Shown here: positions 1 through 64,000 of the stretch, in pieces
How positions within the stretch are numbered: position 1 is the first letter of the stretch
Layout of the letters: every line of letters begins with the position of its first letter
Assembly (NCBI RefSeq): GCF_003702705.1
Contig: NZ_QZMN01000007.1
Span: forward strand, 1-64,000
Reading direction: 5' to 3'
Source of the DNA: Ornithinimicrobium cerasi
Lineage (GTDB): Bacteria > Actinomycetota > Actinomycetes > Actinomycetales > Dermatophilaceae
DNA length: 64,000 nucleotides
Program-made: the position numbers and the translations under genes
Notes under the pieces: model-generated
What the model was told of the DNA's origin: nothing
Database searches by the model: none
Seen by the model: the letters and a program-made list of their open reading frames with translations, nothing else

Positions 1-64
1 ATAGGGAAAAGGATCGGCATATCTGCCAGACTCCCCGAGGCGCTCGTGTCGACGCACGCATCTG

Positions 65-268
65 CCGCGTGGAGGACGGCTACGCTCGTCCGGCTTTGCC
101 GCGTGGAGGACGGCTACGCTCGTCCGGCTTTGCCGCGTGGAGGACGGCTACGCTCGTCCGGCTTTGCCGCGTGGAGGACGGCTACGCTCGTCCGGCTTTG
201 CCGCGTGGAGGACGGCTACGCTCGTCCGGCTTTGCCGCGTGGAGGACGGCTACGCTCGTCCGACTTTG
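65..268. repeat. Tandem array of six 34-bp repeats
   Basis: Six head-to-tail copies of a 34-bp unit begin at 65, 99, 133, 167, 201 and 235. The first five are identical; the sixth differs by one G-to-A change near its 3' end. Each unit contains GGACG...CGTCC, which could form a short 5-bp hairpin. There are no spacers between units, so this is not a CRISPR array. The period is not a multiple of three, so a reading frame through the array shifts with each unit and the open frames here look like by-products. No gene is recognisable from 1 to 487. Function unknown: a regulatory, structural or slippage-prone satellite is possible. Confidence 0.95.
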
Positions 269-487
269 CCGCACCGAGCGTGGGACGCGTGATAGTGCCG
301 CCAGGATGTCGCTAGCCTGCCGCGCGTCCGGAATCGGCATCCCTCTGCTGGCCGTTGTTTGGTTAGCGACTCAGCCCGGCTCGACGCCTGCTGGCTGTCA
401 CGGCGTCGCCGAGGCCCAAGCGGTTTGAGAGCAACGGCACCTTGAGATGAGACGCTGCATCCCCAGGGATGACGACAAGCCTCGACG

Positions 488-1621
488 TCACGGTGGCCCG
501 CCGGGTTCGAGGGCGATGCGCTCGATCGACTGGCTGGCGAAGCCGCTCACCCAGAGTTTGTCCCCGATCTGCTGAACGTCACCTCCACCCCCTGCCGGGT
601 CGACCGCGATGCGGCGTAGGACGACGTCCTGCCTGGTGTCGACGAGCCAGACCTCGCCGTCACCGCTGCGCACCCACAGGTGCCCTTCGTCCTTTTCGGC
701 GCTGGAAGCGGCCACGCCCCAGTACTCGTGCGGTTTCTCGAGTCGGAGGTTGAGCATGCGAGCTTCCCTTGTCCTGGGGTCGATCGTCACGATCCGGCCG
801 GTCTGGGCGTCGTAGAACAGTGGTGCGTCGTCGTGCTTGACGAGGTACACGCTGCCCGCCGGTGTCGGCATCGGCACGGCGGCGAGGACGGTGCCGGCGT
901 CCGCGTCGACCTCGTAGACGATCGCGCTACGGCGGTCGGTGACCCAGAGCGACCCGTTGGCCGAGATGGCTCCGGCCTCACCGTCTCGCAGACCGGGGAC
1001 GGGCACGAAGGTGGCCTCGCCCGGCGCGTCCAGGGGCACCCGCTGGAGCGCGGCCGACCAGGTGTCTCCCAAGAGGTTGACCGGCCTCCACAACCCACCC
1101 TGGTGCTCGGTGGGTCCGAGTCCCAGTTCCGGAACCTGCTCCACGACCTCCAGGCTCTCGGGGTCGAGCTTGACCATGCCGGGAGACACCCTGCAGCCGG
1201 TCCACCAGATGCCGCCGTCGGCGTGGACCAGATCGCCGCACCCGACAAGCCCCGTCTTCGCCTGCCCGAGGAGCTCACCGGTCTCTGGGTCCATCTTTGT
1301 GATGAGCCACCCCCGGTGGTCCTGGACCCACAGCGCGCCCTCCGCGTGGAGCAGGGCGGCCGGGGCGGCCACGAGCTCGATCGACCCGGACGCCTGCAGC
1401 GAGAACCTGTCCGAGGGCAGCGTCTCAAGAGGTGGCAAAGGGGCGGCGGTGGAGGTGGGTGCCCCGTCGCTGGTTTCGCTGTCCTCAGCTGCGTGGGTCG
1501 ATGCGGCAGAAGCGGTCGTGCCGGTGACTTCGCCAGTGACGGGCCCGGAGTCCACGTCCGACTGGCAGCTGCTGGCCCCGAGGAGGGCCAGCAGCGCCAG
1601 CGCCAGGCCGGGCCGGCTCAT
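488..1621 (-). CDS. Secreted beta-propeller lipoprotein
   Basis: A 377-residue lipoprotein. The signal peptide starts MSRPGLALALLALLG and ends at ASSC, where the Cys is the likely lipidation site. A Ser/Thr/Ala-rich linker follows, then about 300 residues of repeated blades with motifs such as LWVQD, GGIWWTG, GSLWVTD, HLWVRS and KLWVSG. These resemble the Vgb/SMP-30/NHL-type six-bladed propeller. The start was chosen because ATG at 1621 overlaps the stop of the upstream gene by 4 bp; a longer open frame upstream is ignored. It is probably cotranscribed with the secreted protein gene and divergent from a SARP regulator whose own C-terminus also looks like a propeller. Ligand unknown. Confidence 0.8.
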   Translation of the reverse strand: MSRPGLALALLALLGASSCQSDVDSGPVTGEVTGTTASAASTHAAEDSETSDGAPTSTAAPLPPLETLPSDRFSLQASGSIELVAAPAALLHAEGALWVQDHRGWLITKMDPETGELLGQAKTGLVGCGDLVHADGGIWWTGCRVSPGMVKLDPESLEVVEQVPELGLGPTEHQGGLWRPVNLLGDTWSAALQRVPLDAPGEATFVPVPGLRDGEAGAISANGSLWVTDRRSAIVYEVDADAGTVLAAVPMPTPAGSVYLVKHDDAPLFYDAQTGRIVTIDPRTREARMLNLRLEKPHEYWGVAASSAEKDEGHLWVRSGDGEVWLVDTRQDVVLRRIAVDPAGGGGDVQQIGDKLWVSGFASQSIERIALEPGGPP

Positions 1622-2085
1622 TCCAGCGCGCCCATGCCGGTGCACAGGTCGCGCAGGAACCGGTCGCCGGTGCCGACGAACTCGTTGCCCTCGGCACGCA
1701 CGCCGGCGCCCACGAGCACGGGACCCTCCGGGAAGAGGACCCGGAACTGGCCACCGGTGATGCGTACCTCGCCGCTTAGCAGGTCCTGGTCCCTGTTCCA
1801 CACACCCGTGTAGGGCACGGTCACCTCACCCCGCGTGAGGGTGCCGTCGAACGTGAGGTGCCGGTGCTCGCGCACCTTCACGCCGTCGCGGTACCACTCG
1901 GTGTAGTTCCGGTAGGAGGTGCTCACGAAGGTGATGATGCTCCCGTCGGCGCACGTTGTGAACTCCCCGGCACCGGGGACTTCGCGGTGGTAGCGGACCA
2001 CGTCGACGTCGACCGCAGCCGCAGGCACGGCGGTGGTCGCCGTCATGAGGAGCGCGGTCGCAGTGAGGATGATTCGACCCTTCAT
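1618..2085 (-). CDS. Small secreted protein, function unknown
   Basis: A 155-residue protein with an N-terminal signal peptide (MKGRIILTATALLM, then alanine-rich up to about residue 25) and no later membrane segment. The mature part has Cys at 'TTCADG' and 'RDLCTG', which may form a disulfide. No family recognised. It is the first gene of a two-gene unit, with an ATGA overlap to the propeller lipoprotein downstream, and is divergent from the SARP-type regulator at 2214. The shared intergenic region suggests, but does not prove, control by that regulator. Confidence 0.75.
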   Translation of the reverse strand: MKGRIILTATALLMTATTAVPAAAVDVDVVRYHREVPGAGEFTTCADGSIITFVSTSYRNYTEWYRDGVKVREHRHLTFDGTLTRGEVTVPYTGVWNRDQDLLSGEVRITGGQFRVLFPEGPVLVGAGVRAEGNEFVGTGDRFLRDLCTGMGALE

Positions 2086-2213
2086 GGCTGATCCCGACTT
2101 TCTGCTCGGCGGTGCGTGTGTGCCCCGCGGGTCTGACCACCGTGCACGCCTGCCCTCCAGGGAGCCTTGAGGTGGGCTATAACGGCTCTAACGTGCCGGA
2201 GGAGGTGGCGTCG

Positions 2214-3953
2214 ATGCCGGACGGCACCTGGTTCGAGCTCTTCGGAGACGTGCGGTGCACCGTGGACGGGCAGCCGGTGGCGCTGCCGGGCGGCAAGCCG
2301 AGCCTGCTGCTCGGCCTTCTTCTCCTGCGCGCCGGTCGACCCGTCCGGATCTCCGAGCTGATCGACGGCCTGTGGCCGGAGGACCCGCCGGCGTCGGCGA
2401 GGGCCCTGGTCCACACCTACGTCTCACAGTTGCGCCGCCACCTCGGGGATGCTGCGTCGATCGAGACGGTCGCCAACGGCTACCGCGTCGTCGTGCCACC
2501 GGAGCACGTCGACGTCCACCGGCTCCACGACGCAGCTCGACGTGACGACCCGAAGGCGTGGGCGACGGCGCTCGGCCTGTCGGCCGAGCCGCTCCTCGCC
2601 GGCCGCGACGTCCCGTTCGTGGCGGCCGAGCAGGCCCGGGTCGACAACGTACGCGAGAGCCTGCAGCTGCGCTACTGGCAACACCGGGTCGCGCACGGCC
2701 AAGCCACCGGCTTGCTGCCCGAGCTGCAGGGCGCCGTACAGTCCCAGCCGCTCCGGGAGGACCTCGTCCACCTGCTCGCCAAGGCGCTGAGCATGGACGG
2801 GAGGTACGACGACGCCATCGCCGAGCTCGACGCTCTGCGTCGTCGCCTCGGCGTCGAGCTCGGAATGGACCCCTCACCTGCCCACGACGAGCTCCGCGCC
2901 CAGCTGAGCCGGCGAGGGGCGGACGCGACGACCGCGGACAGAGCAGCGGTCCGACCCGTGACGGAGGCGGACTCCTCCGCGAAGCAGCCGGAGGCCCCCC
3001 GGTGGCGGTCCCCGCGTCGGCGGGAGGTTGTCGCGGTCCTTCTCCTAGCCGTGATCCTGCTGCTCGGGACCGCGTCGTGGTGGCCCGATGAGGGCGTTGC
3101 GCCTCTGGAGTCCCTGCAGAGACCTGCGCTGCTGCGGGTCGGCCCGGAGGGCGACGTCACCCTGCTGGCGGACCTCCCGGCGGACCCCGACGAGATGCAG
3201 GTCGACGGATCTACCGTGTGGCTGACCTCCATGACGGCACGCACCATCATGTCGGCAGAGCTGGGTCGTAGGAGCGACGTCAGCGCAGTAGGTCTACCCG
3301 ACGCACCGGTCTCGCTCGCGGTTAAAGACTCGCGTGCGCTGGTGGCGCTCGGGTTCTCGGGCACCACGGTGACGGTCGAGGACGGTCGGCTCTCCGTCCC
3401 CTCAACGCCGACACAGGGGGTCACCGGCAAGCTCCTGCTCGCAGCGGGCGAGGAAGGCACATGGGTAGCGACCGTCACCGGCGAGGTCTACGCCCCAGAA
3501 GGGGCGGACCACGATACGAGCCCGCGCCAGGTCACCGGCCTGCCTGTTCGAATCGCTGAGGACGGCCAGAGGGTGTGGGTGCTCACCGCGGAGTCGCTGA
3601 CGGCGCTCCCGTTCACCGGAGGCAGCGCCGTCTCGGCCCTGCGAGGCGTGCCTGTGGACCTCGCAGTGGGAGCACAGCGCGCATGGGTCGTGACCGCGGA
3701 CGAGCACCGCGTCTGGCGTACCGACCCTGCCACAGGTCAGGTGGTGCAGACCGCGCTGCTGCCCGCTCGCCCCGTCGCTGTGGTCGCAGCCGTGCACGGC
3801 GGGGCGTGGGTCGCCCTCTCCCAGCCCGCGTCCGTCGTCCGGCTCGACCCGACCACCCTCGAGCCGGTGACCACCATCGCCCTACCGGGAACGCCCGTCG
3901 ACCTCGCGATGACGGAAGAGACCCTTCTCGTGGCGGTACGCCCCGCAGGGTGA
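2214..3953 (+). CDS. Membrane-anchored SARP/BTAD transcriptional regulator
   Basis: A 579-residue protein. Residues 1-95 form an OmpR-like winged helix, residues 96-235 a bacterial transcriptional activation (BTAD) domain with the usual 'GRYDDAIAELDALRRRLG' helix, residues 271-290 a single membrane helix, and the rest a probable extracytoplasmic beta-propeller (repeated V-W-V/T-A-D blades). This is an AfsR/SARP-type N-terminus joined to an external sensor, unlike ATPase-containing AfsR. Start ATG 2214 was chosen for GGAGGAGG at 2198-2205, 8 bp upstream; a longer in-frame extension to 2112 lacks such a site. It is divergent from the secreted protein/lipoprotein pair, its likely targets by position. 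Confidence 0.82.
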   Translation: MPDGTWFELFGDVRCTVDGQPVALPGGKPSLLLGLLLLRAGRPVRISELIDGLWPEDPPASARALVHTYVSQLRRHLGDAASIETVANGYRVVVPPEHVDVHRLHDAARRDDPKAWATALGLSAEPLLAGRDVPFVAAEQARVDNVRESLQLRYWQHRVAHGQATGLLPELQGAVQSQPLREDLVHLLAKALSMDGRYDDAIAELDALRRRLGVELGMDPSPAHDELRAQLSRRGADATTADRAAVRPVTEADSSAKQPEAPRWRSPRRREVVAVLLLAVILLLGTASWWPDEGVAPLESLQRPALLRVGPEGDVTLLADLPADPDEMQVDGSTVWLTSMTARTIMSAELGRRSDVSAVGLPDAPVSLAVKDSRALVALGFSGTTVTVEDGRLSVPSTPTQGVTGKLLLAAGEEGTWVATVTGEVYAPEGADHDTSPRQVTGLPVRIAEDGQRVWVLTAESLTALPFTGGSAVSALRGVPVDLAVGAQRAWVVTADEHRVWRTDPATGQVVQTALLPARPVAVVAAVHGGAWVALSQPASVVRLDPTTLEPVTTIALPGTPVDLAMTEETLLVAVRPAG

Positions 3954-4158
3954 ACCGTGCGTGAGGAAAGCAGCGCCCAACCAAACGCGAGGGCCCTCAC
4001 ATTGCCTGCCACGACACCGGGTCGTGCGCAGTGGGCCTAGGCGCACCAAACGCCGTCCGGAAGTGCCGCGGGTCGGGACGGCTCGGAGGCGCGTCAATCC
4101 GCCGCCAGTGACGCACACGCAGGACCCGTCCGCCCCATGGCAGCGCTGACTAGTGGCT

Positions 4159-4218
4159 CCGTGTACTGCCGCCCCCTGCGTGCGGGCGGGGGCAGCAAAC
4201 TCCCGCGCGGGAGCACGG
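4159..4218. other. Candidate structured RNA with three-way junction
   Basis: In the 347-bp gap between the convergent SARP and nrdJ genes, three helices nest. An outer stem pairs CCGTG (4159-4163) with CACGG (4214-4218). A 10-position stem pairs 4167-4176 with 4188-4197, with one C-A mismatch. A perfect palindrome, CTCCCGCGCGGGAG, lies at 4200-4213. Only a few unpaired bases lie between helices, as in a three-way junction. It is not a tRNA (no T-arm consensus) and matches no riboswitch I know. It could be a 3'-end structure of either flanking gene. The rest of the gap up to the nrdJ terminator shows nothing clear. Confidence 0.35.
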
Positions 4219-4231
4219 TGTGTGACAGGAC

Positions 4232-4274
4232 AAAATGGTGAGCGGGGTGACGTCCAGTGGACGTCACCCCGCTC
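4232..4274 (-). terminator. Probable terminator of nrdJ
   Basis: A perfect inverted repeat with 17-bp arms (4240-4256 and 4258-4274) around a single base lies 26 bp beyond the nrdJ stop. Read on the minus strand it is followed by ACCATTTTG, a short T-run, consistent with a rho-independent terminator for nrdJ. As SARP and nrdJ converge here, it could act on both. Confidence 0.75.
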
Positions 4275-4300
4275 CTCTGAGGCTGGCTAAGCCAGCATCA

Positions 4301-7201
4301 TCAGCTGCAGCCGCTGGTGCTGCCGCACCCCTCGCACACGTAGCACGAACCGGCCGGACGCATCTTGGTCCCGCAGGTCAGGCAGATCGGCGCGTCGTTG
4401 ACCTTGCCGACGAACTGCTCGATCAGCTCCGCCGAGGAGTGGACGGTCGCGTCGGCCTTGCGGGCGTCCGCGGCTCCGGCACCGGACTTGTCGGCGGCCT
4501 TGGCCCTCTCGGCGTCCGTCTTCTTCGCCGGGGTGGTCGCTGGGCTCTGGCTCAGCGACTCGAGCTCGTCCTCCAGGTCCTCGTCGTCGGAGGAGTCGGC
4601 GTTCACCGGGGCGTAGGAGCCGGTCTCCAGCTGGCGGGCCCGTTCCTCGGCGGAGTGGATGCCCATGTAGGAGCGGGACTCGAAGTCCAGGTAGTCCAGC
4701 GCCAGGCGACGGAAGACGTAGTCCATGATCGACTGCGCCATGCGCACGTCCGGGTCGTCCGTGAGGCCGGCCGGCTCGAAGCGCAGGTTGGTGAACTTCT
4801 CCACGAACGTCTCCAGCGGCACGCCGTACTGCAGGCCGATGGAGACCGCGATCGAGAAGGCGTCCATGACGCCGGCCAGGGTCGAGCCCTGCTTGCCGAA
4901 CTTGAGGAACAGCTCCCCCAGCTCGCCGTTGTCGTAGGTGCCTGCCGTGAGGTAGCCCTCGGCGCCGCCGACGGCGAAGCTCGTCGTCTGGCTGGACCGG
5001 CGCTTGGGGAGGCGCTTGCGGACGGGGCGGTACTCGATGACCTTCTCGACCGTGGGCTCGGCCTCGTTCTCGGCCTTCTTGTCCTCCTTGGCCGCCTTGC
5101 CGTCGGAGAGCGGCTGGCCCACCTTGCACATGTCGCGGTAGACGGCGAGGGCCTTCAGGCCGAGCTTCCAGCCCTGGAGGTAGACGTCCTCGATCTCCTC
5201 CACGGTGGCCGACTCGGGCAGGTTGACGGTCTTGGAGATGGCACCGGAGAGGAACGGCTGCACCGCGGCCATCATCTTGACGTGGCCCATCGGCTGGATG
5301 GAGCGCGCTCCCATGGCGGTGTCGAAGACCTCGTAGTGCTCGGTCTTCAGGCCCGGCGCGTCGATGACGTGGCCGTGCTCGGCGATGTACTCGACGATCG
5401 CCTCGATGGTCTCCTCGGTGTAGCCCATCTTCTTCAGCGCGCGCGGGATCGTCTGGTTGACGATCTGCATCGAGCCGCCGCCGACGAGCTTCTTGAACTT
5501 CACCAGCGAGAAGTCGGGCTCGATGCCGGTGGTGTCGCAGTCCATCATGAAGCCGATGGTCCCGGTCGGGGCCAGCACCGAGGCCTGGGCGTTGCGGTAA
5601 CCGTTCTTCTCGCCGAGCTTGACGACCTCGTCCCACGCCTTGGTGGCGGCGCGGTGGATCGATCCGTCCATCGAGTCGAGGGGGCGGACCTCGTCGTTGG
5701 CCGCCTGGTGCTTGCGCATCACACGCTTGTGAGCGTCGGCGTTGCGGGCGTAGCCGTTGTAGGGGCCGACGACGCCGGCGATCTCGGCGGAGCGCTTGTA
5801 GGCCGCGCCGGTGAGCAGCGAGGTGATCGACGCGGCGAGCGAGCGGCCGCCCTCGGAGTCGTAGCCGTGACCGGTCGCCATCAGCAGCGCGCCGAGGTTG
5901 GCGTAGCCGATGCCGAGCTGGCGGTAGTTGCGGGTCGTCTCCCCGATCGGCTCCGTCGGGAAGTCGGCGAAGCAGATCGAGATGTCCATCGCGGTGATGA
6001 CCAGCTCCACGACGGCCTGGTAGGTCTCGACGTCGAAGGTGTTGTCGTCGCGCAGGAACTTCAGCAGGTTGAGCGAGGCCAGGTTGCACGAGCTGTTGTC
6101 GAGCGACATGTACTCCGAGCACGGGTTGGACGCGGTGATCCGGCCCGTCTCGGGGTTGGTGTGCCAGGCGTTGATGGTGTCGTCGTACTGGATGCCGGGG
6201 TCGGCGCACTCCCACGCGGCCTTGGCCATCTTCTCGAAGAGGGTCTTGGCGTCGACGGTCGAGATGACCGAGCCGTCCTTGCGGGAGGTCAGGCCGAACT
6301 CCTTGCCCTCCTCCACGGCGCGCATGAACTCGTCGGTGACGCGCACGGAGTTGTTGGCGTTCTGGTACTGCACGGACACGATGTCCTTGCCGCCCAGGTC
6401 CATGTCGAAGCCGGCGTCGCGCAGGGCGCGGATCTTGTCCTCCTCGCGCGCCTTGGTCTCGATGAACTCCTCGATGTCGGGGTGGTCGACGTCGAGGACG
6501 ACCATCTTGGCCGCGCGGCGGGTCGCGCCGCCGGACTTGATCGTGCCTGCGGACGCGTCGGCGCCGCGCATGAAGGAGACCGGGCCGGAGGCGGTGCCGC
6601 CGGAGGAGAGGAGCTCCTTGGAGGAGCGGATCCGGGAGAGGTTGAGGCCGGCGCCGGAGCCGCCCTTGAAGATGAACCCCTCCTCCTTGTACCAGTTGAG
6701 GATCGAGTCCATCGAGTCGTCGACGGAGAGGATGAAGCACGCGCTGACCTGCTGCGGGCTCTTAGTGCCCACGTTGAACCACACCGGGGAGTTGAACGAG
6801 AAGACCTGGTGCACGAGGGCATACGTCAGCTCGTGCTCGAAGATCTCGGCGTCCTCGTCGCTGGCGAAGTAACCGTGCTCCTTGCCCGCCTTGACGTAGG
6901 TCAGGACGACCCGGTCGACGAGCTGCTTGAGCCCCTGCTCACGCTCCGGGGTGCCCACCGCACCGCGGAAGTACTTCGTCGTGACGATCGTCGAGGCGTT
7001 GACCGACCAGAAGTCGGGGAACTCCACCCCGCGCTGCTCGAAGATCGTCTCCCCCGACTTCCAGTTGGTCTGGACGATGTCCCGCTTCTCCCACGCCACC
7101 TGGTCGTAGGGGTGGACGCCAGGGGTCGTGAAGATCCGCTCGATCTGCAGGCCCTTGCCGTTGCGGCGGGTGCGAGAGCGCGCCCCGGTCGTCTCGGTCA
7201 T
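4301..7201 (-). CDS. nrdJ: Vitamin B12-dependent (class II) ribonucleotide reductase
   Basis: A 966-residue adenosylcobalamin-dependent ribonucleotide reductase that makes deoxyribonucleotides for replication and repair. Visible features are the N-terminal 'GVHPYDQVAWEKRD', the redox Cys in 'SACFILSVDDSMDS' near residue 155, the finger-loop motif NPCSE near residue 358 (thiyl-radical Cys and catalytic Glu), 'LAPTGTIGFMMDC' in the barrel, and a C-terminal Cys cluster (CLTCG...CYVCEGCG...SGC) that shuttles reducing equivalents. Length is normal for the long class II family. The gene lies 95 bp downstream of nrdR on the same strand, the standard actinobacterial nrdRJ order. No cobalamin riboswitch is apparent upstream. 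Confidence 0.97.
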   Translation of the reverse strand: MTETTGARSRTRRNGKGLQIERIFTTPGVHPYDQVAWEKRDIVQTNWKSGETIFEQRGVEFPDFWSVNASTIVTTKYFRGAVGTPEREQGLKQLVDRVVLTYVKAGKEHGYFASDEDAEIFEHELTYALVHQVFSFNSPVWFNVGTKSPQQVSACFILSVDDSMDSILNWYKEEGFIFKGGSGAGLNLSRIRSSKELLSSGGTASGPVSFMRGADASAGTIKSGGATRRAAKMVVLDVDHPDIEEFIETKAREEDKIRALRDAGFDMDLGGKDIVSVQYQNANNSVRVTDEFMRAVEEGKEFGLTSRKDGSVISTVDAKTLFEKMAKAAWECADPGIQYDDTINAWHTNPETGRITASNPCSEYMSLDNSSCNLASLNLLKFLRDDNTFDVETYQAVVELVITAMDISICFADFPTEPIGETTRNYRQLGIGYANLGALLMATGHGYDSEGGRSLAASITSLLTGAAYKRSAEIAGVVGPYNGYARNADAHKRVMRKHQAANDEVRPLDSMDGSIHRAATKAWDEVVKLGEKNGYRNAQASVLAPTGTIGFMMDCDTTGIEPDFSLVKFKKLVGGGSMQIVNQTIPRALKKMGYTEETIEAIVEYIAEHGHVIDAPGLKTEHYEVFDTAMGARSIQPMGHVKMMAAVQPFLSGAISKTVNLPESATVEEIEDVYLQGWKLGLKALAVYRDMCKVGQPLSDGKAAKEDKKAENEAEPTVEKVIEYRPVRKRLPKRRSSQTTSFAVGGAEGYLTAGTYDNGELGELFLKFGKQGSTLAGVMDAFSIAVSIGLQYGVPLETFVEKFTNLRFEPAGLTDDPDVRMAQSIMDYVFRRLALDYLDFESRSYMGIHSAEERARQLETGSYAPVNADSSDDEDLEDELESLSQSPATTPAKKTDAERAKAADKSGAGAADARKADATVHSSAELIEQFVGKVNDAPICLTCGTKMRPAGSCYVCEGCGSTSGCS

Positions 7202-7296
7202 CTGTGTGTCTCCTTGGTGCGGTGGTGGGTTCGGTCAGTTCGTCATGTATGCAGTGCAGCACCGGGGTCTGACAGACCCGGTCCCGCAGGGGCGGG

Positions 7297-7770
7297 CTAC
7301 GGCATACCCGCCGGGGTCGCGGCGTCGCGCTCGGTGCGCAGCAGCGTGATCGCCGCCTGGAAGTCGTCGAGGGAGTCGAACGCCTGGTAGACGCTCGCGA
7401 AGCGCAGGTAGGCCACCTCGTCGAGGCAGCGCAACGGCTCCAGGATCGCCAGCCCGACCTCGTGCGCGTCGACCTCCGCCTGCCCCAGCGAGCGGATGGA
7501 CTCCTCGACCTGCTGCGCCAGCCGCTGCAGCTCGTCCTCGGAGACCGGGCGGCCCTGGCAGGCCTTGCGGACGCCCGAGATGACCTTGTCGCGACTGAAC
7601 GGCTCGGTCGCGCCGGAGCGCTTGATGACCGACAGGGTCGCCGTCTCCATGGTGCCGAACCGGCGCCCGCACTCGGGGCACTGGCGGCGCCGGCGGATGA
7701 CGGTGCCCTCCTCCTGGACGCGGCTGTCGACGACCCGGGAGTCGGTGTGACGGCAGAACGGGCAGTGCAT
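7297..7770 (-). CDS. nrdR: Transcriptional repressor NrdR
   Basis: A 157-residue NrdR. The N-terminal zinc ribbon is MHCPFC...CPECG (Cys 3, 6, 31, 34) and is followed by an ATP-cone domain (about residues 46-136) that senses ATP/dATP. NrdR binds paired 16-bp NrdR boxes in front of ribonucleotide reductase genes and represses them when dATP is high. It is upstream of nrdJ on the same strand and likely cotranscribed. The 267-bp region upstream (7771-8037) holds only a candidate regulatory palindrome near 7920. Confidence 0.97.
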
Positions 7771-7919
7771 CGGCGCCTCCTTCGACGGTCACGGGCAGCA
7801 CGGCACGGGCCCCGTCCGGGGACGGGCCCTGTGCATGGATCTGGGGACGAGCTGTGGACGGCGTGTGGGGAACCGCCCCTGGGCTGTGCACAAGATGTGG
7901 ATTAACCACACCTGTGTAA

Positions 7920-7932
7920 CTACTAGATGTAG
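7920..7932. promoter_or_regulatory. Candidate NrdR-box-like palindrome upstream of nrdR
   Basis: CTACTAGATGTAG has inverted CTAC/GTAG arms and lies about 150 bp upstream of the nrdR start, in the most AT-rich stretch of the gap. It resembles one NrdR box half-pair in layout, but I see no clear second box at the expected helical spacing. Nearby TGTGGATTA (7897-7905 area) is one base from a reversed DnaA box. Weak evidence; autoregulation of nrdRJ is inference from the family. Confidence 0.3.
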
Positions 7933-8037
7933 GGATCTTATGCCCGCCCGACCCCAGGCGCAACAGATCTCGGCAACGTCCGGCGTGTCGGCGCGCAGGT
8001 GCAGGTCAGAGGCCCGGCGCGGCGTGTCGCGGTCGTC

Positions 8038-8805
8038 TCAGAAGGGCACCTGGGTCGTGAGGAGCCCGGTCGCGGGACCCCGGCCGCTGAGGACGCGGCA
8101 GAAGTCGAACGCGTCCATCGAGAGCCGCTCCCCGCCCTCGCCCTCCTGCCAGCGCCCCCCGGCGGGACCGCTCAGCTCGAGCGTGAACGGCATACCGTGC
8201 CGGCCCGCCCACTCGCGCACGACGTCGTCGACGAGGACGCCTTCGTGGTCGGCCGTGGCGGCCATCGGCTCGCCCGTGGCGCGGGTGATGTCGATGCGGT
8301 GCATGAACGGGTCGCGGGTGAGGACCACGTCCATGAGGTAGGCGTAGGTCCACCAGCCGTCCTGCTCGTCCTGCATCGTCTGGGTGCGCAGGAACGCGGG
8401 CAGGCCGACCCGCCCCTTCACCGCGCGCGGGGCGACCCGGCGGACCTCGGCGGTCAGCTCCGAGGTGCTGAGGCCGGCGTTCTTACGGACCTGCAGGGCG
8501 GTGAGGGCGTCGATCAGGAGCCCTCCCTCGCGCTTGGCCGCACGCGCGGACGCCAGCTGCTGGCGGACGAGCTCGCGGCGGCTCGCCACCATCTGCAACA
8601 TCCCCAGCATGTGGCCGGCCATGGCGCGCACGTCCCAGCCGGGGCAGCCGGAGTCGGCGGCCCACTGCTCGGGGGTCAGCCGCTCGAGGAGGTCGGCCAC
8701 CCGCTGGTACTCCGTGGTGGCGAGTCGCTCGGCGACGTCGCGGTCGAACGCCGGGCGGCGCGCCTGCTTCCTGCCCGTGGCCTGCCGGGACTCCTGGACG
8801 CTCAT
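8038..8805 (-). CDS. Maleylpyruvate isomerase family mycothiol-dependent enzyme
   Basis: A 255-residue protein of the DinB-fold, mycothiol-dependent maleylpyruvate isomerase-like family. The N-terminal helical bundle includes 'CPGWDVRAMAGHMLGML' (residues about 52-68) with a putative metal-ligand His, and later 'THRIDITRATG'-type sequence (MHRIDITRATGEP) carries a second His. Members transfer or isomerise via mycothiol, an actinobacterial thiol, but most have no known substrate. Start ATG 8805 overlaps the TetR stop by 4 bp, so the two are translationally coupled and the TetR probably controls this enzyme. Confidence 0.82.
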   Translation of the reverse strand: MSVQESRQATGRKQARRPAFDRDVAERLATTEYQRVADLLERLTPEQWAADSGCPGWDVRAMAGHMLGMLQMVASRRELVRQQLASARAAKREGGLLIDALTALQVRKNAGLSTSELTAEVRRVAPRAVKGRVGLPAFLRTQTMQDEQDGWWTYAYLMDVVLTRDPFMHRIDITRATGEPMAATADHEGVLVDDVVREWAGRHGMPFTLELSGPAGGRWQEGEGGERLSMDAFDFCRVLSGRGPATGLLTTQVPF

Positions 8806-9446
8806 GTCTGGTCCTCCTCCTGCTGGGTGGGTTGCCGGACTGCGCGGGGTATGCCGCGCAGGTCGAGGTTGTCGACGAACATGTCCACCGCCCGGTCGAG
8901 CAGCCGGCTCCACCGGTCTCCCCCGGGGTCGTTGGCGTGCTGGCTGTCGATGAGGCCGCCGACGACCGCGACGTAGAGGTCGAGGTCCTCGTCCGCCGTG
9001 ATCCCGTGGCGCGCGAACAGCTCCCGGGTCAGGTCCATGACGGCGACCGCGGGTGCGTAGGACGCCGGGCTCGGCTCGAAGCCGGGGATCGTGCGGAGGT
9101 TCATCAGCTGGTGCCGCGGGATGTCGCCGACCGCGAAGTCGAAGAACGTCCGCGCCCCCAGCCGCAGGTCGCCACGCACGTCGCCGGGCGCCCCGGCGAG
9201 GGAGGCCTCGCAGACCGCGAGGCACTCGGTCCAGGCCTGCCCGAACATCGCGTCGTAGATCGCGTTCTTGGAGTCGAAGTGCGTGTAGAGCGAGGGAGCG
9301 CGCATGCCGACCCGGTCGGCGACCTCGCGCAGCGTGATCCGGGCCAGCCCTTCCTCCCGGGCGAGCGCCCAAGCGGCGTCGAGGATCTCGAGGCGGGTGG
9401 CCTCACGTCGTTCGGCTTGCCTATCGCGGGTCGGAGTACCTAACAC
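8802..9446 (-). CDS. TetR/AcrR family transcriptional regulator
   Basis: A 214-residue TetR regulator. The helix-turn-helix is at about residues 30-62 (ARITLREVADRVGMRAPSLYTHFDSK). A ligand-binding helical C-terminus of the type with 'RELFARHGITADEDLDLYVAVVGGLIDSQ' follows. The start is GTG 9446, within a palindrome that is probably its own operator; no ATG upstream fits. The regulator precedes, and overlaps by 4 bp, a mycothiol-dependent enzyme gene, pointing to control of a detoxification step. Inducer unknown. Confidence 0.9.
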   Translation of the reverse strand: MLGTPTRDRQAERREATRLEILDAAWALAREEGLARITLREVADRVGMRAPSLYTHFDSKNAIYDAMFGQAWTECLAVCEASLAGAPGDVRGDLRLGARTFFDFAVGDIPRHQLMNLRTIPGFEPSPASYAPAVAVMDLTRELFARHGITADEDLDLYVAVVGGLIDSQHANDPGGDRWSRLLDRAVDMFVDNLDLRGIPRAVRQPTQQEEDQT

Positions 9447-9452
9447 AGTTAG
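9440..9452. promoter_or_regulatory. Putative TetR autoregulatory operator
   Basis: CTAACACAGTTAG is a perfect 5-bp inverted repeat (CTAAC/GTTAG) with a 3-bp centre. It overlaps the GTG start of the TetR gene, the usual place for a TetR self-operator. It also implies a very short or absent leader. Confidence 0.55.
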
Positions 9453-9517
9453 ATTCTGTACCCGCCGTACTACCTCTGTCTAGGCCGTCTGCGAAACACC
9501 CTCACCGGTCGTCCTCG

Positions 9518-10729
9518 TCAGGGGACGAGCGGCTGCTTGGTCGTGCAGTCGATGGGCGTGTAGAAGCGCCCCTGATCGTCGATGTACGGACCGCCGACGT
9601 AGGCGCGGCATCCCGTGTAGCCGGCTCACGGCTGCGTGGGGGCGGGGGCGGGGGCGGGGACCGGAGCAGGGGAAGGCCGTGCCTGCTGCTCCTGGGCGCG
9701 GCGCGCGGCCTCCGCCTCGGACGCCGCCTGCTCGGCCTGCCGCTGAGCCTCCGCCTCCGCCGCCTGGCGCCTGCTCCTCGGCCACGCGCGCGGCCTCCGC
9801 CTCAGCCGCCTGGCGCGCTTCCTCCTCAGCCTTGCGCTTCGCCTCCTGCTCAGCCTTCTGCTTAGCCTCCTCCGCCTTGCGCTTGGCCTCGTCCTCGGCC
9901 TTCTTCCTCGCCTCATCGGCCTTCTTCCTCGCCGCCTCCTCAGCCTTCAGCGCTCGGCCTCGGCGACAGCGGCCTTCGCGGCAGCCTCGACACGACCCTG
10001 GAGGTCGACGACCTGCACGCGCAGCGCGTCCAGCTCGGCCACACCCAGCCCGGCCGCGGCCAGCGACCCCGCCTCGGCACCCCCGATCAGCGCGATCAGG
10101 GTGGCGCCCTCGGCCACCACGGCGTCGGCTGCCTGCTGGGCGGCGCCGGGTCCGCGGCCGAGGCGGCGGCCTCGACCGAGGCGACGGAGTCGGCATACCC
10201 CTGGATCCGCGCCTCGAAGGTGCACGTCAGGGTCGGGCTGAACATCCCCCGCCTGCTCCGCCTTGCCCTCCTCGTAGGCGGCGGTCACCTCGTCGAGGAA
10301 CGTGCGGTTGGGCTCGAAGAGGACGGGTATGCCGAGCCCGCGCCGCGCGATCTCGGCGTTGATCAGGACGTCGCCCTCGAAGACGCCGGCGAGCTCGCGG
10401 TCATAACGGTCGTAGCGCTCGACGTCGTGCTCGAGGCGCACGACGTCGCCGGGCATCAGCTGGTCCTGGAGATAGCGGGTCGCCTCCGGCCCGAGGCACT
10501 CGACGGCCTTCCCCGGGTGTTTGGTCTCCGGCGTGTCGATGTTGAGGAGCCGGACGGTGTGCTCGGTGCCGTCGTAGCGGACCTCGATGGTGTCGCCGTC
10601 GATCACCCGCACGACGGTGGCCCGGTCGGACGCCGGTCCCGCGGTCACGGCGGAGTAGGCGGCACCTCCCCCGACGATGAGCACCGCACCGGTGACGAAC
10701 GTGGACACGACGGAGCGGACCGACGGCAT
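9518..10729 (-). pseudogene. Thermonuclease (SNase-like) gene with several frameshifts
   Basis: The first about 165 codons encode a signal/anchor segment and an intact staphylococcal-nuclease fold (VVRVIDGDTIEVRYDG, LLNIDTPETKHP, DRELAGVF). The frame then changes repeatedly. One frame gives MFSPTLTCTFEARIQGYADS, another an Ala/Glu/Lys coiled coil (KAEEAARKKADEARKK), and a third the end of the coil and a Pro-rich linker. A TGA at 9626-9628 then interrupts that frame before a Cys-containing tail (GYTGCRAYVGGPYID...TPIDC) ending at 9518. At least four frame changes plus a stop point to a decayed gene, or to assembly errors in low-complexity sequence. The intact ancestor would be a secreted nuclease with a coiled-coil and C-terminal domain. 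Confidence 0.75.
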
Positions 10730-10826
10730 GAGCCCCTGCTTTCCCCTGACGACGACGAACGGTCACATCGTCGTGGTCGGAGGGGTGCCGCGGGGCGGGA
10801 ACGACAAGAACGTCACCAAACCATGA

Positions 10827-11549
10827 TCAGGCTCCGGTGGCGATCGTCACCCGGGTGCCGAGCGCCATCGTCCCGGTCGACCAAATCATGTCCATCGCGC
10901 GGGTCGACAAGCGGGAGCAGCCGTGCGAGTCGGGCCACGGCGGGATCTTCGCGGAGCCGTGCACCGCCCAGCCGGAGTTGTAGTACATCGGCCGGTAGAG
11001 GTTGCCGAGCGGTCCCCACTGCCAGCCCTTGCTGTAGGTCGAGTAGACCTTCCACGACCCGGTCGGGGTGACGGCGAGGTGACGGACGCCGTTGAGCCAG
11101 TAGTACTGGTTGTTGCCGGTGCTGGTGTTGAGGACGCGCGTGGTCCGCCCGTCGCGGACGACGAGGAACAGCTGCTTGCGCAGGTGGACCTCGACGCGCG
11201 AGCCGGCGCCGCCGACAGGCTTGGGCAGGGTGCCGTTGGCGAGTGCGGTGCGGGTGAGCGGGCCGACCACGCCGTCGCGGGTGAGCCCGTTCTGCTTCTG
11301 CACCGCCCACGTCGCCTGCTGCGTCAGCTCGCCGAAGTCGCCGTCGGCGGTCCCGCACCAGTACCCCTTGGTGGCGAGCTGCTTCTGCAGCGCCCGCACG
11401 TCCTCCCCCACGCACCCGCGGTAGAGCGCACGCGTCGCGGCGTGGCTCGTGCCTGCCGCGAGCGGCGTGAGCATCATCCCCGCCGTCACGCCGAGACCCC
11501 CGCGCAGCACCGAGCGTCGCCCGAGCTGCATACCTGGAACTGTGTTCAT
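10827..11549 (-). CDS. Secreted L,D-transpeptidase with peptidoglycan-binding domain
   Basis: A 240-residue exported protein. The signal begins MNTVPGMQLGRRSVLRG and has a twin-arginine look ('GRRSVLRGGLG'), ending near THAATRA. A PG_binding_1 domain follows (about 35-100: CVGEDVRALQKQLATKGYW). The YkuD catalytic domain carries 'HGSAKIPPWPDSHGCSRLS', with the His and nucleophilic Cys. It would form 3-3 cross-links in peptidoglycan, or another acyl transfer to the wall. Start ATG 11549 was chosen because the signal peptide begins there; the longer open frame has no leader character. Confidence 0.9.
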   Translation of the reverse strand: MNTVPGMQLGRRSVLRGGLGVTAGMMLTPLAAGTSHAATRALYRGCVGEDVRALQKQLATKGYWCGTADGDFGELTQQATWAVQKQNGLTRDGVVGPLTRTALANGTLPKPVGGAGSRVEVHLRKQLFLVVRDGRTTRVLNTSTGNNQYYWLNGVRHLAVTPTGSWKVYSTYSKGWQWGPLGNLYRPMYYNSGWAVHGSAKIPPWPDSHGCSRLSTRAMDMIWSTGTMALGTRVTIATGA

Positions 11550-11652
11550 GTATTGCCCCTGACTTCTCCCCCGGCCCGGACGGGCCGACCCTGTGTGGTA
11601 CCCCCGGTAGCGGGTACATGTCTGGGGAGGGGAGGGGTGTTGCACGCGCCGG

Positions 11653-11732
11653 GCATGCCTGTGCGCGGCTGTCGTGCCACGACGAACGCCTGGGTGTTCG
11701 TCGTGACACGACAGCCAGGCACAGGCATCCCA
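11653..11732. repeat. 80-bp near-perfect hairpin element
   Basis: Arms 11653-11690 and 11695-11732 pair over 38 positions with only four mismatches and one G-T, around a 4-base loop. Each arm also carries its own 13-bp palindrome, GTCGTG-N-CACGAC (11672-11684 and 11701-11713). It sits in the 325-bp gap between divergent genes. No protein or terminator T-run is attached. It could be a REP/MITE-like palindromic element or a cruciform-forming regulatory site. The rest of the gap shows nothing else clear. Confidence 0.85.
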
Positions 11733-11874
11733 GGACCTGTCGCTGCAGCTGTGGCAGGCCATCTTCTTACCAATTCGTTACCTGTGGACAGGGCGAACGG
11801 GCGGCTGTGGTTTGGCAGACTGGCGGACGACAGACGCCCGGAGCGCCGGGCACCGCTGCCTGGAGGGGTATGAC

Positions 11875-12405
11875 GTGAGCCGCACCGTGATCGTCGCTGC
11901 CGTCGCGAGCCTGGTGCTCGCTGGATGCACGGGTTCGACCGAGCCGTCGCAACCACCCACGAGCGAGGACGCGCTGACGACGACCAGTCCGGTGACCGAG
12001 GAGGCTGCGGTCACGAGCGAGGCCGCGCCGACGACGGAGGAGCCGGAGGGGACCGAGGCGGCGGCATTCCCCCAGACCGAGACTGGGGCCGAGGGGTTCG
12101 TGGCGTATTACGTCGAGACGTTGAACGACGTGCATGTAGGCAACCAAGACGTCGAAACTCTCCGTGCCCTGTCAGAGGAGACGTGTCAAACCTGCCAAGC
12201 CTTCGCGGACGTCGCCGAAGCGTCGCCGTTCGGTGGTCCGTACATGCAGTTCATCTCCGGGTCGCCCGTTCTAGTTGGAGATGAAGCTGTGGTCGAAACG
12301 GTTCTAGAACAAGAATCCGATGGCTCCACTGTCGACTCGGTGTTCACATTGACTTGGGGGGATGACGAATGGCGCGTGTCAAAGATTCAAGCGGCAGGGC
12401 GCTAG
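11875..12405 (+). CDS. DUF6318-like lipoprotein
   Basis: A 176-residue lipoprotein. The signal ends in VLAGC, the linker is Thr/Glu/Ala-rich, and the C-terminal domain is of the DUF6318 type with the marker 'EETCQTCQAFAD' (CxxC), preceded by 'GFVAYYVETLND'. The family is actinobacterial and of unknown function. Start GTG 11875 was chosen for GGAGGGG at 11862-11868. It overlaps the next gene by 37 bp, so the two secreted proteins are probably made together. GC content dips towards its 3' end compared with neighbours. Confidence 0.75.
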   Translation: MSRTVIVAAVASLVLAGCTGSTEPSQPPTSEDALTTTSPVTEEAAVTSEAAPTTEEPEGTEAAAFPQTETGAEGFVAYYVETLNDVHVGNQDVETLRALSEETCQTCQAFADVAEASPFGGPYMQFISGSPVLVGDEAVVETVLEQESDGSTVDSVFTLTWGDDEWRVSKIQAAGR

Positions 12406-13301
12406 GCCTCGCTCTCGCTTGCGTCGTTACCCACGGGCCGGCTGCAGCTGCCATGCCAGACGACCCTTGTCTCGAGACCGGCGACATCTTGGCTTGTATG
12501 GAGAATAACGACGGCGTGTCCGTGGGATTCAGCCAGGAACAAACCCAGGCCCTCGCCAGCTCCTATCCTCCGGGCGCCACCGCGGACTCCCCCGACTCCT
12601 GGTACGAATACGTCGCCGTCATCGACTGCCGTCCGCCGAACACCCCCGACCAACCCCGCCTGGAGATCTGCGGCTTCGCGGTCAGCTACTGCGAGGAGAA
12701 CGTCCCCGACTCCTACGGCCCCCGGTCCTGGATCTACCGCCGCACCGCCGACGGGTCCGGCCCGACGTCGGCCTGGGCGGAGGTCGCACCGACCTGCTAC
12801 ACCGACTCCGTCCCCGTCCGCTCGGGAGAGCCCTCCGTCGCGCTGACCGAGGCGATGATCATCGAGCAGTTCCACCGCACCGACTTCGCGCTCCCCCGGC
12901 TGGTCGTCCAGCCGCCCGACGGCCGCACGCTGGTCAACCTCCCCGTCTTCTTCGAGCTCGGCTGGCCCGAGGCCGGCTACGGCCCCGACGAGGTCGACAC
13001 CACGACGATCGTCGGCCACGAGGTCCGCATCCGACCGACCCTCGTCGGCGCCACCTACGTCACCGGCGACGGCGGCGCGATCGGACCGACGACGAGCCTC
13101 GGCGGCGGTTACCCCGACGGCGACATCACCCACGAGTACACCGGCGCCGCCGACCTCTCCCCCTACATCTCCGTCCAGTACGGCGGCCAGGTCAGCGTCG
13201 ACGGCGGCTCCTGGCGCCCGATCCCCGGCACCGCCACGATCGACGGCCCCGGCACCCCGCTCCAGGTCCTCACCTCGACCAACCGGCTCTACGACAACTG
13301 A
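12369..13301 (+). CDS. Secreted protein, function unknown
   Basis: A 310-residue protein with an N-terminal export signal (to about residue 28, GPAAAAMP) and six or more Cys in the mature part (CLETGDILACMEN, DCRPPN, EICGFAVSYCEE, CYTDS), suggesting disulfides. The C-terminal half contains 'LVNLPVFFELGWP...VGHEVRIRPT', which looks like a beta-sandwich. No family name can be given. ATG 12369 lies inside the preceding DUF6318 gene with a G-rich site (GGGGGG) upstream, so translation is likely coupled. It probably acts at the cell surface with that lipoprotein. Confidence 0.7.
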   Translation: MARVKDSSGRALGLALACVVTHGPAAAAMPDDPCLETGDILACMENNDGVSVGFSQEQTQALASSYPPGATADSPDSWYEYVAVIDCRPPNTPDQPRLEICGFAVSYCEENVPDSYGPRSWIYRRTADGSGPTSAWAEVAPTCYTDSVPVRSGEPSVALTEAMIIEQFHRTDFALPRLVVQPPDGRTLVNLPVFFELGWPEAGYGPDEVDTTTIVGHEVRIRPTLVGATYVTGDGGAIGPTTSLGGGYPDGDITHEYTGAADLSPYISVQYGGQVSVDGGSWRPIPGTATIDGPGTPLQVLTSTNRLYDN

Positions 13302-13330
13302 CCGGCGCGCCCCGGGCATACGCTGACCCC

Positions 13331-13897
13331 GTGGTCGACCCCCTGCCCGCCACCCCCGTCCGGCTCGACGCGCCGGGCCTTCTGCTGCGCGCCTACCTGG
13401 ACACCGACGCCCCCGACCTCACCGCTGCCTTCGCCGACGAGGACATCGCCCGGTGGAACCCCGGCTCCCCCGACCCCGAGGCGGTCGAGGCGTTCATGGC
13501 CAGCCGCAACGACTGGAGCACCGGCGACCACGCCTCGTGGGCGGTCGCGGACCCGACCGGACGCCTCGCCGGCTCCGTCTCGATCCACCGCCTCGACCGC
13601 GACCAGGGCGACGCCGAGATCGGCTACTGGATCGCGCCGTGGGCCAGGCGCAGGGGGTATGCCGTGCGCGCCGTCCTCCTTGCCACCCGGTTCGGGTTCG
13701 GTCCCCTCGGTCTGCACCGCCTGTACCTCTACCACGCGGTGGACAACCCCGGCTCGTGCGCCGTCGCCCTCGCCGCGGGCTACCTCCACGAGGGGACACT
13801 CCGCCAGTCGTTCAGGTATGCCGACGGCGTGCACCATGACGAGCATCTCCACGGCCGGTTGTCGGCGGACCCCGAGCCCGAGCGGGCTGCCCGGTGA
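13331..13897 (+). CDS. GNAT family N-acetyltransferase (RimJ/RimL type)
   Basis: A 188-residue acetyltransferase. It has the N-terminal LLLRAYLDTDAPDL, the mid-region 'AEIGYWIAPWARRRGYAVRAV' (beta4 and the acetyl-CoA P-loop R-R-x-G-Y/x-A), and 'LHRLYLYHAVDNPGSCAVALAAGY' typical of RimJ/RimL-like enzymes. It would acetylate an amine or a protein N-terminus; the substrate cannot be told from sequence. Start is GTG 13331. The 3' end overlaps the next gene by 4 bp (GTGA). Confidence 0.88.
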   Translation: MVDPLPATPVRLDAPGLLLRAYLDTDAPDLTAAFADEDIARWNPGSPDPEAVEAFMASRNDWSTGDHASWAVADPTGRLAGSVSIHRLDRDQGDAEIGYWIAPWARRRGYAVRAVLLATRFGFGPLGLHRLYLYHAVDNPGSCAVALAAGYLHEGTLRQSFRYADGVHHDEHLHGRLSADPEPERAAR

Positions 13898-14559
13898 CGC
13901 TGAGGCCCGTCGCCGAGCCGTCCGCCGCCGCCTGGTTGGTGTCGCGCGGCCGGCCGTGGCCCCGTCTGGCGCTCTTCGGCCCGGCGGGTCTCGAGGCGTA
14001 CGCCCGGCTCCGGTTCATCCCCGACCCGAACCGGCCGGGGCAGGAGGAGCACGAGCACGACGGCGGGGAGGACCTCCCCCGGGAGCTGGTCCAGCTGCGC
14101 ACCGTCGTCGACGTCCTGCGACGGCATACCCGGACCCCTGACGACGCGTGGCACTGCCTGTGGGAGGGGTGGGGCGACCTCCACGCGGGGGCCACCATCG
14201 TGACCACGCTGCACGACGACGGCCGTGCCGAAGGTCGCCCGGGCGCGCCGGCCTTCCCGCCGGGCGTGCTGGGCGCGCCGACGGTCCACCTCCCCCACCG
14301 CAGCCACCACCTCTTCCGCGGCCCGCTGTCCGACCTGGGCGACTGGGGTGCGGCCGACCTCGCTCCTGGTGTCCCTCGGGGTGACCTGGTGCCGTCCTAC
14401 GTCTGGCCCTCCGACCAGGCCTGGTGCATCGCCGCCGACACCGACCCGCACTGGGCGGGGATCGGTGGCACCCGCGAGGCGGTCGAGGACCTGCTCGCGC
14501 TCAGCACGGTCGACGTCGTGGCGGCCGACCCGGCGGAGGACCAGCCGTCCTACCCCTGA
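13894..14559 (+). CDS. Conserved hypothetical protein
   Basis: A 221-residue soluble protein without signal or membrane segments. Notable motifs are 'DDAWHCLWEGWGD', 'VHLPHRSHHLFRGPL' and 'PSYVWPSDQAWCIAADTDPHWAGIGG'. I know this pattern only from uncharacterised actinobacterial proteins. It begins at GTG 13894, overlapping the stop of the GNAT gene by 4 bp, so the two likely form one unit. Confidence 0.7.
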   Translation: MTLRPVAEPSAAAWLVSRGRPWPRLALFGPAGLEAYARLRFIPDPNRPGQEEHEHDGGEDLPRELVQLRTVVDVLRRHTRTPDDAWHCLWEGWGDLHAGATIVTTLHDDGRAEGRPGAPAFPPGVLGAPTVHLPHRSHHLFRGPLSDLGDWGAADLAPGVPRGDLVPSYVWPSDQAWCIAADTDPHWAGIGGTREAVEDLLALSTVDVVAADPAEDQPSYP

Positions 14560-14647
14560 CCGGTGTGCCCGCCGGAGCCCGGCGGCGATGCGGTCCAGCC
14601 GCCGGACGCCACCACCGCTGGGGGTGTCAGGGGCAGGGGTCCAGGGC

Positions 14648-15169
14648 TCAGCAGTCGGTCAGGTCCTCCCACGTGCCGACGATGCTGCCGTCCTCGGCGC
14701 CCAGGAGCACGTCCTGCGGGCCGAGCTGGGCGACCTGGTCGAGCGTGAAGTGCACCCCCGGGAGGTTCTCGATCTCGCCCGCGGGGATGGCCTGCACGAT
14801 GTAGCCCCGCGCGGGGTCCAGCTGCGGCGGGTCGTCCGCCGCCGACGGGACGAAGAGCTTGTCCTGCCGGCTGCGGTCGCCCATCTGCCAAGAGCCCACC
14901 AGCGGGTTCTCCTCGTCGTCGGCGAGCCCCTCCCGGTCGGCGTGCATCACCACGGAGGCCACGGCCTCCTCTCCGCAGCTGTCCCAGACGACCGCCAGGT
15001 CGCCCTCGACGGACATGACCCCTGTCCGTCCCACGGTCTCGAAGCCGCTCGGGGCGATGCAGCCCGAGAGTCCGACCGCCACGACCGCGCAGACGCCGCC
15101 CACCATCGCCACCCGGGCCCCGGGCCCACGACGAGTCACCCGCCCACCGACACTCGCTCCCGTGCGCAT
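14648..15169 (-). CDS. Lipoprotein, function unknown
   Basis: A 173-residue protein with a positively charged N-terminus, a hydrophobic segment and a lipobox ending LSGC near residue 37. The mature part includes 'VWDSCGEEAVASVVMHADREG' and ends 'GTWEDLTDC'; the two Cys could pair. Start ATG 15169 was chosen as the first codon giving a complete signal; the longer open frame upstream runs through the neighbouring membrane-protein gene. No family recognised. Confidence 0.65.
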   Translation of the reverse strand: MRTGASVGGRVTRRGPGARVAMVGGVCAVVAVGLSGCIAPSGFETVGRTGVMSVEGDLAVVWDSCGEEAVASVVMHADREGLADDEENPLVGSWQMGDRSRQDKLFVPSAADDPPQLDPARGYIVQAIPAGEIENLPGVHFTLDQVAQLGPQDVLLGAEDGSIVGTWEDLTDC

Positions 15170-15192
15170 GCCCGACCTTAGCGCGGCGCCGC

Positions 15193-15789
15193 TCAGCGCA
15201 CCCGTGCCACGGCGGGTGCCCGGCGGGCCCGGTGCCGCAGCAGCAGTCCCACCGACATCACCACGAGCAGCCCCGCCATCAGGTAGGCGCCCAGGGTGTC
15301 GGGGGTGTCGGCGACGAGGACGACCAGCCCCGCCACCACCTGGACCACCCCTGCCACGAGGAAGGCGACCTCGCCGTACAGGTGGGCGAAGGTGAAGTAG
15401 TGCGCTCCTACCACCACCATCGCCAGCGGGAAGAAGGCACCCGGCAGGACGCCCGCGACGAGCCACACCGCCAGCAGCCCGGCCACCATCCCGAACGCCG
15501 ACTGCATCGCCAGACCTCGCATCGGGTGCCCGGCCGGCAGGTCCGCCCGGTCCCCGAGCAGCCGGTTGCCGAGCATGGACAGCGGAGGGATCAGCACGCC
15601 GCCGAGGAACAGCACGGCGGACCCCGACGCCATACCTGAGCGGTCCGCGGTGAGACCGGCGACGAGCCAGACCACGGCCGCGACGAGCGGCCCGAGCCAC
15701 CCGCCGTGGTAGATCCGGCGCACGTCCGCCTGCGCCTCGGCGACGCCGAGCGAGCGGGTGTCCTGGTGTCCCTCGGAGTGCGTCGTCAC
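15193..15789 (-). CDS. Multi-pass membrane protein (DUF7010-like)
   Basis: A 198-residue protein with about five to six hydrophobic helices and the motif 'PLSMLGNRLLGDRADLPAGHPMRGLAMQS', followed by 'VVGAHYFTFAHLYGE'. The layout resembles DUF7010-type membrane proteins, but I am not certain of the family. Its start overlaps the stop of the response regulator by 4 bp (ATGA), making it the last gene of a kinase-regulator-membrane protein operon. It may be a target or an accessory of that two-component system. Confidence 0.7.
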   Translation of the reverse strand: MTTHSEGHQDTRSLGVAEAQADVRRIYHGGWLGPLVAAVVWLVAGLTADRSGMASGSAVLFLGGVLIPPLSMLGNRLLGDRADLPAGHPMRGLAMQSAFGMVAGLLAVWLVAGVLPGAFFPLAMVVVGAHYFTFAHLYGEVAFLVAGVVQVVAGLVVLVADTPDTLGAYLMAGLLVVMSVGLLLRHRARRAPAVARVR

Positions 15790-16391
15790 AGCCAGCCGTT
15801 CTCCTCCGCGGCCCGCGCCGCCTCCACCCGCGTGTCCGCACCGGTCTTGCCGATCGCCGACGAGAGATAGTTGCGCACCGTCCCGGGCGAGAGGTAGAGC
15901 CGCCCCGCGATCCGCTGAACGGTCGCCCCGTCGAGCGCCTCGCGGAGCACGTCGCGCTCCCGGTCGGTGAGGGGGTTCGGGCCGCCGATGAGCGACTCCG
16001 TCGCCAGGGTCGGGTCGACCACCCGCAGCCCCGCGTGCACGCGCCGCACCGCCTCCGCCAGCTCGTCCGCGGGGGTGTCCTTGACCACGAACCCGCTCGC
16101 CCCCGCGTCCATCGCCCGCCGCAGGTAGCCCGGACGCCCGAACGTCGTCACCATCAGCGACCGCGTCGGCAGCCCCGCCTCCCGCAGCGCAGCGGCGACC
16201 GCGATCCCGTCGAGGCCGGGCATCTCGATGTCGAGGAGGCAGACGTCGGGCGAGGTATGCCGCACGGTCGCCACGACCTCGTCACCCCGCCCCACCTGGG
16301 CGACCACCTCGATGTCGCGCTCGAGGTCGAGGAGCGCGGCCAGCGCGCCGCGGACCAGGGCCTGGTCGTCGGCGAGCAGCACGCGGATCAC
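15786..16391 (-). CDS. NarL/DesR-type response regulator
   Basis: A 201-residue response regulator. The receiver (1-120) has Asp 8/9, phosphoacceptor Asp 54 and Lys 104. The LuxR/GerE helix-turn-helix (about 138-195) reads 'LTDRERDVLREALDGATVQRIAGRLYLSPGTVRNYLSSAIGKTG'. Start GTG 16391 overlaps the kinase stop by 4 bp (GTGA). It is phosphorylated by the adjacent kinase and probably controls its own operon; the 20-bp palindrome upstream of the kinase is a candidate site. Confidence 0.93.
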   Translation of the reverse strand: MIRVLLADDQALVRGALAALLDLERDIEVVAQVGRGDEVVATVRHTSPDVCLLDIEMPGLDGIAVAAALREAGLPTRSLMVTTFGRPGYLRRAMDAGASGFVVKDTPADELAEAVRRVHAGLRVVDPTLATESLIGGPNPLTDRERDVLREALDGATVQRIAGRLYLSPGTVRNYLSSAIGKTGADTRVEAARAAEENGWL

Positions 16392-17491
16392 AGCCGCACC
16401 TCCAGCCGGGTCCCGTGCCCGTCGGGCCCGGCGCCGAGGTAGAGCCGGCCGCCGGCCTGCTGCACCCGCTCGCGCAGGCCGCCCAGACCGTTGCCCTCCC
16501 GGCGGCCCTGCAGACCGCGGCCGTCGTCGGTGACGGTGATGCAGTCGCTGCCGAGCTCGACGACGCAACGCCGCGCCCGGCTGTGGCGGACGACGTTGGT
16601 CACCGCCTCGCGGAGCACCCAGGCCATCGTGATCCGGTGGCGGGGGTCGACCACGGACAGGTCCTCCGGGAAGGTGACGTCGATGCCCGCGCCGGCACAC
16701 GCCATACGCGCCGCCTCCACCTCCTCGGTGAGCCGTGCGACCCGCAGGCCACCGACCGTGGCGCGGATCTCCGCGAGCGCCTGGCGGGACAGGTCCTGCA
16801 CCTCGGCCAGCTCGTGCTTGGCGCGCTCGGGGTCGGTGTCGACGAGCCGCTTGGCGAGCTCGGTCTTCATCGCCACGACGGTGAGCGAATGGCCGAGCAC
16901 GTCGTGGACGTCGCGGGCCACCTGCTCGCGCTGCTCGGTGAGCGCGACGCGGGCCTCCGTCGTGCGCTGCGCGTCCTGCTTCTCGTCGACGTAGCGGCTG
17001 ACGACGCTGAGCGAGAGCACCGCCAGGCAGATCGCCCAGAGCAGCAGGTTGGGCCACCACGTCCAGGCGATGGCGCTGCCGACGAAGATCGCCGCGAGGA
17101 GACCGAGGCAGACCACCCACATCTGGCGCCACGGGAGGAAGAAGACGGGGAGGCTGACGATGAAGGGGCCCGCCGTCATCGAGTTGGGCCCGAGCATCCA
17201 GGCGAGCACCAGGCCGATGGCGATGAGCGCGACCAGGCCCGCGACGCCGGTGCGGCGGGCACGGAGGTAGTCCTCGGTGACGACGTGGACGTTGGTGGTG
17301 CGGAGGGTCTGGATGTAGACGGCGCAGAAGGTGAGGATCAGGCCGGTGGCGCTCAGCTGGAAGGTGAGGTCGAGGTCGCTGGACCACACGTAGGTGAGCG
17401 GGAAGATCCAGAAGAACAGCCAGACGGCACCCATCACCCAGCCCAGGCGTGCCCAGGCATCGTCGCGTCGCTCTGCCACCACCGCCGTCAC
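16388..17491 (-). CDS. DesK/NarX-type sensor histidine kinase
   Basis: A 367-residue kinase. Five to six membrane helices (about 15-165) have little external loop, as in DesK-like kinases that sense the membrane. The HisKA_3 box is 'EQVARDVHDVLGHSLTVV' with phospho-His 196. The HATPase domain has 'LREAVTNVVRHSRARR' (N box) and 'VTDDGRGLQGRREGNGLGGLRERV' (G1/G2). Start is GTG 17491. It is the first gene of a three-gene operon with its regulator and a membrane protein. Signal unknown; membrane or cell-wall stress is a family-based guess. Confidence 0.93.
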   Translation of the reverse strand: MTAVVAERRDDAWARLGWVMGAVWLFFWIFPLTYVWSSDLDLTFQLSATGLILTFCAVYIQTLRTTNVHVVTEDYLRARRTGVAGLVALIAIGLVLAWMLGPNSMTAGPFIVSLPVFFLPWRQMWVVCLGLLAAIFVGSAIAWTWWPNLLLWAICLAVLSLSVVSRYVDEKQDAQRTTEARVALTEQREQVARDVHDVLGHSLTVVAMKTELAKRLVDTDPERAKHELAEVQDLSRQALAEIRATVGGLRVARLTEEVEAARMACAGAGIDVTFPEDLSVVDPRHRITMAWVLREAVTNVVRHSRARRCVVELGSDCITVTDDGRGLQGRREGNGLGGLRERVQQAGGRLYLGAGPDGHGTRLEVRL

Positions 17492-17523
17492 GGGACCACT
17501 GTCCCAGGCCCGGCCCCGTGGTG

Positions 17524-17543
17524 CCGGTGACAGGTGTCACCGG
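17524..17543. promoter_or_regulatory. 20-bp palindrome between kinase and HNH genes
   Basis: CCGGTGACAGGTGTCACCGG has perfect 9-bp arms around GG. It lies 33 bp upstream of the histidine kinase start and 53 bp upstream of the divergent HNH gene. This is the expected position for a response-regulator operator controlling the two-component operon, but it could also serve the HNH gene. Confidence 0.55.
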
Positions 17544-17595
17544 TGCGTCTGCGCTGGTCAGCAGGTCTGTCGGTGGGGGGTGCTTGAGTGGAGGT

Positions 17596-19254
17596 ATGTC
17601 GATCACGCGGGGGTGGGTGGGGAGTCAGGAGGAGCTCCTGGCCGCGGACCTGCGCGACTTCGTGCCGGTGCCGGTCAGCGAGGAGGAGCAGGCCTTCGCG
17701 GCGCACCTGGCGGCGGAGCGGGATGCGTTCCTCGCTGCGCGGGGGATGAACGGGCCGGCGTGGGAGGCGATGGTCGACGACATCGAGTCCTCGTTCGTCG
17801 GGGAGCGGCCGGTCGGTGCGGCGGGTGAGGAGCTGGTCGAGGGGGTGGCGGAGGCCGCGCGCGGGATGGCCCGTGCGACGTTGGCGGGTCGGGAGCAGGG
17901 CCAGAGCCACGGTGGGAGGCCGGGGCCGGTGGCTCTGGCCGAGGGCGAGCTGACCGTCGGTCTGGAGTCGCTGGCCGAGGTGGTGGCCGCCGGGCACGCC
18001 GCGTTGTTCGTGCTGGTGCGGGAGTCGGTGGCCCGCAAGCTGTACCTCGACGTCGGGATGGCCGTCCACGACTGGGGGCGGCGCCGCTGCCCCGGTCTCC
18101 CGCCGCAGCTGGTGAACGACCTCGTGGCGGTGGCGCGGTCTGCCGACGCGCCCGGGACCGACCTGCTCGCGGACGCCGTCGCGGCCGGCACCACCGCCCC
18201 GCACCGCGCCGCCCAGGTGGTCCGGACCCTGGAGCGGCTGCGGACCTGTCTGCGGCACGACCAGCAGGTCGCGTACGCGACCATCGCCGCCGACGCCGCC
18301 GCCAACCCCTCGATCTCGGAGAGGGACCTGTCGATCCTGTGCCGCAAGCTCATCGTGGACCTCCTCGAGGAGCCGCCCGAGGGTGACGACGATGAGGGGG
18401 CCCAGGGTCCGGACCCCGCGGGGACCGGAACCGAAGATGCGGGGGGCGAAGGGGCCGACACGGCAGACGCTGGGACCGACGCGGGGGACGCCGGGTCGGG
18501 GGACGCCGGGGCGGGAGATGGCGCATCCCCGTGGGGCTCGGGCGCCGACCGTCGCCCTCGGACTCCGGCGGAGCGGGCGGAGGCGCTGCGGTCGCTGACC
18601 CGTCGCCCCGTCGGGCCGGGCCTGACCCGCTACACCTTCGACGCCCCGGACGGCGACGCCGCGCTGCTGGACGGCATCCTGAACGGCCCGCTGGCCGCGC
18701 CGGCACCGGCGACCGGAGCGGACGGTGGGGTGGTCGAGGCCGACCTGCGCTCCGTCGCGCAACGCCGCTACGACGCCCTGCTGACCGTGCTGTCACGCGG
18801 CCTGGGCAATCCTGGGGCTCCGCCGTCCACGGCCCGCGCATCGGTCATCGTCACGGTGGCGGCCGACCCGATGACCGGCCGCCCGGCGGGGGCCGCCTTC
18901 ACCCAGGCCGGGCAGGTGCTGCCGTCGTCGCAGGCGGGCAGGTTCGCCTGCCTGGGCGAGGTGACCCCGCTGGTCCTGGGTGAGCACGGCGAACCGCTGG
19001 ACCTCGGACGCACCCGGCGACTGGCCTCCCCCGGGCAGTACAAGGACCTCCTGGTCCGCGACGTCCACTGCACCTTCCCTGGGTGCTCGATGCCGGGCAG
19101 CTGGTGCGACGCGCACCACGTCGTCTGGTGGTCGCGCGACGGCGGGACCGACATCCTCAACCTCGTCCTGCTCTGCCCGCGGCACCACACCCTGGTGCAC
19201 ACCAAGGATCTGCACGCCACGGTCACCGGCAACGTCGTGTACTGGCACGTCTGA
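17596..19254 (+). CDS. DUF222 / HNH endonuclease domain protein (13E12 type)
   Basis: A 552-residue protein with an N-terminal DUF222 region (about 60-420) broken by an acidic Gly/Asp/Ala-rich stretch (about 255-320), and a C-terminal HNH nuclease. The HNH core is 'CTFPGCSMPGSWCDAHHVVWWSRDGGTDILNLVLLCPRHH', here cited in parts: zinc Cys pairs, the AHH catalytic His pair, N and H. Family members are abundant in actinobacteria (13E12 repeat family) and suspected to be mobile or nuclease-related; their biology is unknown. Start ATG 17596 has GAGG only 1-2 bp upstream, so an in-frame downstream start is possible. Confidence 0.87.
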   Translation: MSITRGWVGSQEELLAADLRDFVPVPVSEEEQAFAAHLAAERDAFLAARGMNGPAWEAMVDDIESSFVGERPVGAAGEELVEGVAEAARGMARATLAGREQGQSHGGRPGPVALAEGELTVGLESLAEVVAAGHAALFVLVRESVARKLYLDVGMAVHDWGRRRCPGLPPQLVNDLVAVARSADAPGTDLLADAVAAGTTAPHRAAQVVRTLERLRTCLRHDQQVAYATIAADAAANPSISERDLSILCRKLIVDLLEEPPEGDDDEGAQGPDPAGTGTEDAGGEGADTADAGTDAGDAGSGDAGAGDGASPWGSGADRRPRTPAERAEALRSLTRRPVGPGLTRYTFDAPDGDAALLDGILNGPLAAPAPATGADGGVVEADLRSVAQRRYDALLTVLSRGLGNPGAPPSTARASVIVTVAADPMTGRPAGAAFTQAGQVLPSSQAGRFACLGEVTPLVLGEHGEPLDLGRTRRLASPGQYKDLLVRDVHCTFPGCSMPGSWCDAHHVVWWSRDGGTDILNLVLLCPRHHTLVHTKDLHATVTGNVVYWHV

Positions 19255-19268
19255 GCACCCCGCCCCGC

Positions 19269-19287
19269 ACCCGGCCCGGGGCCGGGT
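19269..19287. terminator. Hairpin after the HNH gene
   Basis: ACCCGGCC and GGCCGGGT pair perfectly around CGG, 15 bp beyond the HNH stop. There is no T-run, so it is at best a weak or bidirectional terminator between convergent genes. Confidence 0.45.
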
Positions 19288-19416
19288 CACAGGCATGTCC
19301 GGAGGTGAGGGCGGCACCCCAGGCGATGGGGACCCGGCACCGGGGCACCCGAGGTTCAAGCACTGCGGACCCAGGCGCTGCGGACCCTGCATCGCGATCC
19401 GCCGGTTCGTGACCCC

Positions 19417-20079
19417 TCAGCTCCGGCGGACGTAGGCGTCCTCCCCGGTCGCCGCGGCGATGTCGTCCTCCGCGACCGTCATCAGCTGGTCGGCGAGGTG
19501 CCGCAGCGCCCGGGCCACCGCGACCTCGTCCCCGATCTCCGGCGACATCCGGTCCCGCGCCGAGCGGTGGCTCTCGCCGAGCGCCCGGAGGTGGTCGGGG
19601 GCGTCCGCGACCAGCACCGCCTGGGCGCTCGTGTCGTCACCACCCTCGAAGATCGTGATGCGCACCGTCCAGTCGCGCACGTGCGGCAGGGTCCCTCCGG
19701 ACCGCACCGCGGGCGCCTGCTCGGCCGACACGGGCACCGGGTCGTCCGCCGGCGTGGCCGGCTGTCCCGCGGCGGTGGCCGTCTGCGCCGCCGCGGTACC
19801 CGTCTGATCCGACGCGGTGACCGTCTGCTCCGCCGCGGACACCGGTCCGGCCCCCGCGGACACCGGTTCGGCCCCCGTGGGCACCGGATCGTCCATGGTG
19901 GAGACCCGCAGCACAGCTCCCGGTCCGGGGAAGATGAGCCCGGTGTGGCCGTCCGACCACTCCACGACGAACGGCGGCCCGCCGTCGTCACCCCGGGTCT
20001 CGACCACCCGTCCGTCACGGGTCGGCTCACCTACGTGGCTGGCCGCCAGGACGATCCTGTCTCCGGCTCGCGCCTTCAT
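19417..20079 (-). CDS. DUF1918-DUF1876 fusion protein
   Basis: A 220-residue protein. Residues 1-62 match DUF1918 (MKARAGDRIVLAAS...GGPPFVVEWSDGHTGLIFPG), an SH3-like fold. Residues about 130-220 match DUF1876 (WTVRITIFEGGDDTSAQAVL...GDEVAVARALRHLADQLM), a dsRBD-like fold. They are joined by about 60 low-complexity Ala/Thr/Gln/Pro residues; the DNA there contains a 21-bp near-repeat around 19840-19885. The two domains are normally seen as separate small actinobacterial proteins, so the fusion suggests they work together. Start ATG 20079 was chosen at the conserved MKA..GD motif. Function unknown. Confidence 0.82.
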   Translation of the reverse strand: MKARAGDRIVLAASHVGEPTRDGRVVETRGDDGGPPFVVEWSDGHTGLIFPGPGAVLRVSTMDDPVPTGAEPVSAGAGPVSAAEQTVTASDQTGTAAAQTATAAGQPATPADDPVPVSAEQAPAVRSGGTLPHVRDWTVRITIFEGGDDTSAQAVLVADAPDHLRALGESHRSARDRMSPEIGDEVAVARALRHLADQLMTVAEDDIAAATGEDAYVRRS

Positions 20080-20291
20080 GACCTCGTCACCTCCATGCTC
20101 GGGTCCTGCTCCGGGGCGACGCTGCCCCGTACCTCGATGATCCTCCGCCCCCGTCCCTCCCGCGAGGGTCTGGCCACGATTTCGGCCGGGTGTGAGCAAT
20201 CAGACTGGGTCATCCAGACGGACCGCAGGCGGGGGACGTGCGTCCGGGGGGAACGCGGCATACCCGGCCCGTCGAGCGCGTTGCCGGTGAC

Positions 20292-21302
20292 ATGTCCCCC
20301 ACCTCTCCTCGTGTCCCCCTCTCCGTCCTCGACCTGGCCCCCCGCTCGCAGGGGATGACGCCGCGCGAGGCGATCGAGGAGTCGACGCTGCTGGCGCAGG
20401 AGGCGGAGGCGCTGGGGTACCGGCGGTTCTGGATGGCCGAGCACCACGGGTCGGACACGTTCATGTCGTCGGCGACCGCGCTGCTGCTCGGGCACATGGC
20501 GCAGCACACCAGCCACATCCGACTCGGCTCGGGTGGCGTGATGCTGCCGAACCACTCCTCGCTCATGGTCGCGGAGTACTACGGCACCCTCGCGACCCTG
20601 TACGGCGACCGGTTCGACCTCGGGCTCGGGCGCGCGCCGGGCACCGACCCGATGACCGCAGCGGCGCTCGCGCGCACGAGCGGGCAGCTGCACGACTTCG
20701 CGGCGGAGGTCACGGCGCTCCACGACTACCTCGGTATGCCGCGCGCCGGCGCCCGGGTGCGCGCGATCCCCGGCGAGGGCACGAGGGTGCCGCTGTGGGT
20801 GCTGGGGTCCTCGACCGGCGGGGCGCAGGTGGCCGCCGCGCTCGGGCTGCCGTTCAGCTTCGCGTCGCACTTCGCGCCGGACCAGCTGCGCGAGGCGCTG
20901 CTCGTCTACCGGTCGCGGTTCAACGCCGACGCCGGGACGGCCCAGGTGGAGCGGCCGACGGTGATGGCGGGGGTCAACGTGCTCGTCGCGCCCACCCAGG
21001 CGGAGGCCGACCGGCTGTTCACGACGGCGCAGCTCATGGCGATCCGGATCCGCAGCGGCCAGCCGGCGCCGCTGGACCCGCCGGTCGACGACCTCGCCGC
21101 CGTCGTCCCGGAGCAGCTGCTCGGGCTGGCGCAGGCGCACCAGGCCGTGCGGGCGGTCGGGACGCCGGAGAGCGTGGTGAGCGCTCTGGAGGGCTTCGTG
21201 CAGGACCACCAGCTCGACGAGCTGATCGTCACGACGTACACCTACGACCCGGTGCTGCGGCGGCGGTCCTACCAGCTGCTGGCGCAGGCCTGGGGCTTGT
21301 AG
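20292..21302 (+). CDS. LLM-class flavin-dependent oxidoreductase
   Basis: A 336-residue bacterial-luciferase-like monooxygenase of the MsnO8 subgroup. It has 'LSVLDLAPRSQGMTPREAIEE' at the start, 'YRRFWMAEHHGSDTFMSSA' (FMN-site region), 'RLGSGGVMLPNHSSLMVAE' and 'RFDLGLGRAPGTDP'. It would use FMNH2 from a partner reductase; substrate unknown. The start is ATG 20292, with no good ribosome site close by; a GTG a few codons upstream is possible. Confidence 0.9.
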   Translation: MSPTSPRVPLSVLDLAPRSQGMTPREAIEESTLLAQEAEALGYRRFWMAEHHGSDTFMSSATALLLGHMAQHTSHIRLGSGGVMLPNHSSLMVAEYYGTLATLYGDRFDLGLGRAPGTDPMTAAALARTSGQLHDFAAEVTALHDYLGMPRAGARVRAIPGEGTRVPLWVLGSSTGGAQVAAALGLPFSFASHFAPDQLREALLVYRSRFNADAGTAQVERPTVMAGVNVLVAPTQAEADRLFTTAQLMAIRIRSGQPAPLDPPVDDLAAVVPEQLLGLAQAHQAVRAVGTPESVVSALEGFVQDHQLDELIVTTYTYDPVLRRRSYQLLAQAWGL

Positions 21303-21311
21303 GCGCGCTCG

Positions 21312-21503
21312 TCAAGGGCCGCAGGGCGAGTCGACCGGGGCGATGGAACGCGCTCGCGCGCAGGGTGGTGGCGCGCGCTCCCCCAGCACGGCGTTGCCCG
21401 CGTGACCAGGGGGCACCGGGGAGGCGGGTAGCGCGGTCGCGACGAGGCTGAGGGAGACGACCAGGCCTAGGGCGACCCGGCCCCCCGTGAGGGTCTTCAT
21501 CAT
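21312..21503 (-). CDS. Small secreted peptide, function unknown
   Basis: A 63-residue open frame with a clear signal peptide (MMKTLTGGRVALGLVVSLSL, then ATALPASP) and a short Pro/Arg-rich mature part with two Cys. A GGAAGG site lies 6-8 bp before the ATG pair at 21503/21500. It is convergent with the LLM gene and divergent from the VOC gene. Composition fits coding, but there is no homology support. Confidence 0.5.
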   Translation of the reverse strand: MMKTLTGGRVALGLVVSLSLVATALPASPVPPGHAGNAVLGERAPPPCARARSIAPVDSPCGP

Positions 21504-21637
21504 GGTGCCTTCCGGAGGAGATGGAGCGGTGTGCTCCACCTTCCCGCCGTCCCGCGCGCGGGAGATCTACGACGATCCGCGTACGCCCCACCTCCATCCG
21601 GACAGCCCCTGTCCGCGGTCAGGTGCAGGATGGCGAC

Positions 21638-22951
21638 ATGGACGGATCCCGGAGCCACCTGACCGCGCGAGAGTTCCAGCAGACCGACGGCCTCTCCGAC
21701 TGGAGAGTGCTCGGCAACGGCGCCAGCACCTGGTATGCCGCCACCTCGCACCGCGAGGGCACGCGCCTCGTGGAAGCCCTGGCCGGGCTCGCCCCCGAGG
21801 TGGACCTGGACGTCGACGTCCGGGCGAGCGGCGTGCGGGTCCGGCTGCCGCTCACGCCCGAGGACGGGGGCTTCCGGGAGCCCCACGTCGTCGCGGCCCG
21901 GGCCGTCTCCGCGGCTGCGGCCGATCTCGGGCTCCGGGCGGACCCGGGTGTCGTCCAGGACGTCCAGCTGGCCTTCGACGTGGCGGACCAGGACGCGGTG
22001 AGCCCGTTCTGGCAGCAGGTCCTCGCCTACGAGCCGGTCGGCGACGAGGACCTGATGGACCCCGGCCGACGTCACCCGCCGATCTGGTTCCAGGACCTCG
22101 ACGCCCCGCGGCCGTTGCGCAACCGGTTCCACCTCGACGCGGTCACCACCCAGCCCGCGGCCGCCGCGATGCTGGCCGCGGCCCGGTCGCTCGGCGCCAG
22201 CAGGGTGGACGAGCACGGCTACTACGCCACCGTCGCCGACGCGGAGGGCAACGAGGTCGACATCCTCCCCCTCCCCGAGGGCAGCGACCGCTGGTCGGAC
22301 GGGACCACCGAGGACTGGCGCCTGACGTTCGCGGCGATGGCGTGCTACCCGACGAGCACCCCGCGTGAGGCGGCCGACCTCGCGGAGGCGGTCGCCGCGT
22401 TGGCCGACGAGGCCGGTCTTCCGGTCGCGATCGACGTGCGGCCGGGGCTGGTCACGATCGACACCGGCAAGGACCGCTGGGAGATGGACGAGGGCTACCA
22501 GCCGCTGGCCGCGCGCATCCAGGAGGCCGCTCGCGGGCTGGGCCTCACCGCCGACGTCACCCGCCCCCGCTTCGTCCAGCTCGGCATCGACGCGGTCGAC
22601 ATCGCGGCGGTCCGGGCCTTCTGGCGGGTGGCCCTGGGCTACGAGGACGACCCGCGACCTCACCTCACCGACATCGGGGACCCCCGGCAGCTCAACCTGG
22701 TCCTCTTCTTCCAGGACCTCGACCCGGCCGACGAGGCGCGCCGCGCCCAGCGCAACCGCATCCACCTCGACGTCTTCGTCCCCCACGACGTGGCGCGCGG
22801 GCGGGTCGACGCCGTCCTCGCCGCCGGCGGCCGGATGGTGCGGGACGAGTTCCCCGAGTGGTGCACGATCGCCGACCCCGAGGGCAACGAGGTCGACATC
22901 GCGGTCTCGCCCGGCCGCGAGGAACGCTGGCTCGAGCAGCACCCGGACTGA
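21638..22951 (+). CDS. Tandem pterin-dehydratase-like / VOC protein
   Basis: A 437-residue protein made of two copies of a two-domain unit. Residues about 5-100 and 228-318 resemble 4a-hydroxytetrahydrobiopterin dehydratase (DWRVLGNGASTWYAATSHREGTRLV and DWRLTFAAMACYPTSTPREAADL), without a clear catalytic HHP motif. Residues about 105-225 and 320-437 are VOC (glyoxalase_6) domains, each with 'IWFQDLDAPRPLRNRFHLD' or 'LFFQDLDP...QRNRIHLDVFV' and 'DAEGNEVDI' or 'DPEGNEVDI' metal-site motifs. An enzymatic or binding role is possible; substrate unknown. Start ATG 21638 begins the first domain. Confidence 0.82.
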   Translation: MDGSRSHLTAREFQQTDGLSDWRVLGNGASTWYAATSHREGTRLVEALAGLAPEVDLDVDVRASGVRVRLPLTPEDGGFREPHVVAARAVSAAAADLGLRADPGVVQDVQLAFDVADQDAVSPFWQQVLAYEPVGDEDLMDPGRRHPPIWFQDLDAPRPLRNRFHLDAVTTQPAAAAMLAAARSLGASRVDEHGYYATVADAEGNEVDILPLPEGSDRWSDGTTEDWRLTFAAMACYPTSTPREAADLAEAVAALADEAGLPVAIDVRPGLVTIDTGKDRWEMDEGYQPLAARIQEAARGLGLTADVTRPRFVQLGIDAVDIAAVRAFWRVALGYEDDPRPHLTDIGDPRQLNLVLFFQDLDPADEARRAQRNRIHLDVFVPHDVARGRVDAVLAAGGRMVRDEFPEWCTIADPEGNEVDIAVSPGREERWLEQHPD

Positions 22952-23014
22952 CGACCCCCGGGGGCGCAGCGCTCACCCGGACCGGCACCGCACGGGCCCC
23001 ACTAGGCTCCCCCC

Positions 23015-23860
23015 GTGCCCTCCCCGCCCACCGGACCAGTCACCGACGCCCCGGACGCCGACGTCACGCCGACCGTGTCCTGGCGCACCCTGCTGCCCGC
23101 GGCGGGCGTCTCCTTCTCGGCGTTCCTGCTCTTCGGGCTGATGATCGGCTGGCCGGGCCACGTGGTGCTCGTCGCCAGCCTGGTCGCGGCCTACCTGCTG
23201 CACCGTGAGCTCTTCAAGGACCTGCTCCTCATCGGCCTGGGCATCGCCATCGTCTCCACCACCTCGGTCGAGGCGGACATCAGCTGGCCGATGTTCTTCC
23301 GCCTGGGCCTCGTGCTCGGCGCCGCCGTCGCCGTGCCGGTGCTGGTCGACCGCCTGGTCCTGCGCCGCCGGGCGATCCGCTTCCCCTGGATCACCGGACG
23401 ACGCTGGACCAGGATGCAGTGGGCCTACGTCGTCGCCGTCCCGGTCCTCGGTTACCTCATCCTGCCCGTCTACTTCATCCGCTCCGGGGCCTACCAGAAC
23501 TGGCCCGCGATCAGCACCGCCAGCGAGTACGCCCGCTTCTTCGTCGGCGTCAACGCGGTCGGGCTGTGGGACGAGCTGTTCTTCATCTGCATCTGCTTCG
23601 CGCTGCTGCGCCGTCACTTCCCGGTCTGGCTGGCCAACCTCCTCCAGGCGACGATCTTCGTCTCCTTCCTGTGGGAGCTCGGCTACCGCGAGTGGGGCCC
23701 CGCGCTGACGATCCCGTTCGCGCTGCTGCAGGGCTACATCTTCACGCGCACCAAGTCGCTGACCTACGTCGTGCTCATCCACCTGCTCTTCGACGCGATC
23801 GTCTACCTGGCCATCGTGCACGCGCACGACCGCTCCGTCTTCCCGTTCTTCCTCTACTAG
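23015..23860 (+). CDS. CPBP-like intramembrane protein
   Basis: A 281-residue protein with about eight membrane helices. The segment 'NAVGLWDELFFICICFALLRRHFP' sits where CPBP/CAAX-type proteases have EExxxR, followed by 'FVSFLWELGY' and 'LIHLLFDAIVYL' (the H-x3-D motif). The first motif is degenerate (one acidic pair D-E, Arg displaced), so it may be a non-canonical protease or an inactive relative. Start is GTG 23015. It lies just upstream of the glycan cluster (18 bp before the first glycosyltransferase) and may be cotranscribed. Confidence 0.65.
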   Translation: MPSPPTGPVTDAPDADVTPTVSWRTLLPAAGVSFSAFLLFGLMIGWPGHVVLVASLVAAYLLHRELFKDLLLIGLGIAIVSTTSVEADISWPMFFRLGLVLGAAVAVPVLVDRLVLRRRAIRFPWITGRRWTRMQWAYVVAVPVLGYLILPVYFIRSGAYQNWPAISTASEYARFFVGVNAVGLWDELFFICICFALLRRHFPVWLANLLQATIFVSFLWELGYREWGPALTIPFALLQGYIFTRTKSLTYVVLIHLLFDAIVYLAIVHAHDRSVFPFFLY

Positions 23861-23878
23861 GCGAGCTGGAGGTATGCC

Positions 23879-25087
23879 GTGCACGTCCTCATGCTCGTCG
23901 CCACCCCCGTCGCCACCGACACCCGCGTGCTGCGCGAGGCCGGCTCCCTCGTCGCCGCCGGCCACCGCGTGCACGTCGTCGGGCGCAGCGTGCCGGAGGG
24001 TTACGAGCCGCCGGAGGGGGTGACCGTCAGCTCGGTGGGGACGTCGTCGGTGTTCCGCCCCGGTGGTGGCGCACCGCCCACGGGCCGGCACCCCCGCCGG
24101 CTGCCCCCGCACCTGCGTCTCGCGCGCTGGGCCCTCCTGCCGCAGCACCGCCGGTCGGCGTTCGGGCGCTGGGCGGAGGGGGTGCGGGCGGACGTGGCCG
24201 CGCGCGGGCTCCCCGTCGACGTCGTCCACGCCCACGACTTCACCGCCCTCGAGGTCGGCGCGGAGCTGGCCCGGGAGCGGGGCGCGCCGCTCGTCTACGA
24301 CACCCACGAGCTCTGGTCCGGGCGCCCCCGGGAGCACCGGCCGACGCCGCTCGCCGACCGCCGCGAGCGGCGCGTCGAGGCCCGTCTCGGGCGCGAGGCG
24401 ACCGCGGTGATCACGGTCGGCGACGGCGTGGCGAAGGCGCTGCGCGACCGCTACGGCTGGGACCACGTCCACGTCGTGCGCAACACCTTCCCCTCGGCCG
24501 CGCCCCACCCTCCCCCTCCCCCCGCCCCCGTGGCGCTCGTCTACGCGGGCCGGCTCGCGGCATACCGGGAGCTGGAGACGGTCGCGGAGGCGACCCGCGC
24601 ACCCGGCCTCCCCCTTCCCGTCACGCTCCTCGGACCGGCGGACGACACCTGGCTCGCCGGCTTCGACCCGGGGTCCGCGACCGTGCGTCCGCCGGTCGGC
24701 GCCGAGGAGGTCACCGACCTGCTCACCGCCGCCGGCCTGGTGCTGGTGACGCACTCGGACCGCTGGGAGAACCACCGCCTCGCCCTGCCCAACAAGCTCT
24801 TCCACGCCGTCCGCGCCGGCGTCCCGGTCGTCGCGACCGACGTCGGCGAGCTGGCGCGCACCGTCCGCGCGCACGGGATCGGCACGCTCTACCGGCCCGG
24901 TGACGCCACCGACCTGCGCCGCGCGGTGGCCGAGGCCACCGACCCCGTGAGGTATGCCGAGCTGCGTGCCCGCGTGGACGCCGCCTCCGCGCAGCTGGGC
25001 TGGGAGCGGGACGAGCGGGCGCTGCTCGAGGTCTACGACGGACTGGGCCGCGGCGGGGGGCCGCGCGCTGTCCCCGAGAGCGGCTGA
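23879..25087 (+). CDS. Glycosyltransferase family 4 (GT-B fold)
   Basis: A 402-residue cytoplasmic glycosyltransferase. The N-terminal acceptor half has 'MLVATPVATDTRVLREAGSL' and 'VVHAHDFTALEVGAEL' and 'LVYDTHELW'. The C-terminal nucleotide-sugar half has 'LVYAGRLAAYRELETV' and 'LALPNKLFHAVRAGVPVVATD'. Start GTG 23879 has GGAGG at 23868-23872 in front; an ATG 5 bp earlier is out of frame. First transferase of the exporter-linked glycan cluster. Sugar specificity cannot be read. Confidence 0.88.
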   Translation: MHVLMLVATPVATDTRVLREAGSLVAAGHRVHVVGRSVPEGYEPPEGVTVSSVGTSSVFRPGGGAPPTGRHPRRLPPHLRLARWALLPQHRRSAFGRWAEGVRADVAARGLPVDVVHAHDFTALEVGAELARERGAPLVYDTHELWSGRPREHRPTPLADRRERRVEARLGREATAVITVGDGVAKALRDRYGWDHVHVVRNTFPSAAPHPPPPPAPVALVYAGRLAAYRELETVAEATRAPGLPLPVTLLGPADDTWLAGFDPGSATVRPPVGAEEVTDLLTAAGLVLVTHSDRWENHRLALPNKLFHAVRAGVPVVATDVGELARTVRAHGIGTLYRPGDATDLRRAVAEATDPVRYAELRARVDAASAQLGWERDERALLEVYDGLGRGGGPRAVPESG

Positions 25088-25107
25088 GGCGTGGGAGGAT
25101 TCCGCCG

Positions 25108-26013
25108 ATGAGCGATGACAGCACGTCGGTCGGCACCGGCACGAGCAGCGAGAGCGGTCCACGGGCCTTCGAGACGGTCTACCACCGCTACGTGCCGCAC
25201 AAGACCGGCCTGCCCCACCTGCCGACCTACCTGCGCGAGCTGTGGCTCCGTCGGGAGTTCGCGTTCGAGACGTCCAAGGCGAGCATGCGCGGCGCCACCA
25301 CGAACACCTTCTTCGGTCAGGCCTGGCTGGTCCTCAACCCGCTGCTCCTGGCGCTCGTCTACTACCTGCTCATCACGGTGATCTCGCAGAACGCGCGCAC
25401 CTCGGGCTGGGAGTACTTCGCCCACCTCACCGGCGGGCTGTTCGTCTTCTACTTCTTCCAGGGCTCGGTCAACAACGCCGCCGGGTCGGTCGTCAACGCC
25501 GGCGGGCTCGTCCTCAACACCTCCTTCCCCCGGCTGCTGCTACCGCTGGCGGCCGTGCGCACCGGGCTGCTGCGCTTCCTGCCGACGCTGCCGGTCTACC
25601 TGATCTTCCACATCCTCGCCGGCAACGCCTGGACCTGGGTCACCTTCCTCGTCGCCCCGATCTTCCTGGGGCTGCTGGCGGTCTTCGCCTCCGGGCTGGC
25701 CGCGCTGTTCGCCGCGCTGCAGGTCTACTTCCGCGACATGACCGCCTTCCTGCCCTACATCATGCGGATCTGGCTCTACTCCTCCCCGGTGCTGTGGACG
25801 ATCGAGATGATCCAGGGGCGCCCCACGGCGGCGGCGATCATGCCGTTCAACCCGCTCTACTCCCTGATCGGGGGGTACAACCAGGCGCTGCAGGAGGGCG
25901 TGCTGCCGTCCGCGCAGATCTGGCTCCTCGCCGTCGCGTGGGCCGTCGGCTCCTTCGTGCTCGGGTCCTGGTTCTTCATGGCGAGGGAGCGTGATTTCGC
26001 TGTCCGCATCTGA
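25108..26013 (+). CDS. ABC-2 type polysaccharide exporter permease
   Basis: A 301-residue permease of the Wzm/TagG family. A hydrophilic N-terminal stretch (1-60) ends in 'LPTYLRELWLRREFAFETSKASMRG', the amphipathic gate helix. Six membrane helices follow, with 'WLVLNPLLLALVYYLLITV' and 'RDMTAFLPYIMRIWLYSSPVL' typical of ABC-2 O-antigen or teichoic-acid exporters. It pairs with the ATPase encoded next, which overlaps it by 23 bp, and exports the glycan made by the surrounding transferases. Confidence 0.92.
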   Translation: MSDDSTSVGTGTSSESGPRAFETVYHRYVPHKTGLPHLPTYLRELWLRREFAFETSKASMRGATTNTFFGQAWLVLNPLLLALVYYLLITVISQNARTSGWEYFAHLTGGLFVFYFFQGSVNNAAGSVVNAGGLVLNTSFPRLLLPLAAVRTGLLRFLPTLPVYLIFHILAGNAWTWVTFLVAPIFLGLLAVFASGLAALFAALQVYFRDMTAFLPYIMRIWLYSSPVLWTIEMIQGRPTAAAIMPFNPLYSLIGGYNQALQEGVLPSAQIWLLAVAWAVGSFVLGSWFFMARERDFAVRI

Positions 26014-26911
26014 GCAGGCACGCGACGCCGCGTCGGGCGAGCAGCGGGCCGACCGCTTCTCCGTCGGCGGGACCTTCTCGGTCCGGTCGGACCGCTCCAG
26101 GGGGCCGGCGCCGGCACGTCCTGCGTTCGACTACCGCGACAACACCGGCCGCACGGACCTGGCGGCGAGCGTGCAGAACCTCTCGGTGACCTACCGCACG
26201 CGCTTCGAGCGGGTGCCGACGTTCAAGAAGGCGATCACCCGGCGGCAGCGCTCGGTCGTCGAGATCGAGGCGCTGCGCGGGGTGACCTTCGACGTCCCGG
26301 TCGGCACGACGATGGGCATCATCGGCTCCAACGGCGCGGGCAAGTCCACGCTGCTGCGCACGCTCGCGGGCATCCTGTCGCCCACCGAGGGCCGGGTCGA
26401 GGTGTGGGGGCGGGCCAGCACGCTGCTCGCCCTCGGCGTCGGCTTCAACATCAACCTCTCCGGGCGCGAGAACGTCCGCCTGGGCGGCCTGGCCGCGGGC
26501 CTGTCGCGGCGCGAGGTCGAGGAGCGGGCCGAGGAGATCGCCGAGTGGGCCGAGCTCGGTGAGTTCATCGATGCCCCGCTGCGCACCTACTCCTCCGGCA
26601 TGTTCAGCCGCCTCGCGTTCAGCGTGGCCGTGCACATGCGCCCCGACATCCTGATGGTCGACGAGGCACTGTCGGCCGGTGACGCGAAGTTCCGGGCGAA
26701 GGCCGACGCCAAGATGGCCGAGCTGCGGGACAGCGCGCGGGCGATGTTCCTGGTCTCGCACGGGCTCGGCAGCATCCAGGAGATGTGCACCGACTGCCTC
26801 TGGCTGCACAAGGGCCGGGTGATGATGCACGCCTCGCCGGTGGAGTGCATCAAGGCCTACACCGAGTTCGTCAAGGTCGGCCGCACGCCCTCGACGATGG
26901 AGGATCTCTGA
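25991..26911 (+). CDS. ABC-type polysaccharide exporter ATPase
   Basis: A 306-residue ATPase of the Wzt/TagH family without the C-terminal carbohydrate-binding domain of long Wzt proteins. It has Walker A GSNGAGKST (112-120), signature 'YSSGMFSRLAFSVAV', Walker B 'DILMVDEALS' and switch His in 'MFLVSHGLG'. The absence of the extra domain suggests export without specific chain-end recognition. Start GTG 25991 lies within the permease gene. The first 45 residues are polar and may be shorter in reality. Confidence 0.93.
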   Translation: MISLSASEQARDAASGEQRADRFSVGGTFSVRSDRSRGPAPARPAFDYRDNTGRTDLAASVQNLSVTYRTRFERVPTFKKAITRRQRSVVEIEALRGVTFDVPVGTTMGIIGSNGAGKSTLLRTLAGILSPTEGRVEVWGRASTLLALGVGFNINLSGRENVRLGGLAAGLSRREVEERAEEIAEWAELGEFIDAPLRTYSSGMFSRLAFSVAVHMRPDILMVDEALSAGDAKFRAKADAKMAELRDSARAMFLVSHGLGSIQEMCTDCLWLHKGRVMMHASPVECIKAYTEFVKVGRTPSTMEDL

Positions 26912-26913
26912 GG

Positions 26914-28119
26914 GTGGGGCGGGCTCCGGCCGTCGACGTCTCCGTCGTGACCTCGGGTCACGACGTCGCCGACGCGCGCCTGCACCGCCAGGTGATCGCG
27001 CTGCTGCACAGGGGGCTGTCGGTGGAGGTGCTGGGGCTCGGGCGCGCCTCCGACGCGCCGCTCGGTCTCGACCACGTCCAGGTATGGGCTCGCCGCTCAC
27101 CCCTGCGTCGCGCCGGGCTCGCGGCACAGATGACGGCCCGGGCGCAGGGGCGGGTGCTGGTGACCCTCGACCCCGACTCCGCGCTCGCCGGGGCCGCCGT
27201 CGCGGCTGCCCGTGGCCGGCGGCTGGTCGTCGACGCGCACGAGGACTACTCCGCGCTGCTGCGCGACCGGCCGTGGGCGCGCCGCTGGCACGGGCTCAGC
27301 GGCGACCTCGCGCGGGTGCTGGTGCGGGGCTACCTGCAGGTGGCGCGCGGCGCGGCGCTCACTGTCGTCGCCGACGACGACGTGCCTCCGCTGCGCGCCC
27401 GCAACCGGCTGGTGCTGCCCAACGTGCCCTACCCCGGCATGCTGCCACCGCACGCAGAGCCGGACGCGTCACCGCGTGCGGTCTACGTCGGCGACGTCCG
27501 CTCCAGCCGGGGCCTGTTCGCCATGCTCGACGCGCTGACCGCGGCGCCGGCGTGGCGCTGCGACGTGGTGGGCCCCGTCGCCCTCGCGGACGCCGACGAG
27601 CTCGCGCGCCGGCTGTCCGCCGACCCGGACCTGGCCTCGCGCGTCACCTTCCACGGGCGCCGGCCCCCGCTACGGTCCTGGGCCGAGGCGCCCGGCGCCT
27701 GGTGCGGGCTGTTGCTGCTCGCCGACACGCCGGCCTTCCGGCGAGCGGTGCCCAGCAAGCTGCACGAGTACCTCGCCTGCGGCCTGCCCGTCGTCTCCAC
27801 CGACCTGCCCCGTCAGTCTGCGGTCCTGAAGGCCTCGGGGGCCGGGGCGCTCGTGCCCGTCGGCGACGACACCACCGTCGGGGCCGCTGTCGCGGACCTG
27901 CTCAACGCCTGGGCCGCCTGCCCGGCCCCGCTGCTGGAGCTGCGCGCCCACGCCCGCGCCGCCAGCGTGGGCGACGAGGAGCTGCACGGCCACTACGACC
28001 GCTTCGCGGACGCCGTGGCTCGCCTCGCCGCCACCCCCACCCCACCGAGCCCACCGGGTGCACGCCCACACACCCACCGAGCCCACCGGCTGACCCGCCC
28101 ACGCCCGCGGGCTGACTGA
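26914..28119 (+). CDS. Glycosyltransferase family 4-like
   Basis: A 401-residue GT-B glycosyltransferase. It has the N-terminal 'VVTSGHDVADARLHRQVIALL', 'LVVDAHEDYSALL', then 'AVYVGDVRSSRGLFAMLDAL' and 'AVPSKLHEYLACGLPVVSTDLP' (donor half). The start is GTG 26914, three bases after the ATPase stop, with GGAGG at 26899-26903. The C-terminus after residue 370 is Pro/His/Arg-rich and probably disordered. It belongs to the exporter operon. Confidence 0.85.
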   Translation: MGRAPAVDVSVVTSGHDVADARLHRQVIALLHRGLSVEVLGLGRASDAPLGLDHVQVWARRSPLRRAGLAAQMTARAQGRVLVTLDPDSALAGAAVAAARGRRLVVDAHEDYSALLRDRPWARRWHGLSGDLARVLVRGYLQVARGAALTVVADDDVPPLRARNRLVLPNVPYPGMLPPHAEPDASPRAVYVGDVRSSRGLFAMLDALTAAPAWRCDVVGPVALADADELARRLSADPDLASRVTFHGRRPPLRSWAEAPGAWCGLLLLADTPAFRRAVPSKLHEYLACGLPVVSTDLPRQSAVLKASGAGALVPVGDDTTVGAAVADLLNAWAACPAPLLELRAHARAASVGDEELHGHYDRFADAVARLAATPTPPSPPGARPHTHRAHRLTRPRPRAD

Positions 28120-28122
28120 CCC

Positions 28123-29358
28123 GTGCTACGGCATACCCCACGTCTGCCGGAGGGCGCGCGCGACGGCGTGCGCGCCCTGCGCCGCCACCTGCCGACCCCG
28201 GTGGTGCGCCAGGTCGACCGCCGCCTCGGCGTGACGCCGGCCTCGCCGACGGACGAGGAGCTGGCGCGCGGGCTGGCCGTACCCACCCTCCCCGAGGAGC
28301 CGCGGCGGTTGTGGGTCGCCCCGGCCAACTTCGCCGGGCAGGGCCACGCCTGGGCGCGCGCCGTCGACGCGCACGTCCCGGGGGTCGGGGCCCGGTGCAT
28401 GGCCATCGAGGGGCCGCTGGGCTTCCCCGCTGACCAGGTGGTACCGGATGTGGCATACCGCGACATCGCCTGGCAGCGCGCCCAGGAGCGCTACGTCCTC
28501 GGGAGCTACACCCACGTGCTGGCCGAGGCGTCCCGCCCCTTGTTCGGCACCCTCTACGGACGCACCGTCGCGTCCGAGCTGCCGGTGCTCGCGCGGGCCG
28601 ATCTGCGGGTCGGGCTCATCGCGCACGGCTCCGACCTCCGGCTGCCCAGCCGGCACGCCAGGCAGTTCGCGCACTCCCCGTTCCAGAACCCCGCTGACCC
28701 ACTCACCGCCCGGCTCGAGCGGAACGCCCGCGCGGCGTGCCGGCTCTTCGCCACCTTCGAGGGCCCGACTTTCGTCTCGACCCCCGACCTGCTCGACGAC
28801 GCCCCCGGTGCGCGCTGGTGCCCGACCGTGGTGGACCCGACCGCCTGGGCGAGCGACGCGCCCGTGCTCGAAGGGTCACGTCCGCGCATCGTCCACATCC
28901 CGAGCAAAGGACCGCTCAAGGGCTCGGCCCACATCGACCCGGTCCTGATGGCGCTCGCCGCGCGGGGGGTGGTCGACTACGTCCGGCTCGAGGGGGTGCC
29001 GCACGCGCGCGTGCGCGAGGAGGTGCGCACGGCGGACGTCGTCGTCGACCAGGCTGTGATGGGCCTGTATGGCGTGTCCGCCCTCGAGGGGCTCGCTGCC
29101 GGGCGACTCGTGCTCGGCTTCGTCGGGGAGCGGGTGCGCGGACGCGTACTGGCGACGACGGGTCACGACGTGCCGATCGGCGAGATCACGCCAGAGACGC
29201 TGCGCGAGGTGCTGGAGCAGGTGCTCGACGACAGGGCCGCCGCGCAGGAGCGGGCCGCGCGGGGGCCGGCGTTCGTCCGGGAGGTGCACGACGGGCGGCT
29301 CTCGGCGCGCGTGCTCCACGGCGACCTCACCAGCGTCGGGCAGGTGCCGGGTAGGTAG
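28123..29358 (+). CDS. Glycosyltransferase-like protein
   Basis: A 411-residue protein with GT-B character. The N-terminal half has 'RRLWVAPANFAGQGHAWARAV' and 'RVGLIAHGSDLRLPSRHAR'. The C-terminal half has 'RIVHIPSKGPLKGSAHIDPVL', 'DVVVDQAVMGLYGVSALEGLAAGRLVLG', the usual E(x7)G-like donor region. It is more diverged from GT4 than its neighbours. Start GTG 28123 follows 3 bp after the previous stop, so it is in the same operon. Confidence 0.72.
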   Translation: MLRHTPRLPEGARDGVRALRRHLPTPVVRQVDRRLGVTPASPTDEELARGLAVPTLPEEPRRLWVAPANFAGQGHAWARAVDAHVPGVGARCMAIEGPLGFPADQVVPDVAYRDIAWQRAQERYVLGSYTHVLAEASRPLFGTLYGRTVASELPVLARADLRVGLIAHGSDLRLPSRHARQFAHSPFQNPADPLTARLERNARAACRLFATFEGPTFVSTPDLLDDAPGARWCPTVVDPTAWASDAPVLEGSRPRIVHIPSKGPLKGSAHIDPVLMALAARGVVDYVRLEGVPHARVREEVRTADVVVDQAVMGLYGVSALEGLAAGRLVLGFVGERVRGRVLATTGHDVPIGEITPETLREVLEQVLDDRAAAQERAARGPAFVREVHDGRLSARVLHGDLTSVGQVPGR

Positions 29359-29416
29359 GGTCGGAACGGCCCTCACCGCCCGGTCGCCCGTCCCCGCCCT
29401 CCAGGAGGCATCCCTC

Positions 29417-30754
29417 TTGCCCACCGACCGCCCCGGCCGACCGCGGCTGCTGCTCATCGCCGCCTTCTACCCGCCGTCCCGGGCCAGCGGTGTCTTCCGG
29501 CCGCTGGCGATGGGCAACTACTTCGCCGAGCGTGGATGGGACGTGACGGTCATCACGGTGCAGGAGGAGTTCTTCGACCGGGTCACCGCCTCGCGCGACG
29601 ACTCCCTGCTCACGGCGATCCATCCGGACGTCGAGGTGGTGCGGGTTCCGATGCCGATCCAGCACCTGGAGCGGGACCTGCGCCACTTCGGACCGCTGCG
29701 CGCCAACTTCCCGCGGCTGCATCGCAAGATCTACAGGCACCTGCAGGTGTTCGACCGGTACTCGCCCTGGCTGCCGGGGGTCGTCGCGGAGGGGCTGCGG
29801 CGCCACGTCCGCAGGAGGTTCGACCTCGTCCTGGCCACCGGCAACCCCTGGACGTCGTTCGCGGCCGCGGCCGCCCTGCACCACGCGACCGGTGTCCCTT
29901 ACGTCCTCGACTACCGCGACAGCTGGACGCTGAACCAGTTCACCCAGCAGCCCGCCTTCCCGGCCGGCCACACGGCATACACCTGGGAGCCACGCGTCCT
30001 CTCGCGCGCCGCCGCGATCAGCTTCGTCAACAAGGGCATGCTCGACTGGCACGCCCGGCGCTACCCCCACCTGGCGGACCGCATGATGGTGCTCGAGAAC
30101 GGGTTCGACGCCGATCTGCTGGCCGTCGACACCTACCGGCCCCCCGCACCCGACCGGCCCCTGCGGTTCGGCTACCTCGGGACGCTCACCGACCAGTACG
30201 ACAACCGGATCTTCTGGCAGGGTTGGAAGCTCGCGCAGATGGAGCCCGAGCTGGCGGGGGCCACAGCCGACATCTACGGCCACGTGGGCTTCTTCGGGGT
30301 TGCCGCCGCGTCGCAGGCCCGCGGACTGCCGGACGCCTCCGTCCCGCGGGCGGTCTATCACGGCCCGGTGGCCAAGCAGGACGTCGCCGCGACCTACCGC
30401 GACCTGGACGTGCTGCTCTTCCTGGTCCCCGACAGCCCGTACGTCACGTCGGGCAAGACCTACGAGTACATGGCCACCGGCAAGCCGATCGTCGCCGTCC
30501 ACACCCCCGAGTCGGCCGCCGGCGAGCCGCTGCGCGACTACCCGCTGCGGGCCACCGTCGCGGAGATGACCCCCGAGGCCGTGCGGGACGCGCTCGTCGA
30601 GGGCGCCCGGCTCGCCAGAGCGGCGACGCGCGCCGACCACGAAACCGCCCTGGCCCACGCACGCCGCTACGACCGCCGCACGCTGCTCGCCCCGTTCGAG
30701 GAGAGGATGCAGGCGACGAGACGCTCCGGACACGCGAGGAAGGGCGCCCGATGA
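29417..30754 (+). CDS. Glycosyltransferase family 4
   Basis: A 445-residue GT-B enzyme: 'LLLIAAFYPPSRASGVFRPLAMGNY', 'LVLATGNPWTSFAAAAALH', 'YVLDYRDSWTLNQF', then 'FGYLGTLTDQYDNRIFW', 'VYHGPVAKQDVAATYRDLDVLLF' and 'YVTSGKTYEYMATGKPIVAVH'. The start is taken as TTG 29417, which has AGGAGG at 29403-29408 with 8-bp spacing; no ATG or GTG fits the conserved N-terminus better. It is a paralogue of the opposite-strand gene at 32770-34119. The stop overlaps the next ATG (ATGA). Confidence 0.87.
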   Translation: MPTDRPGRPRLLLIAAFYPPSRASGVFRPLAMGNYFAERGWDVTVITVQEEFFDRVTASRDDSLLTAIHPDVEVVRVPMPIQHLERDLRHFGPLRANFPRLHRKIYRHLQVFDRYSPWLPGVVAEGLRRHVRRRFDLVLATGNPWTSFAAAAALHHATGVPYVLDYRDSWTLNQFTQQPAFPAGHTAYTWEPRVLSRAAAISFVNKGMLDWHARRYPHLADRMMVLENGFDADLLAVDTYRPPAPDRPLRFGYLGTLTDQYDNRIFWQGWKLAQMEPELAGATADIYGHVGFFGVAAASQARGLPDASVPRAVYHGPVAKQDVAATYRDLDVLLFLVPDSPYVTSGKTYEYMATGKPIVAVHTPESAAGEPLRDYPLRATVAEMTPEAVRDALVEGARLARAATRADHETALAHARRYDRRTLLAPFEERMQATRRSGHARKGAR

Positions 30755-32712
30755 CCGACCCCACGCACGCCGTGCCGCCGACCGCGCCCCGCCCGGGCGA
30801 CCTGCCGCAGCTGCTCGTCGTCACGCCCTGGTACCCGACCCCGGACCACCCGTACGCCGGCACCTTCGTCCGCGAGACCGTCCGCGCCCTGCTGCCCCAC
30901 TACGACGACGTGCTGGTGATCCACGTCGAGAACGTGCCTGAGGAGGACACCCGGGAGCCGCGGTGGTCGAGCACCCCCGAGGGCCGGGTGCTGTGGATCC
31001 CCGCCCCGATGGACCCGATGACCGGTCGCGGCGAGGTGATCCTGAAGCAGCGGGAGGTTCTCGAGCGGCACGCCATGCCCTGGCTGCAGCACGTGCCCGT
31101 CATCCACTGCCACGCCGGTGCGCCCACCGGGGCCGCCCTGGCCACCCTGGTCGCGCCCACGGCGCGGCTGGTGGTCACCGAGCACGCGTCATACCTGTCG
31201 AGGGTCCTGGCCGACCCGGTCGGCCGCGATCTCTACGGGCAGCTCCTGCGCCGCGCCGACGCCGTCACTGCGGTCTCGGACAGCACGGTCCGGCTGATCG
31301 AGGAGGCGTTCCCGGACGTCATCGACCGGGTGAGCGTCGTGCCCAACCCGGTGCCGCTCGACGCGCTGCCGGTCAAGACGGACCTGACCGGCGATGTGTC
31401 GCGGTGGCTCTTCGTCGGCAACCTGGTCGAACCCAAGGGAGTGCGACGGCTGCTGCGCACCTTCGCCGCGTGGGTGGCGAGCTCCGGCGACCCGCGGGCG
31501 ACGCTGACGATCGTCGGTGACGGCCCGCTGCGCCACGATCTCGCCGTCCTCGCGGAGGAGGTCGGCGTCGCCGACCGGGTGACGTTCGCCGGCCGCGTCG
31601 AGCCCGACCGGGTCGGTGAGGTCTATCTCGACCACGACCTGCTCGTGCACCTGTCCTACATGGAGACCTTCGGCCTGACCTGCGTGGAGGCGGCCGCCGT
31701 CGGGCTCCCCGTGCTGGCCACCGAGTCGGGTGGCCCGCAGAACACCCTTGCGGTGCACGCCGCGCTCGGGCTCGCCGAGCTCGTCCCGGTCTCGGTCGAC
31801 GAGCACGACGTGCGGCCGGTGATCGACGCGCTCGTCCGCCTGCAGCGCAGCATCGACCCCGACAACCTCCCCCTCTCCCGCCACCACCTCGAGCAGGTCT
31901 ACGGCGCGAGGACTGTCGGCGGCCTCCTGCACCTCGTGCTGTCCGATGGTGATCTGCCGCAGGCACCTGTGCTCGAGGGCCTGCGGCTGCTGGCCGTGGC
32001 GATGTCCGTCAAGCAGGCGCGGGCTGCCGAGGGCGCCCTGGCCAACTTCGCCGCGTTCGGCGGTGGCGGGGTCTACCTGACCAGCGTCCCGCCCCAGCAC
32101 CGCCTGCCCGCCAGCGTCCGGGTCGTGGACATCTCCGGCATCGAGCAACGGACGCTGGTCAGCCGGCTCGAGCGGCTGCTCGTCCTGCAGCTGCCGGCCG
32201 TGGCCCTGCGCGGGGCCGGGCGGGCCTCCCGCCTCGTGGGGCGGGTGGCGGCACCGGCCGGGCAGCGGGCCAGCTCGCTCGTCGCGCGGGCGCAGGCCAA
32301 GCACCGGAGCGTCGCGCACGCCGTGCGCCACCGCGGGCCCTACGCCTTCCTGTGGCGCAACGTCGGCCCCTGGTATGCCGCGCGCAAGCTCGAGCTGGCC
32401 GGCACCTTCGAAACGCTGGACGTGGAGAACCTGGACTGCGCGCTCCTCCCGGACGAGTTCATGACCCCCCTGGTCGTCCGCGCGCTGCGGGTCAACCCGG
32501 ACCTCGAGGTGCGCGCGCGCTGGCCCCGCCGCGCCGTCGCGCACATCTACGCCGACAGGGTGCTGCGCGCCGCGTTTGAGTCGCCGGGCGAGGACAAGGG
32601 GGTGGCGCCGGAGTCTCGGGTCGACGCGGTCGACCCGGAGACGACCGCTGACGACGGGACGCAGGTGGAGGACGAGGCCGTCACCGACCGGGAGGACAAC
32701 ATCCGCAGCTGA
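30751..32712 (+). CDS. Glycosyltransferase family 4 with long C-terminal extension
   Basis: A 653-residue protein. Residues about 20-390 are a complete GT4: 'LLVVTPWYPTPDHPYAGTFVRE', 'VIHCHAGAPTGAALATL', 'RWLFVGNLVEPKGVRRLLRTF', 'YMETFGLTCVEAAAVGLPVLATESGG' (the E-x7-E motif). Residues 395-653 are an unassigned extension with a basic Ala-rich helix ('VGRVAAPAGQRASSLVARAQAKH') and an acidic tail. The extension may bind the membrane, an acceptor lipid or a partner. Start ATG 30751 overlaps the preceding stop by 4 bp. Confidence 0.87.
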   Translation: MTDPTHAVPPTAPRPGDLPQLLVVTPWYPTPDHPYAGTFVRETVRALLPHYDDVLVIHVENVPEEDTREPRWSSTPEGRVLWIPAPMDPMTGRGEVILKQREVLERHAMPWLQHVPVIHCHAGAPTGAALATLVAPTARLVVTEHASYLSRVLADPVGRDLYGQLLRRADAVTAVSDSTVRLIEEAFPDVIDRVSVVPNPVPLDALPVKTDLTGDVSRWLFVGNLVEPKGVRRLLRTFAAWVASSGDPRATLTIVGDGPLRHDLAVLAEEVGVADRVTFAGRVEPDRVGEVYLDHDLLVHLSYMETFGLTCVEAAAVGLPVLATESGGPQNTLAVHAALGLAELVPVSVDEHDVRPVIDALVRLQRSIDPDNLPLSRHHLEQVYGARTVGGLLHLVLSDGDLPQAPVLEGLRLLAVAMSVKQARAAEGALANFAAFGGGGVYLTSVPPQHRLPASVRVVDISGIEQRTLVSRLERLLVLQLPAVALRGAGRASRLVGRVAAPAGQRASSLVARAQAKHRSVAHAVRHRGPYAFLWRNVGPWYAARKLELAGTFETLDVENLDCALLPDEFMTPLVVRALRVNPDLEVRARWPRRAVAHIYADRVLRAAFESPGEDKGVAPESRVDAVDPETTADDGTQVEDEAVTDREDNIRS

Positions 32713-32769
32713 GGTGACACTGGGCGCTGCAGCCCCCCGGCCCACCTCGGTGCGCGTCCACCGCGGACC

Positions 32770-34119
32770 TCAGCGGGCCGCGTCGAGCAGGGCGGACACG
32801 CGCTGACCCAGCTGCGCTTCACGTGAGCTGGCCAGGGCGAAGTCCGCGCAGGCCTGCCGCGTGGCGCGGTCGGCGGTGCGCGCGGCGGCGGCAGCAGACA
32901 CCAGCGCCGTGGCGACCGCCTCGGCAGAGAGGTCGCGCGCCGGAAACCACAACGGGTAGTCGCCCAGCACCTGCGTCGCCGCGTTGCCCGGGTCGTGCAC
33001 GGAGACGACGGGCAGGGCGCTGGCGAGGTACTCGTACACCTTCCCGCTCGTGACGTAACGCCCGGTGCCGAGGATCAGCAGCAGGACGTCGAGCTGCGCG
33101 TAGACCTCCGCGACGGCGGTCTTGGAGACCGGTCCGTGGACGACCACACCGCCTCCCGAGCCGCCCGTCGGCAGGGCGCCCGGGGTGCCCGGGGTGCCCG
33201 GGGTGCCCGGGATCGAGGAGGACCCAGGGTGCTCCACCGCGTAGTGGCTGCTGTGGCCCCAGAGGTGCGCCGTGGCCGAGGCCACCTCGGCCGAGCGGGC
33301 GGCGGCGGCGGCCCAGCCCGCGCGGAACGCCTCGAGCGGCACCTGCCGGGACATCGTCCCGATGTAGCCGAACTGCAGGGGACGCGCGGGGTCCGGCGCC
33401 TCGAGACGGGGCGCTGGGGCGAACTGCGGGTCGTAGCCGTTGGCCACCACGTGCATGAGCGCCGCGGCAGCAGGGTGCTGCTCCGCGTGCCAGGCGCGGA
33501 TCGGCTCGTTGACGAACCACACCTCGCGGGCGTCCCGCATGAGACGGCCCTCGAGCCGGTCGACCCTGCTCCCCCGCCGGTGCGTGCGCCGACCGGTGAA
33601 GACGTCCAGCTGCCAGGCGTCGCGGTAGTCGACGACGTAAGGAACCCCGTGGTCGCGGTGCAGCACGTCGGCAGCCACGAGGTCCACGTAGGGGTTGGCG
33701 GTGGCGACGACGAGGTCCACCGCGCGGTCGGCATGCACCTGCCGCGCCCCCGCCTCCAGCACCCGGCGCCACGGGCCGTATCCGACCTCGGGGAAGGACA
33801 CCCGGTCGAGCTCCTTTCGCACCCGCCACCACACGCGCGGCGCGGCCCGGCGGACCGCCGACCACCGCGCCCGGTCCGGCTCGCGTGCCGGCCAGTCGAA
33901 GGGGAGCCTGCGCACCGAGACCTCCGGGTGGACGTGGGCCTCGAGGGCCGCGTCCACGGCCGTGTACCGCTCGAAGGCCTCGCGCGCCGCGGTCAGGACG
34001 GTGACCCGGGCTCCGGCGTCGGCGAACGCCGCAGACGTGGCCAGCGCTCGGTAGACCCCGCCCCCGCGGGCCGGGGGAAAGCCCCAGGCGACGTAGAGGA
34101 CGTGGGCGGGCCGGGTCAC
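32770..34119 (-). CDS. Glycosyltransferase family 4, paralogue with Gly-Thr-Pro insert
   Basis: A 449-residue GT-B enzyme on the opposite strand to the rest of the cluster: 'HVLYVAWGFPPARGGGVYRALAT', 'LVVATANPYVDLVAADVL', 'YVVDYRDAWQLDVF', 'FGYIGTMSRQVPLEAFRAGW', 'VVHGPVSKTAVAEVYAQLDVLLL', 'YVTSGKVYEYLASALPVVSVH'. It aligns along its length with the gene at 29417-30754. Between the last two blocks it has a GTPGTPGTPG insert encoded by a 9-bp tandem repeat. Start is GTG 34119, divergent from the two-domain transferase. Confidence 0.87.
   Translation of the reverse strand: MTRPAHVLYVAWGFPPARGGGVYRALATSAAFADAGARVTVLTAAREAFERYTAVDAALEAHVHPEVSVRRLPFDWPAREPDRARWSAVRRAAPRVWWRVRKELDRVSFPEVGYGPWRRVLEAGARQVHADRAVDLVVATANPYVDLVAADVLHRDHGVPYVVDYRDAWQLDVFTGRRTHRRGSRVDRLEGRLMRDAREVWFVNEPIRAWHAEQHPAAAALMHVVANGYDPQFAPAPRLEAPDPARPLQFGYIGTMSRQVPLEAFRAGWAAAAARSAEVASATAHLWGHSSHYAVEHPGSSSIPGTPGTPGTPGALPTGGSGGGVVVHGPVSKTAVAEVYAQLDVLLLILGTGRYVTSGKVYEYLASALPVVSVHDPGNAATQVLGDYPLWFPARDLSAEAVATALVSAAAAARTADRATRQACADFALASSREAQLGQRVSALLDAAR
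33182..33208. repeat. 9-bp tandem repeat inside a glycosyltransferase gene
   Basis: Three exact copies of GGGGTGCCC (plus strand) encode repeated Gly-Thr-Pro in the minus-strand gene. The period keeps the frame, so slippage would change loop length without breaking the protein. Confidence 0.85.
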
Positions 34120-34155
34120 CCCAGCGAGGCTACGGCACGGTTACGATCCTCGACG

Positions 34156-36759
34156 ATGAGGCAACGTGACCCCGCCGCCGCCCGCCGTCCGCACCTGGTC
34201 GTCATGGTTGACAACCCGGTCATCGGCGACTCCCGCATGCTCAAGACCGCGGACTCGGCCTTCAACGCCGGGTACGACGTGACGCTGCTCGGGCTGGCGA
34301 AGCGGACGCCGCCGGCAGGTCGTCACGGCCCCGTGCCGCTCTACCGGGTGACCGTGCCGGCCCACCGGCACCACGGCTATCAGTCCGGGCAGCGCTTGCG
34401 GGAGCGCCTCGGGGACGTCCTGCCGGCCAGCCCCTGGCCGACGCAGCTCCCGGCCCGGGCGGTCAACCGGATGGCTGCGTGGGCGGTGCGGGGCGTGGGC
34501 GGGCGCACGCCGTTGCGCTCGCGGGCACGGTCGCTGTCCCGTCACATCGAGCGGCCGCGCCTCGCCAGGGGATTCCGCGCGCAGCTGGAGTTCCTCTACG
34601 AAGGGCCGCTCGACGAGGAGACGGCCCGCACCGCGGCTGCGGAGTGGAACCCGGACGTCCTCGTCGACGGGCGCTACCGCTGGCTGTGGCCGCACATGGA
34701 GGACGTGGAGCAGGCGTTCGTCGAGGCGCTGCTCGACCTGGACCCCGACCTCATCCATGCCGCGGACCGGTTCTGCCTGGTCGCCGCCGCCACCTACGCA
34801 GGCGTCCGCCAGGCGGAGGGACGACCGGTGCGCTGGATCTACGACGCGCACGAGTGGATCCCGGGGCAGACGCTGCACGGAGCCCCCTACGCCAAGACGG
34901 CGTGGCTGGCGGCCGAGCACGAGCTGGCTCCCCGGGCCGACGGGGTGATCGCGGTCTCGGAGGAGCTCGCCGACCGGATGCGGGCCCGTCACGGGCTGCG
35001 CGAACGCCCCACCGTCGTGCTCAACGCCCCGGTCTCCACCCGGGTCGCGATGGATCCCGCCGAGCGGCGACCGCTGCGCGAGGAGGTGGGGTTGGAGCCG
35101 GAGGTGCCGCTGCTGGTCTACGTCGGCAAGCTGTCCGAGCTCCGCGGCGTCCTCACGACGGTCCAGGCCCTGCCCCTGCTCCCCGGGGTCCACGCCGCCT
35201 TCGTCGGGTCGCAGGACCGGATCCGCGCAGATCTGCAGTCCCTCGCGGAGGAGCTGGGGGTGGCCGACCGGGTCCACCTGCTGGACTACGTGCCGGCGGG
35301 GTGCGTCACCTGGTACATCGCCTCGGCGGACATCGGGCTCTCCCCTCTGCTGCCCACGGCCGCGCACCACGCCGCCCTCCCGACGAAGATCCGGGAGTGC
35401 CTGCAGGCAGGGCTGCCCCTCGTCGTGTCCGACATGCGGGCGCAAGGATCATTCGTGAGGGAGACGGGCGTGGGGGCCGTGCACCGCCCGGGGGACCCCC
35501 GCTCGCTGGCCGAGGCGGCGCGCACCGTCCTGGACGACCTCGCGGCCTACCGTGCGGCCATCACCCAGGAGCTGCTCGCCGAGCACACCTGGGAGGGGCA
35601 GGAGCGCCGGCTCGTGGCCCTGTGGCGGTCCCTCGTGCCCACCACGGGCACCGCCGCCGGGCACGTCCTGCCCGGCGAGCGCCCCGAGGACCTGCGCACA
35701 CCGGGGCACGACCCGGCGTCCGTCGGCATCGTCGGTCCTACCACGGCGGTCTCGACGCCGCTGCAGGACGCGCTGGAGGCGGCGGGGGAACGGGCACACC
35801 GGGTCGGCCCCGCCAGCGAACCGGTCGTGGACCCTTCGGCGAGCACGGGCCAGATCCGTGCCTCGCTCGTGCATTGGCTGCGTCTGCAGGACGGCCCAAG
35901 GCGGTTGATCTACACCGAGCCCGCGCCGCACTGCCCGCTGATCCACCGCCGCCTGTTCACAGAGGTGACCGCGCTGCGGGCGATGGGTCACAACGTCGCG
36001 GTTCTCCTCGAACCGCTCACCCACGTCCGGCCCGAGGACCTCTTCGCGGCCGTCCCGGGTCATCCGCTCGACGCGCGGGCGGAGGAGGTGCGCGCGCGCT
36101 ACGCCCGTCAGGTGCGCCGCAACCGCGCCCAGCTCGAGGACCTGGACGCGACGCTGCTGACGACCGGTCTTAACGCAGCAGGCCTGCTGCCCCGGGCCGT
36201 CTGGCTGCCGTTCCCGGTGGCGCCGACGACCCGGAGCGGGCCTGGAACGGCCACCCTGCGTGTGCTGGTCGCACCCGGTCCCCGGACCCCTTCCGAGCAG
36301 CAGCACGTGGAGGCGCTCGTCGCCCGGTTGGCGCACGATCCCGCGGTCCGCGTGACGCGGATGGACGTCACCAGGGGCGGTCCGGCCCCGGACCTCGCCG
36401 GGCACCATCTCGTGCTCGACCCCCTGACGCTGGGCGAGCACTCGCCCACGGCTGCGCAAGCGATGGCTCACGGGGCCGTCGTGGTCAGCGGTGCTCGCTC
36501 GCAGGTAGCCGCCGGGGTCCTGGCCCAGCACCTGGACGCCGTGCAGCTCGACCCCGCGCTCCTCTCGTGCGTCCTCCTCGCCGCGGCATCGCAGGACGTG
36601 GACGAGACGGTTGCCGGCGCGCTCGCGCACCTGAGCCGGGAAGCGGCTGACGGGTCCGGCGAGACGGCCGACCTGGCCCGGCGCGTCGCGAGCCAGCTGC
36701 ACGGCGCTCAGTCCGTCCGTCTTGCGGTGGAGCGTGCGCTGGGGCCCTCGCCGGCCTGA
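34156..36759 (+). CDS. Two-domain glycosyltransferase fusion
   Basis: An 867-residue protein. Residues 10-510 are a GT4-type enzyme: 'HLVVMVDNPVIGDSRMLKTADSA', 'LIHAADRFCLVAAATYAG', 'WIYDAHEWIPGQT', 'LLVYVGKLSELRGVLTTVQAL', 'ALPTKIRECLQAGLPLVVSD'. Residues about 535-867 look like a second, more diverged GT-B half or whole domain ('RRLIYTEPAPHCPLIHRRLFTEV', 'LRVLVAPGPRTPSEQQHVEALVARLA', 'DLAGHHLVLDPLTLGEHSPTAAQAMAHGAVVV'). Fusion suggests two consecutive sugar transfers. Start ATG 34156 was chosen because the upstream open frame overlaps the opposite-strand gene. Confidence 0.83.
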   Translation: MRQRDPAAARRPHLVVMVDNPVIGDSRMLKTADSAFNAGYDVTLLGLAKRTPPAGRHGPVPLYRVTVPAHRHHGYQSGQRLRERLGDVLPASPWPTQLPARAVNRMAAWAVRGVGGRTPLRSRARSLSRHIERPRLARGFRAQLEFLYEGPLDEETARTAAAEWNPDVLVDGRYRWLWPHMEDVEQAFVEALLDLDPDLIHAADRFCLVAAATYAGVRQAEGRPVRWIYDAHEWIPGQTLHGAPYAKTAWLAAEHELAPRADGVIAVSEELADRMRARHGLRERPTVVLNAPVSTRVAMDPAERRPLREEVGLEPEVPLLVYVGKLSELRGVLTTVQALPLLPGVHAAFVGSQDRIRADLQSLAEELGVADRVHLLDYVPAGCVTWYIASADIGLSPLLPTAAHHAALPTKIRECLQAGLPLVVSDMRAQGSFVRETGVGAVHRPGDPRSLAEAARTVLDDLAAYRAAITQELLAEHTWEGQERRLVALWRSLVPTTGTAAGHVLPGERPEDLRTPGHDPASVGIVGPTTAVSTPLQDALEAAGERAHRVGPASEPVVDPSASTGQIRASLVHWLRLQDGPRRLIYTEPAPHCPLIHRRLFTEVTALRAMGHNVAVLLEPLTHVRPEDLFAAVPGHPLDARAEEVRARYARQVRRNRAQLEDLDATLLTTGLNAAGLLPRAVWLPFPVAPTTRSGPGTATLRVLVAPGPRTPSEQQHVEALVARLAHDPAVRVTRMDVTRGGPAPDLAGHHLVLDPLTLGEHSPTAAQAMAHGAVVVSGARSQVAAGVLAQHLDAVQLDPALLSCVLLAAASQDVDETVAGALAHLSREAADGSGETADLARRVASQLHGAQSVRLAVERALGPSPA

Positions 36760-36797
36760 GGCCGCGCCGCGCCGGGTGGCTCGACCTTGCGCTCGTG

Positions 36798-36810
36798 TAT
36801 CTGGCAGATA
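36798..36810. promoter_or_regulatory. Candidate PadR operator
   Basis: TATCTGGCAGATA is a perfect inverted repeat (TATCT/AGATA) centred about 19 bp before the PadR start, in an AT-rich promoter-like stretch. This fits autoregulation. Eleven of its 13 bases recur reversed (TATCTGCCAGA) at 20-30 at the window start, possibly a second site for a gene left of the window. Confidence 0.5.
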
Positions 36811-36822
36811 TATGCTCAATGC

Positions 36823-37362
36823 ATGACCCGGCCGGCCAGGACCCGCTACGCCGTGCTCGGCATGCTGACGCACGGCCCGATGACCGGGTACCGGCTCCGC
36901 GAGGAGATCAGGGGGACGGTCGGTCACTTCTGGCGAGAGAGCTTCGGCCAGCTCTACCCCACGCTCTCGCAGCTCGAGCAGGAGGGCCTGGTGCGGCGTG
37001 GCGGCGACGCGGGTCGCAGCGACCCGTGGGAGATCACCGCCGCGGGCCGCCAGTCCCTGCGCGTCTGGCTCGCCACCGAGGCGGAGTCGCCGTCCCCGGA
37101 GCGCAACGAGCTGCTGCTGCAGATCTTCTTCGGCCGGCACGCCGACCCGGGGGTGCTGCGCGGGCACCTCGCCCGGCACCGCGAGCGCCTCGAGGAGGCT
37201 CGGGCGCACTACGCGGGTCTGGAGGGCCTGGTGGCGGCCGAGGACTCCCCCGACCGCACCTACTGGCTCATCACCGTGCGCCACGGCCTCGCGCTCGTGG
37301 GGGCGGGGCTGCGGTGGAACGCGGACGCCACCGCGCTCCTCGACGAGGAAGACCCGGTATGA
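36823..37362 (+). CDS. PadR family transcriptional regulator
   Basis: A 179-residue PadR regulator. The winged helix is at 8-80 ('TRYAVLGMLTHGPMTGYRLREE', 'SFGQLYPTLSQLEQEGLVRR', 'EITAAGRQSLRVWL') and the C-terminal dimerisation helices at about 95-165 belong to the Vir/AphA subtype. Start ATG 36823 was chosen at the conserved N-terminus, just downstream of a palindromic operator. It overlaps the next small membrane protein by 4 bp (ATGA), probably its main target. PadR proteins typically repress detoxification or efflux genes. Confidence 0.9.
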   Translation: MTRPARTRYAVLGMLTHGPMTGYRLREEIRGTVGHFWRESFGQLYPTLSQLEQEGLVRRGGDAGRSDPWEITAAGRQSLRVWLATEAESPSPERNELLLQIFFGRHADPGVLRGHLARHRERLEEARAHYAGLEGLVAAEDSPDRTYWLITVRHGLALVGAGLRWNADATALLDEEDPV

Positions 37363-37676
37363 CGCCGCCCACCTCTTCCGCCACGGCCCCCTCGCCCGTG
37401 CCCTGGAGGGCTCGCCACCGGCGGGCCCTCGGGCTCGTCGGTGCGGTGCTGGCAGCCGGGATGACGGTCCTGTGGACGGTCGTGGTGCCGGACAAGGCCG
37501 ACGCCGCGTCCGGGCTGCAGCACGCGCTCCTGAGGTGGGGGCACGCCGCGTCGTGGGCCTGCCTCACGGGGGTGGGTCTCGCGGTCGCGACGGGCGCACC
37601 GCGGGGCGTGCGGGAGATGCTGGCGTGGGGTGCCCTCGCCAGCTACGGCGGGTTCCTGCTGTCGCTGACGCTCTGA
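37359..37676 (+). CDS. Small membrane protein, function unknown
   Basis: A 105-residue protein with a basic N-terminus and two to three hydrophobic helices ('LGLVGAVLAAGMTVLWTVVV', 'WACLTGVGLAVATG', 'MLAWGALASYGGFLLSLTL'). Its ATG overlaps the PadR stop, so it is co-translated with that regulator. No family known. Confidence 0.7.
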   Translation: MTPPTSSATAPSPVPWRARHRRALGLVGAVLAAGMTVLWTVVVPDKADAASGLQHALLRWGHAASWACLTGVGLAVATGAPRGVREMLAWGALASYGGFLLSLTL

Positions 37677-37690
37677 CGCTCTCCTGACGG

Positions 37691-37727
37691 GGGCGGGCGG
37701 ACCGGCGTCGCAGACACCGGCCCGCCC
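37691..37727. terminator. GC-rich hairpin between PadR unit and recQ
   Basis: GGGCGGGC (37691-37698) pairs perfectly with GCCCGCCC (37720-37727), 15 bp beyond the membrane-protein stop and facing the convergent recQ. No T-run. The remaining 210 bp up to recQ shows nothing else clear. Confidence 0.4.
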
Positions 37728-37939
37728 GCGCCCGAGGGACCCGGCAGACCGGGGAAAGCCGCGCGTGGCCCCGTGGATCCCGGTGCGTCGACCGGGCACC
37801 CTCCCTTGGCACGGTGAGGATGTCCTGCTTATGCCGCGAGCGGCCCGGATGTTGCGCGTCCCGCCGTACTACCGGTCGACCCCGCCCCGTCCGAAGCTGT
37901 GGCACGCCCAGCTGCCGGGCAGGAGGCGGTGTCGGTGGC

Positions 37940-40111
<2,172 letters not shown>

Positions 40112-40163
40112 ACCCCGACCGTAGCCGCCCGGACCGACACCTCCCGCCGACGTCCACAGCCCG

Positions 40164-40667
40164 TCACCGACGGGAGGCCTCCCACCGGTCCAGCTGGGCG
40201 AGGTCGTGCCGGTCGACGTCCCGCAGCGGGTAACCCCTGCGCAGCGCGCGCTGGTGCCCGGCGGTGGCCACCACCACGGCTCGCCCACCGATGCGTCCGA
40301 GCGTCCGGTCCCGCGCCGCATGGAGGAACTGATCCTCCCCCAACCCCTGCTGGATGCCGTCGCCGTCCACGTCCAGGCGCATCGGGTGCACGTCGACCCT
40401 CCCGTCCGGACCGGCCAGCTCGACCCGGACCGGACGCCAGTCCTCCTGCACGCGGTAGCCTCGCGACTCGAGCCAGGACACGAGCCCGGCCTCGTGGGCG
40501 TCGTCGAGGACGATGTCGAGGTCACGGTGCGGCCGGGTCTGCCTGCCCACCAACCCGTCGACACCCCACCCACCGTTGACCTGGTACACCGCGCCGCAGG
40601 CCTCCACCCGGTCGATGATCCTGGCCACCTCGGCGGCTCCCGTCCCCGGCCCCTCGTCCATCGGCAC
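40164..40667 (-). CDS. Aminoglycoside/lincosamide nucleotidyltransferase-like protein
   Basis: A 167-residue protein with 'VNGGWGVDGLVGRQTRPHRDLDIVLDDAH', the GG-W/G-x-D-x-D nucleotidyltransferase core shared with LinB/ANT(2'')-like enzymes, and 'DVHPMRLDVDGDG' with the third acidic position. Such enzymes adenylylate antibiotics, but chromosomal relatives often have no proven resistance activity. The start may be GTG 40667 or ATG 40661, two codons apart. Divergent from the gene at 40784. Confidence 0.78.
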   Translation of the reverse strand: MPMDEGPGTGAAEVARIIDRVEACGAVYQVNGGWGVDGLVGRQTRPHRDLDIVLDDAHEAGLVSWLESRGYRVQEDWRPVRVELAGPDGRVDVHPMRLDVDGDGIQQGLGEDQFLHAARDRTLGRIGGRAVVVATAGHQRALRRGYPLRDVDRHDLAQLDRWEASRR

Positions 40668-40783
40668 AGTGTCTCGCAGGCAGGAGGGCCGTCGGGACCC
40701 GCGTCGTGCGGCAGGGGCCCCCGCCGGGGGGGCCCGCGGTCCGCCGTGTGGTTCCCACCCCCGGCGTGTGGTCGGATAGGAGG

Positions 40784-41353
40784 ATGACCGACCCCACAGA
40801 CGTGCCCTTCCAGGACGACCGGACCGTGCCCGGCGAGTCCCTCTACGAGGGTCGGCGTCCCGAGGGCGGTGCCGGGTCCACGGAGCAGGACCTCCAGGAC
40901 CGGGACATCCCGGTCGACCCGCTCCTGCCGCCGGCGGAGACCGAGACCGACCTGCTGGCGGCCAGGGTGGAGGGACCGGAGGACCAGGCCGGCATGACGG
41001 AGCTGTGGCGGGCCACGATGGCCCTGCCGCACTGGTGGTTCGTGGCCGTGGGCGACGAGGGCAGCGAGTCGCCCGCCGCGGCCTCCATCGAGGGCCAGCT
41101 CATGCTGATGACGTTCACCAACGGCGAGCGGGCCCGTCACTTCGCCGTCCAGAACGGCATGATCGCCCCGACCGAGGAGCTGAGGGCGATCGCCCTGCCG
41201 CCGACGGACGTCGTGGGGTCGGCCGACGCCTACCGGGGCGCCGGCATCGCCGGGCTGATGTTCGACCCCCACCTGAGCGGCTACTTCATCCCCTCTGAGC
41301 AGCTGCCGGTCGTCTGGGAGGCGATCCACGCCGACGCTGACGCGCCGCGCTGA
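40784..41353 (+). CDS. Conserved hypothetical protein (SseB-like)
   Basis: A 189-residue soluble protein. The N-terminus is acidic and low complexity; the C-terminal two-thirds ('LWRATMALPHWWFVAVGDEG', 'QLMLMTFTNGERARHFAVQNG', 'GLMFDPHLSGYFIPSEQLPVV') recall SseB-type N-terminal domains. ATG 40784 has AGGAGG directly adjacent with no spacer, which is unusual. The start could be leaderless or lie a few codons downstream. Function unknown. Confidence 0.6.
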   Translation: MTDPTDVPFQDDRTVPGESLYEGRRPEGGAGSTEQDLQDRDIPVDPLLPPAETETDLLAARVEGPEDQAGMTELWRATMALPHWWFVAVGDEGSESPAAASIEGQLMLMTFTNGERARHFAVQNGMIAPTEELRAIALPPTDVVGSADAYRGAGIAGLMFDPHLSGYFIPSEQLPVVWEAIHADADAPR

Positions 41354-41411
41354 CGCTGACCCTCCCGCGCCTGAGGACCCTCCCGCGCCCCGGACCGTCC
41401 CGCGCGCCCCG

Positions 41412-41465
41412 GACCGGACAACGCCTTCCGACCGGACAACGCCTTCCGACCGGACAACGCCTCGG
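41412..41465. repeat. Three 18-bp tandem repeats
   Basis: GACCGGACAACGCCTTCC occurs at 41412 and 41430, and a third copy with three changed bases at the end at 41448. The array lies in the 136-bp gap between the hypothetical gene and the LysM gene, beyond both stops. No coding or hairpin role is evident. Confidence 0.9.
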
Positions 41466-41489
41466 ACCGACCTGCGGACGGGAACCCGG

Positions 41490-41879
41490 TCAGCGACCGG
41501 GGATCAGAAGCTCCTGCCCCACCGCGATGCTGGTCGTGCTCAGGCGGTTGGCGCGCTGGATGTCGCTGACCGCCTGCGACAGGGGCACGTCGGGCAGGTG
41601 CGTCACGGCGATGTGCGAGAGCGTCATGCCCGGCTGGACCACGACGGCCGAGCTCGCGCCCGCGGGGCCGAGGGCCCCGACCAGCGAGAGGAGCGCCAGC
41701 ACGAGGACCAGCGCGACCGTCCCGGTGAGGGCGAGCCGGCCCCTGCGGGTGAGGTGCAGGTCCGCAAGAGCTCGGGCGGGAGCACGCTCCTCCTCCCCGA
41801 CCACACGCAGGCGCTGACGCCCGACCGCAGCTCCCACCGACACCTGGGGACGGTAGTACTCGACGACGGCACTGCTCAT
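41490..41879 (-). CDS. LysM-domain membrane protein, SOS-linked (Rv2719c/YneA-like)
   Basis: A 129-residue protein with a cytoplasmic N-terminus, one membrane helix (about 50-75, 'LALTGTVALVLVLALLSLVG') and a C-terminal LysM domain ('VVQPGMTLSHIAVTHLPDV...ANRLSTTSIAVGQELLIPG'). The position divergent from lexA, with a LexA box between, matches Mycobacterium tuberculosis Rv2719c (ChiZ) and Bacillus YneA, which halt division during DNA damage. It therefore likely acts at the septum or wall when the SOS response is on. Start ATG 41879. Confidence 0.85.
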   Translation of the reverse strand: MSSAVVEYYRPQVSVGAAVGRQRLRVVGEEERAPARALADLHLTRRGRLALTGTVALVLVLALLSLVGALGPAGASSAVVVQPGMTLSHIAVTHLPDVPLSQAVSDIQRANRLSTTSIAVGQELLIPGR

Positions 41880-41896
41880 GGCTGTCCTCCTCGTTC

Positions 41897-41948
41897 TCGC
41901 ACGTGCGTGCGATAGCACGTCTGTGCTAGTTGTAGCACGTGCGTACGA
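41897..41948. promoter_or_regulatory. Cluster of three 16-bp palindromic boxes
   Basis: TCGCACGTGCGTGCGA (41897-41912, perfect), TAGCACGTCTGTGCTA (41913-41928, perfect arms) and TAGCACGTGCGTACGA (41933-41948, imperfect) share the pattern T-M-GCAC-N4-GTGC-K-A. The first two abut; the third is 4 bp on. They lie 18-69 bp upstream of the LysM gene start, on its promoter. They have the 16-bp geometry of actinobacterial LexA boxes but GCAC/GTGC instead of GAAC/GTTC, so they may bind a different repressor or be variant LexA sites. Confidence 0.7.
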
Positions 41949-41965
41949 CGTTGTCGACACGCCGG

Positions 41966-41981
41966 TCGAACAGATGTTTGT
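41966..41981. promoter_or_regulatory. LexA (SOS) box
   Basis: TCGAACAGATGTTTGT contains CGAACAGATGTTTG, which fits the Gram-positive SOS consensus CGAACRNRYGTTYG at every position. It lies between the divergent LysM gene and lexA and would mediate autoregulation of lexA and damage induction of the LysM gene. Confidence 0.85.
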
Positions 41982-42134
41982 CCCGACGCCTCTTCGCTCG
42001 TACGCTGTGGTCATGTGAGGAACGAAACCACTGACCACCGACAGACCCGTCGGACGGAGCTGGTGGAGCGGTCCTGACACCTCGGAGTCCCGGTCGACGA
42101 CCGGGGCCAGGCAGCGGAGGAGACGGGGAGACCC

Positions 42135-42863
42135 ATGGCAACCATCCACGAGATGCCCGACCGCGACGGCGGCGCGCAGCTGACCAACCGCCAGCGACGG
42201 GTGCTCGACGTCATCCGTGACTCGGTCGACGCCCGCGGCTACCCGCCCAGCCTGCGGGAGATCGGCGAGGCGGTCGGCCTCACCTCACCGAGCTCGGTCG
42301 CCCACCAGCTGAAGATGCTCGAGCGCAAGGGCTTCCTGCGCCGCGACCCCAACCGTCCGCGCGCCATCGAGGTGGTCACCCCCGGGGACGGCGCGGGGTA
42401 CCGTCGCGCCGACCAGAGCGCCGACCCTGAGGCCGCCCGGGGCGGGAGCGAGGTCTACGACGAGACCGGGATCGGCGACGCCCGGCCGCAGGCCTCCTAC
42501 GTCCCCGTGCTCGGGCGGATCGCCGCCGGCGGGCCGATCCTGGCGGAGGAAGCCATCGAGGACGTCTTCCCCCTCCCCCGCCAGATCGTCGGCGACGGCG
42601 AGCTGTTCCTCCTCAAGGTCGTCGGTGACTCGATGATCGACGCAGCGATCTGCGACGGCGACTGGGTGGTCGTCCGCCGGCAGCCCACCGCGGTCAGCGG
42701 CGACATCGTCGCCGCGATGCTCGACAACGAGGCGACCGTCAAGACCTACAAGAAGCGTGCGGACAAGGTCTGGCTGATGCCGCACAACCCGGCCTACGAG
42801 CCCATCGACGGCGACCACGCCGTCATCCTCGGCAAGGTCACCGCGGTCCTGCGCCGCGTCTGA
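42135..42863 (+). CDS. lexA: SOS repressor LexA
   Basis: A 242-residue LexA. The winged helix-turn-helix is at 15-80 ([39 protein letters not shown]), with a linker of about 35 residues. The S24 self-cleavage domain has the cleavage site Ala131-Gly132 (RIAAGGP), catalytic Ser166 (VVGDSMID) and Lys203 (EATVKTY). RecA filaments trigger self-cleavage after DNA damage. ATG 42135 follows a GGAGACGGGGAGA leader. The SOS box upstream indicates autoregulation. Confidence 0.98.
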
Positions 42864-42916
42864 CCCTGGCGGGTCGCCCCCAGGCCGGCTGCCTCCGGCC
42901 GGCGACCCCCCGACCC

Positions 42917-42950
42917 ACAGCGCCGCCCTGCTCGACCGGGGCGGCGCTGT
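42917..42950. terminator. Bidirectional hairpin between lexA and PRC gene
   Basis: ACAGCGCCGCC (42917-42927) pairs perfectly with GGCGGCGCTGT (42940-42950) over 11 bp around a 12-base loop. The convergent genes end at 42863 and 42969. No T-run, but the position suits a shared terminator. Confidence 0.65.
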
Positions 42951-42968
42951 GCTGCCCGCCCCGCCTCC

Positions 42969-43301
42969 TCAGGCCGACGGGGCAGGCCCGTCGTCCATGC
43001 GGTAGTAGATGTAGAGGTCCTGCTCGTCGTCCTCGGACAGGTGCCCGTCGGCGAGGATGTCGGGCGCGCCCTTCACCTTGTCCGTGCTGTACGGCACCTG
43101 GATCTGTCCCTCGCGCACCTCCGCGGTCGACATCGGCACGAAGACCTTGCGCCCGGCGAACCACCCCGCCCGCACGGTGAGCCACGCGGGATCGCCCGTG
43201 CGGTTGTCCAGGTAGACCTCGCCCAACGTCCCGATCTTCTCGCCGTCCTGGTCCAGGATCTCCGCGTCGTAGAGCGTGTTGAGCTCCTCGTTCGAGATCA
43301 T
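42969..43301 (-). CDS. PRC-barrel domain protein
   Basis: A 110-residue protein. The PRC-barrel fold (about 1-75) reads 'ISNEELNTLYDAEILDQDGEKIG' with 'GTLGEVYLDNRTGDPAWLTVRAG' and 'KVFVPMSTAEVREGQIQVPYS'; the tail is acidic ('SEDDEQDLYIYYRMDDG'). PRC-barrel proteins are stress- or RNA-associated in some lineages, but this stand-alone form has no defined role. Start ATG 43301 was chosen at the domain start; the longer frame upstream lacks a leader. Confidence 0.85.
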   Translation of the reverse strand: MISNEELNTLYDAEILDQDGEKIGTLGEVYLDNRTGDPAWLTVRAGWFAGRKVFVPMSTAEVREGQIQVPYSTDKVKGAPDILADGHLSEDDEQDLYIYYRMDDGPAPSA

Positions 43302-43398
43302 CCGCGACCTCCTCACCGCCGGTGCGCCACCCGTGCGGCGCCTCGCGGCACAGCACACCACACCGATCCTCCGCACGCCAGCATCGGCGCACCGGAGG

Positions 43399-44289
43399 TC
43401 ACGGCCCGAGCAGGTCCTCCACCAGCCGGGGCAGGACGTCCCCCAGGAGGCTGTCCAGGTGCACGAGCGGCTCCCCCTCGCCACGCGTCTCACCCCGGGT
43501 CACCACCGCCACGGGTATGCCGAGGCGCGCGGCCCTCCGCACGAACCGGTAGCCGCTCATCACCCGCAGCGAGGACCCCAGCACGACGAGCGTCGAGGCG
43601 TCCTCGACCATCGCGAACGCCTGCTCGACCACGGGCCGGGGCACCGACCCCCCGAAGAAGACCACGTCGGGCTTGAGCCGGTCCCCGCCGCAGACGAGGC
43701 ACTTCGGGGCGCGGAAGAGCTGGGCCGCCCCGGGGTCGATGACGACGTCCCCGTCCGGGCGCACCTCACCGGAGCTGGCGGTGCGCGCGAGGAAGCCGGG
43801 GTTCGCGACGTCGAGCCACTCCTGCACGTGGGCACGGGACACCGGCTCCCCGCAGTCGAGGCAGGTGACCCGGTCGAGGCTGCCGTGCAGCTCGAGCACC
43901 TCCTCGGCCCCGGCCCGCTGGTGCAGCCCGTCGACGTTCTGGGTCACGATCCCCTCGAGGAGGCCGGCCTCCTGCAGCCGGGCGACCGCGACGTGCGCGG
44001 CGTTGGGGCGGGCGCTCGAGAAGCCCGTCCACCCGGCGAACGCCCTCGCCCAGTAGCGTTGCCGCGCCTCCGCGGAGCCGACGAACTCCCCGTGCTGCAT
44101 AGGCTGCACCCGGCGTCGGCCGTCGGGACCCCGGTAGTCGGGGATGCCGGACGCCGTGGACATCCCGGCCCCGGTCAGCGCCACCACCCCGCCGTCCCCG
44201 ACGAGGCGGCGCAGCACGGCATACCCCTGCTCGTCCACGTCCGAGCCCGGCGGCATGGTGTGCTCCAGCGGCACCGGCCCAGCACTCAC
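43399..44289 (-). CDS. SIR2-family NAD-dependent protein deacetylase
   Basis: A 296-residue sirtuin. It has 'VVALTGAGMSTASGIPDYRGPDG' (NAD site), 'TQNVDGLHQRAG', catalytic His in 'LELHGSLDRVTCLDCG', the zinc Cys pairs CLDC and CLVC, 'PDVVFFGGSVP' and 'LVVLGSSLRVMSGY'. All catalytic and zinc residues are present, so it is a deacetylase-type enzyme rather than an NADase-type defence SIR2. The start is taken as GTG 44289 because GAGGAGGA lies just upstream; a GTG/ATG extension to 44313 is less likely. Confidence 0.92.
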   Translation of the reverse strand: MSAGPVPLEHTMPPGSDVDEQGYAVLRRLVGDGGVVALTGAGMSTASGIPDYRGPDGRRRVQPMQHGEFVGSAEARQRYWARAFAGWTGFSSARPNAAHVAVARLQEAGLLEGIVTQNVDGLHQRAGAEEVLELHGSLDRVTCLDCGEPVSRAHVQEWLDVANPGFLARTASSGEVRPDGDVVIDPGAAQLFRAPKCLVCGGDRLKPDVVFFGGSVPRPVVEQAFAMVEDASTLVVLGSSLRVMSGYRFVRRAARLGIPVAVVTRGETRGEGEPLVHLDSLLGDVLPRLVEDLLGP

Positions 44290-44400
44290 GCGTCCTCCTC
44301 CTCGTCCGGGCACGCCCCGCCCCTGCCGGGGGTCGGGCCTCGCCCGACAACGGTACGACGTCGTCCACCGGGTCGGTGCCCGCGCTCCAGGGCGGACGGG

Positions 44401-45745
44401 TCAGCGCCGCCCCAGGGCGGTGATCCGCTCCGAGCCCGCGAGCAGGTCGGCCGCCCTGGCCTCGTCCGAGACCTGCGGGTGCGGCGGGTCGACGGGTGCC
44501 TCGAGCGCCACGGACGCCGGGCTGTGGCGCCGCACGGAGGCGTCGGAGACGACGTACCCATGACGTTCGAGGACCATCCGCTCCCCCGGGGCGAAGGCGT
44601 CGAGGTCCGTCCGCACCCGGTTGATCGCCGAGACGAGGGCTGCGGGGTAGCACCCCGCCAGCCCCGCCTCGGGTCCGTGGCCCGGGACGGCCGAGACGGG
44701 GTTGGGCGTCTCGAGCGACCACGTGGCGCCGTCGAGGAGCCCGGCCGAGAAGCTCGCCCGCAGCCAGCGCAGCCGGGTCGTCTGTCCCCCGTTCGCCGCG
44801 ATCGAGAGCAGGTGCCACAGACGCCCCACCGGGCAGCTCGTCGCGCGACCGCGGAAGACCGCCCCCCCCCCCCCCGTCGCTCACGAGCACCGTCGCGTGG
44901 TCCGACCACACCTGCTCGAGCCCGTAGTTGTCGTAGAGCCCGCCGTCGGCCAGCTCCACGCGGCGCAGGATCGAGGCGCGCGCCTCCGGCGCCTCGTCGA
45001 GGTCGGGGACGCCGCCGGTCAGCCCGAGCGTGCGGCCGTACAGGGAGAACGGCGCGAACCACGGAGGGTGGGCGCAGGACGCCGCGACCGCGTCGACGAT
45101 GCGCAGTCCCGGCGGCGGCGCGGCATACCCCAGCCGGTGGTCGCCGACCCGCCCGCGCGGCGCGGCGGAGCGGGCGTCGGCGAAGACCCAGGAGACGCCG
45201 TAGCCGGTCTCGGTCGCGCCGGTGAGGATGACCGGCCCGCCGCGCCGGTGCTCGCGCAGGTCCGTCCCCCACCACGGCACCGCGCGCTCGAGCTCGTCGG
45301 CCAGGACACGGGACGTCACGTCCGGACGGCCCCAGGCGTGGGGACGCAGCCGGGCGAGCATGGCCGGGGTCCGCACGTTGCGCCCGGTGAGATGGCGCAG
45401 CGGCTCGGCGACGAGCTCCTCGATCCCGCCGACGCGCGCGGGCGCCCCGAGCGGGTCGGGCCACACGAGGTCGGGGTGGGCGAGCAGGTTCGCGACGACC
45501 GAGCCGCCGGAGACCGCGGAGATCGTGCGGAGCCGCCCGAGGATCCCGAGCTCGTCGAGCCTGCGGACGGCGCCGAGGTGGAAGAGGGCGGCCCGGAAGC
45601 CGCCGCCCGAGAGGCACAGCGCCGTCCCGGTGCGGGGACGGCGGGCCGAGGGTCCGTGGTGCGCGGTGGCCCGGGCCGCCTCCAGCTGGGCCGAGGCGAG
45701 GTCGGCCGAGGCCGAGGGCGGGTGTCCTGGTCCGTGGTGGAGCAC
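44401..45745 (-). pseudogene. Patatin-like phospholipase, frameshifted at a G14 tract
   Basis: The 5' two-thirds encode a patatin domain: 'ALCLSGGGFRAALFHLGAVRRL' (oxyanion glycines), 'TISAVSGGSVVA' (GxSxG Ser), and 'ELADGGLYDNYGLEQVW' (catalytic Asp in DGG). The frame then meets a run of 14 G (C on the plus strand, 44862-44875). Beyond it the protein continues in another frame as 'VFRGRATSCPVGRLWHLLSIAANGGQTTRLRWL' (cited in parts) to 44401. With 13 or 10 G the gene would be intact, about 447 residues. So it is a recent frameshift, a phase-variable gene or a sequencing error. Probable start GTG 45745. Divergent from comEA. Confidence 0.8.
44862..44875. repeat. 14-base mononucleotide tract inside patatin gene
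   Basis: Fourteen consecutive C on the plus strand (G in the gene). Long G/C runs mutate by slippage. Lengths of 10, 13 or 16 restore the patatin frame. It is the longest homopolymer I noticed in the window. Confidence 0.95.
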
Positions 45746-45940
45746 CCTGCCACGCAACCGTGCACCGGTGACGGGAGGATGAATACCGCGCCGACCTGCG
45801 GGCGGCCAGCAGGTGACACGTGACCGACGGAGGCGTCCGCTGGTGGGTGACCGTCCACACGCCGAGGGTCGGCGCGGTGACCGTCCACAGCCTGGGCGCA
45901 AGGCCTGTCGGTCGCTGGGACGGGCTCCTACGGTCGCGAC

Positions 45941-46948
45941 ATGACCCGCGTCGCACCTGATCCTGACGACGAGCCGGACCCTCTCGCCGGCCTCCTGCGC
46001 GACCTCCGCGCGGACGCCCGCGTGTCGCACGGTGCGCCGGACGCAGCCGGCCCGGCGCCCGGGGCGGACCCTCCCGTTGCCCCCGACCTCGGCGACGGGG
46101 GTCGGCACCGGCCGTCACCGGTGCGGTTCGTCTCGCTCCCGCCGTCGTTGCGCTCGGTCGACCTCGGCGTGGGGCTGCGCGCCGTGCGCGGGATGCTCGT
46201 CGTGGCGGTGGTGGTGACCCTCGTCCTGGGCGGCCGGTGGGCCTGGGCGCTCCGCGAGGCGTCGCCGACGACCGGCGAGGTCGTCGGCCCGGTCGTGGCC
46301 GGACCCGGTGCGCCCGACGCTGTTGCGGTGGAGGAGAGCGGTCCTGGCACGACCGTCCCGCCGGTGGACCCCGTCGCGGCGACGGCGGGCGACGGGCAGG
46401 GGTCCGTGGCTGCAGGCGGCTCCGCCCCGTCGACGGTGACGCCCGCCCTCCTGCTGGTGCACGTCGCGGGGCGGGTGGGTGACCCCGGGGTGGTGGAGGT
46501 CCCCGCCGGCGCGCGGGTGATCGACGCGGTGCACGCTGCTGGCGGCTTCGCCGAGGACGCGGACCAGGCCGCCCTCAACCTGGCGCGCCCGGTGGTCGAC
46601 GGCGAGCAGGTGTGGGTCGGGCGTCCCGGCGAGGCCGCTCCGGCGCACGCCTTCCCGCCAGGTATGCCGCCGGGCTCCGCCGGCGGGTCCGGCGCCGGCG
46701 GCGGTGGCGGTGGCGGCGGGGCTGGCGGCGCTCCCGGCGTGGGTGCCGGGACGCTGCTCGACCTCAACGCGGCGACGCAGGCCGACCTGGAGGAGCTCCC
46801 GGGCGTCGGCCCGGTGACGGCCGGGCAGATCCTCGCCTGGCGGGACGCCCACGGTCGTTTCACCCGGGTGGACGAGCTCCTCGAGGTAAGCGGGATCGGC
46901 GAACGGACGCTGGAGCGGCTCGAGCCGCTGGTGACCGTCGGTGGCTGA
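45941..46948 (+). CDS. comEA: Competence protein ComEA
   Basis: A 335-residue ComEA. A polar N-terminal region is followed by one membrane helix (about 82-105, 'GMLVVAVVVTLVLGGRWAWAL'), a linker, an SLBB domain (about 165-225, 'LLVHVAGRVGDPGVVEVPAGARVIDAVHAAGG', cited in parts), a Gly-rich linker and a C-terminal helix-hairpin-helix DNA-binding domain (about 268-335, 'LDLNAATQADLEELPGVGPVTAGQILAW'). It binds incoming DNA outside the membrane and feeds the ComEC channel. It overlaps comEC by 8 bp. A 14-bp direct repeat GGTGACCGTCCACA lies upstream at 45846 and 45876. Confidence 0.93.
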   Translation: MTRVAPDPDDEPDPLAGLLRDLRADARVSHGAPDAAGPAPGADPPVAPDLGDGGRHRPSPVRFVSLPPSLRSVDLGVGLRAVRGMLVVAVVVTLVLGGRWAWALREASPTTGEVVGPVVAGPGAPDAVAVEESGPGTTVPPVDPVAATAGDGQGSVAAGGSAPSTVTPALLLVHVAGRVGDPGVVEVPAGARVIDAVHAAGGFAEDADQAALNLARPVVDGEQVWVGRPGEAAPAHAFPPGMPPGSAGGSGAGGGGGGGGAGGAPGVGAGTLLDLNAATQADLEELPGVGPVTAGQILAWRDAHGRFTRVDELLEVSGIGERTLERLEPLVTVGG

Positions 46949-47837
46949 CCGGGGGCGCGGCACGGCCCCGGACGATCGCGTCCCCGACGTCGGGCGCGCG
47001 GGCGGGCGTGACGAGCGGCTGCCCGTCACGCGGCTGGACGGGCGGTTGCTCGTCCCCGCGCTCAGCGCGTGGGCGGTGCTGACCGCCCTCCTCCCGCGGC
47101 CGGTCGAGGTCAGCGCGGGAGTGGGGCTGGCCTGCCTGGGCCTCACCCTGGCCGCGGCGGGCTGGCGGCGCGCGGCCCGGTCGCCACCCCGGCACCGTGC
47201 CCGCCCGGCCGGCCCGGGCGTGCGCGGCCTCCTCAGCCTCACCCTGGCCGCGACGGGCCTGGTCTGCACCGGCGCGTCCGCCCACCTCGCCACAGACCGG
47301 GCCGGCCCGGTGGGTGCGTGGGCGCAGGAGCGTGCCGTCGTGTCCGTCGAGGGGGTCGTCACCACCGAACCGAGGGTGGTCAGCCGCGGTGACGAGCGGA
47401 CCGACCTCGTGGTCCTGCACGCGCGGTTGTCCGTGGTGCGAGGGCGCGGGGTCGTGTCGGCCGTCCGCACCCCCGTGCTGGTCATGGCGAACGCGGGCGA
47501 GGGCTGGGAGGACCTCAGCTGGCGCGGGTCGGTCCGCGCGACCGGGCGGCTGCGTCCCCCGGAGCCCGGGGAGCGTCACGTCGCCGTGCTCACCCCCGTC
47601 GGCGCCCCGCAGCAGCGCGCGGAGCCGTCCGGCCTGCTGGCCGGGGTGGACCACGTGCGGGACCGGTTCCGCAGCGCGGTGCAGCCGCTCCCCGCGGACG
47701 CCCGCGGCCTCGTGCCCGGCCTCGTCATCGGCGACACCTCCCTCACCCCGGAGGACCTGACGGAGGCGATGCGCGCCACCGGGATGACCCACCTGTCGGC
47801 CGTCAGCGGGATGAACGTCCGTCGAGGAGATGTGTAG
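46941..47837 (+). pseudogene. comEC: ComEC DNA channel, 5' part cut by prophage insertion
   Basis: A normal ComEC is about 750-850 residues; this frame has 298. It starts at GTG 46941, overlapping comEA, and has the first membrane helices and the soluble N-terminal domain ('VVSVEGVVTTEPRVVSRGDE'). It reaches the conserved core motif 'TGMTHLSAVSGMN', then diverges at once into VRRGDV and a stop at 47837. In intact ComEC the motif continues into the membrane core. The serine integrase gene begins 3 bp later, so the phage attachment site lies within this motif and the 3' part of comEC should be at the far prophage end. Confidence 0.9.
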
Positions 47838-47840
47838 GTA
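47806..47840. other. Probable attL (host-prophage junction in comEC)
   Basis: The change from conserved ComEC sequence to non-homologous sequence falls within or just after GTCAGCGGGATGAAC (about 47806-47820), followed by the integrase start at 47840. A direct repeat GATGTGTA occurs at 47828 and 47855 on the phage side and may be an integrase-binding or autoregulatory sequence. The exact dinucleotide crossover cannot be set without attR. Confidence 0.7.
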
Positions 47841-49333
47841 TGTCGGAGCCGATGTGTACACCTGTTCGCATGCGAGCCCTGATCTACGCCCGTGTCTCCC
47901 TCGACCAAGCCGAGGGCCGCTCGGTCGTCGAGCAGGAGACCGAGTGCCGCGCCTGGGCCGCCCGGGAGGGGTGGACCGTCACCCGGGTCATCACCGAGAC
48001 CGGGTCCGCCTCACGGTACGCCCGCTCCACCGGTGCCCGCACCCGCTGGCCCGACCTCGTCGCCGCCGTCGCCTCCGGCGAGCACGACATCCTCCTCACC
48101 TGGGAGGCATCCCGCGCGACCCGCCAGCTGGGCGAGTACGCCCAGCTGCGCAACCTCTGCGACCTCCACGGCGTGCTCTGGGGGTACTCCGGCCGCACCT
48201 ACGACCTGCGCAACCCCTCCGACCGGTTCGCCACCGGCCTGGACGCCCTCATGTCCGAGGACGCCTCGGCCCGCACGTCCGAGCGGGTGCAGCGGGCCGT
48301 GCGCGCGCGGGCCAGGGAGGGTCGCCCCCACGGGAAGCTGCCCTACGGTTACCGGCGCGAGTACGACCCGACGACGGGGCGGCTGCTGCAGCAGGTCCCC
48401 GACGAGGACCAGGCGCCGGTGGTGCGGGAGATCTACGCCCGCGTCCTCGCCGGCGACAGCCTCTACGGCATCGCGAACGACCTGACCGCCCGCCAAGTCA
48501 CGCCGCCGCGGCCGCCGACGAAGAGGCACGACCGCAAGCAGGAGTGGCTCTCGATCACCCTGCGCAGGATCGCCACGTCGCCGACGTACGCGGCCCGCCG
48601 CACCCACCGTGGCGTCGTGGTCGGCGACGCCGACTGGGAACCGCTCGTGCCCCTCGAGGACTGGGAGCGGGCCGTCGCGATCCTGACCGACCCCGCCCGG
48701 GCGACCCGCACCGGTGACTCGACCTCCCGCCACCTCCTCGCAGGCATCGCCCGGTGCGGCAAGACCGACGAGGTCGGGGCACAGTGCGGGGCCGAGCTGC
48801 GGCACCTGCGCAACCGCGGCCGGTGGGGCACGTACGGGTGCGCCCGGCAAGGCTGCTACGGCGTGGCGATCGCCGCCCCCCATCTCGACGCCTTCGTCCG
48901 TGACGTCGTCCTCACCCTGCTCGAGCAGCACCGCGACGCGCTCGCCGCCGGCGTCGCCGACACCGGACACGACACCGAGCTCCACACGGCCCGGACGCAA
49001 CTGCAGGACCTGCGGGCCCGCCTCGCCGGGTTCGTGACCGAGGCCGGTGCGGGAAGGCTCTCCCCCGCCACACTGTCCGCCGTCGAGGCCGACCTGGCGC
49101 CCCGCATCGCCACGGCAGAGCGCGACGTCCGCCGGCTCCTGCTGCCGCGCACCCTCCCCGACCTCACCGAAGCCGACCCTGCCACCTGGTGGGACTCGCC
49201 GTGCACCGACATCGTGGCCCGCCGCCAGCTCGTGCGGGAACTGGTCACCGTGACCGTTCGCCCGGCAGGCAGGGGCAACTGGGGGAAGCGGGGCCTCGAC
49301 GACACCCGCGTCGACGTCACCCCCCGCTGGTGA
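47840..49333 (+). CDS. int: Large serine recombinase (phage integrase)
   Basis: A 497-residue large serine recombinase. The resolvase catalytic domain (about 10-155) has nucleophile Ser20 in 'ALIYARVSLDQ' and the partner Arg cluster ('ASRATRQLGEY'). The recombinase domain follows (about 170-270, 'GKLPYGYRREYDP...DSLYGIANDL'), then a zinc ribbon with Cys in 'ARCGKTDEVGAQCG' and 'YGCARQGC', and a coiled-coil segment (about 380-440) that controls directionality. It integrates by attP x attB without a tRNA target. ATG 47840 is 3 bp past the truncated comEC stop; internal ATG 47870 (MRALIYARVS) is also possible. Confidence 0.95.
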   Translation: MSEPMCTPVRMRALIYARVSLDQAEGRSVVEQETECRAWAAREGWTVTRVITETGSASRYARSTGARTRWPDLVAAVASGEHDILLTWEASRATRQLGEYAQLRNLCDLHGVLWGYSGRTYDLRNPSDRFATGLDALMSEDASARTSERVQRAVRARAREGRPHGKLPYGYRREYDPTTGRLLQQVPDEDQAPVVREIYARVLAGDSLYGIANDLTARQVTPPRPPTKRHDRKQEWLSITLRRIATSPTYAARRTHRGVVVGDADWEPLVPLEDWERAVAILTDPARATRTGDSTSRHLLAGIARCGKTDEVGAQCGAELRHLRNRGRWGTYGCARQGCYGVAIAAPHLDAFVRDVVLTLLEQHRDALAAGVADTGHDTELHTARTQLQDLRARLAGFVTEAGAGRLSPATLSAVEADLAPRIATAERDVRRLLLPRTLPDLTEADPATWWDSPCTDIVARRQLVRELVTVTVRPAGRGNWGKRGLDDTRVDVTPRW

Positions 49334-49550
49334 AGCGCGACCCCCGGTCCCGGCGACGGCGCAGCTCGAGCAGCGCAGCTGGTTCCGCCTCCCACGCCTC
49401 CGGGTCGGAGATGAGCTGGTTGAGCCGCTGCCACGTCCGGGTCAGGCTCTGCCCCGACGCCCACGTGAGCGCCTCCAGCTCAGCGCCGGCATCACGGTAG
49501 GTGCCGGCGGCCGCACGCACGATGGCCCGGTCGACGTCACTCAGTGCCAT
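49317..49550 (-). CDS. DUF3263 protein
   Basis: A 77-residue protein with the DUF3263 pattern ('RTWQRLNQLISDPEAWEAEP' followed by 'LELRRRRDR'), an actinobacterial small helical family of unknown function, often with DNA-binding-like features. It overlaps the end of the integrase gene on the other strand by 17 bp and the upstream ImmA-like gene by 10 bp. Last gene of the leftward lysogeny operon. Start ATG 49550. Confidence 0.8.
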   Translation of the reverse strand: MALSDVDRAIVRAAAGTYRDAGAELEALTWASGQSLTRTWQRLNQLISDPEAWEAEPAALLELRRRRDRGSRFTSGG

Positions 49551-49975
49551 CCGTGGAGCCCGTCCACGCGCGCAGTGATGATGGCCTTCTCTGCCGGGTG
49601 CAGGTGCGCCGGGTCGAGCCTGGCCTGCAACGTCGGCTCGTCGACCCACAGCTCCTCGGCGGCCTGGTCGAGGTTGCCGCGGGCCCAGACGATCGCGTCG
49701 GCGAGGGTGTGCGGGTCGGGGATGAGCCGTCGGGCCGCCGCCGCGTTGACGGACGCCTCGACGGCAGGTGGCTGGCAGCCGCGGTGCCCCCTGCGGATGT
49801 GCTCGAGCTCGTGGGCGAGGGTGCAGCGGCGTTCGACCTGGCCGAGGCTGTGGTCGAGCCAGATGCGGGTGCGCCCGTCGTTGACGCCCCAGACGCCCGG
49901 GTGCAGCTCGCGCCAGTGAAGGGCGACGTGTGTCAGCGTCCGCAGCTCACGCCACGGGTGATAGTGGATCCCCAT
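49541..49975 (-). CDS. ImmA/IrrE-type metallopeptidase
   Basis: A 144-residue protein with the zinc-protease motif HELEH (residues 55-59) in 'CTLAHELEHIRRGHRG'. In phages and ICEs such proteins cleave the element's own repressor on a DNA-damage signal. Here it lies near an XRE repressor and a DUF2335 protein, so it is a likely trigger of induction. A C-terminal helical region ('AADEELWVDEPTLQARLD'-like) may contact partners. Start ATG 49975. Confidence 0.85.
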   Translation of the reverse strand: MGIHYHPWRELRTLTHVALHWRELHPGVWGVNDGRTRIWLDHSLGQVERRCTLAHELEHIRRGHRGCQPPAVEASVNAAAARRLIPDPHTLADAIVWARGNLDQAAEELWVDEPTLQARLDPAHLHPAEKAIITARVDGLHGWH

Positions 49976-50014
49976 GCCCGGAGACCGTAGACGCGGCCAC
50001 CGACAGTGGCGGGC

Positions 50015-50677
50015 TCACTCCTCGTCGGTCAGGCTGGCGTCATCGCCGGGCCGTCCCCGCCACGCCTCCATGAGCCTTGGGAGCAGGGCCGCGACGACAC
50101 CGATCGCAGTGATGGCTGCGACCGCGTCTAGCCCCTGCCATGCGAACCAGGCGGCCATGATCGCCAGCGCGTAAGGCAAGAGCCCCAGCATCCAGGTGGC
50201 CACCACCGTCGAGTGAGACTCAGCATTGACCAACGTCCGACGGTCACTCTGCTGGCTCGTCATCTCCTGCTCGGCCATCGACACGATGCGGTCAGCCAGG
50301 CCGGGGAGAATCTGCTCGTAGTGCCCCAGCTGAGACGGGTCGGGGAGCGGCCCCGAGTGGGAGTAGGAGAAGGACCTCCCCAGCTCCAGACCGGTCAGCT
50401 GACGCGCGTTTGGATCGCCTTCTGGGTCGTAGATGACCCCATGGCGCGGCTCATCGACTTGCCGGTAGCGCTCCACGCTACGTTCACCAGATTCTGGTTC
50501 TCCACCTGCTTGCGGCGCTTTCGGATGATCGTCTTGCTGCCGGTCGCCGACAGGAATCGACCTGTCTTCACGCCTCGTCGCACGGTGGTCAACATGGTCC
50601 CCTTCCTTGCCATTCTCCGACGGTACCCCAGGACCCTGAGTGCTGTCAGGACCGTTCGGGCCACTAGTTTTGCTCAC
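50015..50677 (-). CDS. DUF2335 membrane protein
   Basis: The C-terminal 140 residues match DUF2335: 'SGPLPDPSQLGHYEQILPGLADRI' (cited in part), 'MAEQEMTSQQSDRRTLVNAES', and two membrane helices ('LGLLPYALAIMAAWFAWQG', 'AVAAITAIGVVAALLP'). Such proteins are phage and mobile-element membrane proteins of unknown role. GTG 50677 overlaps the repressor stop (GTGA). However, codons upstream of about 50476 have low GC at third positions, while another frame there looks coding, so the true start may be GTG 50476 (153 residues). Confidence 0.7.
   Translation of the reverse strand: MSKTSGPNGPDSTQGPGVPSENGKEGDHVDHRATRREDRSIPVGDRQQDDHPKAPQAGGEPESGERSVERYRQVDEPRHGVIYDPEGDPNARQLTGLELGRSFSYSHSGPLPDPSQLGHYEQILPGLADRIVSMAEQEMTSQQSDRRTLVNAESHSTVVATWMLGLLPYALAIMAAWFAWQGLDAVAAITAIGVVAALLPRLMEAWRGRPGDDASLTDEE
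50395..50595 (-). CDS. Small basic protein overlapping the DUF2335 5' region
   Basis: A 66-residue basic open frame (MLTTVRRGVKTGRFLSATGS...KTIIRKRRKQ). Its start has AAGGAAGGGG just upstream, and its third codon positions are about 80 percent G/C, against about 55 percent for the overlapping DUF2335 frame. That supports real coding. No family recognised; a small phage DNA- or RNA-binding protein is possible. It conflicts with the long DUF2335 start, so either the DUF2335 gene starts later or the region is dual-coding. Confidence 0.5.
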   Translation of the reverse strand: MLTTVRRGVKTGRFLSATGSKTIIRKRRKQVENQNLVNVAWSATGKSMSRAMGSSTTQKAIQTRVS

Positions 50678-51183
50678 GATCCGTCCCCGTCTCGATCCTG
50701 CTCCTCCCGCGCTCGCTGGGCGCGAGACTTCCTGCCGGTGGTCCGGGCGGCCACGTCGGCCGGCGGCGTCTCGTCGACGTCGCCGACCCTGGCGTGAAGC
50801 TCCGTCACGTTGCTGGTGGGGGCGGGATGCTGTGCATTGCCCATCACGTCCTCTGTGCCGAGTCCGACCCCCAGCCTGTCGGCCAGCGCCCGGACGAGCT
50901 GCTCGTCGGTCGCAGTGGACAGGTCCGTCTCCCGGCGGACCGCGTCCAGGTCGTAACCCATCGCCTCGAAGGCGACGGCCGTGACCGTGGACTCGCTGAC
51001 CCCGAACGCCCTGGCGATCGCCTGCAGCGTCTCCCGCCGAGGAACCGCCGGCAGGAGCTCGCGGTCGTCGCCCAACATCTGCGACACCCGCTGCCGGGTC
51101 AACCCACTGCTGCGCGCGAGCTCGGACTGCTGCCAGCCACGGGCATCCATCCCGTCCTGCAGGTACCGACGCAGCGCGTGCAT
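50674..51183 (-). CDS. XRE-family phage repressor
   Basis: A 169-residue protein with an N-terminal helix-turn-helix (about 1-65: 'LQDGMDARGWQQSELARSSGLTRQRVSQML', cited in parts) and an unassigned acidic C-terminus. Its position, divergent from a Cro-like gene across a 231-bp operator region and upstream of DUF2335 and an ImmA-like peptidase, identifies it as the probable lysogeny repressor. It lacks a LexA-like S24 cleavage domain, consistent with peptidase-mediated induction. Start ATG 51183 was chosen at the HTH domain; the longer frame crosses the operator region. Confidence 0.87.
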   Translation of the reverse strand: MHALRRYLQDGMDARGWQQSELARSSGLTRQRVSQMLGDDRELLPAVPRRETLQAIARAFGVSESTVTAVAFEAMGYDLDAVRRETDLSTATDEQLVRALADRLGVGLGTEDVMGNAQHPAPTSNVTELHARVGDVDETPPADVAARTTGRKSRAQRAREEQDRDGDGS

Positions 51184-51237
51184 GGGACGACGTTCTCCTA
51201 CCGGCTCGGGTGCCGGCCACTCCTCCGTGCCGGACGT

Positions 51238-51392
51238 GTCAAGCAGGTTAACCGGTACATACCCCGTATTACCGTCAAGCAACCTGCGACACCTCGAAAC
51301 CGCAGGTGAACGGTGAAGTGCAGAAGCACATTCGTGTGATCCGTTGACACGATGACAAGCGTTGTGCAACTATCTGTCATGTACCGCTTGAC
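51238..51392. promoter_or_regulatory. Phage immunity operator/promoter region
   Basis: The gap 51184-51414 between divergent repressor and Cro-like genes is AT-richer than its surroundings. GTCAAGCA occurs at 51238-51245 and 51274-51281, and its inverse GCTTGAC at 51386-51392. GGTACAT at 51254 recurs inverted as ATGTACC near 51379. TTGACA at 51344-51349 with CAACTAT 17 bp on is a plausible rightward promoter. The repeated motif is a candidate repressor/Cro operator. Confidence 0.55.
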
Positions 51393-51414
51393 AACCAGGA
51401 CGAGGGAGACCACG

Positions 51415-51723
51415 ATGAGGACAGAGGCGTACAGGCGCCGCCGCAACGCGAGAGGACGATGGATGAAGCTCAAGGACCGCGAGCTGCTCCTGGAGTACAT
51501 GAAGCTCGGCGACTTCTCCCAGGCTCGGCTCGGCCGCTACGCCGGCGTGAGCCGCCAGTTCATCAACCAGCTCTGCACGGGGGAGCGCACCACCTGCACG
51601 CCTGCGGTCGCCGACCGCATCGAGGAGGGCCTGCGCGTGCTCCCCCACACCCTTTTCGCGCCCAACAAGTCGCACGACACCGGACGTCCTGGCAAGCGTC
51701 GGACGACAGTGACAGCGGCATGA
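51415..51723 (+). CDS. Cro-like XRE-family regulator
   Basis: A 102-residue protein with a basic N-terminus (MRTEAYRRRRNARGRW) and a helix-turn-helix (about 20-75: 'LLLEYMKLGDFSQARLGRYAGVSRQFINQLCTGER', cited in parts). First gene of the rightward early operon, divergent from the repressor, so it likely plays a Cro role. Start ATG 51415 has GAGGGAG upstream; a shorter start at 51463 (MKLKDREL) is possible. It overlaps the next small gene by 4 bp. Confidence 0.8.
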   Translation: MRTEAYRRRRNARGRWMKLKDRELLLEYMKLGDFSQARLGRYAGVSRQFINQLCTGERTTCTPAVADRIEEGLRVLPHTLFAPNKSHDTGRPGKRRTTVTAA

Positions 51724-51878
51724 GCACCCCGACCGCTCCCGACTCCCCCGGCGCCCGTGTGGCGGCACGCCTCATCGCCGAGCGCGGACCGCTGCCGGAC
51801 CACCTCATCACCTCGATCGCCGCCCGCATCCGCAGGTCCGTCACCGAGCACCGGGCCACCGGCCGCAAGCCGGCCTGA
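51720..51878 (+). CDS. Small phage protein
   Basis: A 52-residue open frame starting at ATG 51720, overlapping the Cro-like stop (ATGA). Helical sequence 'ARVAARLIAERGPLPDHLITSIAARIRRSV' appears in parts. Unknown function. The coupling and codon use support coding. Confidence 0.6.
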   Translation: MSTPTAPDSPGARVAARLIAERGPLPDHLITSIAARIRRSVTEHRATGRKPA

Positions 51879-51897
51879 CCCACCCCCTCCGCAAGCC

Positions 51898-51936
51898 GGA
51901 GCCCCCGGCCATCCGACAAGACAGACCAGGGGCTCC
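51898..51936 (+). terminator. Hairpin upstream of the next early gene
   Basis: GGAGCCCC (51898-51905) pairs perfectly with GGGGCTCC (51929-51936), between small genes. It is followed by AACTCTCACAG rather than a T-run, so it may be a weak terminator or a processing or attenuation hairpin. Confidence 0.4.
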
Positions 51937-51962
51937 AACTCTCACAGAAAAGGTATCCCGAG

Positions 51963-52481
51963 ATGGGAACCGTTCCCAGCACCGACACCATCACCGGCTA
52001 CACCTACACCGGCCCGCCGCTCACCCGGCCCCAGGTCCAGGCCTTGCGCGACATCGCCAACGGCATGTGGACCATGGTCAACCCAACCCGCGAGCGAGCA
52101 CTCCACGCACGCGGCCTCACCGACTGCATCGGCGGCCCGAACGGCGCACCCAGCCTCACCCCCCTCGGCCGGGCGGCCCTGGCCGAGGCCGCGCACGCCG
52201 CCTCCCACACTCCCCCGGCAGTACCCCCCACCGCTCCCCACGGTGGCGCCGGGGTCGAGGCCCCGGGTGAGGCGGTGGCGGCTCCCCCGACCGCCCCCGC
52301 CTCCCCGGGGTTCACCCTCCCCTCCGGCTACACCCTCACCGGCGTCACCCTCAACGACGCCTTCGCCGTCGGGTTCGCCCGGCAGACCATCGCCGGAGTC
52401 CTGCGCCGCGGCAACCTCGCCCCCGACGAGGCGACCCGCCTGCGCGACGCCCTCGCCGTGCTCGAGGCGGTGTCGGCATGA
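51963..52481 (+). CDS. Phage protein, function unknown
   Basis: A 172-residue protein in two parts joined by a Pro/Ala-rich linker (about 75-115). The N-terminal part has 'LTRPQVQALRDIANGMWTMV' and 'LTPLGRAALAEAA', a winged-helix-like pattern. The C-terminal part is helical ('NDAFAVGFARQTIAGVLRRG'). ATG 51963 is preceded by AAAAGG. No family recognised. Confidence 0.65.
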   Translation: MGTVPSTDTITGYTYTGPPLTRPQVQALRDIANGMWTMVNPTRERALHARGLTDCIGGPNGAPSLTPLGRAALAEAAHAASHTPPAVPPTAPHGGAGVEAPGEAVAAPPTAPASPGFTLPSGYTLTGVTLNDAFAVGFARQTIAGVLRRGNLAPDEATRLRDALAVLEAVSA

Positions 52482-52792
52482 ACCGCCCGCCCACCGTCAC
52501 CGCCCAGGTCGGCCAGAACGGCCACCCCTACGTCGAGGTCACCCCCGACGGCGACGCGGTCGTCGCCCAGGCCAAGGACCTCCTGGCCTGGCTGCGCGCC
52601 AACCAGCGCGCCACCGAACGCATCCTCGAAGCCGTCCACTACCGCACCGGCACCGACGCCGCCGCCGCGGTCCTCGCCGCGTGGCTGCTGGACGCCACCA
52701 CGGTCCAGCTGGGCGTCGACGACGCGGACGCCCTGGCCGACGCCCTGCGGGACGCGGCCCACCCCACCCACCTCGCCCGCAAGGGAGCTTGA
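52478..52792 (+). CDS. Phage protein, function unknown
   Basis: A 104-residue, mostly helical soluble protein ('DLLAWLRANQRATERILEAVHYRTG'). ATG 52478 overlaps the preceding stop by 4 bp. No family recognised. Confidence 0.65.
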   Translation: MNRPPTVTAQVGQNGHPYVEVTPDGDAVVAQAKDLLAWLRANQRATERILEAVHYRTGTDAAAAVLAAWLLDATTVQLGVDDADALADALRDAAHPTHLARKGA

Positions 52793-52794
52793 CC

Positions 52795-53106
52795 ATGCAC
52801 GCCACCACCACCCCCGCGACGACCGCGGCCGACCTGCTGCGCTGCGCCCTCGACGACGCACCTGACCTGCAGGTCACCCGCGACGAGGACGGTATGGCCA
52901 CCCTCCACGTCCTGACCGAGGGCTGGGGCACCCCGTCCTGGTTCGCTCACACCCTGCCCGAGGACAAGGCGCTGCGCCTCGTCGAGCTGCTTCTGGCCGC
53001 CGCACCCCACCTCGCCGACCTGCTCGACACCTCTGGCGGCGACGTCGACCCGGCCGCGATGTACCGCGTGAAGCAGGCCGTCGCAGAGGCGGGTGAGTCG
53101 CGGTGA
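52795..53106 (+). CDS. Phage protein, function unknown
   Basis: A 103-residue soluble protein with 'DEDGMATLHVLTEGWGTPSWF' and 'ALRLVELLLAAAPHLADLL'. ATG 52795 has AAGGGAG at 52781-52787. It overlaps the next gene by 4 bp (GTGA). No family recognised. Confidence 0.65.
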   Translation: MHATTTPATTAADLLRCALDDAPDLQVTRDEDGMATLHVLTEGWGTPSWFAHTLPEDKALRLVELLLAAAPHLADLLDTSGGDVDPAAMYRVKQAVAEAGESR

Positions 53107-53294
53107 CCCTCGCCGACCTCGCCGACGCCCTCGTCCGCACGCTCCTCTACAGCGCCGGAGCCCTCGCGCTCCTCGTGCTCCTGGCCGCCGCGTTCGCACC
53201 GCGCGCCCACAACAACGACACCACCCACGCCGACCTCTCACCGCTCGACATCCTCGACGGCGTCGGCACCACCGAAGGACGGCACAGCCGATGA
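53103..53294 (+). CDS. Small membrane protein of the phage early operon
   Basis: A 63-residue protein with one hydrophobic helix ('LLYSAGALALLVLLAAAF') and a polar tail. GTG 53103 overlaps the previous stop, and the 3' end overlaps the nuclease ATG. Unknown function. Confidence 0.6.
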   Translation: MTLADLADALVRTLLYSAGALALLVLLAAAFAPRAHNNDTTHADLSPLDILDGVGTTEGRHSR

Positions 53295-54238
53295 CCTCCC
53301 CCAGGCACGCCCTCGACACCGGCGACACCGGCAGGTACTACCTCCACCCCGTCACCGGACAGCAGCTCGTCTCCGTCACCAACGTCCTGTCCACCGCCGT
53401 CGCCAAGCCCGCTCTCGTGCCCTGGGCCGCCAAGATCACCGCCGAGAAGGCCCTCGACCTCCTCCCCGCGTTCGTCCATGCCGCCCTCGTCGCACCGTGC
53501 AAGCCCCGCCGCGTCGCCGACGAGTGCGGCACCTGCACCGACTGCCTCGTCAAGGCCGCCAAGCGCGAGGTCAACCTCGTCAAGGAGAAGGCCTCCGACC
53601 TCGGCACCCGCATCCACCACCACGCCGACGCCCACGTCACCGGCGCCCAGCTCGAGCACGACGAGGAGGTCGAGCCCTACCTCGAGCAGTACCTGCGGTT
53701 CCTGACCGACTTCGACATCGACCTCACCCGCGACGTCGAGGCCGCCGAGCTCACCGTCGCCCACCCCAAGCTGGGACTGGCCGGCACGCTCGACCTGCTC
53801 CTGCACCTGCGCCTGGACGGACGCACCAACGACGGGCGCGTCAAGGCGCTCCCCGAGGGCCAGCGGGCCCTGTGGGTCGTCGACATCAAGACGTCCGCGA
53901 CCAAGTCCGCCACCACGGTCTACCCCGAGATGGCGCTGCAGCTGACCGCGCTGCGCCACTGCACCGAGGCGTGGCTGCCCGACGACACCGTCGCGCCGAT
54001 GCCCGCCCCCATCAAGGGTGCCGCCGTGCTCAACCTGCGCACGAACGACTACGCCCTCATCCCGCTCCCCTCCGGCACGCCGGAGTGGACCGCCTACCGC
54101 GGGCTGCTCGCCGGCACGCAGTGGCTGCACGGCGAGCACACCAAGGACGTCCCCCGCATCACCCCCACCGGGGCGCCGGTCGCCAAGGGCACCACCACCA
54201 GGACCAAGAAGAGCAGTACCGACGGAAAGGCGGCATGA
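53291..54238 (+). CDS. PD-(D/E)XK nuclease (RecB/Cas4-like)
   Basis: A 315-residue nuclease. 'PKLGLAGTLDLLLHL' and 'RALWVVDIKTSATKS' give the D...(E/D)xK active site (Asp, then Asp-x-Lys), and 'VYPEMALQLTALR' fits motif IV of the RecB family. An early Cys cluster ('CKPRRVADECGTCTDC') may bind zinc or an Fe-S cluster. It probably resects or processes phage DNA for recombination. ATG 53291 overlaps the preceding stop. Confidence 0.83.
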   Translation: MTSPRHALDTGDTGRYYLHPVTGQQLVSVTNVLSTAVAKPALVPWAAKITAEKALDLLPAFVHAALVAPCKPRRVADECGTCTDCLVKAAKREVNLVKEKASDLGTRIHHHADAHVTGAQLEHDEEVEPYLEQYLRFLTDFDIDLTRDVEAAELTVAHPKLGLAGTLDLLLHLRLDGRTNDGRVKALPEGQRALWVVDIKTSATKSATTVYPEMALQLTALRHCTEAWLPDDTVAPMPAPIKGAAVLNLRTNDYALIPLPSGTPEWTAYRGLLAGTQWLHGEHTKDVPRITPTGAPVAKGTTTRTKKSSTDGKAA

Positions 54239-54239
54239 C

Positions 54240-55313
54240 ATGCCGATCATCAACATCCAGCGCCGCATGGCCGAGCAGGGCAGGATCCGCCTGGGGGTGA
54301 AGGCCCCGGTCGGCACCAGCGGAAAGACCCGCCCCGCCAAGCTCTCCACGTTCCGCTTCACCTCCCCCAACGCCGGCCTCATCGCCGCGATCGCCGAGCA
54401 GTACGGCGGCACCGCCCGCCCCTGGGACAACGGCGGCAAGCCCGAGCACGAGGTCATCACCGACGCCACGTCCGTCCCCGTCATCGTCACCAAGGGCGGC
54501 CTGTCGCAGTGGATGGAGACCTGGTCCGGCGGCGGGTGCGTCCACCGCTGCGACGGGGAGCGCAACGTCCTCACCGACGAACCGTGCGACCCGCGCGACC
54601 CCAACCACGTCAACGCCAAGCCCACCACCCGCCTCTCCGTCATGCTGACCGAGATCGAGACCCTGGGCGTCTGGCGCATGGAGTCCCACGGGTGGAACGC
54701 CGCCGCCGAGATCCCCGCCATGGCCGAGCTGGCCATGCACGTGGGCGACCTGGTCCCGGCCAACCTGCACCTCATCGAGCGCCGCGCGATCCGCGACGGC
54801 AAGACGTCCCGGTTCGTCGTGCCGGTGCTCGACCTGCAGGTGACCAAGGCCCGCCTCGTCGAGCTGGTCGGTGGGGTCGGTGGCCAGCCCGCCCTCGACG
54901 CCCCCGCCCAGGAGCGTCCGGCGATCGAGGCGCCGCGGCCCGACTACGCCGCGATCGCCGACACCATGCTCGACGTCGACTCCGTCCGCGACCTGTGGAA
55001 GCAGGCCGCCGAGGCCGGCCACCTGGACGAGGACCTCAAGGACACGCTCCTGGAGCGGGTGCGCGCGCTCACCCCCGCGGCCCCCGTCGACGAGCCGGTC
55101 GATGCCGAGGTCGTCGAGGACGCCCCGGCCGACCCGGAGGCCGACCGTATGGCCGTCTGGCAGCAGCTGCTCGCCGCCGCCGGCGCCAAGGGTGCCAGCC
55201 AGAGCGACGTGACCCAGGACGTGGAGTTCATTACCTCCAAGCTCCTGCACGAGTGCACCGCCGAGGACCTGCGCGGCGTGCTCGCCACCTACGCCACCGG
55301 CGAGGTGGCGTGA
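54240..55313 (+). CDS. phiC31 gp3-like recombination directionality factor
   Basis: A 357-residue protein. Its N-terminal 230 residues follow the gp3-like pattern: 'IQRRMAEQGRIRLGVKAPVG', 'LSTFRFTSPNAGLIAAIAEQYGG', 'LSQWMETWSGGGCVHRCDGER' (Cys cluster), 'TRLSVMLTEIETLGVWRMESHG', 'RFVVPVLDLQVTKARLVEL'. In phiC31, gp3 binds the serine integrase and reverses it to attL x attR excision. The C-terminal 120 residues are acidic and helical. Its presence with a serine integrase makes the prophage a complete reversible switch in principle. Assignment is by remembered family pattern. Confidence 0.75.
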   Translation: MPIINIQRRMAEQGRIRLGVKAPVGTSGKTRPAKLSTFRFTSPNAGLIAAIAEQYGGTARPWDNGGKPEHEVITDATSVPVIVTKGGLSQWMETWSGGGCVHRCDGERNVLTDEPCDPRDPNHVNAKPTTRLSVMLTEIETLGVWRMESHGWNAAAEIPAMAELAMHVGDLVPANLHLIERRAIRDGKTSRFVVPVLDLQVTKARLVELVGGVGGQPALDAPAQERPAIEAPRPDYAAIADTMLDVDSVRDLWKQAAEAGHLDEDLKDTLLERVRALTPAAPVDEPVDAEVVEDAPADPEADRMAVWQQLLAAAGAKGASQSDVTQDVEFITSKLLHECTAEDLRGVLATYATGEVA

Positions 55314-56065
55314 TGTCGTGGCACACCGGCCGTCTGGCCCTCTTCGACCTCGAGACGACGGGCGTGGACTGCCACCGCGACCGCATCGTCACCGCCGCCA
55401 TCATCGAGGCCGGAGGCGGCGCACCCACCCGCACCTCCGACTGGCTGCTCAACCCCGGCATCCCCATCCCCGCCGGCGCGGCTGCCGTGCACGGCATCAC
55501 CGACGAGCAGGCCGCCAGCGGGTCCGACCCCGCCGGGGCTGTCCACGAGATCGCCGCGCACCTGCTCGAGCTCTCCTCGCAGGGCTATCCGATCGTCGGT
55601 CACAACGTCACCTACGACCTCACGCTGCTCTGGGCCGAGTGCGCCCGTCATGGGCTGGGGTTGTTCGTGGAGCAGCTGCAGCGCATCGCCCCGGTCGTCG
55701 ACACGTTCGTCCTGGACAAGTGGGTCGACACCTACCGCAAGGGTTCCCGCAAGCTCGTCGACGTCGCCAGGCACTACGGGGTGGCCCTGGCCGAGAGCGA
55801 CGCCCACGGCGCGGCCGCCGATGCCCTCGCCGCCGGCCGGGTCGCCTGGCACATCGCGGCCAAGTACCCCGGCGTCCAGATCCCGCTGGCGGAGCTGCAC
55901 CAGCTGCAGGTGGAGCAGAAGCGCGCCCAGGCCGAGTCTTTCGGGCGCTACCTGGCCAAGCAGGGCAAGACCGACGACGTCGCCCGCGACTGGCCCATCC
56001 AGGCACCACCCCCCGGCTGGTCGCCCGACCAGCTGCCCACCCCCCGAGAGGACGCCGTCGCATGA
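55313..56065 (+). CDS. DnaQ-type 3'-5' exonuclease (DEDDh)
   Basis: A 250-residue exonuclease. Exo I is 'LALFDLETTGVDCHRDRIV' (D and E), Exo II 'YPIVGHNVTYDLTLLW' (D), and Exo III 'ESDAHGAAADALA' (H and D). It resembles the epsilon-like proofreading exonucleases carried by actinophages. ATG 55313 shares one base with the preceding TGA (TGATG), so translation is coupled. Likely role: proofreading or DNA processing in phage replication. Confidence 0.9.
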   Translation: MSWHTGRLALFDLETTGVDCHRDRIVTAAIIEAGGGAPTRTSDWLLNPGIPIPAGAAAVHGITDEQAASGSDPAGAVHEIAAHLLELSSQGYPIVGHNVTYDLTLLWAECARHGLGLFVEQLQRIAPVVDTFVLDKWVDTYRKGSRKLVDVARHYGVALAESDAHGAAADALAAGRVAWHIAAKYPGVQIPLAELHQLQVEQKRAQAESFGRYLAKQGKTDDVARDWPIQAPPPGWSPDQLPTPREDAVA

Positions 56066-56346
56066 GCACGACACTGGACACCGCCCACCGTGCCGAGGTC
56101 TACAGGTCCGGACTGACCCGCCGCTGGCGGTGGCGCCTCATCGCCCGCGCCAACGCCGAAAGGGTCGCCACCTCCTCGCAGGCGCGCGGCTACACGCGGC
56201 GCACTGACGCGATCGCCGCCCTGGCCGGGACGACCGGCACCCGGTTCGTGCAGCGCCAGGACGGTACGCAGGTGCTCGGCGTCCTCGTCGGGCTCACCCA
56301 GGACGGACGCCCACGGCAGATCTTCGTCAGCGAGGTCGTGCGGTGA
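56062..56346 (+). CDS. YegP/DUF1508-like small protein
   Basis: A 94-residue protein with 'RRWRWRLIARANAERVATSSQ' and 'GYTRRTDAIAALAG', the core of DUF1508/YegP domains (W-x-R-L-x-A-N-x-E-x-I-A-S). Function of the family is unknown. ATG 56062 overlaps the exonuclease stop. Confidence 0.65.
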   Translation: MSTTLDTAHRAEVYRSGLTRRWRWRLIARANAERVATSSQARGYTRRTDAIAALAGTTGTRFVQRQDGTQVLGVLVGLTQDGRPRQIFVSEVVR

Positions 56347-56801
56347 GCACCGCGACCGTGGCCATGCACCCCGTCCTGTGCGAGTGCGGCTTCGAAGGCA
56401 CCCCCCAACCCCACCCCTCCACCGCCGCCCAGGTCCTCACCCGCCACCGCCAGACCAAGACCCACGCCCGCGCCATGAACGAGCAGGGCACCGACACCCA
56501 CGCCGACCGCATCCAGGCCGTCCTGGAGGAGCTGCACACCGAGTACGGGCCCGGCCCCGGCGACTGGACCCGCGACGCCCTCTGCGCCCAGGTCGGCGGC
56601 GACCTCTGGTTCCCCGCCAAGGGCGGCGGCACCAACGGCGCCAAGACCGTCTGTGCACGCTGCCCCGTCGCGCAGGCGTGCAGGGACTACGCGATCGCCA
56701 CCGGCCAGCAGCACGGCATCTGGGGCGGCATCAACCCCCGCACCATCGCCGCCGCACGTAAGAACACCCCCACCCCGACGAAGGAGAACAGCGCAGCATG
56801 A
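56343..56801 (+). CDS. WhiB-family Fe-S regulator with N-terminal zinc-finger-like segment
   Basis: A 152-residue protein. Residues about 73-140 are a WhiB domain with four cluster Cys (81, 104, 107, 113; CARCPVAQAC) and the G[I/V]WGG turn ('GIWGGINPRT'). Residues 10-45 hold Cys13/Cys15 and His35/His41 in a C2H2-like layout not usual for WhiB proteins. Phage WhiB proteins (for example from TM4) act as dominant regulators of the host WhiB2 pathway and septation. GTG 56343 overlaps the previous stop. Confidence 0.85.
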   Translation: MSTATVAMHPVLCECGFEGTPQPHPSTAAQVLTRHRQTKTHARAMNEQGTDTHADRIQAVLEELHTEYGPGPGDWTRDALCAQVGGDLWFPAKGGGTNGAKTVCARCPVAQACRDYAIATGQQHGIWGGINPRTIAAARKNTPTPTKENSAA

Positions 56802-57286
56802 CCACCACCCCAGCCCCACCGACGTTCATCCAGACCCCCGTCGGCCTCGCCTGCCCAGCCCCCGGGTGCAACCGCACCTACATCTACAAGGGCGCAGCCG
56901 AGAAGCACTGGCAGGCCAACCACCAGCCCTCCACGAACGGCCACCAGGGCGAGCCTGACCCCTTCGACCTGGACCGCCTGGCCGCCCTCATGGACGAGGT
57001 CGAGCAGGAGAAGAACGCCGAGCAGGACGACGGCGACCAGCCGCAGTACGAGGAGGACGAGCCGGAGGCCGCGCGCGGCTGGGACGCCCCGCTCACCCTC
57101 CTCACCCCTCACGAGGTCCTCGAGCGGACCTGCCACGCCGACGTCGACCGCGTCCTCGCCACCGCCGACGCCGTCGTCGGACTCACCGACGCCCTCATCC
57201 GCCTCGTCCACGCCGGCTACGACCGCGCCGACGCCCTGCAGATCGTGCTCGACCTCATCGACAAGCTCGACGGGGCGCCAGCGTGA
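56798..57286 (+). CDS. C2H2-type zinc-finger phage protein
   Basis: A 162-residue protein. The N-terminus has a C2H2-like finger ('GLACPAPGCNRTYIYKGAAE' then KHWQANH: C-x4-C-x12-H-x4-H). An acidic linker follows (about 50-95), then a helical C-terminus ('HADVDRVLATADAVVGLTDAL'). ATG 56798 overlaps the WhiB stop. The finger echoes the N-terminal segment of the WhiB gene just upstream. Unknown role, possibly DNA or protein binding. Confidence 0.7.
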   Translation: MTTTPAPPTFIQTPVGLACPAPGCNRTYIYKGAAEKHWQANHQPSTNGHQGEPDPFDLDRLAALMDEVEQEKNAEQDDGDQPQYEEDEPEAARGWDAPLTLLTPHEVLERTCHADVDRVLATADAVVGLTDALIRLVHAGYDRADALQIVLDLIDKLDGAPA

Positions 57287-57552
57287 GCACCACCACGACG
57301 ACCAAGGCCCGCCGCATCGACTACGCCGCCCTCATCGAGGACGTCGAGTGGCTTATCGAGACCCGCGAGCACCCAGCCATGATCGCCGCCCGCACCGGCT
57401 TCACCACCCCCGCACTCCACCAGGCCCTACGCCGCGCCGGGCGCCGCGACCTCGCCACCTACTTCAACGTCGAACAACGCGCCACCTACCCCCGCGAGCA
57501 CAACAACACCGGCCGGGACACCCGCACCACCACCCGCGGCACCGCCGCCTGA
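57283..57552 (+). CDS. Small helix-turn-helix-like phage protein
   Basis: An 89-residue protein with 'DVEWLIETREHPAMIAARTG' then 'FTTPALHQALRRAGRRDLATY', a helix-turn-helix-like pattern, and a polar tail. GTG 57283 overlaps the preceding stop. Possibly DNA-binding. Confidence 0.6.
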   Translation: MSTTTTTKARRIDYAALIEDVEWLIETREHPAMIAARTGFTTPALHQALRRAGRRDLATYFNVEQRATYPREHNNTGRDTRTTTRGTAA

Positions 57553-57567
57553 CGAAAGGACCCACGC

Positions 57568-58122
57568 ATGTCCAACACCATCACCATCACCGGCAACCTC
57601 GCCGGCGACCCCGAGCTCCGCTTCACCCCCGGCGGCGACGCCGTCGCCAACTTCACCGTCTGCGACACCCCCCGCCGCTACAACCAGGCCACCAGCCAGT
57701 GGGAGGACGCCGGCGACACCCTCTTCCTGCGCTGCGCCATCTGGCGCGAGGAGGCCGAGCAGGCCGCCCAGACCCTGGTCAAGGGCCAGCGCGTCACCGT
57801 CACCGGCAAGCTCAAGCAGCGCTCCTGGCAGACCCCCGAGGGCGAGAACCGCACCGTCGTCGAGTGCGACGCCGAGTCGATCGCCCCGCACCCGAAGAAG
57901 GGCGCCCAGGGCGGTCAGCAGCAGAGCCCCGGCGGCTTCGCCCAGCGCACCCAGGCCGCACGCGTCCACCAGGCCACCTCCGGCTCCGACCACCTCGCCC
58001 AGCCGGCCTACCAGCCCACCCCCGGCGGGAACCGGCAGCAGGCCGAGCAGCCCCTGCCCGTCCGGAACGGCGGCGGCTGGGGCGGCCAGCCCCAGGGCGC
58101 CTACGAGGACCCGCCGTTCTGA
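57568..58122 (+). CDS. ssb: Single-stranded DNA-binding protein
   Basis: A 184-residue phage SSB. The OB-fold is at 1-110 ('TITGNLAGDPELRFTPGGDAV', 'FLRCAIWREEAEQAAQTLVKG', 'VTVTGKLKQRSWQTPEGE'), followed by a Gly/Gln-rich linker and the acidic tip YEDPPF that binds partner proteins. It coats single-stranded DNA during phage replication. AAAGGA lies 7-8 bp before ATG 57568. Confidence 0.96.
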   Translation: MSNTITITGNLAGDPELRFTPGGDAVANFTVCDTPRRYNQATSQWEDAGDTLFLRCAIWREEAEQAAQTLVKGQRVTVTGKLKQRSWQTPEGENRTVVECDAESIAPHPKKGAQGGQQQSPGGFAQRTQAARVHQATSGSDHLAQPAYQPTPGGNRQQAEQPLPVRNGGGWGGQPQGAYEDPPF

Positions 58123-58181
58123 CCGCCTCACCCGACGTCGCATTTAGTCAAACCGCCCCACCCCCACCCAAGGAGAAGCAC

Positions 58182-58529
58182 ATGACCAAGCTCGCCAGCG
58201 GACTGCCCAAGGGCGACGGCAACGGCCTCGACGCCCTCGCCCGCAACCTCATCGACTCCCCCCACGAGATCCACGTCGTCGTCGCGCTCGTCGACTGCAA
58301 GAAGACCACCACCGACAACGACGACGGCACCGTCGAGCCCACCGCCCGCATCCGCCGCATCGAGGCCATCACCGAGGCCGACAAGGAGCTCGCCGCCAAG
58401 ATGCTGCGCCGCGCGCTGGAGAAGCGCACCGGCAAGACCGTCCTGCCATTCGACCTCGAGGAGGACATGCGCGCCGCGTTCGGCGACATCCACTTCGACC
58501 CATCCACGGGCGAGGTCCAGGGCGACTGA
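58182..58529 (+). CDS. Phage protein, function unknown
   Basis: A 115-residue soluble protein with 'HEIHVVVALVDCKKTTTDND' and 'EPTARIRRIEAITEADKELAAKMLRRALEKRTG' in parts; such small proteins often sit next to phage SSB genes. AAGGAGAA precedes ATG 58182. No family name can be given. Confidence 0.65.
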   Translation: MTKLASGLPKGDGNGLDALARNLIDSPHEIHVVVALVDCKKTTTDNDDGTVEPTARIRRIEAITEADKELAAKMLRRALEKRTGKTVLPFDLEEDMRAAFGDIHFDPSTGEVQGD

Positions 58530-58626
58530 CCGCCCCCAGCCCGCCCGGGACCCACCCCAGCCCCGGGCGGGCGAGAGGCAGCCAGACCACCCACGACCCC
58601 CCACCCCTGACGGAAGGGCCGCACCG

Positions 58627-58677
58627 ATGACGCGCCAGCACCACCCCACCACCGCCCGCGCCGAGGGCGACCGGTGA
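58627..58677 (+). CDS. Micro-ORF coupled to the helicase gene
   Basis: ATG 58627 opens a 16-codon frame (MTRQHHPTTARAEGDR) ending in TGA at 58675-58677, which overlaps the helicase GTG at 58674 (GTGA). GGAAGGG stands 8-10 bp upstream, whereas the helicase start has no site of its own. It probably delivers ribosomes to the helicase start by re-initiation; the peptide itself need not matter. Confidence 0.45.
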   Translation: MTRQHHPTTARAEGDR

Positions 58678-60089
58678 GCGTGACCACCCTCCACGCAGGC
58701 CCACCACCGGCCCACGACCGCAACCCCCCGGGCAACGACGCCTACGAACGCGCCGCCCTCGGCGCCGCCCTCGCCTACCCCCGCGGCTACCCCACCCTCC
58801 TGGCCGAGCACACCACCGCAAGCCTCTTCTACCAACCAGCCCACGAGAACATCTGGCACGCCATCAGCGCCCTCGCCGCCAGGTCAGCCCCCATCGACCC
58901 CCTCACCGTCGGCGAGGAGCTCCGCCGCACCAAGACCCTCACCCGCTCCGGCGGCCAGACCTACCTGCACCAGCTGCACGCCGAAGCACCCCAGCCCGAG
59001 GTCGCCGCCTACTACGTCGCCGAACCCGGCACCGGCCTGCACGCCCTCGCCGCCCGCCGCCGCGCCCAGAACCTCGCCCTGCGCCTCCTGAACGCCAGCG
59101 ACGACGCCAGCTGCGAACCCGACCAGCTCCTCGCCACCCTCCGCGAGCACCTCGACGCCGAGACCGCCCGCGACGTCCACGGACCCACCCTGCCCGGCAC
59201 CGACGTCGACACCTTCCTCGCCCAGGCCGACGACGACCACTACGACTGGCTCATCCCCGGCTTCCTCGAACGCCAGGACCGAGCCATCCTCACCGCCGGA
59301 GAGGGCGTCGGCAAGTCCACCATGCTCCGCCAGTGGGCCGTCCAGACCGCCGCCGGCATCCACCCCTTCACCGGCGAGCACCACACCCCCGCCAAGGTCC
59401 TCCTCCTCGACCTCGAGAACTCCGAACGCCAGACCCGCCGCAAGCTCCGCCCCCTGCGGATCCAGGCCGGCGCACACCTCGACCCCGCCAACCTCGTCGT
59501 CGTCTGCAAGGTCGACGGACTCGACCTCACCACCGACACCGACGCCACCTGGCTCTCCCGCCTCGTCAGCCACCACCAGCCCGACCTCCTCATCACCGGA
59601 CCCGTCTACAAGCTCGCCGGCGGAGACCCCACCCGCGAGGAGGACTCCAAGCCCGCCGCCATGGCCCTGGACCGCCTCCGCGCCGAGCACGACCTCACCC
59701 TCCTCATCGAGGCCCACTCCGCCAAGGCCAACGGCGGCGGCAAGCGCCCCAAGGAGCCCTACGGGTGGTCCGGGTGGCTGCGCTGGCCCGAGTTCGGCCT
59801 CAACCTCTCCGAGGAGGGGGACCTCACCCACTGGCGCGGGATGCGCGACGAACGCGACATCCCGATGCATTTCAACAGGGGCGGCACCTGGCCGTGGAAT
59901 CCCGTTATCAATGTCGCGGAAATGCGGTGGATGCAAATCCAACGGGTCATTCAGGACGCGCCGAAGAAACTCACCCAGCGTGAAATAGCCGACGCCACAA
60001 AGATCCCCCAGGCGACCGTCTCCCGGGTCATGGCCGAGCACGCCGGCGAGGTCACCGTCCTCAACCACCGCCACGAGCTGGAGGGCTGA
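58674..60089 (+). CDS. Phage replicative helicase (DnaB N-terminal plus RecA-like ATPase)
   Basis: A 471-residue protein. Residues 20-130 resemble the DnaB N-terminal domain ('NDAYERAALGAALAYPRGYP', 'LFYQPAHENIWHAISALAAR'). Residues 190-400 form a RepA-like RecA ATPase with Walker A GEGVGKST (209-216), Walker B 'AKVLLLDLENSE' and 'DLLITGPVYKLAGG'. The C-terminus has a helix-turn-helix ('LTQREIADATKIPQATVSRV'), fitting origin binding at the iterons just downstream. The last 200 bp are less GC-rich than the rest. GTG 58674 is coupled to the micro-ORF. Confidence 0.85.
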   Translation: MSVTTLHAGPPPAHDRNPPGNDAYERAALGAALAYPRGYPTLLAEHTTASLFYQPAHENIWHAISALAARSAPIDPLTVGEELRRTKTLTRSGGQTYLHQLHAEAPQPEVAAYYVAEPGTGLHALAARRRAQNLALRLLNASDDASCEPDQLLATLREHLDAETARDVHGPTLPGTDVDTFLAQADDDHYDWLIPGFLERQDRAILTAGEGVGKSTMLRQWAVQTAAGIHPFTGEHHTPAKVLLLDLENSERQTRRKLRPLRIQAGAHLDPANLVVVCKVDGLDLTTDTDATWLSRLVSHHQPDLLITGPVYKLAGGDPTREEDSKPAAMALDRLRAEHDLTLLIEAHSAKANGGGKRPKEPYGWSGWLRWPEFGLNLSEEGDLTHWRGMRDERDIPMHFNRGGTWPWNPVINVAEMRWMQIQRVIQDAPKKLTQREIADATKIPQATVSRVMAEHAGEVTVLNHRHELEG

Positions 60090-60111
60090 CCGGCGATGCC
60101 CCACGGTGATC

Positions 60112-60323
60112 TGATTCACATGATTCACGCTGATTCACAGACCGTGAATCAGCGGCCTGACCTGCGGAAACGCCCCCGTGATTCAAAACCGGCCAAACCC
60201 GTGAATCAGCCCCTGACCTGCACAAACACCCGAAACCACCCCGGAAGGGCCGTGAATCAGCCCACCGGCCGCAAGCCCCTGACCTGCGCAAACACCGATC
60301 TTGATTCAGTGATTCATGAATCA
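60112..60323. repeat. Iteron-rich region, putative phage replication origin
   Basis: Within 212 bp, TGATTCA occurs six times (60112, 60121, 60131, 60179, 60302, 60310) and its complement TGAATCA four times (60145, 60202, 60253, 60317). A 19-bp motif CCTGACCTGCNNAAACNCC (approximate) occurs at 60156, 60212 and 60278. This 376-bp gap between the helicase and the RuvC-like gene has no convincing gene: the open frame across it just repeats VNQ...LTC from the DNA repeats. Clustered iterons next to a helicase with an HTH suggest an origin. An alternating purine-pyrimidine stretch follows at about 60340-60410. Confidence 0.75.
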
Positions 60324-60465
60324 CCCCTACGGGGATGCGCACCTGCGGGCGCGCACCCGGGGGCGTGCATGCGCGTGCTCGCGCGCACACGCACGAGGCA
60401 GCGCCAGGTCGAGCAGCTGCACCGAGCACCCCGCAATGCATTCACGCACCGGAAGGAATAGCAGC

Positions 60466-61023
60466 ATGAGAATCCTCGCAATAGACCCCGGCAACACCGA
60501 GTCCGGGTGGTGCGTCATCGACGCAGACACCCGAAAGCCGATCGAGTTCGGCAAGACCGAGAACTACGAACTGCTCGACCGCATCCTCGACGAGGACCTC
60601 GGCCAGCACCGGACCGTGATCGAGATGGTCGCCTCCTACGGCATGGCCGTCGGCGCCGACGTCTTCGAGACCTGCGTCTGGGTCGGCCGCTTCCTCCAGG
60701 GCCACGGGCTCGCCCAGAACGTGGTCGAGCTCGTGAAGCGCCAGCCCGTCAAGGTTCACCACTGCCACTCCGCCAAGGCCAAGGACACCAACATCCGCCA
60801 GGCCCTCGTCGATCGCTTCGCACCCGGCCAGCCCAACCACGGCAAGGGCACCAAGGCCGAACCGGGATGGTTCCACGGCTTCCGCGCCGACGTCTGGCAG
60901 GCCTACGCCCTGGCGGTCTACGCCGCCGACACCATGGCGGCCGAGGTGCCGAACGGGCCCGAACGTTCGCCGGGAGGGGCGCGCGTGGGTGGTCGGTTGC
61001 TGTACGGGGCGGCGGGGCTGTGA
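60466..61023 (+). CDS. RuvC-like Holliday junction resolvase
   Basis: A 185-residue RNase H-fold nuclease. 'MRILAIDPGNTESGWCVID' carries the first catalytic Asp, 'TVIEMVASYGMAVG' the Glu and 'QAYALAVYAADTM' the C-terminal Asp. It fits the RuvC-like resolvases found in actinophages, which resolve branched DNA before packaging. GGAAGGA at 60451-60457 supports ATG 60466. Confidence 0.85.
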   Translation: MRILAIDPGNTESGWCVIDADTRKPIEFGKTENYELLDRILDEDLGQHRTVIEMVASYGMAVGADVFETCVWVGRFLQGHGLAQNVVELVKRQPVKVHHCHSAKAKDTNIRQALVDRFAPGQPNHGKGTKAEPGWFHGFRADVWQAYALAVYAADTMAAEVPNGPERSPGGARVGGRLLYGAAGL

Positions 61024-61277
61024 GCGGCTGCGAGGTGCGCACCCTGGCGGACGGCAGCACGGTGCGCGTGAACGGCAGCATCGACCAGGACCGGCTGGAG
61101 GAGCTGGCGGCGAAGGTCCGGGCGCACGTGGACAGCCGGTGCCACGACGTCGGCCCGCACGAGATGCCACAGATCGCGCAGAGCATCCACGGGCGTCGCA
61201 CCTACTGGTGCGACGAAGACCGCGGCCATGAGGGTCCGCACCGCTGGGCAGGGTTCGAATGGACCGCCGATGAGTGA
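61020..61277 (+). CDS. Small phage protein, function unknown
   Basis: An 85-residue protein with 'HGRRTYWCDEDRGHEGPHRW', a Cys/His-rich C-terminal stretch that may bind metal. GTG 61020 overlaps the resolvase stop (GTGA), and its 3' end overlaps the next gene by 8 bp. Confidence 0.65.
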   Translation: MSGCEVRTLADGSTVRVNGSIDQDRLEELAAKVRAHVDSRCHDVGPHEMPQIAQSIHGRRTYWCDEDRGHEGPHRWAGFEWTADE

Positions 61278-61425
61278 CGCCTCCGTCCTGCGCGCCGCCG
61301 CCGCCGTCGTCGAGGTCCGGGCCCTGGTCCACCCGCACCTGCGGGCCGTCGCCAACCGGCTCCTCGCCATCGCCGCCGACCTCGACGCCGAGACCCCCGA
61401 CCCACCCGAGGAGGACCACCCGTGA
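61270..61425 (+). CDS. Small helical phage protein
   Basis: A 51-residue open frame ('VEVRALVHPHLRAVANRLLA') between coupled genes: ATG 61270 lies 8 bp before the previous stop, and its stop overlaps the next GTG. Unknown function. Confidence 0.55.
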   Translation: MSDASVLRAAAAVVEVRALVHPHLRAVANRLLAIAADLDAETPDPPEEDHP

Positions 61426-62159
61426 GCCTGGACACCCTGCCCCTGTCGCTCGTCCTCGACGAGACCGCCACCACCTACGAGACCGTCGCGGCCCTGCCCA
61501 CCGTCGTCGAGCGGGTCGCCGTCGCCCGCCTCGCCGGCAAGCCCGGGTCGAAGCCACCCCCGGGCGCGGCCGACCTCCTCGACGCCGACGAATACCACCG
61601 CGGCCTCGCCGCCGTCGACGAGTGGGCCCTCTTCCTCGCCCACGTCCTCCTCGACGAGCTCGACGGCCTCGGCGCCCTGCCCGACACCACCCCAAGCCGG
61701 CTGCGCCTCGCCTCCCGCTGGGCCGAGCACCTCGAGCACCACGGCGACGCCCACCTGCGCTACGCAATCGGCCTGGACGCCCGCGAGCACCTGCTCACCC
61801 TGCGCCGGCTGTCGAAGCGTGGCACCAGGGTCGTGCGCACCGCGAGCCTGTGCCTGGACACCGCCTGTCGCGGCGAGTACGTCGCCACCATCACCGGCCC
61901 CGAGGTCGACGGCGACCTCGTCTGCTCCGGATGCGGGTCACGCATCCCCCGCGAGCAGTGGCAGCGGTGGGGGTCGCGCACCGAGTGGGTGACGCCCGAG
62001 CACGCGGCGCACCTGCTGGGCGTCTCCCGGGTGGCGGTGTGGCAGCGCGCGGCCCGCGAGGGTTGGCGGCGCACGGGGACACGCCGTGAGGTGCGGTACC
62101 ACCGGGAGGACGTGCTGGGTGCTACCGTGTCAGCCATGCAGGGGACAGGTGTCTCCTGA
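61422..62159 (+). CDS. Phage protein with zinc ribbon and helix-turn-helix
   Basis: A 245-residue protein. The N-terminal 135 residues are helical; about 145-185 hold Cys pairs ('SLCLDTACRGEY', 'LVCSGCGSRI') of a zinc ribbon; the C-terminus has a helix-turn-helix ('VTPEHAAHLLGVSRVAVWQRAAREG' in parts) followed by a basic wing. Probably a DNA-binding regulator, last gene of the early operon before a terminator. GTG 61422 overlaps the preceding stop. Confidence 0.72.
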   Translation: MSLDTLPLSLVLDETATTYETVAALPTVVERVAVARLAGKPGSKPPPGAADLLDADEYHRGLAAVDEWALFLAHVLLDELDGLGALPDTTPSRLRLASRWAEHLEHHGDAHLRYAIGLDAREHLLTLRRLSKRGTRVVRTASLCLDTACRGEYVATITGPEVDGDLVCSGCGSRIPREQWQRWGSRTEWVTPEHAAHLLGVSRVAVWQRAAREGWRRTGTRREVRYHREDVLGATVSAMQGTGVS

Positions 62160-62161
62160 CC

Positions 62162-62198
62162 CAGCCCCGACCGCGTGAGCGTCGGGGCTCCTTCTTTC
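62162..62198 (+). terminator. Rho-independent terminator of the early operon
   Basis: AGCCCCGAC (62162-62170) pairs perfectly with GTCGGGGCT (62180-62188) around CGCGTGAGC, followed by CCTTCTTTCC. It stands 3 bp beyond the last early gene, separating it from the packaging genes. The following 150 bp up to 62351 shows nothing clear. Confidence 0.85.
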
Positions 62199-62351
62199 CC
62201 CCCCCGGATCTGCCCGCCGGTGCCGCCCGAGGCGTCACCCCCTGCCGCGCGAACCGGGATTGGACGCCCGCTGCATCGTGCGGACACCGACCCGGAGCCG
62301 AGCACCGGCGGGCACAACCCCCCCACCCACCCACGCGAGGCGGTGAGGACG

Positions 62352-62864
62352 ATGGCCGCTCCCCGCCGCTGGACCCCCGCCGACGACGACACCCTGCGCG
62401 CCCTGCACGCCCAGGGCAGGACCCTGCACGCCATCGCCGGCGAGATGGGCCGTGGCAAGGCCACGATCTCCGCCAAGGCCGCCGAGATGGACCCGCCGCT
62501 GTCGTGGGCGCGCGACCAGGTCGCCAACGCCACCCAGGCGAAGGTGGTCGACGCCAAGGCCCGCCGCGCCGACGTCAAGCTGCGCCTCCTGTCCCGCGCC
62601 GAGCACCTCCTGTCCCGCCTCGAGGCGACCGAGTTCACCACCCTCGTCCCCGACGGCCCCGGCGTCCAGGCGTCGAAGACGCTGCCGTTCGTGCCGCCCG
62701 ACGACGAGAAGGCACTCTCCGGTGCGCTCGCGTCCTACCTCGCCTCCTACGACCGCCTCGAGAAGCTCGACGGCGACAACGGGGTGGCCGACGCCGTCGG
62801 GATGCTCGACAAGATCGCCGACGCGATCAAGGCCGCCGCCGCGACCATGCCCGACCCGGCATGA
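62352..62864 (+). CDS. Putative terminase small subunit
   Basis: A 170-residue protein with an N-terminal homeodomain-like helix-turn-helix ('RRWTPADDDTLRALHAQGRT', 'LHAIAGEMGRGKATISAKAAEM' in parts) and a helical C-terminus. Immediately upstream of, and overlapping by 4 bp, the terminase large subunit, so it probably recognises the packaging site. Start ATG 62352 follows GTGAGG; the longer upstream frame runs through the terminator hairpin. Confidence 0.78.
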   Translation: MAAPRRWTPADDDTLRALHAQGRTLHAIAGEMGRGKATISAKAAEMDPPLSWARDQVANATQAKVVDAKARRADVKLRLLSRAEHLLSRLEATEFTTLVPDGPGVQASKTLPFVPPDDEKALSGALASYLASYDRLEKLDGDNGVADAVGMLDKIADAIKAAAATMPDPA

Positions 62865-64000
62865 CCGCCCTCGTCACCGCCACCGCGGTCCTGTCGGCCG
62901 TCCTGGCCGGCCTGTCCCCCAAGCAGGTCTGGTCGATCGCCCGGGCCGTCGCCCGGGTCAATCTCTGGACGGGCAGCATCCGCTCCGGCAAGACCATCGC
63001 GTCCCTGCTCGCCTGGCTCATCTTCGTCTCCCACGCCCCCCGCGGCGGCGAGCTCGTCGTCGTCGGCCGCACCCGCGAGTCCATCGCCCGCAACGTCTTC
63101 GGACCCCTCACCGACCCGACCCTCTTCGGGGTCCTGTCCCGGCAGGTGTCCTACACCGCCGGCGCCCCCACCGGGAAGATCCTGGGCCGCACCGTGCACG
63201 TCCTGGGCGCCTCCGACACCCGCGCCGAGATGGTCCTGCGAGGCCTCACCGTCGCCGGGGCCTACGTCGACGAGGCCACACTCGTCTCCGAGGCGTTCTG
63301 GACCCAGCTCCTGGGCCGCATGTCCGTCCCCGGGGCCCGGCTGTTCGCCACCACGAACCCCGACGGGCCTGCGCACTGGCTGAAGCGGCAGGTGGTCGAC
63401 CGCGCGACCGAGCTCGGCTACCAGGTGTTCCGGTTCCGCCTGGCGGACAACGCCCACCTGGCCGCCGAGTACGTCGCCCAGATCAGTCGCGAGTTCGTCG
63501 GGCTGTGGTACCGCCGGTTCATCCTCGGCGAGTGGGTGCAGGCCGAGGGTGCCGTCTACGACACCTGGGACCCGGCCCGGCACGTCGTCACCGTCGACCA
63601 GCTCCCCGTCATGGACCAGGTCCTGCTCGCCGGCGTCGACTACGGCGACGTCCACCCCACCCGCGGCTACCTGCTGGGCCTGGGCCCGGACCCCGTCAAC
63701 GGCGGCTACCGGCTCTACGTCCTGTCCGAGTGGGCGCCCGGGCGCATGACCATCGGCCAGCACTCCACCGACCTGCGCCGCTGGCTCGCCGAGCAGCCGC
63801 AGGCGTGGCGGGACCCGGCCTGGGTCGCCGTCGACAGCGCGGCCGCGTCCTTCAAGCACCAGCTCTTCCACGACGGCATGACGAACGTGCGCAACGCCCA
63901 CAAGAACGTCCTGGCCGGGATCCGCACCGTCTCCGCAGCCCTGGCCGTGGACAAGCTGGTCGTGGCCGACACGTGCACCCACCTGATCGAGCGTCTGCCC
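62861..64000 (+). CDS. Terminase large subunit (partial, runs off window)
   Basis: 380 codons are visible. The ATPase has Walker A 'GSIRSGKT' (38-45), Walker B 'AGAYVDEATLV' and coupling motif 'FATTNPDGPAHWLK'. The nuclease begins at 'LAGVDYGDVHPTRGYLLGLG' (first catalytic Asp) with 'WVAVDSAAASFKHQL' (second). It is of the PBSX/Terminase_3 type. It drives DNA into the prohead and cuts it. ATG 62861 overlaps the small-subunit stop (ATGA). No stop before 64000. Confidence 0.93.
   Translation, partial: MTALVTATAVLSAVLAGLSPKQVWSIARAVARVNLWTGSIRSGKTIASLLAWLIFVSHAPRGGELVVVGRTRESIARNVFGPLTDPTLFGVLSRQVSYTAGAPTGKILGRTVHVLGASDTRAEMVLRGLTVAGAYVDEATLVSEAFWTQLLGRMSVPGARLFATTNPDGPAHWLKRQVVDRATELGYQVFRFRLADNAHLAAEYVAQISREFVGLWYRRFILGEWVQAEGAVYDTWDPARHVVTVDQLPVMDQVLLAGVDYGDVHPTRGYLLGLGPDPVNGGYRLYVLSEWAPGRMTIGQHSTDLRRWLAEQPQAWRDPAWVAVDSAAASFKHQLFHDGMTNVRNAHKNVLAGIRTVSAALAVDKLVVADTCTHLIERLP

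Follow-up and report, generated by a model that had tools for sequence, protein, structure and literature searches.

Prophages inside comEC, the gene of the DNA-uptake channel, are already described for streptococci, where Phi1207.3 (Tn1207.3) and Phi10394.4 occupy comEC/celB as serine-recombinase prophages with a fixed dinucleotide (PMC4260502, PMC4288039). With Phi1207.3 as a precedent (PMC4260502), insertion in comEC is therefore not new in kind. The A118 and phi10403S prophages of Listeria are about 40 kb in size, use a large serine integrase and a GG core at an attB in the competence gene comK, and rebuild this gene upon precise excision; regulated non-lytic excision has been demonstrated for them (PMC3556126, PMC6872733). 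Prophages in pneumococcal comGC/comYC likewise sit in a transformation gene, albeit a different one from comEC, and are discussed as a barrier to chromosomal curing by transformation (PMC10383233, PMC12637031). Among actinophages, the serine integrase of the Streptomyces phage phiJoe is described to act on an attP with a short imperfect inverted repeat and a central 5'-GG and to require a recombination directionality factor (RDF) for excision, its sites in S. coelicolor flanking the sco2603 element and not comEC (PMC5311408). ComEC is described in all transformable bacteria so far studied, and transformation of the actinobacterium Micrococcus luteus requires both comEA and comEC (PMC8467076). 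The sequence-only reading of the present locus knew of no comEC case in actinobacteria, and none was found among the literature matches listed, comEC being an established prophage site in streptococci (PMC4260502, PMC4288039).

We analyzed a stretch of 64,000 nucleotides of the Ornithinimicrobium cerasi genome (the window), which lies on a contig (C66) of a draft assembly with 87 contigs; coordinates prefixed C66 refer to the same contig past the window, and features are on the forward strand unless stated otherwise. The DNA receptor gene comEA (45941–46948) is intact, as had been proposed, with an SLBB (PF10531, 53.9 bits) and an HHH_3 domain (PF12836, 62.6 bits), and overlaps comEC. The truncated comEC frame runs from GTG 46941, a mechanical ORF start, to 47837, with a PF03772 match limited to model positions 1–33 and a weak DUF4131 match. 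By junction alignment, the host-derived 5' part comprises 46941–47809, up to and including a GG (47808–47809) that forms the attL crossover dinucleotide, on which the attP inverted repeat is centered and whose partner copy lies in attR at C66:88165–88166. This GG opens the codon of the invariant glycine in the motif HLSAVSG/SN and is the true end of host comEC. The following bases (47810–47837) are a phage-derived tail that ends in a stop and is part of an attP arm; the first 10 of them (47810–47819), apparently encoding M-N-V, belong to the phage attP and look similar to the host motif. The proposed break inside HLSAVSG.N is hence right as to the motif, whereas its placement at about 47,820 had to be rejected, since the junction alignment assigns the terminal M-N-V residues to the phage and the crossover lies about 10 bp earlier.

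The missing 3' half of comEC was located in frame at C66:88165–89739, where it matches PF03772 from model position 30 to 267, followed by a Lactamase_B domain, leaving a prophage of 40,357 bp between the two halves. Both halves retain open frames of normal length, and joining the flanks in silico gives one open frame without a stop, 291 + 524 = 815 codons counted from the preceding stop. As active lysogeny requires, precise in-silico excision rebuilds comEC, resembling the comK prophages of Listeria, although comK encodes a regulator and comEC the channel (PMC3556126, PMC6872733). A naturally short comEC was rejected, as in 25 of 32 genus genomes a single open frame matches the model from position 1 through 226 or beyond, and SGSN is present in all 25 genes fetched from empty-site genus genomes. 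The rejoining and the comparison with element-free relatives, both suggested by the sequence-only reading, thereby bear out its view of comEC as the attB. No second comEC was detected in this genome by a PF03772 profile search.

Beside the truncated gene, the expected large serine integrase was confirmed in the ORF 47840–49333, which matches Resolvase (PF00239, 70 bits), Recombinase (PF07508, 40.3 bits) and phrog_95 (278 bits); alignment with relatives suggests 47870 as its translation start, and Ser20 is invariant in 7/7 aligned sequences. The gp3-like directionality factor proposed at 54240–55313 also holds, scoring 127.5 bits with PF18897, whose cut-off is 23.6, and the element in this respect resembles phiJoe, whose integrase needs an RDF for excision (PMC5311408). 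Among the ORFs scanned, a single integrase was seen, located where the element ends, whereas the Phi1207.3 type is described with a GA core instead of GG and with three resolvase-type recombinases, two of them in tandem (PMC4260502); the hosts of Phi1207.3 and Phi10394.4 are Firmicutes, and the comparison is by description. The element further comprises candidates for an ImmA/IrrE-like metallopeptidase (49541–49975, reverse strand; PF06114, 20.2 bits, slightly below the cut-off of 22), an XRE-type repressor (50674–51183, reverse strand; HTH_3, 36 bits) and a Cro-like HTH protein (51463–51723; phrog_5823, weak, 19.7 bits). Downstream lie genes for a phage exonuclease (53291–54238; phrog_298, 138 bits, no Pfam match), a phage WhiB-like regulator (56343–56801; PF02467, 64.4 bits), a single-strand binding protein (57568–58122; PF00436, 90.1 bits), a DnaB-like/AAA helicase (58674–60089; PF13481, PF00772), a Holliday junction resolvase (60466–61023; phrog_1770, 78 bits) and the large terminase subunit (62861–64000, continuing to C66:64183; phrog_2, 111.8 bits for the portion inside the window). 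Portal, capsid and tape-measure genes were found in addition to the terminase; genes for replication, packaging, head and tail are kept.

The site is not peculiar to this strain. Homologous integrases (34–65% identical) adjoin comEC at the same codon in 15 genomes or records including the window, spanning at least seven actinobacterial families, which is more than chance; both ends were read in six of these insertions, while for the nine with one end the exact core is assigned by analogy. attL and attR are reciprocal hybrids around the 2-bp GG, the sole sequence common to the elements at the core, and the near-palindromic attP is best centered on this GG among 13 tested centers in 6/6 elements with both ends read, although the symmetry in one of them (G160) by itself does not differ significantly from that of shuffled sequences (P 0.08). 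A longer shared core was rejected, as the two junction regions have no exact repeat of more than 10 bases in common and the 10-base one lies away from the junctions. Both insertion orientations occur, the one in the window being the odd one in its clade. In Janibacter terrae (G098), two tandem copies identical over 44,480 bp are separated by an attP junction.

Several other comEC breaks in the family were rejected as the same event, namely an internal deletion (G006), frameshifts (G126, G133, G146) and contig ends (G009, G093); G167 breaks exactly at the GG on two contig ends but was not counted, its integrase matches lying elsewhere. G081 and G180 show a whole comEC match plus a second fragment. 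A first genome-contig scan with the window integrase as lone query gave no match. At the order level, 7/396 genomes (window included) match the integrase at E≤1e-100, and no comEC was found within 1.5 kb on either side of the integrase in the other six. Viral contigs searched by integrase yielded one locus, which is close to the second Phycicoccus integrase and does not lie in comEC. Searched by capsid, they yielded 269 stretches, of which 80 were kept; 30 of these were searched for the integrase, with a distant match (E≤1e-20) in three and none in 27, indicating that relatives by capsid mostly rely on different integrases or that the records are trimmed.

We consider it probable that the locus reflects ordinary lysogeny, in which a temperate tailed phage sits in comEC and reversibly disables DNA uptake. 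On this reading, the 40,357-bp phage has integrated by its large serine integrase at the 2-bp GG core, with which the codon for the invariant glycine of HLSAVSG(S/A)N begins. Judging from serine-integrase chemistry, integration should interrupt the channel domain at model position 33 of 270 and leave no working ComEC, while upon induction, recombination of attL with attR aided by the Gp3-like factor would restore comEC exactly. More tentatively, the phage might profit from a site that is highly conserved and not required for growth, and whose loss might block transformation that could delete the prophage. Carriage of these phages thus probably switches DNA uptake off until excision. Several observations count against ordinary lysogeny in comEC as outlined here: the window's own assembly shows no excised form, the proteins scanned include no identified lysin, PF18897 detects the Gp3-like factor in just 3/6 comEC-lysogen genomes, and the comEC 3' half of Phycicoccus sp. 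HDW14 is frameshifted.

Somewhat unlikely, but the strongest of the alternatives, is a neutral choice of conserved codons in a growth-dispensable gene of hosts that rarely or never transform, with no resulting phenotype. Homologous integrases also occur in other genes, several of which, read by eye, resemble ABC-transporter ATPase genes with the insertion falling on a conserved motif, as expected from a general preference for conserved codons, and we know of no transformation in these genera. Open comEC halves, comEA, DprA and pilus-type ATPases, with three T2SSE matches over cut-off, are nevertheless kept, and this also favors the main reading. Also at odds with neutral choice is the integrase tree (58 of 67 loci from the genome-contig search plus four others, leaving out L133–L135, L138, L140, L151–L153 and L091, a duplicate of L090), on which the comEC label needs five changes, at least four of them forced; accordingly, either the preference for comEC is ancient or the gene was picked repeatedly.

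Use of the prophage by the host for regulated non-lytic excision that restores DNA uptake appears improbable, although its architecture of serine integrase, GG core and competence gene matches that of the Listeria comK phages, in which such excision is demonstrated while the present element is known from its sequence (PMC3556126, PMC6872733), and although the element encodes a predicted directionality factor. Also in its favor, dN/dS between the comEC halves of three lysogens of the genus and the nearest intact gene is 0.13–0.31, within or just below the ranges of intact pairs, but values go up to 0.35 (3' half) and 0.40 (5' half) against the three nearest intact genes per lysogen; this test left out G160, G098 and G099, and pairwise dN/dS mostly reflects the time before insertion and cannot date it. 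In the 36 relative-rate comparisons of lysogen, sister and outgroup that were listed, the lysogen has more changes in 17, fewer in 17 and equal numbers in two. The largest excesses speak against ordinary lysogeny, with 46 against 15 (outgroup L028) and 18 against 7 (L018) for G021 and 8 against 2 (L025) for G030, though L028 and L018 are perhaps closely related to the sister, in which case these counts would be biased. Open halves are equally expected from a recent insertion, the replication, packaging, head and tail genes are retained, and different elements hold the site instead of a single domesticated one: of the 66 genes called here, 32, 23 and 8 have matches in the elements of G030, G021 and G098. 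A regulated switch serving the host is possible and is not needed to explain the data.

That the element is a dead remnant with comEC lost for good is very unlikely: no attP junction was found in the window's own assembly, where an attP pattern with up to three mismatches matched attR only, and the scan of element proteins identified no lysin, but integrase, portal and capsid span most of their profiles, both comEC halves have normal open frames, and a perfect tandem pair exists in J. terrae. An assembly artifact fusing phage and comEC, conceivable in a draft genome, can practically be dismissed, as a comEC half adjoins a homologous integrase in 14 other genomes or records, including the single-contig G030 and Phycicoccus sp. 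HDW14, with reciprocal att halves in the five whose ends were both read.

Beyond ordinary lysogeny at this locus, an old guild of actinophages might be specialized on ComEC, with the invariant glycine codon as a phylum-wide docking site used in both orientations, so that across Actinomycetota a cell would be either lysogenic or transformable, with integrase and directionality factor switching between the two; this extension is speculative and we regard it as unlikely at present. The 15 naturally occurring integrase/attB cases, among which both orientations are found, offer material on how a constant target accommodates a flipped direction of insertion. If the invariant ComEC codon is a recurrent attB, lysogen status may partly limit transformation in Actinomycetota, and the streptococcal conflict between phages and transformation would then have a counterpart in a phylum in which competence is little studied.

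The source genome comprises 3.83 Mb in 87 contigs; the window covers bases 1–64,000 of contig C66, which is 232,067 bp long. A genome-wide profile search finds PF03772, the ComEC channel domain, in two pieces, with model positions 1–33 at 47721–47819 and 30–267 at C66:88165–88884, and no second match elsewhere in the genome at E≤0.001. The remainder of the domain thus lies at the far end of the prophage, bearing out the sequence-only reading, which had proposed that a prophage interrupts comEC and that the 3’ part should be sought beyond it. comEA, just upstream, is intact; a Lactamase_B domain belongs to the 3’ half of comEC, and the 5’ frame runs into a phage-coded tail and stops at 47837. 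With the flanks joined in silico and counting begun at the preceding stop, the frame comprises 291+524 codons and has no internal stop. The frame is also open across the junction in four further genomes subjected to this test; in Phycicoccus sp. HDW14 the 3’ side amounts to just 136 codons because of a frameshift. Another route to channel loss is seen in the single-contig genome G006, whose comEC (G006:C1:1054294–1057614) has lost about 140 codons to a deletion within the gene.

The element spans C66:47810–88166 (40,357 bp), with the left junction reading ...GTCAGC GG|GATGAACGTC... and the right junction ...TTTGTC GG|GAGCAACGTG... Relatives without the element keep an uninterrupted site, as had been anticipated: all 25 empty-site genes fetched from the 32 genus genomes searched read SG-S-N at the junction point. 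Since this Ser-Asn is present in the right-hand halves of the lysogens and absent from four of the five left-hand halves continuing past GG, the exception being the lysogen G030, the crossover is placed, from these alignments, at the GG of the comEC glycine codon. The two phage half-sites were also set side by side and scored for inverted repeats at 13 centres (matches out of 18, with shuffles for P). In all six elements with both ends read, the score was maximal at the GG centre, with 15, 8, 10, 14, 8 and 10 matches, each the top of the 13 centres, and shuffle P values of 0, 0.035, 0.012, 0, 0.08 and 0.003, respectively; attB sites scored merely 4–6. An inverted repeat centred on the core matches the geometry described for phiJoe (PMC5311408) and A118 (PMC3556126). 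In genome G167, comEC is divided between two contigs (start of C37, L055; end of C158, L039) whose ends both fall precisely at the GG core, as expected if the data mix empty and occupied forms; a search for a phage contig carrying this integrase at the break found none.

The site is used recurrently. comEC is split at the same point in three of the 32 genus genomes, and a family search (PF03772 match in 181 of 187 genomes) revealed the split with a related integrase alongside in six: the window genome, Serinicoccus sediminis (G021), G030, Janibacter terrae (G098), Janibacter massiliensis (G099) and Phycicoccus sp. HDW14 (G160), the latter five integrases being 54–65 % identical to that of the window. 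Integrase matches at E≤1e-40 occur in 9 of 186 family genomes; in G168 and G147 the match lies outside a whole comEC, in G024 it lies beside another gene and PF03772 has no match, and G160 has a second copy elsewhere. Among 68 loci (67 genome-contig loci and one from IMG/VR), the integrase abuts comEC in 12: S. sediminis, J. massiliensis, J. terrae, Phycicoccus sp. HDW14, and, with integrases 34–46 % identical to the window's, Granulicoccus, Microbacterium halotolerans, a Curtobacterium MAG, Pseudosporangium, two Modestobacter, Pseudonocardia ammonioxydans and a Pseudonocardiaceae MAG; for the remaining loci, no comEC lies inside the stretch examined around the integrase. Seven families are labelled, namely Ornithinimicrobiaceae, Intrasporangiaceae, Microbacteriaceae, Propionibacteriaceae, Micromonosporaceae, Geodermatophilaceae and Pseudonocardiaceae. 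The phage clone MT835531.1 from human faeces (integrase 54 %) has comEC 3’ sequence next to its integrase and therefore represents an integrated prophage with host flank; the record is named Bacteriophage sp., and the locus spans 6982–11385 (L155). Together with the window and G030 this makes 15 comEC insertions. Six of them were read at both ends; in the other nine, read at one end, comEC similarity stops or starts at this codon with GG in the expected position.

Nine of the 15 have the integrase next to the 3’ half of comEC (G030, L087, L088, L089, L090, L114, L119, L120, L155) and six have it next to the 5’ half (window, L093, L094, L096, L126, L131). Within the window's clade of seven comEC integrases, the window alone is reversed, and its entire gene order is inverted along with the integrase, because, read outward from the integrase, its genes run collinearly with those of G030 and G021. 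For A118, orientation has been shown to depend on the two core bases and nothing else (PMC3556126). A core of GG rather than CC on the integrase strand, together with near-symmetric arms, would account for the reversal. On a tree of 62 integrases, built by a quick method and containing several long branches, the comEC label changes five times, at least four of these forced by starred branches (shuffled mean 13.6), so comEC use is either old or arose more than once. Homologous integrases at L063, L064 and L081–L086 (38 % and 37 % identity to the window's for the first two) sit at a conserved motif in apparent ABC-F/ABC-transporter ATPase genes, named by eye, which look like another conserved-codon target. 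A further homologue (L065, G147:C7) lies in an apparent 13E12-type HNH gene, reminiscent of phiRv1. The second HDW14 integrase (L067/L092, G160:C1:22016–23425), of the same clade, lies in an AtoE-like gene that resembles a short-chain fatty acid transporter, and has a near-identical relative in IMG/VR (L154).

From the integrase (47840–49333), the element encodes a peptidase candidate, a repressor candidate, an exonuclease, a Gp3-like directionality factor (54240–55313), WhiB, SSB, helicase, resolvase, terminase, portal, minor head, capsid, major tail and tape measure proteins. Profile searches identified both the integrase and the directionality factor, as initially proposed. The capsid is related to those of Gordonia phage TinyDot (66 %) and Streptomyces phages, e.g. 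Darolandstone (56 %) and SV1 (54 %). Among the element proteins that were scanned, none was identified as a separate lysin, and the match to one PHROG labelled endolysin comes from the tape-measure protein. The stretch C66:80863–84387 (L004/L005) contains possible host-surface genes: those for a PIG-L deacetylase (80863–81570), for a fibre-like protein that has a GDSL domain and, on the other strand, for a second GDSL-type protein. The 37,869 bp IMGVR_UViG_2833441259_000001 (L170) encodes a capsid 100 % identical to that of the window prophage and no integrase match, as if trimmed of the integrase end.

In J. terrae (G098:C6:462500–551476; L068–L070, L077–L079), two comEC prophages lie in tandem, match each other perfectly along 44,480 bp and are separated by an attP. 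The arrangement may be a true double lysogen or the assembler's rendering of phage DNA in circular form; on either reading, molecules bearing attP existed, unless the assembly is wrong there. No attP was found in the window genome assembly. When comEC of three lysogens in the genus is compared with the nearest intact gene, dN/dS comes to 0.22, 0.16 and 0.13 for the 3’ half (44 intact pairs, 0.14–0.34) and 0.31, 0.16 and 0.14 for the 5’ half (36 intact pairs, 0.15–0.40), and relative-rate counts are even overall (17 versus 17, 2 ties). There is thus no clear sign of comEC decay, although these measures are unable to date the insertion.

Phi1207.3 and Phi10394.4 likewise integrate into comEC via serine recombinases, at a GA dinucleotide, whereas the window element uses GG (PMC4260502; PMC4288039). 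No actinobacterial comEC prophage was found among the matches listed in a literature search of titles and abstract openings, with most subscription papers outside its reach. Integration is exact, it splits the gene, the frame is restorable and the site recurs; that the element acts as a switch for the host is no more than a possibility. Transformation of Micrococcus luteus requires both comEA and comEC, each being essential (PMC8467076), and low competence returns in pneumococcus once Phi1207.3 is excised from comEC/celB (PMC10383233). In the comEC lysogens described here, ComEC function would be lost while the element is integrated and regained upon excision.
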